A stretch of 64,000 bases of DNA from Cymodocea nodosa (Eukaryota > Streptophyta > Magnoliopsida > Alismatales > Cymodoceaceae), in the NCBI GenBank assembly GCA_036874045.1, contig CM072335.1, positions 5,786,001 through 5,850,000 of the forward strand, in the 5' to 3' direction. Shown piece after piece: positions 1 to 64,000 of this stretch (the stretch's first letter is position 1; each line of letters opens with the position of its first letter). A model generated the notes under the pieces. The model saw only the letters and a list, made by a program, of their open reading frames with translations, searched no databases and was not told the DNA's origin. The position numbers were made by a program, and so were the translations under genes.

Positions 1-648
1 CCCTATATTATTGGTTCTAACAAATTATAACAAGAAAAATTGTCAATTTCTTTTCTACACTTATACCTCTACTATCTTGTATAACTCTTTCTCTTCTAAG
101 CAACTTACAAAATCGCCTAAACACAATTTCACTCATGTAATATATTTTTCAACAGTTAGATGATTAGTGAGGTATTGATGAATCTAATAATGTCCTAGTA
201 TATCGTTCTCCTTCTCTACTATATACTTGTTTAGTCAAGTGATTTTTAGCATTTGATTAATGTTGTGCAACTACTCCTAACACTACTATGATTATGGTGT
301 AAACCTCTCTTCATCATCTTTACCTTTGTAATCGTCATTCTTCACTTTCATCATAGTTGCCCATGTATAGAATAATTACCTATAAAAGAACAAAGACATG
401 GAATATATCAACAATCAACCAAATACAATTAATAAAGCATCAAAAGTAGAGTGCACAATCAATCAATGAAGTCAATAACTCAAACAATCATAATCATAAT
501 TGAATAATAACAACAATGATTGCATACAATTAACAACGATCTCCAACTAGCAATTATCACATTACAATGAAATGTTCAAACAAACATGATCATAACAAAC
601 AATAGTCATAGTTCAATCTCTCACAATGTAATATAGTAATCACTCCTT
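1..648. other. AT-rich intergenic, nothing recognised
   Basis: AT-rich, low-complexity sequence with many CAA/CAT-rich stretches. I see no gene, RNA gene or clear repeat. Confidence 0.5.
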
Positions 649-1130
649 CTATAGTTCATTATTAGGTAACCCTAGAAAGAAAGCCCTTTTGATAGGGTTT
701 TCTAGCAATTCCATTGCTTGCATACACTCTCTTGTTGTAAGTTCAATAATTTCTATGACTTTGGTAATAATTTTATCAACTTCTCTTCTCAATTTTGATT
801 TCTTGTCTCTGTCATCCTGATCATCAATCTTCAACAAATTCCTACTCAATTCTTACATCAATGTAACCATTAATTTAGATGATTCAACATATGGTCGAAC
901 TCTTTTCCTTGACTTTTCAGTCACGTTGTCACCTATATAAGGGTTTGGCAAAGTATTTTCATTTTTTCCACTATGTAGTTGTTAGGGAACCTATGAAATA
1001 AATGTAGGAAAGGTGTCCATAGGTTCTTTAGGAGTCACGTGCTTTGAAAATCTTGGGGAACTTGATTATTTTCTTCAATTGTCATAATCCCATTAAATAT
1101 GGTATACAGATCATCGTATATGGGACAAGG
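649..1130 (-). pseudogene. Possible Myb/SANT-like (PIF/Harbinger-associated) protein relic
   Basis: Read on the minus strand, 1130 to about 1040 gives a stretch with a PIYDDLYTIF-like core. From about 930 to 649 there is a basic, coiled-coil-like tail (KSRKRVRP, then an ELTTREC...AFFLGLPNNEL end), interrupted by one stop near 856. This resembles the organisation of plant Myb/SANT-like proteins, in which a short P-x-YDDL motif is followed by a charged linker and a C-terminal block ending in a 'FF.LP..' motif. Such proteins often accompany PIF/Harbinger transposases. No start, no complete DNA-binding domain and no transposase are visible. The match is by pattern only and could be wrong; the alternative is chance open frame in AT-rich DNA. 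Confidence 0.3.
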
Positions 1131-2829
1131 CTTTTCCCAACATACTTTACATTCTAGATGTTACTGAAAAAAATAAAAGTTGAGAAATGAATTATTATAT
1201 GAAAAATCACAATGAAAATGAATAACACTAAATAAAATATTTCACCTATATAAATTCATCCTAAATTTCTTTGAAAATGTCAATATTGTCATGGATGTAG
1301 TCCCACCCTCATCCACTTTACTTGAAAATCTTTGTATAATTTTTATATAAAGTCCTTCAAGTTTTCATTTTACTTTCAACATATTTTTTCTCTACATTAG
1401 CCTCAATCTTATTATTGTACAAAATAATGATTTTATTCAATATATCTATTCTAATCTTCTCATCATGTTGTTTGACACTTTTTTCTCTAATTTTTATTGC
1501 TAAAATAATTAAAAAAATTTCATCCTACTTTATGCTCCAATTGACGTACTTCCTCTTTTTTGAAGTCATTTTCCTAAAAATACAACTTTATAGATAAAAA
1601 AAATTCAACCAAACATGCAAAGTTAAATCTATAAAACAACCAAACATGCAACAACCCAATACATCAAAACTTTTCAAATAAAAAGAAAACATTCGCTGAT
1701 ATGTTCATTATTCTATAAATGTCACGATAGAACCAAATGTTTAGTAAACAACAATTTCAAAGGCTAGTTCAAACATGTATACAAGTGTTAATTCTAAAAA
1801 CATGTAATAGATTCAAACATGACTATATATTTGGATGATCAAAATCAAACTCAAATCAGAGTTATTAATAACTACAAGAGTTAGAGTAAAAATAGAACAC
1901 ATAATATTTTCGTCCTTCCCTTGTTTTTTTTTTTATAAAAATCTTTTAATATCAACAATAGTCAATCACAACAATTTCAAAATTATCCATAGAGACTTCG
2001 GAGAAGTGAATATTGGAACTACAAGGAAGTACAAGGACTATTGCGTCAATCCTAGAAGTAATGAAACTCTTTAGGGGTCATCAAGAATGACAAATATGGT
2101 GCAAAGAAATGGTACCTTACATCCTCGCTTGGTAAAACTTTTGTTGCTTTTCAATGTGATGGAAGGAAAGAAATAATTTTATTGGGACAAATGAATTCTC
2201 TTGCAAATGTCTGCTCATTACATTCTTCAATAAAATGAAACATGAATCATAATTAGCGTGAGATTAACCTTGACGTTTGAGAGTAGAGTTCCAAAGAAAT
2301 ATTGGAATGATTGTTTTTTACTTTTGCTGTTTAAATAGTGAATTGACTACCAAGTGTTAGTCTAAACCAAAATGGTAACTACATCTTTAGAAAATTAACA
2401 TCCTAATTGTGGTTTCTCTAAGGTTTCTGGATGCCAGCGTTTTTCTTTTCTAAAGGAATATGTCAAAGATAAGTTTAGTCCTAGGTCTGCCACCTATATT
2501 TTCTTGAGATATATATAGCATAAATATAAATGCTAAAAGTGTCGTCGTCTGCAAGCTATATATATATATCGTAGGTGATTAATTTTCAATGAGGACAAAT
2601 ATCCTTGTCTTGATAAAAGTGTCTACTCTAAGTGATGAACTGATATACAAGAGAAACTCATATAGCATGATATAATCATACAAGAAGTCAACAAATCATT
2701 TGGACAGCCATTCCCCATAAGCATTAAAGGCAATCATGAGTCTTTGATGAAATGCTAGTAGCAACGATATCTAAAGCCTTCATATGAATCTCTTGTCTCC
2801 AGATAATTCTGTGGTATCTTATTCATAAT
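1131..2829. other. AT-rich intergenic, nothing recognised
   Basis: No coding region or RNA gene that I can support. It contains a T-tract near 1926 and a (TA)n microsatellite near 2560. Short open frames here have no recognisable motif. Confidence 0.5.
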
Positions 2830-3130
2830 TCTTAGAACTAATTCTTACTTGCAATAATTGAGACCATGTCATCAATAAAAACATATGTCAAGGTTTCTTT
2901 TTTCTTAAATTTCTATAGTTATATAATCCACGATTAAGACAAATGGTTCAGCACTTAGAGTTGATCCTTGTTGTAAATCTCCATTCACTGGAAACTTTTT
3001 CCGCTCTCCTTGTATAATTTTAATCCATGTTGCTAATTTTTCATATGTGTGTGTGTGTGTTCCATGATATCAATATAACTAAGTAGTATTTCCTTTCTCT
3101 CGAGTCCATAGCAGAGTAAGTGACTGAGTA
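2830..3130 (-). pseudogene. LINE (non-LTR retrotransposon) reverse transcriptase relic
   Basis: On the minus strand the translation runs through an ERKEILLSYID segment, then FPVNGDLQQGSTLSAEPF, then, after a frameshift, TYVFIDDMVSII. This order (a YI(D) helix, the GxxQGSxLSPxLF motif, then a [FY].DD motif) is the palm region of plant LINE reverse transcriptases. At least two frames are needed and a (GT)n microsatellite interrupts the upstream part. Endonuclease, thumb and poly(A) tail are not visible, so this is a short internal fragment. Orientation is the same as the RLP genes but unrelated to them. Confidence 0.55.
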
Positions 3131-4374
3131 CCTTTGATCAAGTACTTACCCTATTACAAGTTTTTTTTCAAAATCAGTGAACACCCTTGTCATTTCTGAC
3201 GATAATGATCAGTGAAATGTGAGGCACGTGAAACAAACCAAGTAAAATACTTGAAGCACTCAGAAAGAGTTTTACTTGGTAATTAACCAAGTAAATCTTA
3301 CATATTCCAAAATGTAACCTTGCAAGTTCTACAGAAAGAGTTGGACGTGGAAAGACAGCACGTAATTTCATCACTCAAGAAGAAAACTATGAAAAAGTTG
3401 TATAAGCATCTGAACAGTCATTCAGTTGAGATCAATTCAACACAACCTCTCAGAGAAGTAAGGGGGGGGGGGGATCATTTATCATCCTTTTTTCCTCAAC
3501 ATATGTATCAAATTAATTAAACTCCCTTAGCAAATGATGAAAGTCGTTATTAATTTTCGTTAACGAATAAGAAAGATGAAAATCAACTAGTGTAAATGAC
3601 AATTACAATGTCATAAGAAGTCAAATTCTTACCATGAATCTTTACTCAACATAAACGATGCGTATGCCCTTATTTTGTAGGAAGAAAAACAAAAAAAAAT
3701 TATTTCAATAAGTTCCAATGATATTATTACTTCCAAAATGTAGAAAAATTGCAATCATAGAGTTAGACATTATATATATGAAGACATATAAAATAATGTA
3801 GAAAAATTGCAAAGATTAATTATAATGTTTGATTCTATTATAATGTTTTGAAAAAGAAGGAACTTATCATGAAATTAATTATAGAGGTTGATTGATTGAT
3901 TAATTAATTGATTACCTAATTGATTGGTTAGTTGATTTGTGGAGAGAGAAAAATACCAACATGAATAATTTTTTTAACCATATAATAACTTACCTGACTT
4001 TTGATACAAGGGAAAATTAAATATTGGTAGAATGGACTTTTCATCCACTAATAACTTTTTCTGCAAAACATGCAACTGCGCCTTTAAATACGAGACACAC
4101 ACATAGCTTCCCAATTATATATATATATTTTTCTTTTCTTCATAAACATTTAATTTAAAGATCTTCTTTTCATCTAAGAGGATGTGGATGGATTGTTTAG
4201 AACTTGAATGAACTTGGAAGAGACTTGTGAGAGCATGATGGGTTGGTATACCAATTCATGAAGCATGAGTGAATAATAGTTCTAATGTATCAAGTGTGGA
4301 TGGTTTCGGTTAATTCACAAAGTTCTTTTCCCTTACCTTGTGCTAGTTATGTATCTTTTCCAAGAAGACAAACG
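3131..4374. other. AT-rich intergenic with simple repeats
   Basis: No gene seen. Contains a G homopolymer at about 3462-3473, a degenerate (GATT)n-type stretch near 3888-3945, and a (TA)n run near 4116. Confidence 0.5.
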
Positions 4375-4682
4375 CACACCCTTACTAGAAAATTCTTACT
4401 AGACTGCTAGGTTAACAACCACAACCCTCGTTGATATTCAATCAGCTTCCCTGGGTATAATAGATTATCATAGTAATGTGGCAAAATAGATTTCTTTTGA
4501 AAAAAAAAAAAAAAACACACGCAAACAAGTCTTCCAAAGAAGAACATGTTGAGTACAATAGATTTAAAAAGTTCAATAAAAATATCTACTTACTAATAAC
4601 ATATATATATCTTGACATGAAGAGTAGTACAAACATACGAGCATACCTAAGATGAATAACCATAGAGATCATCTTGCTAATA
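4375..4682. repeat. Duplicated RLP 3' flank, copy 1
   Basis: The sequence (actagaaaattcttactag, the following 'acaaccacaaccctcgttg' block, and more up to the stop codon) is closely matched by 38646-38936, downstream of the intact RLP. It shows that the pseudogene and the intact gene came from a segmental or tandem duplication that included the 3' flank. Confidence 0.75.
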
Positions 4683-5394
4683 TCATTTCACCATCGTTTT
4701 GATTGGTTGAATAATTCTCGTATATAGCATTAGGCTAGTATCATTCAAAAATTGGAGATAAAGATACCTCCATGCTTTCTTAAAGAAAAGGATGTCATAG
4801 AATGTCCAAAATCCAACAATAAAACCAAAAACACCAGTCATACAAAACCATAGCTCTATTTCGTCATCATCATCCATGTTCACATGCTATGGATTTTGAT
4901 TTTGCCCTTCTTCACAATTTTTAGATAATGGAGGCCCACATAAATTAGGGTTATCCATGTAAGACAGATTCTCAAGCGTTGACAATTGATTGCCTGTAGG
5001 AATCCTCCTTGAGAGGTTGTTAAATGATAGGTTGAAGTGAGATAATGATGTCATCTTCATCATCTCATGAGGAATTTGTCTAGAGAGTTCATTTCTAGAT
5101 AGATCTAGTATTTCCAACGACAATAATTTGCTAAGTGCCTTTGGGATGGTACTTTTCAACTAATTTCCAGATAAATTCATACTCAACAAGCTGAGTAGAT
5201 CTCCAATCCCTTGGGGAATAACTCTAGATAAGTTACTTTCAGAGAGGTCGATCTTTGTAATAGCGAAAGCATATTGCCAGCATATGGGTACACTCTTCCT
5301 TTCATGTTTAGTGTTACAACTCCTCTAAAGATGTAAATTATTAGTCCATAGTAGTGTCTACCATGACATGAATGTTAGAGATAGATTCTTTTGA
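4683..5394 (-). pseudogene. RLP pseudogene, 3' part (last LRRs, membrane segment, tail)
   Basis: Minus-strand translation gives the last leucine-rich repeats (LSLEILDLSRNELS, MTSLSHFNLSFNNLS), the C-terminal cysteine pair (NLCGPPLSKNC), an acidic juxtamembrane stretch, a membrane helix with GVFGFIVGFW, and a short cytosolic tail ending in MVK. It aligns with the C-terminus of the intact RLP at 38937. Breaks: a stop at 4887 just before the acidic stretch, a stop at 5160 at the start of the final LRRs, and a degraded island-domain region near 5230-5390. The homology ends at 5394 (paralogue position about 39658), where element A begins. The N-terminal part of the same pseudogene lies 30 kb to the right at 35592-36838. 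Confidence 0.85.
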
Positions 5395-5399
5395 CTTGT
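5395..5399. repeat. Target-site duplication of element A, left copy
   Basis: cttgt immediately left of the first LTR, repeated at 35404-35408 immediately right of the last LTR. The intact paralogue has the same bases (gacttgt) at the corresponding place, so this is the pre-insertion sequence. Confidence 0.85.
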
Positions 5400-7639
5400 T
5401 ATTTAGAATGAAAGAGTGCATATTATTAACAGTTAAATGATAGTTAATTACATAATATTTAGCTTATCATATGAGAATTAAGCCATTATGTTATAATTAC
5501 ACTGTTATATGCTTTAATTAGAATTACTACTTAATTTTGGGGAATTAATGTTAATTTAGTATATTTCTGAACAGTCGGTAAGTTGTAGACTGTGAAATTC
5601 TTAAGAATCTGAATTTCCTGATATTTCGGACAGTTATGTTTAACATACCAACCATATTTCAGACAGTTATGTTTAACAGACCGAACATGTCGGATAGTTA
5701 TGTTTAAATTGCCGAACAATTATGTTTTGAAAGAATATTTTATTATTTCCTGAAGTACACCTATCGAAACCATAATGCATGACTTAAGTGAACTTTCGGT
5801 GAGTTATCTATAACTATCCGAAATTGCAGTTGGGCATCAAATAGTTATATGTATAACTCTCCGAAATCTCTTTTTATTTATAAAATAGCTGAGGACACGT
5901 GTCATGTTCTAGTAAAGTGACTTAAGTGGATTTTCGGTGAGTTATCTGTAACTATCCGAAATGAATCTGAGCATCGGATAGTTAGCTCTGTAACTCTCCG
6001 AAATGTTATTTTATAATTAAACTACTGCTGACACGTGTCGAGATCTGGTGGATTTACTTAAGTTATATATCGGTGAGTTATCTGTAACTATCCGAAATGC
6101 ATCTGAGCATCGGATAGTTAAGTTTATAACTGTCCGAAATGCATCTAGGCATCAGATAGTTAAGTTTATAAGTATCTGAAATGCATCTGAGCATCGGATA
6201 GTTAAATTTATGCACATGTTTTATAGTTAAATCAACGAAGAAAGTCCGTTGAGTTATCTATAACTCCACGGACTATTTATTTTCTAATATGCCACTGTAG
6301 CGGTTGCAGAAACAGGACAGTTGGAAGAAAAACCACGACTGCACGTATCGCGCAGGGAGAAGAAAACATCACCGTTGATATGAATGAAGGAAATCCAACT
6401 GACCATTCAAGCAGAAGCAGTTACTACTGAAGAAATATAAAAGAAAAGAAGAAAAACAAGTAAAGAGTGTGATCGATGGACGACCAATGAATATAGAGGA
6501 GGAGCACCGAGCTTTCAGCAGACAGTATCGGCGATTCTCCAAAGTACCACACCAACCATCGTTACCACCACCACAATCACCAACCATCGGAGGTTTGTGA
6601 GGATACTTTCATGATGTCAAGTCGATTCCGAGCCAAACACAGTGCTTGATAACCATTGTGAGGAGTGATTGCGTCGCGGGAAGGGAAGCCATTTTCACCA
6701 AGCGTTGACTCATATTTCAGGAGATCGTAAAACTTTTAGCCTTGGCTTCGGGTTAACGCCTATATGCTGAAGAGGAGATCATCTTGCAATTCTGGACTCG
6801 CGATTCTATAGGGAGAGGAGACAGAATTGTAAGTGGTTTAATTTTCAGTGGTGTAATTGCGTTGTAAGTAGTGTCGGAAGTATTTACTATCAAGTGAGAT
6901 TACTTTACATTTCACCTTTCACCCATTTCCATGTTCATATTAAAACAAAAATACAAAAGCAATTTATCTATGCTTGTATGTTGTATTTGAGTATTGTATT
7001 GTTTGTGTTGTATCGTGATTAATGTTATCTTTGTCAGTGTTGTGGTTGTTTTATGTTGTTTTAGTTTTACAATTTACTGAAATTGGTTCGTTCAAAAGAC
7101 TTAAAGATTTTAATGGTTACTGTTTGAATTATCTGAATGTTAGTATTGCTTAATGATAAATCCACTGTTAACTAACATTAAAGAGCTTAATTGATGTTAT
7201 TTACAATCTGTGGAATCGCCCAATGGTTGGCCGAATTCCTCTGTAAATAGTAGTATTAAAAAGAAAAGACAGGCTCGTGAAGTTAACTTAAGTCCACGAG
7301 GTTAGTTTGTTGAGTTAGCCATAACTCAACGAACTTTGTTCGTTGAGTTAGCTGTAATTCAACGGAGGGCTTATTGAAGATATAAATTTGATTGTTAACA
7401 AACGAACAGTTCTCAAATTCTTTAGCAATTCCCTATGGGATCGACCTGTACTTGCACATTGATATAATAGACACTGTGCACTTGCAGTTAAAGTACAAAT
7501 TGGAATTAATATCTAAATTGTATTAAAGGTTGTTTGTTTACTTCTAAAAGAAAGAATAGGCATAAAGATAAATTAACTAAGTAAAAATAGAAGTAACAAA
7601 TCCAAGTTTTTTTGGTGTAGTGCTGGGAAAACACAAACA
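5400..7639 (+). repeat. Element A 5' LTR (long type)
   Basis: 2240 bp, ending in aaaca. The expected terminal TG is mutated to TA (tatttagaatg instead of tgtttagaatg), which the TSD at 5395-5399 makes clear. It contains three copies of a ~137-bp repeat in U3, a degraded TATA-like site near 6491, and stem-forming GTTGAGTTA motifs near both the TATA and the 3' end. Partner of the LTR at 33179-35403, with which it shares the long form. Confidence 0.85.
5797..6215 (+). repeat. ~137-bp tandem repeats inside the long LTR
   Basis: Units begin at cggtgagttatc at 5797, 5935 and 6071 (periods 138 and 136). Each unit has an inverted repeat TAACTATCCGA...TCGGATAGTTA and the first two carry acacgtgtc, an ACGT-core (G-box-like) site. 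Additional shorter TCGGATAGTTA hairpins follow to about 6215. The short LTRs (10526, 21749, 26562) retain about one unit, so repeat number accounts for most of the 1.8 versus 2.2 kb length difference. Confidence 0.8.
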
Positions 7640-7646
7640 AGTTTTA

Positions 7647-7664
7647 TGGCACCATTGTCGGGGA
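7647..7664 (+). other. Primer binding site, tRNA-Asp type (element A)
   Basis: tggcaccattgtcgggga, seven bases after the LTR end. It differs by few bases from the tRNA-Asp complement used by Athila elements (TGGCGCCGTTGCCGGGGA). The distance and position are right for a minus-strand primer site. Confidence 0.85.
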
Positions 7665-7735
7665 ATTGAATTGAAATTGAATAGAATAGATATAAGCAAC
7701 TGTTAGAGCTGTTTCGTTTTAATAGCTAGAGTTGT

Positions 7736-10525
7736 GTGTTTTCTTCTGTAATTGAGAATATGGTATATGCTTATGCTCAAAGATTTTTGAAACCTATAAT
7801 TAGCATATGTGAATTCTGCAATTCTGAAGAACACGACATTTCTGACTGTTTAAAACTGAGACATTTACAGATGGTTAGATCCTATGAACAACAAATGAAT
7901 TATCCTCAGTATAATAGATCCGAGTATGAGAATCCTATAGTTTACCCAACTGATGGTTAGTATAGAACGTGTAATAAGTTGAGAGACACTGAAGTTTGGG
8001 ATAGGTATGACAGACTAGAGTGTAGTATAGAGCAAAATCTGGACAAACTAGAATACTTTATGTGTTAGCAACAAGAAGTCAACCAATTAAATTATAAGGA
8101 AGCATATTCAGAACCTAAAAAGGATATAATTTACGAAACTGAAAAAACTATAATGAAAATTGATCAAAAATTGAATGCAATGAAATTCGATGATCTGGAA
8201 AGAAAATTAAAAGCATTAGACGAATATACAATGAAAATACAAGTTATGCAACAGGACAATGAAAATTATAATGTTATAAACCTGCATAATTTGCAAAATA
8301 CACAGCCAACAGAAAATATTAATGCAAGAGAATTTAAAGAATGCACTTTAAAACTAAAAACAATTGAAGATCATAATCACGAAAATGATATACAAAAACA
8401 TCATGAGAGTAATGAAAATCTGGAAGATGTATGTGTAACATTAAGATCTGGAATTGATATACCACCAAGAACTTAAAATCAAAATGATATGAAGGTGGAT
8501 AAGAGTAAAAATCAAAATGATAATGAAAATGTAATAGCTTAAAATCTAGAAATCACTAAAAAACAATCTGAATTTGCTAATAAAGCTAAAAATGATCAAA
8601 CAAATAAACTGAAAGAAAAAGAATCTTTGAAATCAAAATCTTTAGCACCCTATCCTAAAAGATTACAACAAACAATACCTGAAAAACAAAAAAAATCAGA
8701 GAAATTTTTGAAAAAGTACAAGTTAACATTCCTTTGTTAGATCTATTGCAGAAAATGTCATCTTGTGCTAAATTTTTGAAGGATTGGTGTATTAAGAAAA
8801 GAGAGCGAAAAGTTCTTAGAAAGGTCTTTTTAGCTTAGCAAAGTAGTTACCTATTTCTGCCAAAAATTCCTAAAAAGTTATCTGATATTGGAATCCCTAT
8901 TATATCATGCACAATAGGAAATACCATTCTAGAAAGAACCTTAATAGACCTAGGTGTAGGTATAAATGTTATGCCAGGTGATATATTTGCATCCTTAAGA
9001 TTAGAAGACTTAACTCCTACTAGTACGGTTATTCAATTAGTTGATAGAAGTATAATATACCCTAGAGTAAAAATAGAGGATGTCTTAATTAAAATCAAAA
9101 ACTTTATATATCCTATTGATATTGTAATTTTGGATTCCCAACAAATTAAGCATAAAAGTAGTGATACATCTTTAATTTTGGGAAGGCAATTTTTAGCAAC
9201 ATCAGGGGCTGTTATAAATTATAAAACTAGAGTAATGAAGTTAGCATATGGTAATGAGGATATGCAATTAAATATTTTCAAACTAGAAAGGTTTGAGGAC
9301 ATAGAAATGTCCTTACATATCATAAACTTTTTAGAGGATGAAGGAGATATGTTAGATGATGTGATTCAAGAAGAATTAAATAGGCAAATCAATTCTAAAA
9401 CTTTAGAGGAAAGTGAAAGCATAAATATAGAAGGAGATCAGGAAGAAATTAATTTAGAAAATGATGATGTTCAATTAGGAGATCTAACTTCTGATGGGCA
9501 ACATTTAGAATTAAAACCTTTACCTCCTGAATTAACCTATATATGTCTGGAAGATAAACAAACCTGTCCAATCATTATTGCTTCAGATTTAAAAGAGGAT
9601 CAAATAGCTAAATTAAAAGATGTAGTAAAAAGTTATAAAGAAGCAATAGGATGGACTATGATTGATATAAAAAGGTTAAGTTCAACTTTATGCTATCACC
9701 ACATATATTTAGAAGAGAATGTTAAACCTGTTAGAATTCCTGAGAGGAGATTAAATCCAAACCTTAAAGAAGTAGTCAGGAAGGAAATAGTTAAATGGTT
9801 AGATAATGACATAATTTATCCAATTTCTGATAGCTCGTGGGTTAGTCCAATCCATGTAGTTCCCAAGAAATCAGGATTAACAGTTATTAGGAATGAAAGT
9901 CAAGACTTGATACCTACTAGAATTCAATCAGGCTGGAGAGTATGTATAGACTATAGAAAGTTGAATGCTGTGACTAGGAAAGATCATTTTCCCTTATCTT
10001 TTATAGATCAAATGCTGGAAAGATTAGCAGGGCAAGAATATTTTTGTTTCCTAGACGGGTATTCAGGGTATAATCAAATTCTAGTAGCATTAGAGGATCA
10101 AGAGAAAACAACTTTCACCTATCTTAATGGAACTTATGCTTTTAAGAGAATGCCATTCGGATTATGCATTGCGCCAACTATCTTTCAAAGGTGTATGTAG
10201 GGCATATTTATTGGAATGACTAAAGATTTTTTAGAAATATTTATGGATGATTTTACTGTATATGGCAATTCATATGAAGTTTGTTTAAAAAATTTAGACT
10301 TAATATTAAAACGTTGTGTGAAAAAAAATTTGGTTTTAAATTGGGAAAAATGTTACTTCATGGTAAAACAAGGAATAGTCTTAGGGCATGTTGTTTCTAA
10401 GAAAGGGTTGGAAGTAGATAAAGCTAAAATAGAAGTAATTTCTAATCTACCAGAACCCAAATTAGTAAAAGATATTAGATCATTTCTAGGACATGTTGGT
10501 TTTTAAAGAAAATTTATTAAAGACT
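7736..10525 (+). pseudogene. Element A pol, first part: zinc knuckle, protease, reverse transcriptase
   Basis: A CCHC knuckle (C-x2-C-x4-H-x4-C, 7808-7849) is followed by a coiled-coil-like linker, the VTLRSG motif, an Athila-type aspartic protease domain and an RT palm with FMDD at 10240-10251, ending at SFLGHVGF and a partial RKFIKDL. The protease active site reads DLGV instead of DLGA in copy B. At least seven in-frame stops (for example at 7957, 8475, 8835, 10198 and 10504) and a frameshift near 8690 make it non-functional; most stops replace CAA or CAG codons when compared with B. The coding sequence starts with the zinc knuckle right after the PBS; the Gag capsid-like part is not here but at 28831-30102. 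Element B interrupts it after 10525 and RNase H resumes at 23518. Confidence 0.85.
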
Positions 10526-10845
10526 TGTTTAGAATGAAAAAGTGCATATTATTAACGGTTAAATGATGGTTAATTACATAATATTTAGCTTATCATATGA
10601 GAATTAAGCCATTATATTATAATTGCACTGTTATATGCCTTAGTTGAAGAATCTGCTTAATTTTGGGGAATTAATGTTAATTTAGTACATTTATGAATTG
10701 TCGGTAAATTGCAAGCTGTGAAATTCTTAAGTATCCGAAAATGCATCTGAGCATCGGATAGTTATACCTGTAACTCTCCGAAATGTTATTTTATGTTTAA
10801 ACTGCTACTGACACGTGTCGAGATATGGTATATTTACTTAAGTTA

Positions 10846-10940
10846 TAACTCGTTAAGTTAGCATAACTGTACGCGTTGAGTTGCTATATTGAACACTAAG
10901 GCAACGCGTTAGGTTAGCGTTATAAACTTAAGTTGTTATT
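10846..10940 (+). repeat. LTR block shared with the copia LTRs
   Basis: Begins aactcgttaagttagcataa and runs through gcgttataaacttaagttg to tttgcacgtg. The same block is in C2 LTRs at about 51841-51944 and 63361-63464 and, more diverged, in C1 at about 45836-45940. By eye about four to five differences in roughly 100 bases separate this Ty3 copy from the Ty1 copy at 51841. Confidence 0.85.
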
Positions 10941-11240
10941 TTTGCACGTGTTTTATAGTTAAATCAACGAAGAAAGTTCGTTGAGTTATCTGTAACTCCA
11001 CGGACTATATATTTTCTAATATGCCATTATAGCAGTTGTAGGAACAGATAGTTGGAAGGAAAAACCACATTCGCACGTATCACGCAAGAATTCAATCGCG
11101 TAGGGAGAAAGAAATCATCACCGTTGATCTAAAGGAAGGAAATCCAACCGACCATTCAAGCAGAAGTAGTTACTATTGAAGAAATATAAAAGAAAAGAAG
11201 AAAAAAAGAAGAAGGGTGTGTGATCGATGGACGGCCAGTG

Positions 11241-11250
11241 TATATAAAGG
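11241..11250 (+). promoter_or_regulatory. LTR TATA box (element B 5' LTR)
   Basis: tatataaagg, the best TATA match in this LTR family. Related LTRs have tatatagag (22405) and atatagag (6491) at the same place. It probably drives the full-length transcript; the start site should lie about 30 bases downstream. Confidence 0.6.
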
Positions 11251-12018
11251 AGGAGCACCGAGCTTTCTACAGACAGTATCGGCGATTCTTCGAAGTATCA
11301 CACCAACCATCGTTATCACCACCATAATCACCAATCATCGGAGGTCTGTGAGGATACATGCCTAATGTCGGGTCGATTCCGAGCCAAACACAGTGCCTGA
11401 CAACCACTGTGAGGAGTGATCGCGTCGCAGGAAGGGAAGACATTTTCACCAAGCGCCGACTCATATTTCAGGAGATCGTAAAGCTTTTAGCCTTAGCTTC
11501 GGGTTGATGCCTGTATGCTGAAGAGGAGATCATCTTGCAATTCTGGACTCACGATTCTATAGGGAGAGGAGACAGAATTGTAAGTGGTTCAATTTTCAAT
11601 GGTGTAATCGCGTTGCAAGTAGTGTCTGAAGTATTTACTGTCAAGTGAAATTACTTTACATTTCACCTTTCACCCATCACATAAAAACAAAAATACCAAA
11701 ACCAATTTATCTTTGTTTGTATGTTGTATTTGAGTGTTGTATTGTTGGTGTTGTATCGTGATTAATGTTATGTGTATCAGTTTTATGATTGTTTTATGTT
11801 AGTTTTAATTTTACAGTTTACTGAAATTGGTTCGTACAAAACAACTTAAAGATTTTAATGGTTACTGTTTGAATCATCTGAATGTTAGTATTGCATAATG
11901 ATAAATCCAATGTTAACTAACATTAAAAAGCTTAATTGATGTTATTTACAATCTATGGAATCGCCCAATGGTTGGCCAAATTCCTCTGTAATTAGCAGTA
12001 TTATAAAGAAGAGATAGG

Positions 12019-12111
12019 CTCGTGGAGTTAACTTAAGTCCACGAGAATAGTCCATTGAGTTATCCATAATTGAACGAACTTAGTCCGTTGAGTTAACTAT
12101 AACTCAACGGA
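12019..12111 (+). promoter_or_regulatory. Two strong stem-loops at the LTR 3' end
   Basis: 12019-12045: CTCGTGGA and TCCACGAG are a perfect 8-bp inverted repeat around an 11-base loop. 12084-12111: TCCGTTGAGTTA and TAACTCAACGGA are a perfect 12-bp inverted repeat around a 4-base loop. Both would lie in the U5/leader part of the transcript. The same GTTGAGTTA pairs recur in internal promoter-like regions of these elements. Confidence 0.7.
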
Positions 12112-12390
12112 GTGCTTATTGAATATAAATTTGAATTTTTCACAATCAAACATTTCTTAAATTCGTCAGCAATTCCCTATGGGATCGACCTGTACTTGCA
12201 CACTGATACAATAGACACTGTGCACTTGCAGTTAAAGTACAAATTGGAATTAATATTTAAATTGTATTAAAGGTTGTTTGTTTACTTCTAAAAGAAAGAA
12301 TAGGCGTAAAGATAAATTAACTAAGTAAAAATAAAAGTAACAAATCCAAGTTTTTCTAGTGTAGTGCTGGGAAAACACGAACAAGTTTTA

Positions 12391-12408
12391 TGGTGCCCTT
12401 GCCGGGGA
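12391..12408 (+). other. Primer binding site, tRNA-Asp type (element B)
   Basis: tggtgcccttgccgggga, seven bases after the LTR end; same type and spacing as in element A. Confidence 0.85.
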
Positions 12409-12451
12409 TCGAATTAAATTGAATTGAATTGAATTGAATTGATATAAGCAA

Positions 12452-15249
12452 TTGTTAGAGCTGTTTCATTTTAATAGTCAGAGTTGTGTGTTTTCTTCTG
12501 TAATTGAGAATATGGCATATGCTTATGCTCAAAGATTTCAGAAACCTTTAATTAGCATATGTGAATTCTGCAATTCTGAAAGACACGACATTTCTGATTG
12601 TTTTAAATTGAGACATTTACAGATTGATAGATCTCATGAACAACAAATGAATTATCCTCAATATAATAGAGCCAAGTATGAGAATCCTATAGTTTACCTA
12701 ACTGATGGTCAGTATAGAATGTGTAATATGATGAGAGACACTGAAGTTTGGGATAGCTATGACAGACTGGAGCATAGTATAGAGCAAAATCTGGACAAAC
12801 TGGAATACTTTGTGTGTCAACAACAAGAAGTCAACCAACTAAACTATAAGGAGGCATATTCAGAACCTAAACAGGATATAATTTACGAAACTGAAAAAGT
12901 CATAAAAAAAATTGATCAAAAATTGAATGCAATGAAATTAGATGATCTGGAAACAAAATTAAAAGCATTAGACAAAAATGCAATGAAAATACAAGTTTTG
13001 CAACAGGACAATAAAAATTATAATGTTATAAACCTGCACAACTTGCAAAATATACAACAAACAGAAAACACAAATGTAAGAGAATTTAAAGAATGCACTT
13101 TAAAACTAAAAACAATTGAAGATCATAATCACGAAAATGATATACAAAAACATCATGAAAGTAACGAAAATCTGGAAGATGTATGTGTAACATTAAGATC
13201 TGGAACAGATATACCACCAAGAACTCAAAATGAAAATGATATGAAGGTGGACAGGAGTAAAAATCAAAATGATAATGAAAATGTAATAGCTTAAAATCTA
13301 GAAATCACTGAAGAACAATCTGAATCTGCAATTGAAGCTAAAAATGATCAAACAAATCAACTGAAAGAAAAAGAGTCTTTGAAATCAAAATCTTTAGCAC
13401 CATATCTTGAAAGATTACAACAAACAATTCCTGAAAAACAAGAAAAAATAAGAGAAATTATTGAAAAAGTACAAGTTAACATTCCTTTGTTAGATCTATT
13501 GCAGAATATGCCACCTTGTGCTAAATTTCTGAAGGATTGGTGTACTAAGAAAAGAGAGCGAAAAGTTCTTAGAAAGGTCTTTTTAGCTGAGCAAAGTAGT
13601 TACCTATTTCTGCCAAAAATTCCTAAAAAGTTATCTGATCCTGGAATCCCTATTATATCATGCACCATAGGAAATACTATTCTAGAAAGAACCTTAATAG
13701 ACTTAGGTGCATGTATAAATGTTATGCCAAGTGATATATTTGCATCCTTAGGATTAGAAGGCTTAACTCCTACTAGTACGGTTATTCAATTAGCTGATAG
13801 AAGTATAAGATACCCTAGAGTAAAAATAGAGGATGTCTTAATTAAAATCAAGAATTTTATATATCCTATTGATATTGTAATTTTGGATTCCCAACAAATT
13901 AAGCATAAAAATAGTGATACATCTTTAATTTTGGAAGACCATTTTTAGCAACATCAGGGGCTGTTATAAATTGTAAAACTGGAGTAATGAAGTTAGCATA
14001 TGGTAATGAGGATACTCAATTAAATATTTTCAAACCAGAAAGGTTTGAAGAGTTAGAAATGTCCTTACATACCATAGACTTTTTAGAGGATGAAGGAGAT
14101 ATGTTAGATGATGTGATTCAAGAAGAATTAAATAGGCAAATCAATTCTGAAACTTTAGAAGAAAGTGAAAGCATAAATATAGAAGGAGATCAGGAAGAAA
14201 TTAATTTAAAAAATGATGATGTTCAATTAGGAGCTCTAGCTTCTGATGGGCAGCATTTAGAATTAAAACATTTACCTCCTGAATTAACCTATATATTTCT
14301 GGAAGATAAACGGACCTGTCCAATCATTATTGCTTCAGATTTGAAAAAGGATCAAATAGCTAAATTAAAAGAGGTAATAAAAAGTTATAAAGAAGCAATA
14401 GGATGGACTATGACTGATATAAAAGGGTTAAGTTCAACTTTATGCTGTCAACACATATATTTAGAAGAGAATGCTAAACCTGTTAGAATTCCTGAGAGGA
14501 GATTAAATCCAAACCTTAAGGAAGTAGTCAGGAATGAAATAGTTAAGTGGTTAGATAATGATATAATATATCTGATTTCTGATAGCTCGTGGGTTAGTCC
14601 AATCCATGTAGTTCCCAAGAAATCAGGATTAATAGTTATTAGGAATGAAAGTCAAGACTTGATACCTACTAGAATTCAATCAGGCTGGAGAGTATGTATA
14701 GACTATAGAAAGCTGAATGCTGTGACTAGGAAAGATCATTTTCCCTTACCTTTTATAAATCAAATGCTGGAAAGATTAGCAGGGCAAGAATATTTTTGTT
14801 TCCTAGACGGGTATTTAGGGTATAATCAAATTCCAATAACATTAGAGGATCAAGAGAAAACAACTTTCACCTGTCTTAATGGAACTTATGCTTTTAAAAG
14901 AATGCCATTTGGATTATGCAATGCACCAGCTACCTTTCAAAGGTATGTGCAAGGCATATTTACTGGAATGACTGATGAATTTTTAGAAGTATTTATGGAT
15001 GATTTTATTGTATATGGAAACTCATATGAAGTGTGTTTAAACAATTTAGACCAAATATTAAAACGCTATGTGGAAAAAAATTTGGTTTTAAATTGGGAAA
15101 AATGTCACTTCATGGTTAAACAAGGAATAGTCTTAGGGCATGTTGTTTCTAAAAAAGGGTTGGAAGTAAATAAAGCTAAAATAGAAGTAATTTCTAATCT
15201 ACCAGAATCTAAATCAGTAAAAGATATTAGATCATTTCTAGGACATTAG
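12452..15249 (+). pseudogene. Element B pol: zinc knuckle, protease, reverse transcriptase (truncated)
   Basis: Likely start is the ATG at 12512 (frame open from 12452). CCHC knuckle at 12560-12601, linker predicted to form coiled coil, VTLRSGTDIPPR, then an Athila-type retropepsin with DLGA at 13700-13711, and an RT with the FLDGY...GYNQI and PFGLCNAPATFQR motifs and FMDD at 14992-15003. Breaks: one in-frame stop at 13292, and a one-base deletion near 13936 in a G run (element A has ttgggaagg) that shifts the frame. The frame ends at SFLGH, 15249, by deletion; no RNase H or integrase follows. Better preserved than the element A copy, so it is the younger or less mutated of the two. Confidence 0.85.
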
Positions 15250-15720
15250 TATGGCCGGAAAATTAAAAAAATATATTGGTTTTACCGAAGCATAGTATCA
15301 GTTAAATCGGAAAAAAATTGTATATTAATTTTCAGAAAAAAATATTTAGGTCTGACCGAAGCATAGTATCGGTTAAACCTGTAAAAAAATAGAAAAACTA
15401 TTCTCTGTAATATTTTTATTATTATATTTGCTTGTACGGGGAGTCCGTTGAGTTATGCTTAACTCAACGAGCTTACTCCGTTGAGTCTTGAGTTAGTCAA
15501 CAAGCTTATTCCGTTGAGTTACCTGTAACACAACAGAGTACTATAGCTAAGACCGTGGATAAAATAGTAATATTTGGTTCGGGAAATGACCCGATTACCC
15601 GCCTAAACTGAGTGCTTATTTAAACTAAAACCTAGGGTTTTGGGGGCATTATCCGACAAATCATTTAGAATCTAGAATAGTAGAAATCAGAGCGATTACG
15701 TGCTGTTGTGTAACTCCACG
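15250..15720 (+). promoter_or_regulatory. Promoter-like region upstream of ORF-T
   Basis: After the pol truncation come two copies of a ccgaagcatagtatc repeat (near 15286 and 15358). Then follows a cluster of GTTGAGTTA motifs including a 10-bp stem CGTTGAGTTA/TAACTCAACG at 15446-15469, then a TATA-like ttatttaaac at 15616-15625, 95 bases before the ATG at 15721. The copia element C2 has the same order in front of its ORF-T homologue (59911, 60043, ATG 60133). I infer an internal promoter for ORF-T. Confidence 0.5.
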
Positions 15721-17949
15721 ATGATGAAGATGACGCCTGAATTCTTGGAAGATGTTGTTGATACATCAGAATTTCTGAAGGAATCAGAAGAGTGGCACAC
15801 GCGGCAGAAGATCAGAAATACGACAAGAGAGAAAAAGCTACAGAAGGTAGAATCATAACTTTTCAAGTTGAGAAGAGATTTTGTAGATATAGATATACGA
15901 ATACCTCAAATGATGGAAACACGAATCAGAGTGGCAACTTAAATTGCAGTAAGTAAAGAAAGACAAATAAGGCCAAGTAATGAAGTTGCCCTAGAATTAA
16001 TCCAGCGTAAGTCCTGACTCTAGTTCAAAAGACAAATCTGTAGACAAGCTAAACGGGTGATCTAGGAGCAAGAAAGGAAAGCAGAGGAAGAGGCAACTGA
16101 AGAACGAGAGGAACCAACTGCTGAAAGACTTGTTCCTGAGGAGCAGCAGTCTAGACCTTCAGTTCCACCATTTAGGCCATTGGCACAAGCAGAAATGATG
16201 GGGCCTTCGATTGAAGAAGAAATAAGAGAATTTGCAGAACTGGTTCAAGTTGGGAAGAACCAAGGAGAATCAGAAGATTTGGCAGTGGCTAAAGCACACA
16301 TGGTGTTTGATGCACTGTACAAAAAGAGGGCTGCAGAAAAGTTGAAAGCCCAATATAAAATCAAAGTGGAACAGCATCATGCAGCTACTGCCATAACTGC
16401 TACCAAATCTGCTGCAAAAGAAGCTGAAGCTAGTCCTTTGAGACCAGTAGTTATAGGAAAAGTTAAATAGGAAGAGCCAGTACCTGTGGCTCGAAGGCCT
16501 GCAGAGCCTACTTTTGTAGATTTAATTTCAGAAGATGAAGAGGAAGAACATGCACAACTAATCAGAAAAAAGAAAGGAAAAGAAAAAGTGCCTGAATTTG
16601 AGAAAATTAAATCTGAAGTACTAATTTTTACAAGGCTTGTGGAGCAGATTTTTATTAACCTGCTATCTGAATCTGAGGAGGAGCAAGAGGAGCAAAGAGA
16701 AGAAGAAAATCAGGCTGAAATTAGTCTACAGCCTGTACAAGAAGAAACAGAAATTAGGGCAGAAACTGAATTGCCCGTGACTCCATCCTAATCTGTTACA
16801 GAATCAGAAAGAACTGTAACAGAATAGATTGGTAGTCAGGAGGAAGAAGAAAGAGTAGAAAATGAAGATGCTGAAAGAAGCCATTTGGACAAAAATAATT
16901 TCACAGATTCCACTGAAGAGCAAGAAACTCTTCAGCAAATTATGGAAAGAATTCAAGATAGAGTGGAGAGTTCTGCTGGCTCACCACCACAGACAGAAGC
17001 AAAAGCAAAAATTCAGGAATCTGAAGAGAATGTCCAAATGCAGCCTATGTTGGAGGAAGAGCAAGAGCAAACCCCTCTAGAGCAACAAAGTCACCTTTCT
17101 GACCTGACTGAAACAACAATTTTGAATGAAGTACATTTTTGTAGTCAGGAAGCTTATATCAAATACCAAGAAATAAGGGGTTACGATATTATTTACAGTA
17201 GACTAGTAAATTGGGATGGAATGCAAGAAATCAAAGATCTATTTGAATTCCAAGGTCTACTGCAATTTTTATCTCAAGATAGAGGGCATGCAGTATATGA
17301 GAATTTAGTGCCCTATTTTTATGCAAATTTAAGAGAAGGAGAAGGAGAATTAATTTCAAATGTGGAGGAAGCTGATGTACAGATAACACCAGAGCTTCTC
17401 CACAACATATTTGGTTTAAAGAATGAAGGAACAAAAATTTTGGAGGATACAACTGCAGTTGAATGGACTGAGCAGTAAATTAAGGATTGTTTAGCTATCA
17501 ATCCTGGTGTGCCATTATTAAACAGATTGAAGCATTTAAATGGTAAAGCACACATGGTAGCTAACATTCTGATTAAGAATGTCTATCAACGATAGAGCCA
17601 TGACATAGAATTAAGTCAATTTGTCAAATGGGCCACGTATGTAGTTGTAAATAAGTTCCAAATAAATTGGTTTGCAGTTTTTATCTCCAAGCTGAAAACA
17701 GTAAAGAAGAAATTATTTTATGGAGATTTGATTCCACACCTGATGGTGGACTGTATCGATTTCACTAAATGGACATCAAAAAGGATAAGATCTAAAACCA
17801 TTTCAGTGAAAGAATACAGAAATTTTGTAGCTGCAGAATTAGCAATACCTTCTAGAGGAATTACAGGAGCTATAGAGAGGATTAATCAATTAGAGCAGCA
17901 ATTAGAAAAAGTCCAGAAGGAAGTAGATGAACTTAGGCATAGAGATTAA
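15721..17949 (+). pseudogene. ORF-T (element B): accessory ORF with a plant-transposon-associated domain
   Basis: One reading frame of 743 codons from the ATG at 15721 to the TAA at 17947, broken by about ten stops (for example 16468, 16789, 17476), almost all explicable as CAA, CAG or CGA to stop. The N-terminal half is charged, rich in E, Q and K, and probably coiled coil. The C-terminal half (about 17100-17830) is a globular domain with DLFEFQGL (17236-17259), GLKNEG (17413-17430), INWF and LFYGD (17713-17727), then a short coiled coil. The same motifs, spacing and length occur in the copia element C2 (60133-62385). The pattern resembles the domain named 'putative plant transposon protein' in plant annotations; this is from memory and untested. 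Function unknown; it occupies the env-like position downstream of pol. Confidence 0.75.
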
Positions 17950-18369
17950 ATTGTATTGTTCGTCTACTTATGTAAAATTGTATGATGTACTTGTATTGTA
18001 ATTGATTCATATTAATGAATGGAAATTTTTCAGATGCAATTTTCATACGTGTTTTGAATGTGAAATGAATGGAAATTATTCAATATTATGTTATTGTGAA
18101 ACTTTATGAATGAATATGTAACAGATTTACAATTTGCTGAATGACAGGATAACTGCTTAAAAAATTTCTACATGTTATAAGGTAAAATGTAAATTCTACA
18201 TAACATAAAATGACCTGCAATTTAAATCTTTATATAATGTTCAGATTTAAATGTATTTTAATCAAAATGAGGCATTAATGACAAAGATTTAACTTTATTA
18301 CAGTTAGCAGAATGACAAAGAAAAAAAAAAAAAAAAAACAGAATAGAAAACTTACGAGAGTGAAACTTA
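17950..18369 (+). other. 3' flank of ORF-T, noncoding
   Basis: AT-rich, with TGTA-rich stretches that could serve as polyadenylation signals and an A-tract near 18320. The same sequence follows ORF-T in element A (26011-26410). No ORF supported. Confidence 0.4.
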
Positions 18370-18850
18370 GAAGTTGCTAAGTGTTAACTCAACGAAGTAA
18401 GTCCGTTGAGTTAGCCGTAACTCCACGAGGTTAGTAATATAATATAAGGTCACTCCGTTGAGTTATCTGTAACTCAACGAAGTTAGTCCGTGGAGTTAGC
18501 AACAGTAACCGACTGTGTTCTGTTGAGTAATCTGTAACTCAATGAGGTTAATTCGTGGATTAAGCAGAACGGTTATTCTTTTAACCACAAACGAAACTTC
18601 GTCGGTTTAGTGGTTACCAAAATTTGAAATTAGTAGTGGTACACGTACCCATTAAAACAGGAACCACGATGCACGTTGCAAGACACGTTCTTGCAACGAA
18701 TTTTATTCACTTTATGAATACGCAGTGTATATATGAAATAGAATGTTATTTACGAGTTACCAGCACTTTTAAGAGAAAGGAGAAAGCGTTGGAGGAATTG
18801 GAAGGAGAAGCAGCTGATTCAACCTTCATCTGACAACAAATATTTATAGA
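18370..18850 (+). promoter_or_regulatory. Internal promoter-like region upstream of the leader exon and F-box ORF
   Basis: Several GTTGAGTTA/TAACTCAAC motifs, including a 10-bp stem CGTTGAGTTA/TAACTCAACG at 18456-18479, are followed by a TATA-like tatatatga at 18728-18736, 115 bases before the ATG at 18851. The purine-rich stretch after it (aagagaaaggagaaag) looks like a 5' leader. The corresponding region of element A (26411-26561 plus 28362-28711) has the same motifs. I infer a promoter separate from the LTR, in the same style as the one before ORF-T. Confidence 0.5.
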
Positions 18851-19924
18851 ATGGAAAGCTTCAGACTGAATCAACAAATGGAATTAATGCAATTACCGTT
18901 GGATGCACAAAGGGAAATACTAAGTAACTTGTCAGTTAAAGATCTATGCAGGATGTGTTGTGTATCAAAGGAAATTAAAGACTGTATTGAAGAAGAATAT
19001 TTTCAGGGACTACAAGCTGCAAAAATGACTAAGATTAGAGATCGATTCATATGGAGGTCATTTAATCGTAGTTCAAATACTCATGAATATCTGGCTATGG
19101 AAGAAACTACTAGAATTCCACCCAATGCATTAGAAGGAATGAGTCATATTATGGGGATATATGAAGGATTAATCATATACAAGACGAGACCAATGTATGC
19201 AAGTTTATCATTACCTGAGATTTTGATAAGAAATCCTATAACAGGAGAAGAATGTAATATAGGAAGACCTAATATATTTGAAGCACCAACTGAAAATTAT
19301 GGGTCAGCTTTAATATGTTCTTATAAAAATTCTGCAATTCCTGAAAAATTATATTATTGGAGACCTACAGGAAATTGGGGTGAAGATTTACACTTAAGTG
19401 TGTATAATTTTCTGAACAAATCTTGGAATGAAAACATTATAATATATCTAGGACAGAAATCATTAATTAACCAAACACATGTCATACTTGATGGTTATAT
19501 TTATTTAGTCACGGAGATATCAATAGCTTATAGATCTGATTTGTACATAGTGAGCATAGACAGTTATGATGATTATACAGAAATTTTACCTGTACCAAAT
19601 GAAATAGCTAAACCACCATCTAAAAAATTTAATAAAATTCAAATAGGAATGTGGTATAATGAAGAAGATGATCCTACTTTATGTCTGATAAGATGGTGGG
19701 ATGAACTGATGAAATTTCAAATATGGATTATGGAAGACATGAATGAATGGAAGTGGGAAGAGGAATATATTGAAATAGATGTAGAAATAGAAACTGCTAC
19801 ATTACCCTGGAACCAAAAAGGATCCCTTTCTACATTACATATCATTAATGGTAATACACTCGTATTTGGAATTTATAATATAATTGCATGTTTACAAATT
19901 AAAAAGGACCAAGAACTGCATTAA
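18851..19924 (+). CDS. Retroelement-borne F-box protein, intact
   Basis: Intact 357-codon ORF inside element B. Residues about 13-50 are an F-box: LPLDAQREILSNLSVKDLCR, then a VSKEIKDCI stretch, with the Leu-Pro start and the V-S-K typical of the motif. The rest resembles an F-box-associated interaction domain: a GLIIY strand followed by ILIRNPITGEE, as in plant F-box proteins where 'W/RNP.T.E' follows the first blade. F-box proteins are substrate adaptors of SCF ubiquitin ligases; the target here is unknown. The first six codons equal the leader exon of element A (28712-28729), and codon 7 (18869) starts exactly where an AG acceptor lies in A. The rest of element B is full of stops, yet this ORF has none. 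The homologue in A (30283-31337) is a pseudogene. Alternative: a host gene captured recently; presence in both A and B argues for an older family component. Confidence 0.8.
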   Translation: MESFRLNQQMELMQLPLDAQREILSNLSVKDLCRMCCVSKEIKDCIEEEYFQGLQAAKMTKIRDRFIWRSFNRSSNTHEYLAMEETTRIPPNALEGMSHIMGIYEGLIIYKTRPMYASLSLPEILIRNPITGEECNIGRPNIFEAPTENYGSALICSYKNSAIPEKLYYWRPTGNWGEDLHLSVYNFLNKSWNENIIIYLGQKSLINQTHVILDGYIYLVTEISIAYRSDLYIVSIDSYDDYTEILPVPNEIAKPPSKKFNKIQIGMWYNEEDDPTLCLIRWWDELMKFQIWIMEDMNEWKWEEEYIEIDVEIETATLPWNQKGSLSTLHIINGNTLVFGIYNIIACLQIKKDQELH

Positions 19925-20454
19925 AACAGAATTAGTAGCAAGAAGAACTATGCCTAAAAAGTTTGCTTGGACTGATACATTTGTTCCGTTTGTTTCTACT
20001 TTTCAATCATGTTCTTAAGCTGTGATTTTGTGTGTTTAGTGTTGTGTCTTCTACATTTATTTTTAGAAAAAAAAAAGAATTTTGAAGTTTTTCATGTTCA
20101 TTTTATAAAAAAAAAAACAAAAAAAACAAAATATCAATCCAGTTTATTGGTATCTATTCTAGAAAACCAACTGATTTGCTTGTGAGCCACCAAAGGCATA
20201 GAAGTCTGGGTTTCACACAAGACACTGATTTATAAATACCTGTTAAATGTTATTTTTTTTTATATTCTATGTTTATCTAGGAATGAAAAGTTTTTCAGAA
20301 TCAAAAATCGGAATATGCAGAAGGAGATACAAATGGAACAAGGTATGTAACCAATTACTTATCTTGAATTTTAAATCAAACAAAACTTTATTCATGCCTG
20401 CTACAATTACTGTACTTATTGTCAAATCTTTTACATTGAGGACAATGCAAAATG
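19925..20454 (+). other. 3' flank of the F-box ORF
   Basis: Noncoding, with two A-rich tracts near 20070 and 20108, a block 'gtgagccaccaaaggca' near 20184, and the strong splice-donor-like aaggtatgtaac at 20339. It ends in the gaggacaatgcaaaatg sequence that, in Athila/Tat elements, normally follows pol. The same order is found in element A at 31338-31865. Confidence 0.5.
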
Positions 20455-20473
20455 TAGGTATGGGGGGGAGGTA
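20455..20473 (+). other. Internal polypurine-tract-like motif (element B)
   Basis: gtaggtatgggggggaggt, similar to the true PPT aggtatgggggaag at 21735. Copy in element A at 31866-31884. It may act as a second plus-strand primer or be a relic of the original 3' end. The segment between the two PPT-like motifs holds the conserved noncoding module. Confidence 0.5.
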
Positions 20474-20639
20474 ATTAAAGTAACAGCCATGTAAGTTTGT
20501 TAATTAAAGGAATTAAAATGGTACTGCAAAGTTTTGAGGAAATTGAAAATTTTTATGAACTTGCTGTAACTATCCTATAATTGAGACTGTAAAATTTTTA
20601 TAAATTGCTTGAATGCTATATTTAGAAGGCTATAGAAGA

Positions 20640-21610
20640 TGCTATAGAATTTATTATTTATGTAAATTTAGATATAGTATCTTATGATTTTTCTGAATTT
20701 CATGAGTTTAACAGTTTCACGATTTTAAAATGAAATCAGAATATTTAATGCTTAATCAGAAAATTATCTGAAATCCTGAAGGAGCTGAGATGTGAATTCT
20801 AGATTAAATGAGAGAGAAAATATTACATGGAACTTGTAGAATGATTTTTGTGTAGATCTTATTAAACTACAGATAAAGTATGAACTTATTGTTATGGATT
20901 CATATCTTTAGTAAATGATAGAAGCAGGATTATATGAGATTGGTGTTTTACTGCATCTGTATTAATGAAATACGTGCATATATAGTATGTGATTAATGCT
21001 TTGTTTTGTGTGTGCATTTATTTTTAGAAAAAAAAAAAAAAACCTTGAGAGTTTATTGACTTATTTGATCACGAGCATTTTGTACTTGAGCAGATAGGTA
21101 TGTAAGGATTGTTGACCTAAAAAAGGACTCTGAAAATCTGGCAACCTAAGATCTTGATCAGATCTGGGATTGTTGACTGAAAACTCGTTACATGGGTACA
21201 TGAGAAAGCTCTTGCATGATTCAAGCTTGTCAAATTAACTTTTAAAGTACAAAAAAAAAAAAACATATACTGTTCTGAAAAGATACAAGTGTTTTGTGAA
21301 ATACAGATATCTTATGAATCGAGTATATTTTCTGTTATCTAGAATTGCTGAAATATGAATCTGGAATTGACTTTTGAAGTTGTTTAATGGAAATACAATT
21401 CTTTATTCTACTTGTCTTAATCAGATTGAATTGGATTGTACTTTAATTTGTATGTTGTTGAAATTTCTTCTGGAAAAACTTATTGGAAAATTCAGGATTA
21501 TTGATGATAAAAAGAAGAACAAACGATAATATAATTAACACCAATATGAAGATGATATACTTTGTATGTAATTTACATATATTCTAAATATCTTTGCAGG
21601 TTGATTACTG
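20640..21610 (+). other. Conserved noncoding module shared with element A and copia C2 (copy B)
   Basis: No ORF. Core at 21044-21247 (204 bases) matches 32476-32668 in element A and 59047-59251 in the Ty1 element C2; by eye about nine of ten bases agree with C2 and the core lengths are equal. Weaker colinear similarity extends on both sides to about 20640 and 21610. Contains a strong splice-donor-like aggtatgtaagg at 21097 and the palindromic agatcttgatcagatct near 21150, and ends near an acceptor-like atctttgcag (21590-21599). Could be a structured RNA element, an intron or a transport or packaging signal. Function unknown. Confidence 0.7.
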
Positions 21611-21734
21611 AAACATACAAAATATATGTTTATGCTAAACAAAAGAAAACAAATAAAAGGGGGAGAATTAATTCTAGCACTTTTTCAAAGACCAATTAAT
21701 TAGATCTTAGTTTGCTAAGGGACTAGCAAAATTT

Positions 21735-21748
21735 AGGTATGGGGGAAG
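21735..21748 (+). other. Polypurine tract (element B)
   Basis: aggtatgggggaag directly in front of the 3' LTR start tgttt. The identical motif precedes the 3' LTR of element A at 33165-33178. Confidence 0.85.
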
Positions 21749-23517
21749 TGTTTAGAATGAAAAAGTGCATATTATTAACGGTTAAATGATGGTTAATTGC
21801 ATAATATTTAGCTTATCATATGAGAATTAAGCCATTATGTTATAATTGCACTGTTATATGCTTTAATTGAAGAATCTGCTTAATTTAGGGGAATTAATGT
21901 TAATTTAGTACATTTATGAACTGTCGGTAAAATTGCAAGCTGTGAAATTCTTGAGTATCTGAAAATGCATCTAAGCATCGGATAGTTATACCTATAACTC
22001 TCCGAAATGTTATTTTATGTTTAAACTACTGCTGACATGTGTCGAGAGCTGGTAGATTTACTTAAGCTATAACTCGTTAAGTTAGCATAACGATACGCGT
22101 TGAGTTACATGAATATACACTAAGGTAACGCGTTAGGTTAGCGGCTTATTTCTTTATTGCATGTATTTTATAGTTATTTTCCAAAATGCCACTATAGCGG
22201 TTGCAGGAACAGACAGTTGGAAGGAAAAACCATGTTTGCACGTATCACGTAGGAATTCAATCGCACAGGGAGAAAGAAATCATCGCCGTTGATCTGAAGG
22301 AAGGAAATCCAACCGATCATTCAAGCAGAAGTAGTTACTACTGAAGAAATATAAAAGAAAAGAAGAAAAAAAGAAGAAAGTGTGTGATCGATGGACGGCC
22401 AGTGTATATAGAGGAGGAGCACCGAGCTTTCTGCAGATAGTATCGGCGATTCTCCGAAGTATCACACCAACCATCGTATCACCACCATAATCACCAATCA
22501 TCGAAGGTCTGTGAGGATACTTGCCTGATGTCGGGTCGATTCCGAGCCAAACACAGTGCCTGACAACCACTGTGATGAGTGATCGTGTCGCGGGAAGGGA
22601 AGACATTTTCACCAAGCGCCGACTCATATTTCAGGAGATCGTAAAGCTTTTAGCCTTGGCTTCGGGTTGATGCTTGTATGTTGAAGAGGAGATCATCTTG
22701 CAATTCTGGACTCACGATTCTATAGGGAGAGGAGACAGAATTGTAAGTGGTTCAATTTTCAGTGGTGTAATCGCGTTGCAAGTAGTGTCGGAAGTATTTA
22801 CTGTCAAGTGGAATTACTTTACATTTCACCTTTCGCCCATCACATAAAAACAAAAATACTAAAAACAATTTATCTTTGTTTGTATGTTGTATTTGAGTGT
22901 TGTATTGTTGGTGTTGTATCGTGATTAATGTTATCTGTATCAGTTTTATGATTGTTTTATGTTAGTTTTAATTTTACAGTTTACTAAAATTGGTTCGTAC
23001 AAAACAACTTAAAGATTTTAATGGTTGCTGTTTGAATCATCTGAATGTTAGTATTGCATAATGATAAATCCAATGTTAACTAGTATTAAAAAGTTTAATT
23101 GATGTTATTTACAATCTGTGGAATCGCCCAATGGTTGGCCGAATTCCTTTGTAATTAGCAGTATTATAAAGAAGAGACAGGCTCGTGGAGTTAACTTAAG
23201 TCCACGAGGATAGTCCATTGAGTTATCCATAATTCAACGAACTTAGTGCTTATTGAATATAAATTTGAATTGTTCACAATCAAACATTTCTTAAATTCGT
23301 CAGCAATTCCCTATGGGATCGACCTATACTTGCACACTGATACAATAGACACTGTGCACTTGCAATTAAAGTATAAATTGGAATTAATATCTAAATTGTA
23401 TTAAAGGTTATTTGTTTACTTCTAAAAGAAAGAATAGACATAAAGATAAATTAACTAAGTAAAAATAGAAGTAACAAATCCAAGTTTTTCTAGTGTAGTG
23501 CTGGGAAAACGTGAACA
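21749..23517 (+). repeat. Element B 3' LTR (short type)
   Basis: 1769 bp, tgttt...gaaca. It lacks the second 3' stem-loop and the gttaaatcaacgaag/gttgagttatctg segment present in the 5' LTR, and its U3 block reads ttacatgaatatacactaag where the 5' LTR reads ttgctatattgaacactaag. The minus solo LTR at 26562 is closer to this LTR in U3 than the 5' LTR is. Confidence 0.85.
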
Positions 23518-23904
23518 CTAGACCTTTAACTAATCTATTAAAAGATGTTCCATTTAACTTTGATAAAAATTGCAAAGAAGCATTTTTCAAACTTAAGACT
23601 AGCTTAATTTCAACTCCTACAATTCAAGCACCTGATTGGAGCCATTCATTTGAATTAATGTGCGATGCATCTGATTTTATTGTAGGAGCTATGTTAGGAC
23701 AGAAAATAGAAAAATCTCCTAGAGTGATTCATTATGCAAGCAAAACCTTAAATGATGCTCAAGTTAATTACACAACTACTGAAAAAGAATTATTAGCTGT
23801 TGTGTTTGCCTTAGAAAAGTTTAGATCATATCTAATTGGAGCTAAAGTAATAGTATGCACAGATCATTCAGCTCTAAAACATCTAATAAAGAAAAAAGAA
23901 ATAC
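23518..23904 (+). pseudogene. Element A pol, second part: RT connection and RNase H
   Basis: Continues the element A frame after element B: RPLTNLL, then a Ty3-type RNase H with CDASDF, a TTEKELLAVVFALEKFR helix and TDHSALKHL. The frame is open for 129 codons, then enters ORF-T sequence and stops at 23919. The rest of RNase H and the whole integrase are absent. The junction near 23900-23935 has a gaaatacagata direct repeat (again near 23986), suggesting a microhomology deletion. Confidence 0.8.
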
Positions 23905-26010
23905 AGATAACTTTTATCTAATAGAGAGAAAGAGCTACAAAAGGTAGAATCAGAACTCTTTAACTTGAGGAAAGTTTTGGTTGAGTTAGAAATACAGATA
24001 CCATAGATAATGGAGACACGAATTAGAGTGGCAATTGAAATTGCAGTAAGTAAAGAAAGAAAGATCCGGCCAAACAATGAAGTAGCCCTAGAGTTAATTT
24101 AACGTAAAACCAGATTGTGGTTTAAGAAACGCATTGCTGGTCATGCAAGATGGGCAATATAGGAGCAGCAACGAGTAAGAGAACAGGAGGAACCAACTGC
24201 TGAAAGATCTATTCCTAAGGAACAGCAGTCAGGACCTTTAGTTCGGCTAACAAAGCCATTGCCTCGAGTTGCATTTGCTTAGTCGAGAATTGAAGAAGAA
24301 ATGAAAGAATTTGCTAGCTTGGTCAAGACAGCAAGAGACCAAGGTGATACTTAAGAGATAGCTACGGCTAAGGCACATATTTTATATGATGCCATTAAGA
24401 AGAAAAGGGTCGAAGAAAGGATAAGGGCGCAATACAAAATAAAAGTTGAACAGTATCAGGCAGCAACTAAATCAAGTGCTGTAGGAGAGGCTAGTCCTTC
24501 GAGACCAGTAGTGATGAAAAGAGTTAAACAGGAAGAGCTAGTACCTGTGGCTCGAAAGCCTGTAGAGCCTACTTTTGAAGATTTAATTTCAGAAGAAGAA
24601 TAGGAAGAAAAGGCACAACTAATCAGAAAAAAGAAAGGAAAAGAAAAAGTGCCTGAATATAAAGAAATTAAATCTGAAGTACCAATTTTTACAAGGCCTG
24701 TGGAGCAAATATTTATAAACCTGCTATCCGATTCTGAGGAGGAGCTGCAGTAGCAGGTGCAAAGAAAAGAAAAAAATTAGGCTGAAATTAGTCTACAGCT
24801 TGTACAAGAAGAAAGAACAGAAATTAGGGTAGAAATTAAATTGCCCGTGATTCCATCCCAATCTGTTATAGAATCAGAAAGAACAGTAACAGAACAGATT
24901 GGTAGTCAGGAGGAAGAAGAAATAGCAGAAAATGAAGAGGCTGAAAGAAGCCATTTGGACAAAAATAATTTCATAGATTCCATTGAAGAGCAAGAAACTC
25001 TTCAGCAATTTATGGAGAGAATTCAAGACAAAGTGGAGAGTTCTGCTGGCTCACCACCACAAACAGAAACAGAAATTCAGGAATCTGTAGAAAATGTTCA
25101 AATGCGACCTATAGAAGAGGAAGAGCAAGAGCAAACCCCTCTGGAACAACCAAGTCACCTTCCTGACCCGACTGAAACAATAATTTTGAATGAAGTACAT
25201 TTTTGTAGTTAGGAAGCTTATACCAAATACAAAGAAATAAGGGGTTACGACATTATTTATAGTAGACCAGTAAATTGGGATGGAATGCAAGAAATTAAAG
25301 ATTTATTTGAATTCCAAGGTCTACTATAATTCATTTCTTAAGAAAGAGGGCATGCAGTTTATGAGAATTTAGTGCCTTGTTTTTATGCAAATTTAAGAGG
25401 AGAAGGAAGATTAATTTCCAACGTGGAGGAAGCTGATGTACAGATAACACTAGAGCTTCTCCACAACATTTTTGGTTTAAAGAATGAAGGTATAAAAATT
25501 TTGGAAGTTACAACTGCAATCGAGTGGACAGAACAGCAAATTAAAGATTGTTTAGCTATCAATCCTAGTGTGCCTTTATTAAACAGATTGAAGCATTTAA
25601 ATGATAAAACACACATGGTAGCTAACATTTTGATTAAAAATGTCTACCAATGACAGTGCCATGACATAGAATTAAGTCAATTTGTCAAATGGGCCACATA
25701 TGCAGTTGTAAACAAGATTCAAATAAATTGGTCTGCAGTTTTTATCTCCAAGCTGAAAACAATGAAGAAGAAATTATTTTATGGAGATTTGATTCCACTG
25801 CTGATGGTGGACTGTATTGATTTCACAAAATGGACATAAAAAAGGATCAAATCTAGGACCATTTCTGTGAAAGAATATAGAAATTTTGTAGCTGCAGAAC
25901 TAGCTGTACCTTCTGGAGGAATTACGAGAGTAGTAGAAAGGATTAATCAATTAGAGCTTCAATTAGAAAAACTCCAGAAGGAAGTAGATGAACTTAAGCA
26001 TAGAGATTAA
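23905..26010 (+). pseudogene. ORF-T (element A), 5'-truncated and mutated
   Basis: Colinear with ORF-T of element B from about codon 40 to its TAA at 26008. The charged, coiled-coil-like first half and the domain with DLFEFQGL (about 25302), GLKNEG, LFYGD and the terminal coiled coil are all recognisable. More than ten stops (for example 24100, 24601, 24751, 25210) and small indels. Stops do not coincide with most of those in B, so the two copies decayed independently. Confidence 0.75.
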
Positions 26011-26561
26011 ATTGTATTGTTCGTCTACTTATGTAAAATTGTATGAAATTGTATGATGTACTTGTAATGTAATTGATTCATATTAATGAATGTAAATTTT
26101 TCAGATGCAATTTTCATACGTGTTTTGGATGTGAAAATGAATGGAATGTATTGACTATTATATATATTTTGTGGAATATTATGAATGAATGTTTAACATA
26201 TTTATAATTTGTTGAATGATAGGATAAATGCTTAAAAATGTCTGCATGTTGTAAGGTAAAATGTAAATTCTGCATAACATAAAATGACCTGCAAGTTAAA
26301 TCTTTATATAATGTTCAGATTTAAACGAATTTTAATTAGAATGATGCATTAATGACATAGATTTAACTTTATTTCAATTAGCAAAATAAACAAAGAAAAG
26401 AACAAAGAGGAACTTACGAGAGTAAAACTTAGAAGTTGCTAAGTGTTATCTCAACAAAATAAGTTTGTTGAGTTAAACGTAACTCCACGAGGTTAGTAAT
26501 GTAATATAAGGTTACTCTGTTGAGTTATCTGTAACTCAACGAAGTTAGTTCGTGGAGTTAG
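26011..26561 (+). promoter_or_regulatory. ORF-T 3' flank and first part of the internal promoter region (element A)
   Basis: Matches 17950-18495 of element B, including the GTTGAGTTA/TAACTCAAC stem at about 26517-26540. A solo LTR then interrupts; the region resumes at 28362. Confidence 0.5.
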
Positions 26562-28356
26562 TGTTCGCGTTTTCCCAGCACTACACTAGAAAAACTTGGA
26601 TTTGTTACTTCTATTTTTACTTAGTTAATTTATCTTTATGCCTATTCTTTCTTTTAGAAGTAGACAAACAACCTTTAATACAATTTAGATATTAATTTCA
26701 ATTTGTACTTTAACTGCAAGTGCACAGTGTCTATTGTATCATTGTGCAAGTACAAGTCGACCCCACAGGGAATTGCTAACAAATTTAAGAAATGTTTGAT
26801 TGAGAACAATTCAAATTTATATTCAATAAGCACTCCGTTGAGTTACAGTTAACTCAACGGACTAAGTTCGTTGAGTTATGGATAACTCAACGGACTATCC
26901 TCGTGGACTTAAGTTAACTCCATGAGCCTGTCTCTTTTTTATAATACTGCTAATTACAGAGGAATTCGGCCAACCATTGGGCGATTCCACAAATTGTAAA
27001 TAACATCAATTAAGCTTTTTAATGCTAATTAACATTGGATTTATCATTATGCAATACTAACATTCAGATGATTCAAATAGTAACCATTAAAATCTTTAAG
27101 TTGTTTTGTACGAACCAATTTCAGTAAACTATAAAATTAAAACTAACATAAAACAATCATAAAACTGATACAGATAACATTAATCACGATACAACACCAA
27201 CAATACAACACTCAAATACAACATACAAACAAAGATAAATTGTTTTTGGTATTTTTGTTTTTATGTGATGGGCGAAAGGTGAAATGTAAAGTAATTTCAC
27301 TTGACAGTAAATACTTCCGACACTACTTGCAACGCGATTACACCACTGAAAATTGAACCACTTACAATTCTATCTCCTCTCCCTATAAAATCACAAGTCC
27401 AGAATTGCAAAATGATCTCCTCTTCAGCATACAGGCATCAACTCGAAGCCAAGGCTAAAAGCTTTACGATCTCTTGAAATATGAGTCAGCGCTTGGTGAA
27501 ATTGTCTTCCCTTCCCGCGACGCGATCACTCCTCACAGTGGTTGTCAGACACTGTGTTTGGCTCGGAATCGACCCAACATCAGGCAAGTATCCTCACAGA
27601 CCTCCGATGATTGGTGATTATGGTGGTGATACAATGGTTGGTGTGATACTTCGGAGAATCGCCGATACTGTCTGGAGAAAGCTCGGTGCTCCTCCTTTGT
27701 ATACACTAGCCGTCCATCGATCACACTTTCTTCTTTTTTTCTTCTTTTCTTTTATATTTCTTCAGTAGTAACTGCTTCTGCTTGAATGATCGGTTGGATT
27801 TCCTTCCTTCAAATCAACGGCAATGATTTCTTTCTCCCTTCACGATTGAATTCCTGCGTGATACGTGCAAACATGGTTTTTCCTTCCAACTGTCTGTTCC
27901 TCCAACCGCTACAGTGGCATTTTGGAAAATAACTATAAAATACATGCAATAAAAAAATAAGCTGCTAACCTAACGCATTACCTTAGTGTATATTCATGTA
28001 ACTCAACGCGTATAGTTATGCTAACTTAACGAGTTATAACTTAAGTAAATCTACCAGCTCTCGACACGTGTCAGTAGTAGTTTAAACATAAAATAACATT
28101 TCAAAGAGTTACAGGTATAACTATCCGATGCTCAGATGCATTTTTAGATACTTAAAAATTTCACAGCCTGCAATTTACCGATAGTTCATAAATGTACTAA
28201 ATTAACATTAATTCCCCAAAATTAAGCAGATTCTTCAATTAAAGCATATAATAGTGCAATTATAACATAATGGCTTAATTCGCATATGATAAGCTAAATA
28301 TTATGCAATTAACCATCATTTAACCGTTAATAATATGCACTTTTTCATTCTAAACA
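26562..28356 (-). mobile_element. Solo Athila-like LTR, minus strand
   Basis: 1795 bp; reverse complement begins tgtttagaatg and ends cgcgaaca. Flanks gttag (26557-26561) and attag (28357-28361) match at 4 of 5 bases, and the sequence on either side is contiguous in element B (18480-18500). It is therefore a later insertion into element A, reduced to one LTR by LTR-LTR recombination. Short type, close to the element B 3' LTR in U3 but with both 3' hairpins. Confidence 0.85.
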
Positions 28357-28361
28357 ATTAG

Positions 28362-28711
28362 CAACAGTAACCGACTATGTTCAATTGAGTTATCTATAAC
28401 TCAATGAGGTTAGTTTGTGGATTAAGTAGAATGGTTATTCTTTTAACCACAAACGAAACTTCGTTAGTTTAGCGGTTACCAAAATTTGAAATTAGTAGTG
28501 GTACACGTACCCATAAAAACAAGAACCACGATGCACGTTGCAAGACACATTCTTGCAATGAGATTTATTCACTTTATGGATGTGCAGTATATATATAAAA
28601 CAGAATGTTATTTTCGAGTTACCAGCACTTTTAAAAGAAAGGAGAATGCATTAGAGGAACTGGAAGGAGAAGCAGCTAATTAAACTTCATCCGACAACAA
28701 ATATTTATTGA
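28362..28711 (+). promoter_or_regulatory. Second part of the internal promoter region (element A)
   Basis: Matches 18496-18850 of element B, with a TATA-like tatatataaa near 28588 and the same purine-rich leader up to the ATG at 28712. Confidence 0.5.
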
Positions 28712-28830
28712 ATGGAAAGCTTCAGACTGGTATGTAATTAATCTTCTACTATTTATTTATGAGCACATGGACCTGTTCTCTAAGCACTAAATGATTAGTA
28801 AGAACACCTACCTAGGAATTTTCATTGCAG
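28712..28830 (+). other. Six-codon leader exon and short intron (element A)
   Basis: ATG at 28712 and six codons to 28729 (MESFRL, identical in element B). A canonical donor follows (ctg|gtatgt at 28730), and an acceptor ttcattgcag ends at 28830. This 101-nt intron would join the leader in phase 0 to the gag frame starting AGG at 28831. A second acceptor, gtgttatatag ending at 30282, would join the leader in phase 0 to the F-box frame at 30283. Element B has exactly the second join. Confidence 0.75.
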
Positions 28831-30102
28831 AGGAGTATTGAAAAATTTTCTGAACTGAACTTTAACGAAATTCTTTGGGGTGTAGCTAACCTTTCTTTAA
28901 AAGAGAACGCAGAAATGGCTGCTCCAGTAGAAAAACCATTAAGAGAGATTCTATATCCTGAATTAGTTGATGAACCTTCTTGTATTCGATTGCCAAACTT
29001 TGCGGGAGATAGGTTTGAACTGAAATCTAATTATATTAGTTAATTGCTACATTTTCATGGATTAGAAAGAGAAGATGTCTATTATTTCCTTAGAGAATTT
29101 AATGAAATTTGTTAAATGATGAAAATGTCGAACATGAGTATAGATGCTATTAAACTTAGATATATCTCTTTTTCTTTAAAAGACATAGCTAAGAGATGGT
29201 TATATACTCTATCACCTGATTCAATTTCTACATGGACTGAATTTTACTCTATTTTTCTGGAAAAATATTATCCAACACATCAAACGATTAAAAAGAAGAA
29301 AGAAATACTAATGTGTGGCCAAAAGTAGGATGAATCATTCTGAAAATATTTTGAAAGATTTAAAGATTTACTGACTCAATGTCCACATCATGCAATGAGT
29401 AAAGCACAATTAATAGGTATAATTTATGAAGGCATAGATGTTTCAACAAAATCTTTATTAGAATCTACTTGTCAAAATGGATTTTTAAAGTTATGTAGTG
29501 AAGAAGCATGGGCATATTTAGAAAACTTTGCAAAAAGAACTGCACAGTGGGAAAATTCAGCTGAAGCTATTGCAGATAAAAAAATATTGCTAAGAGGAAT
29601 GCATGAAATAGATTCAAGTACTATGCTCGAGGTGAAATTAAATGAATTAACAAAGAAAATAGAAGAGTTATCATTAAATCAAAGGCTAGCAGAAAAGAAT
29701 GCAAACATAAATGATTTAGATATTATTTATGCTAGAAACCAAAGAGATAACTTGGGAAATTCTTATAATCCTAATTGGAGAAATCACCCAAATTTATCTT
29801 GGAGAAACAACAATTTCTAGGGAGGAGAAAATATAAATGAGAAGAACATAAGTTATGAAGCATTAATTGAACAAGGATCTAGAATAGAGAAATTAGAAAA
29901 GATAATCCAACAATTAAACAATCGTCTAGATTTTGTATTTGGAAATGCTGCAATTCAAAATCAGAATAGAAATATACCACTTAGATAGAAAGAACCAATG
30001 GAAGGTAGACCTACTAGAGGATTGCCAATACAAGCAATACCTAATCCTGTCAATAGAACTGTTAATGAAATTAATACCTCTTCTAGGAGGATAGCTGAAT
30101 GA
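28831..30102 (+). pseudogene. Athila-type gag located 3' of pol (element A)
   Basis: Frame of 423 codons plus the TGA at 30100. It shows the Retrotrans_gag pattern of Athila elements: RLPNFAGDRFELKSNYI, an LHFHGL segment, a short 'SFSLKDIAKRWLYTL' helix, FLEKYYP, a KDLLTQCPHH segment, and the closing YNPNWRNHPNLSW. A coiled coil follows. It has no zinc knuckle; that lies at the start of pol (7808). Six in-frame stops (29041, 29113, 29326, 29341, 29818, 29986), each one base from CAA, CAG or TGG-like codons. No ATG of its own fits the frame at the 5' end, consistent with use of the leader-exon ATG. Element B lacks this whole region. Usual Athila order puts gag before pol, so the position is abnormal. 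Confidence 0.8.
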
Positions 30103-30282
30103 AGCAGCATATCTGAAGCAACTATCTATATGTATATATGTTTTTATTTTTAGTTAATAGTATCGTAGAGTTAGTCCTTAACTCAATGAACTTAGTCCGT
30201 TGAGTTATTCCTTAACTCCACGAGTGTGTGTAGTAGTTATGTTAATTTTTGTCTCTGCTAAATTTTTGTTTGTGTTATATAG
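30103..30282 (+). other. Gag-F-box spacer with 3' splice site
   Basis: T-rich, with two GTTGAGTTA-like motifs (near 30169 and 30198), and ends in a pyrimidine-rich stretch and gtgttatatag. The following base starts the F-box frame. Absent from element B. Confidence 0.6.
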
Positions 30283-31337
30283 AATCGACAAATGGAATTG
30301 ATGCAATTACCGTTGGATGCACTAAGGGAAGTACTGAGTAATCTATCAGCTAAAGATCTCTACAGGCTATGTTGTGTATCAAAAGAAATTAAAGATTGTA
30401 TTGAAGAAAAATATTTTCAGGGACTACAAGCTGCAAAAATGACTAAGATTAGAGATGGATTTATATGGAGGTGATTTAATCGTAGTTCAAATACCCATGA
30501 ATATTTGGCTATGGAAGAAACTACTAGAATTCCACCCAATACATTAGAAGGAATAAATCATATTATGGGGATAGATGAAAGATTAATCATATATAGGACG
30601 AGACCAAGGTATGCAAGTTTATTATTACCTGATATTTTGATAAGAAATCCTATAACAGGAGAAGAATGAAATATAGGAAGACCTAATAGATTTGAAGTAC
30701 CAATTGTAAATTGTGGATCGGCTTTGTTTTTTTCTGATAAAAATTCTACAATTCTTGAAAAATTATATTATTGGAGACCTACAGGAAATTGGAGTGAAGA
30801 TTTACGCTTAAGTGTGTATAACTTTCTGAATAGATCTTGGAATGAAAATATTATGATATATCTGGGACGGAAATCAATAATTAACCAAACACATGTCATA
30901 CTTGATGGATATATATATTTAGTCACAAATATATCAATAGCATTTGGATCTGATTTATACATAGTGAGCATAGATAGTTATGATGAAAATATAGAAATTT
31001 TACTTATACCGAGAGAAATAGCTAAACCACCATCTAAAGAATTTAATAAAATTCAAATAGGAATGTGGTATAATGATGAGGATGATCTTACTTTATGTTT
31101 GATAAGATGGTGAGATGAATTGATAAAATTTCAAATATGGATTATGAAAGACATAAATGAATGGAAGTGGGAAGAGAAATATATTGAAATAGATGTAGAA
31201 ATAGAAACTGCTACATTACCCTAGAATCAAAAAACATCCCTTTCTGCATTTCATATCATTAATGGTAATACACTTGTATTTGGAATTTATAATATATTAC
31301 ACGTTTACAAATTAACAAGGAACAAGAACTGCATTAA
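30283..31337 (+). pseudogene. F-box protein pseudogene (element A)
   Basis: Homologue of the intact F-box ORF at 18869-19924. Starts at a splice-acceptor boundary with AAT CGA CAA ATG. F-box (LPLDALREVLSNLSAKDLYR) and the F-box-associated part are recognisable throughout. Broken by stops at about 30472, 30667, 31111 and 31222 (two are TGG codons in B) and a one-base deletion near 31297. It shows that the F-box gene is part of the element family, not a unique capture by B. Confidence 0.85.
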
Positions 31338-31884
31338 AACAGAATTAATAGCAAGAAAAACTATGCTTAAAAAGTTTGCTTAGACTAATACATTTATTCC
31401 ATTTGTTCCTACTTTTCAATCATGTTCTTAAGCTGTGATTTTGTTTGTTTAATGTTGTGTGTATTTTACGTTTATGTGTAAATAAAAATAATAATTTTTG
31501 AAGTTTTCATGTTTATTTTATAATAAAAAAAACAAAACAAAATATCAATCCAATTTGTTGGTATCTATTCTGGGAAACCAACTGGCTTGCTTGTGAGCCA
31601 CCAAAGGCAAAAAAGTCTGGGTTCCACACAAGACACTGATTTATTAATATCTGTTAAGTGTTATTTTATTTTATATTTTACTTTTATATGTGAATGAAAA
31701 GTTTTTTAGAATCAAAAATCGGAATATGTAGAAGGAGATACAAATGGAACAAGGTATGTAACCAATTACTTATCCTGAATTTTAAATCAAACAAAACTAT
31801 ATTCATGCCTGCTACAATTACTATACTTATTGTCAAATCTTTTACATTGAAGACAATGCAAAATGTAGGTATGGGGGGGAGGTA
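31338..31884 (+). other. 3' flank of the F-box pseudogene with PPT-like motif
   Basis: Colinear with 19925-20473. Includes the donor-like aaggtatgtaac near 31752, the gacaatgcaaaatg motif, and the PPT-like gtaggtatgggggggaggt at 31866-31884. Confidence 0.5.
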
Positions 31885-32069
31885 ATTAAAGTAACATCCA
31901 TGTAAGTTTGTTAATTAAAGGAATTAAAATGGTACTGCAAAGTTGTGGAAATTGAAAATTTTTATGAACTTGCTGTAACTATCTGATAATTGAGACTGTA
32001 AAATTTATATAAAGTGTAACTACTTGAATGTTATGTTTAGAAGGCTATATAAGATGCTATAGAATTTAC

Positions 32070-33032
32070 TATTTATGCAAATCCAGATATAGTATCTTAT
32101 TTTTTTCTGAATTTCATGAGTTTAACAGTTTCACGATTTTAAAATGAAATCAGAATGCTTAATGAAAAATCAGTAAATTATCTGAAGTCTTGAAAGAGCT
32201 TAGATGTGAATTCTAGATTAAATGAAACATATATGATGAAAGATACATTTAATTTGACTGATTGAACTTGTAGAATGATTTATTTGTAGATCTTATTAAG
32301 CTACAGAAAAAGTATGAGCTTATTGTTATGGATTCATATTTTCAGTAAATGATAGAAACATGACTATATGAGATTGGTGATTACTGCATCTGTATTAATG
32401 AAATACATACGTATACAGTATGTGATTAATGTTTTGTTTTGTGTTTGTAGTTTGATTGAAAAAAGAAAAAAAAAATTTGAGAGTTTATTGACTTGTTTGA
32501 TCACAAGCATTTTGTACTTGAGTAGATAGATATGTAAGGATTGTTGACCTGAAAAAGGACTCTTGAAATCTGGCAACCTAAGATCCTAATCAAATCTGGG
32601 ATTGTTGACTGAAAGCTCGTTACATAGGTACATTAGAAAGCTCTTGTATGATTCAAGCTTGTCAAATTAGTTTTTTTTTTAAAAAAAAGAGGAAAAAAAC
32701 ATATACTGTTCTGAAAAGATACAAGTGTTTTATGAAATACAGATATCTTATGAATCAAGTATATTTTCTGTTATCTAGAATTGCTATAATATGAATCTAG
32801 AATTGACTTTTGAAGTTGTTTAATGGAGATACAATTCTTTATTCTACTTGTCTTAATCATATTGAATTGGATTGTATTTTGATTCGTATGTTGAAATTTC
32901 TTCTAGAAATCTTATTGGAAAATTCAGGATGGCAGATGATGAAAAGAAGAACAAACGATAATATAATTAACACCTATGTGATGATGATATACTTTGTATG
33001 TAATTTACATATTTTCTATGTATATTTGCAGG
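32070..33032 (+). other. Conserved noncoding module (copy A)
   Basis: Colinear with 20640-21610 in element B. Core at about 32476-32668, with aagatcctaatcaaatctggg in place of the palindrome. Ends at an acceptor-like tatatttgcag near 33031. No ORF. Confidence 0.7.
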
Positions 33033-33164
33033 TTGATTACTAAAACATACAGAATATATTTTTATGCTAAACAGAAGAAAAAAAGAAAGAGGAAGAATTA
33101 ATTCTATCACTTTTTGAAAGACCAATTAATTAGATCTTAGTTTGCTAAGGGACTAGCAAAATTT

Positions 33165-33178
33165 AGGTATGGGGGAAG
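33165..33178 (+). other. Polypurine tract (element A)
   Basis: aggtatgggggaag directly before the 3' LTR. Confidence 0.85.
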
Positions 33179-35403
33179 TGTTTAGAATGAAAAAGTGCAT
33201 ATTATTAATGGTTAAATGATGGTTAATTGCATAATATTTAGCTTATCATATGAGAATTAAGCCATTATGTTATAATTGCACTGTTATATGCTTTAATTAG
33301 AATTACTGCTTAATTTTGGGGAATTAATTTTAGTTTAGTACATTTCTGAACTGTCGGTAAGTTGCAGACTATGAAATTCCTATGTATTTGAATTTTCTAA
33401 TATTTCAGACAGTTATGTCTAACATACTGACCATATTTCGGACAGTTATGTTTAACAAACCAAACATGTCGGATAGTTATGTTTAAATTGCCGAACAGTT
33501 ATGTTTTGAAAGAATATTTTATTATTTCCTAAAGTACATGTGTCGAAACCATAATACATGACTTAAGTGAACTTTTGGTGAGTTATCTATAACTATCTGA
33601 AATTGCAGTTGGGCCTCGGACAGTTATATGTGTAACTCTCCGAAATCTCTTTTTATTTATAAAATAGCTGAGTACATGTGTCATGTTCTGGTAAAGTGAC
33701 TTAAGTGGATTTTAGGTGAGTTATCTGTAACTATCCGAAATGCATCTGAGCATCGGATAGTTAGCTCTGTAACTCTTTAAAATGTTATTTTATGATTAAA
33801 CTGCAGCTGACACGTGTCGAGATCTAGTAGATTTACTTAAGTTATATATCGGTGAGTTATCTGTAACTATCCGAAATGCATCTAGGCATTGGATAGTTAA
33901 GTTTATAACTATCTGAAATGTATCTAGGCATCAGATAGTTAAGTTTATAAGTATTTGAAATGCACCTAAGCATCAGATAGTTAAATTTATGCACGTGTTT
34001 TATAGTTAAATCAACGAAGAAAGTCCGTTGAGTTATTTCTAACTCCACAGACTATTTATTTTCTAATATGCCACTATAGCGGTTGCAAAAATAGGACAGT
34101 TGGAAGAAAAACCACGACTGCACGTATCACGCAGAGAGAAGAAAGCATCACCGTTGATATGAATGAAGGAAATCCAACCGATCATTCAAGCAGAAGCAGT
34201 TACTACTGAAGAAATATAAAAGAAAAGAAGAAAAAGAAGTAAAGGGTGTGATTGATGGACGACCAGTGTATACAGAGGAGGAGCACCAATCTTTTTGTAG
34301 ACAGTATCGGCGATTCTCTGAAGTACCACACCAACCATCGTTACCACCACCACAATCACCGACCATCGAAGGTCTGTGATGATACTTTCTTGATGTCGAG
34401 TCGATTCCGAGCCAAACACAGTGCCTAACAACCACTGTGAGGAGTGATCGCGTCGCGGGAAGGGAAGCCATTTTCACCAAGCACCAACTCATATTTCAGG
34501 AGATTGTAAAGCTTTTAGCCTTGGCTTCGGGTTGATACCTGTATGCTGAAGAGGAGATCATCTTGCAATTCTGGACTCGGGATTCTATAGGGAGAGGAGA
34601 CATAATTGTAAGTGGTTTAATTTTCAATGGTGTAATTGCATTGCAAGTAGTGTCGAAAGTATTTACTGCCAAATGAGATTACTTTACATTTCACCTTTCG
34701 CTCATTTCCATGTTCATATTAAAACAAAAATACAAAAACAATTTATCTATGTTTGTATGTTGTACTTGAGTGTTGTATCCTGATTAATGTTATCTTTGTC
34801 AGTGTTGTGATTGTTTTATGTTGTTTTAGTTTTACAGTTTACTGAAATTGGTTCGTTCAAAAGACTTAAAGATTTTAATGGTTACTATTTGAATTATCTG
34901 AATGTTGTATTGCTTAATGATAAATCCAATGTTAACTAGCATTAAAGAGCTTAATTGATGTTATTTACAATCTATGGAATCGCCCAATAGTTGGCTGAAT
35001 TCCTTTGTAAATAGCAGTATTAAAAAGAAAAGACAAGCTCGTGGAGTTTACTTAAGTCCACGAGGTTAGTCTGTTGAGTTAGCCATAACTCAACGAACTT
35101 TGTCCGTTGAGTTAGCTGTAATTCAACGGAGGGCTTATTGAATATATAAATTTGATTGTTAACAAACGAATAGTTCTCAAATTTTTCAGCAATTCCCTAT
35201 GGGATTGACTTGTACTTGCACACTGATACAATAGACATTATGCACTTGCAATTAAAGTACAAATTGGAATTAATATCTAAATTGTATTAAAGGTTGTTTG
35301 TTTACTTTTAAAAGAAAGAATAGTCATAAAGATAAATTAACTAAATAAAAACAGAAGTAACAAATCCAAGTTTTTCTAGTGTAGTACTAGGAAAACACAA
35401 ACA
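33179..35403 (+). repeat. Element A 3' LTR (long type)
   Basis: 2225 bp, tgttt...aaaca, followed by the TSD. Keeps the three ~137-bp U3 repeats (near 33576, 33714 and 33850) and the long-type cggacagttatgtttaac stretch. Partner of 5400-7639. Confidence 0.85.
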
Positions 35404-35408
35404 CTTGT
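35404..35408. repeat. Target-site duplication of element A, right copy
   Basis: cttgt, identical to 5395-5399. Confidence 0.85.
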
Positions 35409-35589
35409 TGTTTAGAATGAAAAAGTGCATAATATTAAGGGTTAAATGATGGTTAATTGCATAATATTTAGCTTGTCATATGAGAATTAAGCTATTATGT
35501 TATAATTGCAATGTTATATACTTTAATGAAAAAATCTGCATAAATTTAGGGAATTAACGTTAATTAAGTACATTCTGAACTGTCGGTGA
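35409..35589 (+). mobile_element. 5' fragment of another Athila-like LTR
   Basis: Starts tgtttagaatg and follows the LTR 5' end for about 180 bases to gaactgtcggtga, then passes into RLP sequence. It lies directly right of the element A target-site duplication, so an LTR was probably already at this site, or was left by a second event, when A inserted. Confidence 0.7.
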
Positions 35590-35591
35590 AA

Positions 35592-36838
35592 AAGAAACAC
35601 CAATTGGCTCATATTAAGGATAAATTTGATTGTAAGGAAAGAAATGCCAATTGGCTCATGTTTACGAAATGAGATTTTGATAGAATGAACCCATATCACT
35701 CAAGCAACAATGTTGTCAATTTTGATAATCCACCAAAACATTTTGGGAAATCCACTCCATTGATGTTATCATTCCCACTTATAGCAAGAGTTTTGAGCAA
35801 AGACAAGTTACATAATGACTTTGGAACAGATCCATTAAATTTGTTGAAAGAAAGAATTAAAAGTTGCAATGTTGATAAATTTTCAAGAAATGTAGGAGTA
35901 GATCCGCTGATGTTATTAAAAGAAAGGTCTAAATGTTTCAACGATGATAAAATTCCAAAAGATGTGGGAATGGATCTAATGATGTTATTATAAGAAAGGT
36001 CTAAATATTACAACGATGATAAATTTTCAAGAAATGTGGAGATGGATCCAATGATGTTATTACGAGAAAAGTCTAAATGTTGTAACGATGATAAATTCCC
36101 AATAAAAGAATGAATAGGTCCATTAAATTTGTTGAAATAAAGATCTAAGTATTGCAATGACGAGAAATTTCCGATAAGAGAAGGAATAGATCCATTGAAT
36201 TTGTTAAAAGAAAAAGTCAATTTATGTAGTGATAGCATTGATTCGATGAAAGCAGGAATGTGACCTTGCAACCGACAATGAGACAAATCTAAAATTTGCA
36301 ATGATGGGAAATGAAGCGAAAGTGACTTGGAGAATCTTTCGATCTTGCAATGGGAACATATTAACTTAGATAAAAAAGGTAATTTATTGAGTGATTGAAT
36401 CCATTGAGACGACGAATTCTCAAGCTGGGAATAGCTCGTATCGATGTATTCTAAAGAGAGGAGTCGTCGAAGCCACCTTGCATCATGAATTTTGATCAAA
36501 CCATAAGGTTCGTCAAAAATGGAACCAGTAACTATATAATTTGAAAGATCAAGTTGGACTAAGTTGGAGAGATTTCCAAGGGAGGAAGGTACAATTCCAT
36601 GGAAATATGAAGTAGAAAGGTTTAGATACCTCAACTCCTTAAAGCAACCTACGAAGGATGGGATGCTGCAATTCTTGAAATTGTTGGAGCTGAAGTCCAA
36701 GCGTTGTAATCGTGTCAAGCGACATAAGGTAGGTTGATGGAACTTCTCACAACCTCTCGTCACTCTCAAATTCATGCCACGAAGGTCGAGCTCCACGATG
36801 TGGCCAGTCTGATCATCACACCCAAACTCCACGCAAAC
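35592..36838 (-). pseudogene. RLP pseudogene, 5' part (LRR array)
   Basis: Minus-strand LRRs nearly identical to residues about 75-480 of the intact RLP: CDDQTGHIVELDLRG, GCEKFHQPTLCRLTRLQRLD, and many FNKFNG-type repeats. Signal peptide and the first part of the N-terminal LRR cap are missing; homology stops at 36838. Frame breaks at about 36110, 36006 and 35990, and a small local duplication of 'ccaattggctcat' sequence at 35600-35665. The segment between this piece and 4683-5394 (about 970 bases in the paralogue, including its intron) is lost. The lack of a signal peptide and the split by element A make it non-functional. Confidence 0.85.
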
Positions 36839-37317
36839 CGTTTAAATGTGTTTTGATGAATGATGACTTGATGTCAACATGTTAGATGAATTTATAAATG
36901 GAATAATTTATTTCTTCTGTGTTGATTTATTTAAATGTTTTGATTTAGTAATACCTAGGTTTAATTTAATATATTTACTAAAAAATACATAAAACATTAA
37001 AAAAACTAAAAATTATTAATAATATTTTAAAATTTTATAATATTAATTATAAAAAATAACTAATATTATATTAATCATTATTATATTATTATTTCTGATC
37101 AGTAAAAAAATTTTTCAATGTTAGACATTTGACCGTTCCTAACATTACTAAAAAATTTAAATAAAAAGAAAATCTTTTCTGAACGTTTTCAAACATTCGG
37201 TTCCACGGGCCGTCCACGAGCTGTCCATGGGTCGGCCCGAATGTGACCCGTATGGGTCGAGTTAGACTGGTCCGAAATAATATTTTCGGTTGAACCCAGT
37301 CTAGCCCAACCTGTAGT
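36839..37317. other. AT-rich intergenic with an inverted GC-rich motif
   Basis: Very AT-rich to 37180, then cgggccgtccacgag ... gggtcggcccg, a loose inverted repeat. No gene supported. Confidence 0.4.
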
Positions 37318-37890
37318 ATGTATGGATTTAAGATTTTTGGGCTTACATGTCTATTTGAAGCTTCTTCCACCACCGCCTCCTCTTCCATTCGCACGACGGG
37401 CGGCCTTCCCCGATGGACGACGTTGCGCCGATGCGACCGAGTCTTTCGTCACTTCCTTTGCAAAGGATCCTGCGCAAGGAATCGAGCTGTCCGCAAGGGT
37501 TGCTATAAAACTCCCTCGCCAGCGACCTCCAAAAATTATCTGGATCCAACCACGATCTCGTCGGAAAACCACGTCGAACACCTTTGATAACCCATCTGCG
37601 ACCTTCCCAACCACCATTCGTGCGCCACTGCACATTGTTGCCGATCATAACCTCACCTGTATGCACATCACTGCCGCTTGTGCACAACCTCCTCCGTCCG
37701 ACCACCCGATCAAACCACCCTTGTACGCCAGCCCGTCTGCAGCCAACTCCCCTTCGTGGATGCCCGTCGTGCCACTGGGAGACCCACCTCCCTTTGTTCG
37801 GCCTAACAGCTCTCAGTCTGTGGCACCCAAAACGCCTCACTTCCGGAAGCCCCTTTCTGCAGTCTCCACCGCACCAACGTGAGTTCGGAC
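37318..37890 (+). other. GC-rich island with overlapping open frames on both strands
   Basis: Base composition changes abruptly to GC-rich. Open frames of 186 codons (plus, 37322) and 165 codons (minus, 37840-37343) overlap. The plus frame is rich in P, S and A and shows no domain I recognise. A donor-like caac|gtgagt at about 37879 is followed by intron-like T-rich sequence. This looks like the 5' exon and intron of a host gene fragment carried here by a transposon, but neither strand can be chosen with confidence. Confidence 0.3.
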
Positions 37891-38645
37891 GTCCTCCTCC
37901 TCAAGCGACTGTCGTGATTCTTATGATTTGCTCTTTTGTAATGTTCTCCATCGGTTGCCAAAACAGGTCTGATTCTTATGCACACATGATTATTCTGTAA
38001 CAATCTGCTCTTAATCTGACCTTTGGATTTCTGTCTGCATATTTTTGCCTAGAAGCATACTTCCTGTATTTCAATCTAACATCTTATTTGCTATGTTTCG
38101 GCTTACGGATTCGAAGATACGAATTTTTCAATTTGATATGTATCTGCAATTTTCCGCTGCTGCGATTGTTGCATACGTATCATTCTTCTTTATAAATCTA
38201 TTTTCGATTAAGCCATTAGATCTTTGTCCATTCATCATAAACTTGCCTGTTCGTTCTATATCAATCTGCTCTTAATGCAGCCATTGGAGCTCTGTTTCCT
38301 TATTTTTCAGTATATGTATTACCTTCCAAATATGTTTGACTCGGACATGTTATCAATTTTTCTAAAAATTGCTTGGACAATTAAATTCCTTGTTAAACTA
38401 TTCGGTTATATCCCTTGTACATTATATAAACACACACAAACCAAAAAATCAACTTTAAAAAACTAAAAATTTGAATTTTGATGGCCATTTATCAAAAGAT
38501 GAAGTATCATTTATTATAACTAATTCTTTTTAAGAAATTATAGTAATTATTATTTATTATAACAACTAATATACTTTCATCTTCAAATTTTGTCAAGAAA
38601 TGCAGGTAAGCCGTTAATGAACTTTCAAAAACTATAGAAGATGAT
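37891..38645. other. Intergenic, intron-like sequence
   Basis: T-rich, with two similar segments (atctgctcttaatctgacc at 38001, aatctgctcttaatgcagcc at 38264). No gene supported. Confidence 0.4.
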
Positions 38646-38936
38646 TTATGCTCTTACTAGAAAATTGTTACTAGACTACTTGGTTTTAACAACCACAACC
38701 CTTGTTGATATTCAATCGGCTTCCCATGGTATAATAGATTATCATAGTACCATGGCAAAATAGATTTCTTTTGAAAAAAAGACAGCACATGCAAACAAGT
38801 CCTCCAAAGAAGAAAAACATGTTGAGTACAATAGATTTAATAGGTTCATTAAAAATAACTACTTATTGATAACAAATATATATCTTGGCATGAAGAGTAG
38901 TTGAGATGATCAACCATAGAGGTCATCTTGCTAATA
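38646..38936. repeat. Duplicated RLP 3' flank, copy 2
   Basis: Close match to 4375-4682, downstream of the RLP pseudogene. Probable 3' untranslated region plus flank of the RLP on the minus strand. Confidence 0.75.
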
Positions 38937-41900
38937 TCACTTCACCATCCTTCTGATTGGTTGAATAATTCTCGTGTATAGCATTAGGCTGGTGTCACTT
39001 AAAAATTGGAGATAGGGATACCTCCATGTTTTCTTAAAGAAAAAGATGCCATAGAATGTCCAAAATCCAACAATAAAACCAAAAACACCAGTCATATAAA
39101 GCCATAGCTCCTCTGTTTCGTCATCATCGTCCTTGTTCTCACTCTTTGGATTTCGATTCTGCCCTTCTACACAATTTTTAGATAATGGAGGCCCACATAA
39201 ATTAGGGTTACCTATGTAAGAGACATTCCTAAATGTTAAGAATTGGTTGCCTGTAGGAATCTTCCCTGAGAGGTTGTTCAATGATAGGTTGAAGTAAGAC
39301 AATGATGTCATCTTTGTCATCTCTTGAGGAATTTGTCCAAAGAGTTCATTTCTAGATAGATCTAGTGTTTCCAACCACAACAAACTGCTAAGTGTCTTTG
39401 GTATGGTACTTTTCAACTGATTTGCAGATAAATTTATATTTGACAAGCCGAGTAGATCTCCAAATTCTTTGGGAATAACTCCGGACAAGTTATTTTTAGA
39501 GAGGTCGATCTTTGTAACTAGTGAAAGCACATTGCCACTGTATGAATACTCTCTTCCTTTTGTGTTTAGTGTTACATTTTCTTTATAGTCAACGAATACT
39601 TGGAAGTGGTAATTGTCTCCTTTTAAGCCATAAGTGTTGCTCACGATTGAGTCTATTGACTTGTGTACAACTCTCATGGCCTTGAAATCCCCTATTGTCT
39701 TTGGTATCAAACCTGATAAGTTATTATTTCCAAGATCCAGTACATGAAGTGATTCTAGTCTTGATAATGTATGTGAAATATTCCCAAAAAATATATTTGA
39801 TCTCAAGTTTAAAATCTTTAGAGACAACATACTTTCTGCTATCCAAGATGGTATCAATCCGTTTAACTTGTTCTCATGAAGATCAAGGATTATCAAATTT
39901 CTACACTTGCTCAAGGAACTTGGTAGACTTCCATATAGTTCATTACTCTCCAATTGCAATACTTTCAAAGTACACTGATTTTCCTGTATGCTAGGAATTG
40001 TACCGTTAAATCTGTTGCTTCCCAAATGAAGGATGTCTTTCACTTTCATTAGGCAATTAGGAATCTCTCCAAAGAAATTATTTTTGGACAAATCCAATAC
40101 TCTCAAATTTTGCACTTCACACAACAATAACGAGATGCCACCAAAAAGGTTGGCGTTGTTGGAAAGAGACAAAGAGCTCAATGTAGGCGTCATCCTTGAG
40201 ATGGTAGATAGCCAATTAGATCCTAGAAATATTAAACCAAGAAATGATTAAATTAGACAAGGTAAACAAAAATTATGTCAATCTACTACATTTATAATGG
40301 AAAGAAATATGATTGGATGTGTTACCTTCAAATTTGTTGGAACTCAAATCAACCATTTGCAATGCACTATTGGAATTTGTGGCATTTGGTATTTCTCCAA
40401 CCATGTCATTGGAAGCCACATTCAATATTGAAAGAGAGGAAGAGAAGTTCCAAATCCAGGCTGGAAGGTTGCCAGTGATGCAAACATTTTTTAGTCTCAG
40501 AGATTGGACCTTTTCTTGTGTATGGATCCACGAAGGGAATACATTATGGTTCACTCTCCATGATTGAATACTTAAATACTGTAGACTAAATGGTGGGACC
40601 CAATTCGAAGAGGATATGTTGAGTGTCGATGATAAGTTTGATTGTAAGGAAAGAAATGCCAATTGGCTCATGTTTACGAAATGAGATTCTGATAGAATGA
40701 ACCCATGCCCCTCAAGGGTCAATGACATCAATTTTGATAATCCACCAAAACATTTTGGGAAATCCACTCCATTGATGTTATCATTCCCACTTATAGCAAG
40801 AGTTTCGAGCAAAGACAAGTTACATAGTGACTTTGGAATAGATCCATTAAATTTGTTGAAAGAAAGAACTAAATGTTGCAATGTTGATAAATTTTCAAGA
40901 AATGTAGGAATAGATCCACTGATGTTATTAAAAGAAAGGTCTAAATGTTTTAACGATGATAAATTTCCAAAAGATGTGGGAATGGATCCAATGATGTTAT
41001 TATGAGAAAAGTCTAAATGTTGCAACGATGATAAATTCCCAATAAAAGAAGGAATCGGTCCATTAAATTTGTTGAAAGAAAGATCTAAGTATTGCAATAA
41101 CGAGAAATTCTCAATAAAAGAAGGAATAGATCCATTGAATTTGTTAAAAGAAAGAGTCAATTTACGTAGTGATAGCATTGATTCGATGAAAGCAGGAATG
41201 TGACCTTGCAATTGACAATGAGACAAATCTAAAATTTGCAGTGATGGGAAATGAAGCAAAAGTGACTTGGGGAATCTTTCGATCTTGCAATGGGAACATA
41301 TTAACTTAGATAAAAAAGGCAATTTATTAAGTGATTGAATCCATTGAGATGACGAATTCTCAAGCTGGGAATAGCTCATATCGATGTATTCTAAAGAGAG
41401 GAGTTGTCGAAACCACCTTGCATCATGAATTTTGATCAGACCATAAGGTTCGTCAAAAATGGAACCACTAACTATTTTTTTTGAAAGATCAACTTCGACC
41501 AAGTTGGAGAGATTTTTTGAAAGATCAAGTTGGACTAAGTTGGAGAGATTTCCAAGGGAGGAAGGTACAATTCCATGGAAATATGAAGTAGAAAGGTTTA
41601 GATACCTCAACTCCTTAAAGCAACCTACGAAGGATGGGATGCTGCAATTCTTGAAATTGTTGGAGCTGAAGTCCAAGCGTTGTAATCGTGTCAAGCGACA
41701 TAAGGTAGGTTGATGGAGCTTCTCACAACCTCTCGTCACTCCCAAATTCATGCCACGAAGGTCGAGCTCCACGATGTGGCCAGTCTGGTCATCACACCCA
41801 ACTCCACGCCAACCGCTGCAACAATCATCGGTACTACTAGTCGTCCAGGTGTCGAGTTTCCCTTGTGGATCGTGAAGTCCAAGCTTGAACTGCAAAAGAG

Positions 41901-42027
41901 CTTCCCTCTCTGTTGCGATGCAGTGATCACCATGGGTGTCACAGAATACGACTTCCACGAGCATGGCTGACCACCAGTACACCAGCACCAACAGGATGAA
42001 GTTCGAAGCAGCTGTTGTTCTCGCCAT
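38937..42027 (-). CDS. LRR receptor-like protein (Cf/EIX type), intact, two exons
   Basis: Exon 1 is 42027-40326, exon 2 is 40222-38937, joined in frame (K F E | G S N W) to give 995 codons. The ATG at 42027 is chosen because a hydrophobic signal peptide (residues about 9-29) follows. Domains: N-terminal LRR cap with TEREALLQFK (39-48) and CCSGWRGVGC (69-78); a long array of more than twenty LRRs; an island region with TKGREYSYSG before the last LRRs; NLCGPPLSKNC; an acidic juxtamembrane stretch; one membrane helix (about 940-963) with the GVFGFIVG small-residue motif; a 32-residue basic tail. No kinase domain. RLPs of this type sit in the plasma membrane, recognise microbial molecules at the cell surface and signal through partner kinases (SOBIR1/BAK1 in known cases). 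Ligand unknown. Its duplicate is the pseudogene split between 4683 and 36838. Confidence 0.9.
40223..40325 (-). other. RLP intron
   Basis: 103 nt on the minus strand, gaag|gtaaca ... atttctag|gatc. Removal keeps the LRR frame. Both adjoining exons are open, and without splicing the frame would stop. Confidence 0.85.
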
Positions 42028-42845
42028 GATCAGCAAGCTAGCGATCGAGGCAAGCTACCGGCAAGTGCGTATAAATTTTGTGGGAATGAAAACAGGCATT
42101 ATTCACAGTTGTCCTAGATATTTTGCTTAAATAATCTTACCGACCCATTATTTCAAACTTTAATTCAAGTGTATTTTTCCAAGTAAAAGTCTTCATTGAG
42201 GTCGCTCTTTTTCCCCGTGCTACTTTTTTCTACGTTTGAATTCATACGTACAAACACAAACGCCCACTTTTTTCTTTCTTCATGGGACCGATAAAAATGA
42301 CCGATAGGTTGAATTCAAATTGGACACGAAACTACCGGCTTTTTCTTTCTAGAGACCGTTTTGAGGACTGAATTGTTGGTTCGTTCCTTGTGCATAATAC
42401 ATATACACGCAGCAAAAAATCAAATTAAAAATTACTGAAATTTTGAATTTCTATCTTAACTGATGGAACGCATGTCATTTGTTAAGAGCGATTCGTTTCT
42501 TAGGTCTTCCTTTGAGAAGGATGCATCGTCTACATCGTGTCTATACATCAAAATACACAAAGAATTTTAAATTTAAACGATTTCACTATTTGTAAAAGAA
42601 TATATAAAGTTTTTGTGTACAATCAACACTATAAATAAAATCGATAGAATATATAAATAATCTGCCACTAAGGTTCACAAAATATGTTTGGAGAGTTTAT
42701 GCTCATGTCAGAGCATTTTCAATAGTTTAGAATGATATCCAGAAGCCTTTGACAACCAAAACCTATGTAAGGGCATTTTGGTCATTTTTTGGTAGAGGAT
42801 GTTTCAGGGTCTTTTTTCCAATAGCTTGACACTTGTGTTTGTTTT
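42028..42845. other. RLP upstream region
   Basis: Upstream of the RLP start on the minus strand. I see no convincing TATA box or other gene. The sequence becomes low-complexity AT-rich beyond 42500. Confidence 0.4.
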
Positions 42846-43380
42846 CATGTCGGGAAGGTATATCTTTCAGATAGTTCAAACTCATATTTGGGAATATGTC
42901 ATATTTTAATATAAATAAGGGCAATTTGGTAAATTTACTTATGCATGAGGGTATTATAAGATCTTACCCTCAATATTTTGGCAATCATATATGTTCATGT
43001 CAAAACATATCTTTTAGATAATTTACGCTTATATTTGGAAACATTTTATAATTTTAGATAATTTAAAAAAGCACTTTAATATTTTAACATAAGAAAGAGT
43101 ATTTTAATAATATTAATTATGCATGATGACGTTTTAGGATCTTACCCTCGATATTTTGATATTCATATACATTTAAGTCAAAATATATTTCTTAAATAGT
43201 CTAGATTATATTTAGAAGCACTTTATAATTTTAAATAGTTTAAACTCATTTAAGAGCATTTGGATATTTTAATATAGGTAAGGATATTTTCATAATTTTT
43301 CCTATGCATGAAGGTATTTTATAGTTTTCCCCTCATTATTTTGACATTCTATATATTTTCATGTCAAAATAAATTTTTAG
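42846..43380 (+). repeat. Diverged tandem repeat, unit about 150-185 bp
   Basis: Units start at catgtcgggaagg (42846), catgtcaaaacat (42996), aagtcaaaatata (43175) and a partial catgtcaaaataa (43360). Shared order: a 'tttagatagtttaa' segment, an 'ttataattttaa' segment, 'ttttaatata...aagg', 'tatgcatga', then 'atcttaccctc.atattttg'. Probably a decayed minisatellite or tandem unit of a repeat element. Confidence 0.7.
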
Positions 43381-43825
43381 AACACTACTATTTTTAGTAT
43401 TCTACATCATCATAATTATTTTTATCTACTTTTGTTTTAGTAGGTTTTTTTTCTCATTTTTCTCGTTCCGGTGGTGGGATTTTCATTTTTATAATAATAA
43501 TGTTGTGGCAAGAGGATCGATTATGTAAATTTCAAATACAATCAGATAAAAATGAACGTTTTGATCAGAGGCATTTTTGCAAAATAACGTACAAATTCAA
43601 TGAGTTTATCTTTAATAATGCTAGTCGATGATGGTTTTTCAATATTTTAGTCAAAAGATCAATACTCTTAGTTCTAAATTACGAAAGTTGAAACATCTAC
43701 AAGTAATAATGCTAAATCTAAAAAAAGATTTACTTTATAATCAAAGTTTACAATAAAGATAAAAGATATCGAAGATGATACTATAATGGAGAAGGTCTAT
43801 TACTATTATCTGTAATATAGACTTT
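43381..43825. other. AT-rich spacer before the hAT relic
   Basis: No ORF supported. Could include the 5' end of the hAT element; terminal inverted repeats were not found by eye. Confidence 0.4.
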
Positions 43826-44721
43826 TCTTTCAAAACTTCAAATAATATAAGTCATTCATCTAAACATTTAGCTAATTGTTTATTAAAAAATCTTCAAAAA
43901 AATAAAATAATTCAAACATAAATTAATTTTAATTCTAAAGGTAATATGATATAATGATATTATGATTTTAAGAATGTTAGAGAACTACATATTAAATTTA
44001 TTGTTGTTCAAAATTTACCTATTAATTTTGGTGATAGTCAACATTTTCAAAATTATATTTCATAAGCTTATTATCCACAATTTAAAAATATTTTTAGAGA
44101 TACAACTAGGCAAGATATTTTTAATTTTTATAATAAACTTAGAATGAAACTAATTAATATAACAGGTTCTATTAATACATTTATAACATGTACATTTGAT
44201 ATTTAGAAAGTTAGAAGTAAAATAAGATATATTAATGTTACTGTATATTTTATTGAAGATAATTAGGTTTTACAAAAAATATTAATAAGATTTAGAAGAA
44301 TAAATCATCCTTAAAATATTTTTTCTACTATCATTAAAATTTTTGAATTTTATAGAATTAAAGAAAAAGTAGGTAGTATTACATTTGATAATGCATCTCC
44401 TAATACTACAACTATCCTTATGTTTAAAAATAGATTATTCCACCAAATGGTTTTGTTTTATTTCACCAAAGATGTATATGATATATAATTAATTTTATAG
44501 TTCAAGTCGATGTTGAAGAAATAAAATCTTTTGTAGAAAATATTAAAGTACATTATTTTATATTTTAATTGGTGGTAGATGTCAACAAGAATTATGTATG
44601 TGATTCTTTTGATTTACCACACAAGACATTTATAATAAATGTTCCTCATAGGTGAAATTCTTTATATTTAATGTTAAATAATTGTTTATCTTATAAAGAA
44701 ACTATAAAAACTTATTATAGT
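43826..44721 (+). pseudogene. hAT-family transposase pseudogene
   Basis: Read with several frame changes: a BED-finger-like end (SHSSKHLANCLLKN), LPINFGDSQHFQNYI, YYPQFK, an RYINVTVYFIEDN stretch, VGSITFDNASPNTTTI, and VPHRWNSLYLML in which W is a stop. These match in order the plant hAT transposase landmarks (H..F..Y, P.F, vt.HfID, DNASsN, vptRWNStylML). Many stops. The 3' part, including the dimerisation domain, is missing because copia fragment C0 adjoins at 44722. Confidence 0.75.
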
Positions 44722-45337
44722 TGTAAGATCGAAATGCTACACAAGAGAGAGGTGAATTGTGTTTTTCAATATTTTTATATATAATCGAAACTTCAATATT
44801 AAAAACAAGTTGAGACATTATTTTATTCAAATCTTTTTATTCAATGTTTCAATCATAATATACAATTTAATTCTCCTCAGAAATTATAGATGTAATGATA
44901 TAACAAGTATAACAAACAAATGACATTACATTCATCTATTCCTCTTAAGAATATCTCCTATTGCATTACATATTTTATCACCTAGATACCTAATATCATT
45001 TTTGATTTCATTCAATGTTACATCTAAGTTAAAAGGTAGCTTGAGTTGCTGTTGTACTTTATCTGAATAATTTTGCTATTATTTTGTTGTTACTGTAGCT
45101 GTTTTTGGTATTTTTGCAAATCCCTAATACTAAAAGCTCTTATGCCCTTTATTTCAGATGACCATTCAGATAAATATAATTGACTTGTAATAATTCAACA
45201 TATAGCATCACCATAAAATAACTTTGAACTCATATATTGTAGTTGATACGTGAAAACATCAAACCAATTAATCTAAATTCTATGAAGTATTTCATAAGTT
45301 AGATATAAACAACTTCTGCTTACTTCTAGATTATGTC
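44722..45337 (-). mobile_element. C0: minus-strand copia (Sirevirus-like) fragment
   Basis: On the minus strand, 45337 to about 44960 is the end of an ORF-T homologue (the FDVFTYQLQYMSSKLFYGD segment and KGIRAFS) colinear with C2 at 61970-62370. It is followed, after a deletion, by the last ~170 bases of a copia LTR ending at 44722 (reverse complement ...gatcttaca). It lies inside the hAT relic and is in turn interrupted by C1 at 45338. ORF-T is thus present in at least two separate copia copies. Confidence 0.8.
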
Positions 45338-46950
45338 TGTTGAGTATTTTATTTTGATGATATGTGATAAATGGATATAATCATATTTACTCAATTACTA
45401 TTATTTGTGAACGTAAATTAAGAACATCAATTAATACAGAAAAAGTTTACTAATATAAATACTTGTCTGTGATAGATCTAAAATTATGGTAAGTTAAATA
45501 ATTAGTCGTTATGTTATACTAACTTTTCATTTAACTAAACGTTAAGTTAACATGTGTTTTTATCGCAAAGCATGATATGTTTTAAAGTTATATTTTCTAT
45601 ATCATGAATAGTGCACATTTAGACAACTCGTTGAGTTAATGCGTTATTTGTATAAAGGTCATGTGAGAACTTGTTGAGTTATAGATTTAAAGGTTAAAAT
45701 AGGTCATGTGAGAACTCGTTAAGTTAGTGAGTAAAAGAGCAAAATGAAGAAACGAACTCGTTAAGTTAGTATTGTACACGTAGTGAAATTAAAGTTTACA
45801 AATGTTACATTGTATCACGTGAGTTACACATGTTTAACTCATTAAGTTAACATAACTACACACGTTGAGTTGCCATATTGAACACTAAGGCAATGCATTA
45901 GGTTAGCGTTATAAACTTAAAGTTATTTTATTGCACGTGATATATGACTCATTGTAAAAATATTTGTTTATTACTGGTTCGTTGAGTTATTAGTAACACA
46001 TTGAGTTATTAGTAACACAATGAAGTTGGTTCGTTAAGTTAACTGTAACACCACAGAGTTGATTCGTTGAGTTAGCATAACACCACAGACTTAATTCGTT
46101 GAGTTAGCTACAGTACTTGTCACATGATTTGGCACATGATGAACTCGTTGAGTTAGATACGTTAAGTTATAAATCTACTTGTATTAATCATTTAGTTAAC
46201 ATTAACACGACTTCTTATTACATTTGATGAAAAATTTTAGACAAGAAAGTTTATTTTGTAGGAAATTTTTTAGAGATCTAGGATTGATGATTAAAGAAAA
46301 TTCGAAAAGAAAACGTTGGTCAAAACGTGTGTATTTCAATGAAGGAAAAAGAGAAGATGTGAAGAGTGGAAAACTGATAGTGATTAAACGTGGAGGATAT
46401 GCATGAAGTGAATATACAGTATAAAAGGTATAGAATTTTCGTTGATTAATTATCCCTGCACACCAAATGAAATATATTTTCAAGGATCAAAAATACCTCT
46501 TCGGGGAAAAGCTCTCAGATGGAAGAAAATTCAGGAAGCAGAAAAAGTCAGATTTATGTCACTAAAGATCTGAAGTATCAAAAGAAAGTAAATTCGGTGA
46601 AGTAGAGAAAGTCAAATATTTGTCATTGAAGAATTGCAAAAGAAAAAGAAAAGAAGAAGAAGAAGAAGAAGAAGAAGAAAAATCTCGAATAGGGAGAAAT
46701 GTTTTAAATTTTGCAAATTAGTTTTTTCTATTTGTAGTTATGAAATTGATTAGATGAAACATGGCATCGTTATATAATCGCATCTACAATTTCAAAAGAG
46801 AATTGAATTGTATATTGTAATTGAAACCTTGAATAAAATGATTTGATTAAAATAGTGTCTTGACTTGTTTTTATTTTTGAAGTTTCAATTATAAACAAAA
46901 ATGTTGAAAAACATAATTCACCCCCTCTTGTGTAGCCATTTGATCCTACA
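45338..46950 (+). repeat. C1 5' LTR
   Basis: 1613 bp, tgttgagtatt...gatcctaca. Carries many diverged CGTTGAGTTA motifs and the block shared with Athila-like LTRs near 45836-45940. An (AAG)n tract at about 46651-46680 in the R/U5 part. More diverged than the C2 LTRs, so older. Confidence 0.85.
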
Positions 46951-46952
46951 AG

Positions 46953-46964
46953 TGATATCAGAGC
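46953..46964 (+). other. Primer binding site, initiator tRNA-Met type (C1)
   Basis: tgatatcagagc, one change from TGGTATCAGAGC. Confidence 0.8.
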
Positions 46965-47149
46965 TAGTTAATAATCTTCGATATAAAATCGATACCAACT
47001 TAATTAATATCAAAGCTTATTCTACCTTTTTTGTTTTTAAACAGAAATTAATACTTGAACATATGTTTAACTTTCTTGATTTTGAGCTCAAGTTGTTTTA
47101 AAATTTTAAACTATTTAAAATCAAATAGGTTGAAAAATCTAAGGTAAGA

Positions 47150-49024
47150 TAATTACTGGAAATGGTAATTTTTCTTTGTATGAAGGCTAAAATCTTAATT
47201 GCCCTCCTTTATTTAATGGAATACATTTTGAATATTGGAAATATAGGATGACAATCTTTCTTCAAAAAATAGATCACAAGTTGTGATTCATGATTTCTAA
47301 ACCATATACTCCATTAACTACTTCTTATAATACTTGGACAATTACTGAAAAAGAAAATGAAACTCTAAATGCTAAGGGCTTAAATATCTTATTTTGTGCA
47401 TTGAGTTATGAATAGTTCAGTAAAGTGTCGACATATAAATCTACTTATGAGGTATAACATGCATTAGAAGTTTCATATGAAGGTATTTCTCAAGTTAAAG
47501 AGACTAAGATTAACATGTTAATTCATAAGTATGAACTCTTTAAGATGCATGAAGATGAAAGTATTTCTGAGATGTTTTCCAAATTCCTAGATATAATAAA
47601 CTCTTTAAAATGCTTAGGAAAGAATTTTGAATAGAAGTATTTGGTGAGAAAAATTCTCAAATCCCTATATTCTAAATGGTCTCAAAAAGTAATATCTATA
47701 GAGAAATCATGAGATTTAAATGTTTATACTATAAATGAACTTATAGGAAATTTAACTACTTATGAAGTTCAATTAAATGATTCACTGAGTCACAACAAAC
47801 TAAAAATGAAGAAAGAAATAGTTTTCGAAATTAATTCAGATTCTGAAATAACTACTGATTCTGACGAGAATTTGATTTTGCTAACTAGGAAATTCAAGAA
47901 AGCATAGAAAACTAAGAAACAACAAAGGAACAAAAATGACAAACCCTCAACATCAAAGTCACTAAATTAAAAAAATTCTTCATCTAGAAATTATGTATGT
48001 TACAACTGCAAGAAACCTGGACATCTTTCTATAAGGAAAAATGAAGAGCAAAGTAGGACAAATTAGAAGAAGATGGCTTAGAAAACTCAGAAAAAGTTTT
48101 ACAAGAAAAAGGCTTTGAAGGTCACTTGGGATGACACGTTTGAAGAATCTGAATCTGAGGAATTATCATCAAAATCTTCACATTCAGAAGAAGAACAAGA
48201 GTTAGAATACGTTACTCATGTGTGCTTCATGACAGATGAGTCTAAGGTAATATCTAATCCCGAAAGTCATTCAGATTTTAACTTTGATAAATTATTATGT
48301 GCTTATCATGCATTATTATAAAAACTTAAAGTTTGTAAACTAGAAAATAAGAATATTAGAAACTCTTTGTCTATTTTGGAAGAAGAAAATTGTTTCTTGT
48401 CTACTACTTTAGAGAAGTTTAAATGTGATAATGAAAATCATGCTAGGGATTTGCATAAATTTAGATTTAATGAATGTGTCTTGCATGAACGAATACAAAA
48501 TATAAATGTTGAAAAATTAAAGATAGAATCTGAAAATGAAAAACTGAGAAACAATATAAATGATCTTGAGTTAGAGATCGACAAATTAAAAATAAGAGAG
48601 CTAGATTTAAATTCCACCATTGAGAAATGGAATTTAAGTCAAACTAAGTTAGACAAACTAACTAGTACTTTTGCGGTGTTATATAAATTTAACTTAGGAT
48701 TTGATTATCTTGAATATCTTGAATCTTAAGCTAACAAAGGATTTATTAGTTGCAGTTCAAGTAAATCTAAGACTAAAATTCCTTTTATCATGAAACAAGG
48801 TAATAAATATGTAGAAGTAAGTACTTCAAGAGATGAATCGTGCACTAATAATGTAAACCAATGTGATTTATCTAAATATACTTCTAACATGACTATTAAT
48901 ATTTCTAAAAATCTTGTTTCTTGTTTCGGATATTTAGTTACTAATGTTTCTAAAATTTCAGATAATTGTAGTAAACTGAAAATTCAAAAATTTGAGTATA
49001 AAATTCAAAATATTGGTATTAGAC
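47150..49024 (+). pseudogene. C1 gag, degraded
   Basis: Colinear with C2 gag (53175-55070) but the start codon is ATA, and there are at least ten stops. The zinc knuckle is broken: CYNCKKPGHLS runs straight into RKNEE because of a small deletion that removes the last cysteine. At the position of the C2 frameshift near 54130 this copy has one A fewer and keeps the frame, which identifies the C2 change as a later insertion. Ends where the minus LTR starts. Confidence 0.8.
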
Positions 49025-51225
49025 TGTTTGGGTTTTCCCAGCACTACACTAGAAAAACTTGGATTTGTTACTTCTATTTTTACATAGTTAATTTATCTTT
49101 ATGCCTATTCTTTCTTTTAGAAGTAAACAAACAACCTTTAATACAATTTAGATATTAATTCCAATTTGCACTTTAACTGCAAGTGCACAGTGTCTACTGT
49201 ATCAGTGTGCAAGTACAGGTCGATCCCACAAGGAATTGCTGACGAATTTAAGAAATGTTTGATTGTGAACAATTCAAATTTATATTCAATAAGCACTCCG
49301 TTGAGTTACAGTTAACTCAACGGACTAAGTTCATTAAGTTATGGCTAACTCAACGGACTATCCTCATGGACTTAAGTTAACTCCACGAGTCTCTCTCTTC
49401 TTTATAATACTGCTGTTTACAAAGGAATTCGACCAACCATTGGGCAATTTCACAGATTGTAAATAACATCAATTAAGCTTTTTAATGCTAGTTAACATTG
49501 GATTTATCATTAAGCAATACTAACATTCAGATGATTCAAATAGTCACCATTAAAATCTTTAAGTTTTTTGTACGAACCAATTGCAGTAAACTGTAAAATT
49601 AAAACTAACATAAAACAATCATAAAACTGATACAGATAACATTAATCGCGATACAACACAAACAATACAACACTCAAATACAACATACAAACAAAGATAA
49701 ATTGTTTTTGGTATTTTTGTTTTGATGTGAACATGGAAATGGGCGAAATGTGAAATGTAAAGTAATCTCACTTGACATTAAATACTTCCGACACTACTTG
49801 CAACGCGATTACATCACTGAAAATTAAACCACTTATAATTCTGTCTCCTCTCCCTATAGAATCGCGAGTCTAGAATTGCAAGATGATCTCCTCTTCAGCA
49901 TACAGGCATCAACCCGAAGCCAAGGCTAAAAGCTTTACGATCTCCTGAAATATGAGTCGGCGCTTGGTGAAAATGTCTTCCCTTCCCGCGACGCGATCAC
50001 TCCTCACAATGGTTGTCAGACACTATGTTTGGCTCGGAATTGACCCGACATCAGGCAAGTATCCTCATAGACCTCCGATGATTGGTGATTATGGTGGTGA
50101 TAACGATGGTTGATGTGATACTTCAGAGAATCGCCGATACTGTCTGCAGAAAGCTCGGTGCTCCTCCTCTGTATACACTGGTCGTCCATCGATCACACAC
50201 TTTTCTTCTTTTTCTTCTTTTCTTTTATATTTCTTCAGTAGTAACTGCTTCTGCTTGAATGGTCGGTTGGATTTCCTTCATTCATATTAACGGCGATGAT
50301 TTCTTCTCCCTGCGCGATACGTGCAAACGTGGTTTTTCTCTTCCAACTGTTTGTTCCTGCAACCGCTACAGTGGCATATTAGAAAATAAATAGTCCGTGG
50401 AGTTACAGATAACTCAACGGTCTTTTTTCGTTGATTTAACTATAAAACACGTGCATAAATTTTACTATCCAATACTTAGGTGCATTTCGGATACTTATAA
50501 ACTTAACTATCCGATGCTCAGATGCATTTTAGATAGTTACAAATAACTCACCGATATATAACTTAAGTAAATCTACCAGATCTCGACACTTGTCAACAGC
50601 ATTTTAATCATAAAATAACATTTCAGAGAGTTACAGGTCTAACTATCTGATGCTCAGATGCATTTCGGATAGTTACAACTAAGTCACCGAAAATCCACTT
50701 AAGTCACTTTACCAGAACATGACACGTGTCCTCAGCTATTTTATAAATAAAAAGAGATTTCGGAGAGTTATACATATAACTATCCGATGCCCAACTGCAA
50801 TTTCGGATAGTTATAGATAACTCACCAAAAGTTCACTTAAGTCATGTATTATGGTTTCGACACGTGTACTTCATGAAATAATAAAATATTCTCTCAAAAC
50901 ATAACTGTTCGGCAATTTAAACATAACCATCTGATACATGTTCGGTCTATTAAACATAACTGTCCGAATATGTTTGGTATGTTAAACATAACTGTCTGAA
51001 TTATCAGAAAATTTAGATACTTAAGAATTTCACATCCTGCAACTTACCGACAGTTCAGAAATATACTAAATTGACATTAATTCCCCAAAATTAAGCAGAT
51101 TCTTATATTAAAGCATATAACAGTGCAATTATAACATAATAGCTTAATTCTTATATGATAAGCTAAATATTATGTAATTAACCATCATTTAACTGTTAAT
51201 AATATGCACTTTTTCATTCTAAACA
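49025..51225 (-). mobile_element. Solo Athila-like LTR (long type), minus strand, in C1
   Basis: 2201 bp; reverse complement runs tgtttagaatg to cccaaaca. Flanks tagac and cctct do not match, and comparison with C2 shows that C1 lacks about 2.04 kb of pol between the flanks (C2 55071-57110: protease, integrase). So the insertion was accompanied or followed by a deletion. Confidence 0.85.
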
Positions 51226-51362
51226 CCTCTCTACCAGAACATTAGTCTATAATAGGTACAAAGTGGATCTTTAGAAACAAAACTAATGAGACTAGTCAAG
51301 TTGTAAGAAACAAAGCTAGATTAGTTGCACAAGGGTATACACAGGAAGAAGGACTTGATTAT
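51226..51362 (+). pseudogene. C1 reverse transcriptase fragment
   Basis: Encodes IIGTKWIFRNKTNE ... NKARLVAQGYTQEEGLDY, the start of a copia RT, matching C2 57127-57248. C2 begins directly after 'GLDY'. The stretch ends in attat at 51358-51362, which should reappear after the C2 3' LTR outside the window. Confidence 0.85.
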
Positions 51363-52974
51363 TGTTGAGTATTTTTGTTTTGATGATGTGTGCTGAATGA
51401 AAATAATCATATTTCCTCAATTACTATTGCTTGTGAAAAGAAATTAAAATCATCAATTAATACAGAAAAAGCTTATTGATATAAATACTTGTCTGTATTG
51501 GATCTGAAGTTAATATCTAGTCGTTTCGTTGCATTAATTTCTCATTTAGCTAAACGTTAAGTTAACGTGTGTTTTTATTGAAAAGCATGATATGTTTTAA
51601 TGTTATATCTTCTGTATCATGAACAGTGCACGTTTAGACAACTCGTTAAGTTAAAGTTTTGTTTGTATAGAGGCCATGTGAGAACTCGTTAAGTTAGAGG
51701 CTTAAAGGTTAAAATAGGTCACGTAATAACTCGTTAAGTTAGTGAGTAAAAGAAGAGACGAACTCGTTAAGTTAGTGTTATACACGTGGTGAAATTATAA
51801 GTTACGAATGTTGTATTGTATCACGTGAGGTGCACATGTTTAACTCGTTAAGTTAACATAACTAAACGCGTTGAGTTGCTATATTGAACACTAAGGCAAC
51901 ACGTTAGGTTAGCGTTATAAACTTAAGTTGTTATTTTTGCACGTGATAAAATTCTTATTATAAAAACATTTGTTTATTACTGGTTCGTTGAGTTATCGTA
52001 ACACAACGGAAATGGTTCGTTGAGTTATCATAACACAACGGAGATGGTTCGTTGAGATAACATAACACCATAGACTTAGTTCGTTGAGTTAGCTACAGTA
52101 CTTGTCATGTGAAATGGCACATGAGGAACTCGTTAAGTTAGAAACGTTAAGTTATATATATACTTGTATTACTCGTTTAGTTAACATTAAAGTAACGATT
52201 TCTTATTACACTGATGAAAAACTTTTGGACGAGAAAGTTTATTTTTTAGGAAATTTTTCAGAGATCCAGGACTGATGATTAAAGAAAATTCGTAATATAA
52301 ACGTGGGTTAGAACGTGTGTGTTTTGATGAAGGAAAAAGGAAAGACGTGGAGAAGGGAAAAACTGGTAGTGGTTAAATGTGAAGGATATGCATGAAATGA
52401 AGATACAGTATAAAAGGCATAGAATTCTCATTGATCAATTTATCATTGCACACAAAACGAAAAATCTTTTCAAGGATCAAACAATCCCTACACACCAAAA
52501 GAAAAATCTTTTTCAGGGATAAAAACACCTTCTTGGGGAAAATCTCTCAAGTGGAAGAAAGTTCAGTGAAGCACAAAAAGGTAAGATTTTCGTCACTGAA
52601 GATTTGAAGTATCATAAGAAAGCAAAATCGGTGAAGCATGAAAAGACAAGATATTCCTCACTGAAGAATTGCTGAAGAAGAAAAAGAAGAAGAAGAAAGA
52701 TCTCAAATAGGGAGAAAAGTTTTAAATTCCGTAAATTAGTTTTTTCTGTTTGTAGTTATGAAATTGTTTAGATGATATATGGTATCGAAATATAATTGCA
52801 TCTACAATTTCTGAGGAGAATTGAATTGTATATTGTAATTGAAACCTTGAATAAAAATGAATTTATGAAAACAATGTCTCGACTTGTTTTTGAGATTTAA
52901 AGTTTCAATTATATTTCAAAAAATATTAAAGATACACAATTCACCCCCCTCTTGTGTAGCCATACGATCCTACA
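51363..52974 (+). repeat. C2 5' LTR
   Basis: 1612 bp, tgttgagtatt...gatcctaca. U3 has a series of actcgttaagtta motifs and the block 51841-51944 shared with Athila-like LTRs; a CGTTGAGTTA/TAACACAACG hairpin lies at 51986-52009. Confidence 0.9.
52409..52417 (+). promoter_or_regulatory. C2 LTR TATA box
   Basis: tataaaagg, followed about 30 bases later by the likely transcript start. The same site is in the 3' LTR near 63929 and in C1 near 46422. Confidence 0.65.
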
Positions 52975-52976
52975 AG

Positions 52977-52988
52977 TGGTATCAAAGC
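52977..52988 (+). other. Primer binding site, initiator tRNA-Met type (C2)
   Basis: tggtatcaaagc, one change from TGGTATCAGAGC, two bases after the LTR. Confidence 0.9.
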
Positions 52989-53174
52989 TTTGTTAATAAT
53001 CTTTGATATAAAATCGATACCAACTTATTTAATATCATTGCTTATTCTACCTTCCTTATTTTTAAACAAAAATTAATATCTGAGCATACGTTTAACTTTC
53101 TTGATTTAAGGCTCAAATTGTTTTAAAGTTTTTAGATTGTTTAAAATCAAATAGGTTGAAAAATCTAAGGTAAA

Positions 53175-55434
53175 ATGGCTACTGGAAATGGTAATTTTTC
53201 TTTATATGAAGGCTAAAATCATAATCGTCCTCCTTTATTTGATGGAATACATTTTGAATATTGGAAATATAGGATGACTATTTTTCTTCAAAGTATAGAT
53301 CATAAGTTGTGGTTCATGATTTCTAAACCATATACTCTGTTAACTACTCCTTATAATACTTGGACAATTACTGAAAAAGAAAATGAAACTCTGAATGCTA
53401 AGGGCTTAAATATTTTATTTTGTGTATTGAGTTATGAACAGTTCAGTAAAGTGTCGGCATATAAATCTGCTTATGAAGTGTGGCATGCATTAGAAGTTTC
53501 ACATGAAGGTACTTCTCAAGTTAAAAAGATAAAAATAAACATGTTGATTCATAAGTATGAACTCTTTAAGATGCATAAAGACGAAAATATTTCTAAGATG
53601 TTTTCCAGATTTCTAGATATCATAAACTCTTTAAAATGTTTAGGAAAGAATTTTGAACAGAAGGATTTGGTGAGGAAAATTCTCAAATCCCTAAGTTCTA
53701 AATGGTCTCAGAAAGTAACATCAATTGAGGAATCACGAGATTTAAATGTTTATACTATAAATGAACTTATAGGAAATTTAATAGCTTATGAAGTTCAATT
53801 AAATGAATCACTGAGTCACAACAAACTAAAAATGAAGAAAGAAATAGCCTTCGAAATTAATTCAGATTCTGATATATCTACTAATTCTGATGAGGATTTG
53901 ATTTTGCTAACTAGGAAATTCAAGAAAGCATGGAAAGCTAGGAAACAGCAAAGGAACAAAAATGATAAACCCTCAACGTCAAAATCATTGAATGACAAGA
54001 ATTTTTCATCTAGAAAGTATGTATGTTACAACTGTAAGAAACCTGGACATCTTTCTCCAGATTGTCCTATGAGGAAAAATGAAAAGCAAAGTAGGACAAA
54101 TCAGAAGAAGATGACTCAAAAAACTCAGAAAAAAGTTTTACAAGAAAAAGGCTTTGAAGGTCACTTGGGATGACACGTCTGAAGAGTCTGAATCTGAGGA
54201 ATCAACATCAAAATCTTCACATTCAGAAGGAGAACAAGAGTTAGAAGACGTTGCTCATGTGCGCTTCATGGCAGATGAGTCTAAGGTAATATCTGTTCCT
54301 GAAAGTCATTCAGATTTCAACTTTGATGAATTATTATGTGCTTATCATGTATTATTACAAAAACTTAAAGTATGTAAACTGGAAAATAAGAATATTAGAA
54401 AATCTTCATCCATTATGGAAGAAGAAAATTGTTTCCTGTCTACTACTTTAGAAAAGTTTAAATGTGATAATGAAAATCATGTTAGAGATTTGCAAAAATT
54501 TAGATTTAATGAATGTATCTTGCATGAACAAATACAGAATATAAATGTTGAAAAATTAAAGATAGAATCTGAAAATGAAATGTTGAGAAACAATATAAAT
54601 GAACTTGAATTAGAGATAGAAAAATTAAAACTGAGAGAGCAAGATTTAAATTCTACCTTTGAGAAATGGAATTTAAGTCAAACTAAGTTAGACAAACTAA
54701 CAAGTACCCCTGCGGTGTCTTATAAATTTGGCTTAGGATTTGATTATCCTGAATATCCTGAATCTCAAGCTAATAAAGGATTTATTAGTTGTAGTTCAAG
54801 TAAATCTAAGACTAAAATTCCTTTTATTATGAAACAAGGTAATAAATATGTAGAAGTAGGTACTTCAATGGATGAATCATGTAGTAATAATATAAATCAA
54901 TGTGATTTGTCAAATTGTACTTCTAACATAACTATAAATGTTTCTAAAAATCTTGTTTCTTGTTCTGGAAATTCAGTTTCTAATGTTTTTAAAATTTCAA
55001 ACAATTGTAGTAAACTGAAAATTCAGAAACCTGAGCATGTAATTCAATACACTAGTATTAGACCAATTACTCCTTCTGCATGTGATAAAACAAAAAATTC
55101 TTGTGCAGAAAAAGATTTTGTATGTACGGAAAGTGTTAATAGAAGTACAAAATCTTGGTATGAACTTACAGAAATGTATAAGCATGATCAAAATAAATTA
55201 ACAACTGATAAAAATATGTTTGGTCTTGATTATACTACATCTGAAAACAAAAAGAATGATTGCAAAAGCAATAATGCTATATGTGAGTATGAAGCTAATG
55301 ATAAATCAATAGTACTTACAACTAATAAGAATATAAATGATAATGTTAAACTATTTTTAAACAAAAAGAAGAAATATGCGTTTAATGAACTTGGTCCTCA
55401 ACAACATTGGGTACCAAGAAAAAGTTTTTCTTAA
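53175..55434 (+). pseudogene. C2 gag, one stop and one frameshift
   Basis: ATG at 53175 gives a typical copia start (MATGNGNFSLYEG), then a stop at 53214 shared with C1. From 53217 a UBN2/retrotran_gag-type capsid region (FEYWKYRM, a W-x-AL-x-VSHEGT segment, KMFSRFLDIINSL) leads to a CCHC knuckle at 54024-54065. One extra A in the run near 54130 shifts the frame; the second frame is open from 54154 to 55434 and holds the long, mostly helical Sirevirus-type extension (acidic EESESEE region, then coiled coil). Ends in HWVPRKSFS and TAA. The protease starts in another frame that overlaps the end, so Gag and Pol may naturally be separated here by a stop or shift. Gag forms the particle and binds RNA. 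Confidence 0.85.
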
Positions 55435-58400
55435 TATGTTGCAGGAGGAAACAACATCAAAATGGATCTTGGACAGTGGAGCGTCAAGTCACATGACCGG
55501 AAAAAAAAGTCTATTACAAAATTTTACAAATACCATGAAAGGAAGTGTAACATTTGGAAACAAAATCAAAGATAAAATTATAGGTATGGGCAATGTTCAA
55601 ATAACTCCTACTTGTGTTATTTCGAATGTACTATATGTAGAAAACCTAGGATTTAATTTGCTGTGTCATAAAACTAACTGAAAATGGATATTATGTAGTG
55701 TTTGAAGATAATGTAAATAATTGATAAAAATACAGATGAAATTAAGTTTATTGCTAAAAGAAAAGGTTCTGTATGCATTTTATCTTTACCTTCTAATGCA
55801 GTTGATTTAAATTCATGTTTGCTAGCTGAAACTAGTGATGCATATCTATGGCATAAAAGGATTGGGCATATAAATATGAGACTGTTACATAAACTATCTA
55901 GAAAACATTTAGTGAAAGGTTTACCAAAGATTAAATACTCAAAGAACTTTATGTGTGATGCATGTGAGTTAAGTAAACTTCACAAAAACTCTTTTAAATC
56001 CAAAACTGATATTTTAAGCAAGAGAGTCTTAGAACTTATACATATGGATCTATTTGGACCAACAAGAATCAAGAGTCTTGGTGGTAAATGGTATGTATTT
56101 GTTTTAGTAGATGACTTCTCTAGATACACTTGGGTATATTTTCTAGCATCTAAGACAGAAGTTTTTGAAAAATTTAAAATGTTTTGCAATTTTATTCAAA
56201 ATGAGCAAAGTGTCTCTATTCAAAAACTTAGGAGTGATCATGGAACTGAATTTGATAATGATTAAATGGATAACTATTGTAATGAGCATGGCATTGATCA
56301 TAGATTTTCTTTTCCAAGAGCACCGTGTCAAAATGGTGTTGTTGAGAGAAAGAATAGATCACTTCAAGAAATGGCCAGAACTATGTTGAATGAACATAAG
56401 TTACCTCAAAATCTTTGGGCTGAAGCAGTAAATACAGCTTGTTATGTTATTAACAGAAGTCATTTAAGACCTCATGTTAATAAAATTCCTTTTGAAATTA
56501 TGTTTAATAGGGTTCCAAAAATTTCCTATATGAAACCATTTAGCTGCAAGTGTTTCATTCTTAATACTAAGGATAAAAGGGATAAATTTCAAGCCAAATT
56601 GGATGAAGGAATTTTTGTAGGTTACTCTACTAGAAGTAAAGCCTATAGAGTATATAACAAGACTTCTAGGACTATTGAAGAAACCCTCATGTAAGCTTCA
56701 ATGAAAATTCTCTTAGAGAATCTCAATTTAAAGTTGATAATGATGATATGATCAATTTCCCAAATGAGTTAGAGATCAATAGAGAGATTGATGATTTATC
56801 TAAGAAAATCAAAAATATGAACTTAAATGATCAAACTAATGATGAAAGTGATGGACTTTCAGATGTTGATGAGAATATTAAGGAAAATCAAAGAAATTGG
56901 CGTTATTCTTCATCACATCCCATTACTCAAGTCATTGGTAATATTAATGAGGGAGTTAAAACTAGAGCTTCAGTAAATTTAAATAGTATGTGTATGTTTG
57001 TTTCTATGGTGGAACCAAGGAATATACAAGAAGCATTATCTGATGAAAATTGGATAGTGGCAATGCAAGAAGAACTAAATCAATTCATCAAAAATGATGT
57101 ATGGGAATTAGTTTCTCCACCAGAAAATCAGTCTATAATAGGTACAAAGTGGATCTTTAGAAACAAAACTAACGAAACTGGTCAAATTATAAGGAATAAA
57201 GCTAGATTAGTTGCATAAAGGTATACACAGGAAGAATGATTAGATTATGATGAAACATTTGCTCCTATGGCTAGGTTAGAAAGTATTAGAATATTATTGG
57301 CCTATGCTTGTTATATAGATTTTAAATTATATCAAATGGATGTAAAGAGTGCATTTCTAAATGGTTTAATTAATGAAGAAGTCTATGTAAAACAACCACC
57401 TGGATTTGAAGATATTAAAAATCCTGACTTTGTGTATAAATTGAAGAAAGTCTTATATGGTTTGAAGCAAGCACCTAGATCATGGTATGAAAGATTGTCT
57501 ATTTTTTAATAGAAAAATGCTATATCATGGGAAAAGTGGATCATACTCTATTTATTAAGAGAGATGGTAAAGATCAGATTGTTGTTCAAATATACGTGGA
57601 TGATATAATCTTTGGAGCAACCTCTGATAAGTTGATAGAAATATTCTCTAAAGAGATGACTAATCAGTTTGAAATGAGTATGATAGGAGAACTTTCATAT
57701 TTTCTAGGACTTTAAATTAAGCAAATGGATAAAGGTATATTTTTAAATCAGGAAAAATATGCAGATGAAATGCTTAAGAAATTTAATTTTAATGATACAA
57801 GGATTCGAGGAACTCCTATGAGTACTACTTTAAAGTTAGATATTGATGACATAGGAAAATCTATAAATCAAAAAAAATATAGAAGTATGATTGGTTCTTT
57901 ACTTTATTTGACTGCTAGTAGACCTGATATTATGTTTGTTGTGTGTGTTTGTGCTAGATTTCAATCTAATCCTAAGGAATCACACTTAATTGCAGTTAAA
58001 AGAATATTTAGATATATACAAGGAACTAAAAATTTTGGACTGTATTATTCTAAGGATAGTTCAATAAATCTTATAGGATATACTGATGCTGATTATGTAG
58101 GATCTAAATCTGATAGAAAGAGTACTAGTGATACATGTCAATTATTGGGAAATAATTTGGTGTCATGGTTTAGTAAAAAGCAAAACTGTGTAGCACTTTC
58201 AACTACAGAAGCTGAATATGTTGTTGTTGCACTGTGTTGCACTCAGATTCTGTGGATAAGGCAAACTTTAGAAGATTTTGGATTATCTTATGAAACAACT
58301 GAGATTTATTGTGACAGTAGTTCTGCAATAAATCTTTTTAAAAATCCTGTATTACATTCAAGAGCAAAGCATATAGAGGTTAGACATCATTTTCTAAGAG

Positions 58401-58543
58401 ATAACATAATTAAAGGAAAAATTAAATTAGAATTTGTGTCTAGTAAAAATCAATTAGCTGATATATTTACAAAACCTCTAGACGAAAATACATTCTGCAA
58501 CATTAGATTAAATTTAGGTATTTGTAGGCTATGTGATGTGTAA
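55376..58543 (+). pseudogene. C2 pol: protease, integrase, RT, RNase H
   Basis: Copia order. Protease active site DSGA (DSG at 55472-55480) in WILDSGASSHMTG; GAG-pre-integrase and integrase zinc region (H-x3-H about 55849, C-x2-C about 55951); core with D in HMDLFGP, D in RSDHGTEF and E in GVVERKN; RT with QMDVKSAFLNG, YGLKQAPR and YVDD at 57593-57604; RNase H with DADYVGSKSDRKST and TEAEYV; C-terminal ADIFTKPL. Breaks: frameshifts between 55681 and 55819, stops at 56263 and 56692, stops near 57216 and 57236, a frameshift near 57510, a stop at 57713. All catalytic motifs are present, so decay is recent. Confidence 0.9.
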
Positions 58544-58649
58544 AATGCTTAAACTCCACATAAAAAGATAAATATTATTGATGATGTTGTTCACCTAATA
58601 GATATTATATACTTATTATAAATATCTAAAGTAATATCTAAACTACTGC

Positions 58650-59610
58650 TTAAGATACTATGTATTTATTGTAAAATCATAGTAGTATCTTATTGATTTT
58701 AGGTAGTTTATCAATTTTAATAGTTTTTACGATTTTAAGTGGAAGTGTAAATGAAAAACATTAAATACTTCTGACATTCTGAAATTTTGATTAAATGTTT
58801 TCTTTGAATCAAGGAAAATGCATATAATCATGCATAAATTTGACTTAATTGATTAAACTTGTAGAATAAGTTATATGTAACTCATCTTAAACTGTTAATC
58901 AAAACTATAAGCTTATTGAAACTGATTCATATTCTCAGTATAATCATAGAAGTAAAAATTGTATGAGATTTGTGTTTTATTGCATCTGTATTAATGGAAT
59001 ACATATATACTATGCTTAAAATGAAAAGTGCTTACAAAGTGAAAATCTTTGAGAGTTTATTGATCAATTTGATCACGAGCCTTTTGTACTTGAGCATATA
59101 GGTATGTAAGGATTGTTGTCCTGAAAAAGGATTCTTTAAATCTGGCAACCTAAGGTCCTGATCAGATCTGGGATTGTTGACTGAAAGCTCATTACACGGG
59201 TACATTAGAAAGCTCTTGTATGATTCAAGCTTTTCAAACTAACTTTTAAAGAAAATTATCAATATTTACTGTTTTGAAAAGAAAAAGTTGTTTCATTAAT
59301 TACAGATATCTTTGAATCGCATATAGTTTATACCAATATGACTACTGATTTATTGAATCAATATTAGTACTTTTGAAAATGTTTATTTGAGATACATTCT
59401 TTTATTCTCCTTGAATTAATCCAATTGAGTTCAAAGTTGTGTTTTGATTCATATACAGTAGGAATTGATTCTGGAAATCATTTTTGATGATGTCAGGATA
59501 ACGGAAGTATCTAAACAGAAAATGTAAAAGTACAGTTATACTTAACATCTATTGTCACTACAAGTATATTTTGTATTTTGATTGACTATATTTGAAGTAT
59601 ATTTGTAGGG
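58650..59610 (+). other. Conserved noncoding module (copy C2, Ty1 element)
   Basis: Between pol and ORF-T; no ORF. Core 59047-59251 (205 bases) is nearly identical to the module in the Ty3 elements (21044-21247, 32476-32668), including gataggtatgtaaggattg and cagatctgggattgttgac. Flanking similarity extends to about 58650 and 59610, where it ends at acceptor-like tatatttgtag followed by the PPT-like gggggagga. Confidence 0.75.
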
Positions 59611-59879
59611 GGAGGATTAACAATGTCGAAAATAGATTAATATAATTTAGAATACAAATCTTAGTTAATCTGAATTAATGTCCTCTTAAAATCTTGATGA
59701 AATAATTTAAAAAGACAAATAAACTATTTTAGATTCAAAGGACAAAATGTTCAAATAGTTTACTATGTTCTCAAGATAATGTTAAGTTTTAGCATGTGTG
59801 TTATTTTCGGAACGTTTCAGTTGGAAGCATCCGAAAATTGTTTTAAGTGTACTAACTAGACGTTATGTTAGATAAGGTA
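59605..59879 (+). other. Spacer with PPT-like motif
   Basis: gtagggggaggattaac at 59606, resembling the PPTs further right, then AT-rich noncoding sequence. No ORF supported. Confidence 0.4.
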
Positions 59880-60132
59880 ACGTGTAAAACTGCCTCTAGA
59901 CAGCGTTTTACTCGTTAGGTTAGTTAACTCAACGAGTTATACTTGAATATTTCGGGTACCTTGATTAACTAAACTTTATTCAATATTTATTTTATTTCTA
60001 AACCCCACTTCTCTTCACGTTGAGTTATACGCCTAAAAACCCTATTTAAACACTTATAACACGGGGACTTAGGTTATTTGTAAACTTTGTCAAGAAAATC
60101 TTTCATGCTTGTTGCTGTAACAACCTGCGACG
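59880..60132 (+). promoter_or_regulatory. Promoter-like region upstream of ORF-T (C2)
   Basis: A stem of CTCGTTAGG/CTCAACGAG type at 59911-59936, a GTTGAGTTATAC motif at 60020, and TATA-like tatttaaa at 60043-60050, 90 bases before the ATG. Same order and similar spacing as in front of ORF-T of the Ty3 element B (15446, 15616, 15721), and both leaders end in gctgt.gtaac..c.c.acg-like sequence before the ATG. Confidence 0.5.
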
Positions 60133-62385
60133 ATGGTCTCCAAGTTCTACAAAGGTCGTGGCAGAGGAAAAGACAAAAGCAGAAGAGATGCAAAAGGAAA
60201 AGAAATAGAGAATGATAAAGTTCCACGTACTTGGTTCAAGAAAATATTTCGAGTGAACAAAAGGTTAGAAGAACTTTATAGAGATTACTTCTTTTCTCAG
60301 GATATATTAGATGAAGTTAGACAAGAACTTCAACATACTGATGCAAGTATTACATACATGGGTATTCAAAGTAAATATGGTAGAGAATACAGAATGAAAT
60401 GTGCTGAGATTGCATTTTTGGAACAGTATGCAAAATATTTGGAAAAAGGTGTAGGTTCATCAAATAGAACTCCTCAAACTTCTATAAACGGTACAAGACT
60501 ACATGTATTTGAGGAAGAGCATGAATCAGCTATCCCTACTCCTTTATATTCAAAACAAGTAGAATCAGATGTTGTTGTAGACAAAACAAAAGTTGAGAGT
60601 CTTCGAAAGGTCGTTGCAATAGAAAGTGCCTTAGAAGAATTAAAGCAGAAAACTTTTATGGAGCAATTTGAAAAGAAAACAGCAATACTTGAAAAGGAGA
60701 AACAAAAATGTTATAGAAGAAGGAAAGTCAGAAAAATTATGTCTAAGGAAACAAAGTCTATTGAAAAAGGAAAATCAGATGAAAATTTATTTCCAAAGGA
60801 CAATGTATGTCTAGACATTGTACCTTATTGTGCATCTGATAAACTCATCAGTTCCGAACACACTAAAATTGATGAAGATAATGAGACTTTATTTTCCCTT
60901 GCTAGAAAACTTGAGAAGAAATCCAAGTCAAATATGAGCTCAAGTTTTTCTATTAGTACAAGTCCTGATGATGTAGAAATTGACAAATCAGAGCATCAGG
61001 CACCTGACATTGAACAAGTTATTGCAGATATAATTGACAATGTTGAGGCAGTAACTAGTTCAAAGGCTGAATTGTCTAGAGTAGCAGATATTGAAAATGT
61101 TAAGATTCTAGAAGAGCTCAAAGTTAACCAGCCTTCTATGGAATCTATAGAAGTAGAGTCTGACAATTCATAGCATGAATCAATGGAAATATCTATTGAA
61201 CAAAATGAACAATTACAGACAGATACACCGACTGTAGAATTTGTGGAAAAATTGTACTCTGAACATTCTATAGAAATTGAACAGATGAATGTTGAGCATA
61301 TTGACAATGTTCCTAACACTGTTGAAGCTGAAGAATCAAGCTTACCTGAGCAGCTTCAAGATAATATTTTGGAAGAGGAACAACATGACATTCATTTTGA
61401 AGAAGAGGTTCCTGAAGATGAATTAAACTCTGAATCACGGCTTCAGGTATCACCTTCTTTGTGTACAATATTAAAAATTCAAGGTAATGCAATTCATTTT
61501 AGATCTGAAGAAGCATTGCAGAAATACAATAATCTGATTACATGTCAGATTCTGCATGCTCGTCCAATAAAATTCAGAAATTTGATGGAAATAAGAGATT
61601 TATTTGAGTTTCAAGGCCTCATTAAATTCTTGCCAGTAGGAACGAAATGGAAGCAATACACAGAGCTTATTGCAGCTTTTTATAACAATCTGGACAAGAA
61701 TGGAAATTTTCTGAAAACTCAAATAAATGAACAGGAGTTTATATTGTCTTCTGAGTTAATTTTTGAAGTTTTAGGATTAAAGAATGAAGGTGTTGTTGTT
61801 ACCAACAGATTTGACATAATAAGACAACTAGAATGGAACTTTCAGTCTTTATCAAAAATTCAAGATGTATATTCTGAAATGAGATTAATGGAAAATTTGA
61901 ATGCAGAGGCAAGGTTTATTGCAAATTTATTTCAGAGAGTTGGACACAATTTGGAAGTCAGCAGAAGTTGTTTATATGCAACTTATGGCCTGCTGAATAA
62001 AATTCAAATAAATTGGTTTGATGTTTTTATGTCTCAACTACAACATATGAGTTCAAAGTTATTTTATGGTGATGTTGTATGTAGAATCCTTGCAAACCAA
62101 TTGACTTTATCTGACTGGCCCTCTGAAACTAAAGGCATGAGAGCATTTAGTGTCAAGGATTTGCAAAAATTCCAGGCCATGCATAAACCTCAATGATAAC
62201 AACAATAACAACCTGATACAGACCATATACAACAACAACAACAAAGTTATTCAGTTCAAGCAGAATAGCAAACCCAACTACCTCCTGACTTAGATGTAGT
62301 GCTTAACGACACCATAAATGATATTAGGCATCTAGGAGATAAAATATGTAATGCTATAAGTGATATACTTAGGGGGAGTCGATAA
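60133..62385 (+). pseudogene. ORF-T homologue in the copia element C2
   Basis: One frame of 751 codons from the ATG at 60133 to the TAA at 62383, with a stop at 61171 and a cluster of stops at 62194-62210 plus 62267, all explicable as CAA/CAG to stop. Basic N-terminus (GRGRGKDKSRR), charged coiled-coil-like middle, then the domain with DLFEFQGL (61597-61620), GLKNEG (61774-61791), INWFDVF and LFYGD (62059-62073), then a Q-rich stretch and a short helix. Length, order and motifs match ORF-T of the Ty3 elements (743 codons in B). The first 346 and next 337 codons are open on their own. Position is that of the env-like ORF of Sireviruses; no signal peptide or clear membrane segment is visible, so an envelope role is not supported. 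Confidence 0.8.
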
Positions 62386-62881
62386 TTATTTTTGTTTGTT
62401 TCTGAATACAAAATGTAATGTTTGTATTACTTGTTTGATTCATTGAACAATACATTTTTCTGTAAATGTGTTCAATTATTATTCTTGTTTACAGAAATCG
62501 TTGTTGTAATTCTCTTATATACATATATATATTCTCTATAATTATCTTTTTGATTAATGACAAAAAGGGGGAGAAATATTATAAAAAGATGATTATGATC
62601 TTAATTGCATATATATATTATAAAAGGAGATGCTATTTAAATGGTTAGTGTAATCTGACAGATGATAATTAGAAAACTGATACTTATATAATTATTGACA
62701 TCTGAGAGTTTTAGTTCTGAGAGGTATAATTTACACAAACAATAGAAATAAGCTTAAGTGAACTTAAGTCAACAAACAAGTTTGTTGAATTAAAAGTTAA
62801 CCCAACGAAGGTGCTTTGTTGAGTTAAACATATTTCATAATTGATTTAATATGGTTTTGTCATCATCAAAAAGGGGGAGAT
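62367..62881 (+). other. Multiple polypurine tracts before the C2 3' LTR
   Basis: ttagggggagt near 62369 (inside the last ORF-T codons), caaaaagggggagaa at 62561-62574, and aaaaagggggaga at 62868-62880 directly before the LTR. Repeated PPTs upstream of the 3' LTR are a known Sirevirus trait. Between them lies AT-rich noncoding sequence with a (TA)n run near 62525. Confidence 0.75.
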
Positions 62882-64000
62882 TGTTGAGTATTTTTGTTTT
62901 GATGATGTGTGCTGAATGAAAATAATCATATTTCCTCAATTATTATTGCTTGTGAAAAGAAATTAAAATCATCAATTAATACAGAAAAAGCTTACTGATA
63001 TAAATACTTGTCTGTATTAGATCTGAAGTTAATATCTAGTCGTTTCGTTATATTAATTTCTCATTTAGCTAAATGTTAAGTTAACGTGTGTTTTTATTGA
63101 AAAGCATGATATGTTTTAATGTTATATCTTCTGTATCATGAACAGTGCACGTTTAGACAACTCGTTAAGTTAGAGTTTTGTTTGTATAGAGGTCACGTGA
63201 GAACTCGTTAAGTTAGAGGCTTAAAGGTTAAAATAGGTCACGTGATAACTCGATAAGTTAGTGAGTAAAAGAATAGACGAACTCGTTAAGTTAGTGTTAT
63301 ACACGTGGTGAAATTATAAGTTACGAATGTTGTATTGTATCACATGAGGTGCACATGTTTAACTCGTTAAGTTAACATAACTAAACGCGTTGAGTTGCTA
63401 TATTGAACACTAAAGCAACGCGTTAGGTTAGCGTTATAAACTTAAGTTGTTATTTTTGCACGTGGTAAAATTCTTATTATAAAAACATTTGTTTATTACT
63501 GGTTCGTTGAGTTATCGTAACACAACGGAAATGGTTCGTTGAGTTATCATAATACAACGGAGATGGTTCGTTGTGATAGCATAACACCACGGACTTAGTT
63601 CGTTGAATTAGCTACAGTACTTGTCACGTGAAATGGCACATGAGGAACTCGTTAAGTTAGAAACGTTAAGTTATATATATACTTGTGTTACTCGTTTAGT
63701 TAACATTAAAGTAACGACTTCTTATTACACTGATGAAAAACTTTTGGACGAGAAAGTTTATTTTGTAGGAAATTTTTCAGAGATCCAAGACTGATGATTA
63801 AAGAAAATTTGAAATATAAACGTGGGTTAGAACGTGTGTGTTTCGATAAAGGAAAAAGGAAAGACATGGAGAAGTGGAAAACTGGTAGTGGTTAAACGTG
63901 AAGGATATGAATGAAATGAAGATACAGTATAAAAGGCATAGAATTCTCATTGATCAATTTATCCTTGCACACAAAATGAAAAATCTTTTCAATGATCAAA
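62882..64000 (+). repeat. C2 3' LTR, cut by the window end
   Basis: 1119 bases seen of about 1612. Colinear with 51363-52480 with scattered substitutions, mostly C/T and G/A. Includes the shared block (63361-63464) and the TATA region near 63929. Confidence 0.9.

What the first reader, a model, noticed from the sequence alone, without database searches (positions are those of the whole stretch)
28712..30283. A six-codon leader exon that can be spliced in frame to either gag or an F-box ORF
Seen: in element A the ATG exon (28712-28729) ends at a canonical gtatgt donor. One acceptor (ttcattgcag, ending 28830) joins it in phase 0 to gag; a second (gtgttatatag, ending 30282) joins it in phase 0 to the F-box frame. 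Gag has no fitting ATG of its own at its 5' end. Known: BARE elements make Gag from a spliced RNA, and Ogre elements have introns. Inference: this element makes two alternative proteins, Gag and an F-box protein, from one internal promoter by choice of acceptor. I know of no described element with this arrangement.
Basis: partly seen in the sequence, partly recalled or inferred. Interest (0 to 1): 0.92.

Follow-up and report, generated by a model that had tools for sequence, protein, structure and literature searches.

The report
Capsid gene inside an F-box intron
A very abundant plant jumping element keeps its capsid gene at the unusual end of the element, inside an intron of an F-box gene, and many copies in the same genome that lack exactly that intron indicate that its RNA really is spliced there.

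Summary
Two details differ: gag has its own in-frame ATG (28915; 42 of 44 copies) and so has the F-box frame (30292). The window's copy is a decayed Ty3/gypsy element with a relative (B) nested in it.

The F-box splice is well supported. B lacks exactly 28730-30282. The host genome has 2366 places with leader plus donor, 201 with the exact leader|F-box join and 1 with the exact leader|gag join; reversed-pattern controls 0. On a tree of 46 copies the intronless state changes 16 times. A ~15% diverged sister subfamily has 36 more leader|F-box joins.

The leader ATG is not conserved: 0 of 20 sister copies have it. What is kept is a 5' exon spliced to gag or F-box.

In the copies examined, pol comes first and capsid last, inside an F-box gene's intron. 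I found nothing like it in 7 answered literature searches. Gag splicing and an internal promoter are inferred.

The parts
5395..7639 (+). 5' LTR of element A
   Evidence: 92.3% to 33181-35403; K 0.0755 between the two LTRs
7640..10520 (+). element A: ORF1 remnant, protease, RT; no capsid domain found
   Evidence: 93% to element B 12384-15246; RVT_1
10525..23517 (+). element B, same family, nested in A's pol; gag-less, intron absent
   Evidence: LTR pair K 0.0504
12443..13291 (+). element B ORF1 (CX2CX4HX4C knuckle, read by eye), directly after the LTR and primer site; no capsid domain found
   Evidence: LTR to ORF1 stretch unbroken in 39 of the 40 best-scoring genome copies
16066..17475 (+). 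additional ORF of element B (two open stretches; weak match to Transposase_32 PF20167, below cut-off)
   Evidence: equivalent in A at about 24163-25893
18851..19921 (+). element B: leader fused directly to the F-box ORF, open 357 codons
   Evidence: F-box PF00646 E 1e-9; junction after 18868
23518..23921 (+). element A RNase H remnant after nested B
   Evidence: RT_RNaseH
26562..28357 (-). solo LTR inserted upstream of the leader
   Evidence: its flanks are contiguous in B (26561/28358 match 18499/18496)
28590..28598 (+). TATA-like motif, candidate internal promoter
   Evidence: TATATAT in 44 of 44 sequences examined
28712..28729 (+). leader exon MESFRL
   Evidence: ATG in 44 of 44 main sequences, most of them picked by a pattern that includes it; no ATG in the 100 nt up to the donor in 20 of 20 sister copies
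28730..28830 (+). intron to acceptor 1 (gag); 101 nt, about 116 nt in the sister subfamily
   Evidence: GT..AG; absent exactly in L089; sister length
28730..30282 (+). intron to acceptor 2 (F-box); 1553 nt, contains the whole gag gene
   Evidence: absent exactly in B and at 201 + 36 genome places by pattern; 30 of the 201 inspected
28831..28914 (+). 28-codon extension between acceptor 1 and gag ATG
   Evidence: open in 19 of 20 sister copies; no codon-level selection
28915..30102 (+). gag (capsid) gene, decayed, without a zinc knuckle
   Evidence: Retrotrans_gag E 3e-4, below cut-off, for its longest open piece; 29 hits, 27 with Retrotrans_gag, best E 4e-68
30283..31326 (+). F-box ORF of element A, decayed; own ATG at 30292
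   Evidence: 81% to B F-box; dN/dS 0.43 against B
33170..33178 (+). polypurine tract
   Evidence: TGGGGGAAG before the 3' LTR, by eye
33179..35403 (+). 3' LTR of element A

Best explanation
This is a high-copy Ty3/gypsy element, Athila/Tat-like by recalled traits, whose capsid (gag) gene has left its usual place and sits at the 3' end, inside an intron of an F-box gene. SHOWN BY DNA RECORDS: the RNA is spliced from the donor at 28729 to the F-box acceptor at 30282, and spliced RNA has been copied back into DNA repeatedly in the main subfamily; a sister subfamily has the same joins. In the copies examined the 5' side carries knuckle, protease, RT, RNase H and integrase, and no capsid was detected there. 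INFERRED: a 3' transcript, from an internal promoter or a further splice, uses one donor and two acceptors. Acceptor 1 removes a short intron that holds upstream AUGs, so that Gag is made from the leader ATG (main subfamily) or from its own ATG (sister). Acceptor 2 removes gag and gives the F-box protein. Capsid is thus made from its own mRNA, apart from Pol. GUESS: the F-box protein joins a host SCF ubiquitin ligase and removes a host protein, perhaps one of the silencing machinery.
For: Element B lacks exactly 28730-30282. Genome counts at up to 3 mismatches, reversed-pattern controls 0: leader plus donor 2366, leader|F-box 201, leader|gag 1, sister leader|F-box 36. Tree of 46 copies: 16 state changes, at least 10 forced by well supported branches, no clustering against shuffles. 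Of 20 copies taken by F-box similarity, 16 carry leader and gag: donor intact 16/16, acceptor 1 AG 14/16, acceptor 2 AG 14/16. Sister: donor GT 19/20, acceptor 1 AG 17/20. Upstream ATGs: none in the sister 5' exon (20/20), mean 4.05 in its intron 1. LTR to ORF1 stretch unbroken in 39 of the 40 best-scoring copies; RNase H and integrase present in both elements sampled. Relative P0002 has capsid, knuckle (by eye) and protease-like part in one protein. F-box dN/dS 0.43 although A is decayed.
Against: No RNA data were available. Leader|gag splicing rests on one copy; a sister leader|gag pattern found only that same copy. The upstream-AUG idea is weak: single-copy shuffles give P about 0.05 (sister intron enriched), 0.20 (main intron), 0.15 and 0.12 (exon depletion); 8 of 20 sister copies have an ATG in the extension before the gag ATG, and 31 of 44 main sequences have one in the 5' exon before the leader. 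The extension shows no codon selection (dN/dS 0.70 in frame against 0.64 and 0.83 in shifted frames), and a stop at its codon 16 occurs in 8 of 44. Gag codon positions among copies look neutral. None of 16 gag-bearing copies had an open gag. Recombination between spliced and unspliced templates could inflate the number of state changes. The internal promoter is a motif only. The 40 copies are the best-scoring of 3804 candidates, so members with a 5' capsid gene are not excluded.
Confidence: 0.67

Rival explanations
1. Only the F-box splice is functional. The short acceptor-1 intron is incidental, Gag is translated from its own ATG on unspliced RNA, and the single leader|gag copy is a chance deletion.
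For: 201 against 1 processed copies; no codon selection on the extension; gag ATG kept in 42/44; deletions do occur here (one of 125 nt in 44 sequences, which are mostly picked for an intact leader and donor, so the true rate may be higher).
Against: L089 is exact at both GT and AG; from the one 125-nt deletion in 44 I estimate a few in a thousand, perhaps 2% with end bias, for a chance exact deletion somewhere among about 2400 copies (rough, mine). Acceptor 1 is kept in a ~15% diverged sister despite a different intron length. Unspliced RNA would place about 3-4 upstream AUGs of the intron before gag.
Confidence: 0.25
2. The intronless form is ancestral, and a gag-bearing segment was inserted once into an existing F-box gene; the mixed tree reflects recombination between the two forms.
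For: A well supported intronless clade (L010, L013, L014, L018, L020) shows that intronless copies amplify; Athila elements are reported to recombine (PMC2410132, start of abstract in the listing only).
Against: An insert with exact GT..AG ends, absent cleanly from 201 + 36 places, behaves as an intron in any case; L039 (unspliced) groups with spliced L029 and L033 by sequence on both sides of the intron.
Confidence: 0.12
3. The gag in the F-box intron belongs to a separate element that inserted there, and this family is simply a gag-less parasite.
For: Gag-less parasitic LTR elements are known (BARE2, PMC3735527, passages); the gag pieces have no match in ORF1; a 63-nt stretch between gag and acceptor 2 (30164-30226) resembles a repeat motif of the LTRs.
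Against: Gag lies at the same place in two subfamilies (leader plus donor at 2366 places; 16 of 20 and 20 of 20 fetched copies have it after the leader); no LTR pair of its own was seen around it in the window.
Confidence: 0.09

Closest known systems
BARE1 (Ty1/copia, barley), PMC3735527 (passages read)
   Same: a spliced RNA pool dedicated to Gag; a 104-nt intron; a gag-less subfamily (BARE2) that depends on BARE1
   Different: gag is in its normal place and the splice cuts off pol rather than choosing between two genes; no F-box in the passages read; the authors could not amplify DNA copies of spliced RNA, whereas copies with exact joins are abundant here
EVD (Ty1/copia, Arabidopsis), PMC8892269 (passages read)
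   Same: splicing creates a separate, better translated Gag mRNA
   Different: splicing plus early polyadenylation within one gag-pol unit; no second gene chosen
Ogre-Tat-Athila Ty3/gypsy lineages, PMC6317226 (passages read)
   Same: extra ORFs and long regions 3' of pol; pol order; gag type (recalled)
   Different: capsid gene not found at the 5' end but 3' of pol; F-box gene; 'F-box' does not occur in that paper's main text
Bagy2, env-like message by splicing (mentioned in PMC7264820 and PMC3735527, passages)
   Same: spliced message for a 3' gene of a plant gypsy element
   Different: one env-like product; here the donor lies 3' of pol and the choice is between gag and an F-box gene
Grande / Retand extra 3' genes (PMC11963269 passages; Grande only as a figure-legend name)
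   Same: long region between pol and 3' LTR carrying accessory genes; [quoted passage not shown]
   Different: antisense accessory ORFs; 'F-box' and 'intron' have no occurrence in that text

Membership tests
LTR retrotransposon | paired LTRs, polypurine tract, target-site duplication | tested here: met
   A: LTRs 5395-7639 and 33179-35403, tract at 33170-33178; flanking ACTTG read by eye on both sides from the edges printed
Ty3/gypsy | order protease-RT-RNase H-integrase | tested here: met
   A/B protease-RT; L110 and L111 RNase H then integrase core
Athila/Tat lineage | position in an RT tree | not tested
   no tree made; gag resemblance and a primer site resembling tRNA-Asp are recalled, so membership is not claimed
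Athila/Tat lineage | capsid gene directly after the 5' LTR (general LTR-element order) | tested here: not met
   no capsid found after the LTR in A and B; LTR to ORF1 stretch of 561 nt unbroken in 39 of the 40 best-scoring copies
F-box protein | F-box domain above curated cut-off | tested here: met
   PF00646 38.3 bits against cut-off 20.5
F-box protein | binding to SKP1 / SCF assembly | not testable with these tools
   needs experiment
spliceosomal intron | GT..AG ends and exact absence from processed copies | tested here: met
   acceptor 2; acceptor 1: one copy only
alternatively spliced gene | both isoforms seen in RNA | not testable with these tools
   no RNA data; genomic copies with each join exist (201 and 1)

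The most novel reading that the evidence does not exclude
A retrotransposon family that has split its gag: the nucleic-acid-binding knuckle stays with Pol at the 5' end, while capsid became an intronic gene of an F-box gene at the 3' end. One donor with two acceptors then works as a switch between making particles (Gag) and acting on the host (F-box). Use of the F-box acceptor on genomic RNA repeatedly creates gag-less satellites that spread on the parent's particles.
Probability: 0.42. Interest if true: 0.88.

Novelty: new variant of a known kind. Interest (0 to 1): 0.77.

Why it matters
How LTR elements make much more capsid than enzyme is a standing question; the solutions I know keep gag first. 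A family that put capsid last, on its own spliced message shared with an F-box gene, would be a different solution that succeeded (over two thousand recognisable places). It also offers genomic records of splicing: processed copies let RNA splicing be read from DNA alone. And it suggests a simple route, splicing of genomic RNA, by which gag-less satellite elements could be born again and again.

Tried and rejected
Other plants: the F-box protein had no hit at E 0.001 or better among 624 candidates; viral contigs gave no relatives of F-box or of the longest gag piece; ORF1 had one hit, 97% identical over 36% of the query, from a 762-nt record. So the age of the arrangement outside this genome is unknown. 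A PDB sequence search gave two weak, unrelated hits for the F-box protein (E 0.41 and 0.77). Codon selection on the extension was tested and not found. The first tree used unspliced copies chosen by similarity to A's F-box and is biased; the tree replaced it. In one search, 15 of the 61 loci tried were left out because their matching upstream stretch was under 900 nt. In one search, L049 and L050 (segmental duplicates) and L042 (the window itself, entered once as W) were dropped before counting. In one search the row for the protease region was read in a wrong frame (14 stops shared by both copies) and is not used. In one search the acceptor was placed one base off by my motif; searches replaced it. 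The script failed at its last line, after printing. L041, with its primer site only about 1 kb from the leader, was checked as a possible further splice product; its junction shows a short shared sequence and looks like a deletion. The share of spliced copies in the sister subfamily could not be given: the count of unspliced sister copies did not complete.

Full report
WHAT THE WINDOW HOLDS. The region is a nest of plant LTR elements. Element A runs from a 5' LTR near 5395-7639 to a 3' LTR at 33179-35403; blast gives 92.3% between them and my alignment K 0.0755. Element B (10525-23517; LTR pair K 0.0504) is a member of the same family inserted in A's pol, and a minus-strand solo LTR (26562-28357) sits just upstream of the leader. 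At an assumed 1.3e-8 changes per site and year (a recalled rate) A and B are about 2.9 and 1.9 million years old. The host genome, unnamed, has 374.6 Mb in 28 contigs.

CHECK OF THE OBSERVATION. Coordinates, splice motifs and phases are right. Two statements need correction. Gag has an in-frame ATG at 28915 that lines up with the first residue of related proteins, and the F-box frame has an ATG at 30292, nine bases past its acceptor. This copy is decayed: 6 stops in the gag frame, 4 in the F-box frame.

THE F-BOX SPLICE IS RECORDED IN THE GENOME. Element B matches A up to 28729 and resumes at 30283, with leader and F-box in one open frame of 357 codons. Genome-wide, with up to 3 mismatches and reversed-pattern controls of 0, there are 2366 places with leader plus donor, 201 with leader joined exactly to the F-box and 1 with leader joined exactly to gag. 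All 30 of the 201 places that were fetched (the first listed, by mismatch and contig order) run from leader straight into F-box with no gag between. So about 8% of recognisable copies are in the F-box-spliced state; patterns miss decayed copies and differ a little in length, so this is a rough share.

MANY TIMES, NOT ONCE. A tree of the stretch upstream of the leader from 46 copies (23 spliced to the F-box, 22 unspliced, 1 spliced to gag; 15 of 61 loci tried were left out for short matches) needs 16 changes of the spliced state, at least 10 of them forced by well supported branches, and shows no clustering against shuffled labels (mean 15.6). Recombination may account for part of this, but unspliced L039 sits among spliced copies by sequence on both sides of the intron. 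One intronless clade (L010, L013, L014, L018, L020) seems to have multiplied after losing gag. In 29 of 31 processed copies over 1000 nt of element sequence lie upstream of the leader, which suggests that the spliced RNA was longer than a transcript from the proposed internal promoter.

THE GAG SPLICE. The one leader|gag copy, L089, joins the leader to the base after 28830, keeps the rest of the element downstream unspliced, and has a separate internal deletion in gag. Only one deletion of 20 nt or more was seen between 28700 and 28960 in 44 sequences (most were picked for an intact leader and donor), so a chance deletion exact at both ends is unlikely though not excluded (my rough figure: a few in a thousand to about 2%). 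Support from conservation: of 20 copies chosen by F-box similarity (the best of 39 listed besides the window), 16 carry leader and gag, 2 are intronless and 2 truncated; of the 16, donor is intact in 16 and the AG of acceptors 1 and 2 in 14 each. Against: a sister leader|gag pattern found only L089.

A SISTER SUBFAMILY CHANGES THE READING. A second subfamily, about 85% identical to A here, keeps the donor (GT in 19/20) and acceptor 1 (AG in 17/20) with an intron near 116 nt, and has 36 exact leader|F-box joins by pattern, none of them fetched. But its leader has no start codon: no ATG in the 100 nt up to the donor in 20/20 copies. There Gag and F-box must start at their own ATGs. The general design is therefore a 5' exon spliced to either gene; the shared coding leader is a feature of the main subfamily. 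The 28-codon extension before the gag ATG is open in 19/20 sister copies, yet its dN/dS (0.70) does not differ from shifted frames (0.64, 0.83), so translation of it is not shown; 8 of 44 main sequences have a stop at its codon 16.

A POSSIBLE USE OF INTRON 1 is to remove upstream AUGs: mean 4.05 in the sister intron and 2.91 in the main one, none in the sister 5' exon. This is weak: single-copy shuffles give P about 0.05 and 0.20 for the introns and 0.12-0.41 for exon depletion; 8 of 20 sister copies have an ATG in the extension, and 31 of 44 main sequences have one in the 5' exon before the leader.

GENE ORDER. In B the frame that follows the LTR directly contains a zinc knuckle (by eye) and leads into protease and RT, without a capsid domain; A matches it at 93%. 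The first 561 nt from LTR end into ORF1 are unbroken in 39 of the 40 best-scoring genome copies (of 3804 candidates); the fortieth has a short insert. Three places pair an LTR-primer site with a leader or leader|F-box join about 8 kb downstream on the same strand (coordinates); in the two of these sampled (L110, L111) RNase H and integrase fill the middle, with some frame breaks. The relative P0002 carries capsid, knuckle and a protease-like part in one protein. So capsid appears to have moved to the 3' side, leaving a knuckle behind. Members with a capsid gene at the 5' end are not excluded. The capsid gene, read with X at stops, matches 29 proteins, 27 of them with Retrotrans_gag; those with an organism name are from plants.

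THE F-BOX PROTEIN. It has a clear F-box. Between A and B its dN/dS is 0.43, although A is decayed; RT gives 0.59 and the additional ORF 0.25 in the same comparison. No relatives were found in the protein collection. Several viruses use F-box or F-box-like proteins to disturb host silencing (listing and abstract starts only); a similar role here is a guess.

LITERATURE. I ran 7 answered full-text searches (one search returned no paper). I read passages of BARE (PMC3735527), EVD (PMC8892269), the extra-ORF review (PMC7264820), Retand (PMC11963269) and the plant LTR-element survey (PMC6317226). 'F-box' has no occurrence in the main text of the last three. In these I found no element with capsid 3' of pol, nor one with gag inside an F-box intron; most subscription papers were not covered.

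VERDICT. F-box splicing: shown by DNA records. Gene order: shown for the copies examined. Gag splicing: likely. Internal promoter: a TATA-like motif in 44 of 44 sequences, inferred. Function of the F-box: guess.

Noticed in passing
51361-63880, with 58683-59499 and 60121-62196: A Ty1/copia element (copia-type gag and integrase) carries an additional ORF about 30% identical to that of the gypsy elements A and B (E 4e-41), and a stretch 72% identical to A 32090-32930: possible exchange between copia and gypsy families.
   Followed up: partly
10846-10950 against 51841-51945 and 63360-63464: A 105-bp LTR stretch is 96% identical between gypsy element B's 5' LTR and the copia LTRs.
   Followed up: no
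L030:2454-3032: A second F-box copy, 84% identical, with quite different sequence upstream and no gag match in the locus: perhaps another family carrying the F-box gene.
   Followed up: no
28831-28914, codon 16: A TGG to TAG change at the same codon of the gag extension in 8 of 44 sequences, perhaps a subfamily mark.
   Followed up: no
30164-30226: A 63-nt stretch between gag and acceptor 2 is 84% like a repeat motif of the LTRs, in inverted orientation to 26831-26892.
   Followed up: no
35619-36840 and 40631-42051: Leucine-rich-repeat gene pieces, minus strand, about 89-90% alike; the second copy has LRR domains.
   Followed up: no
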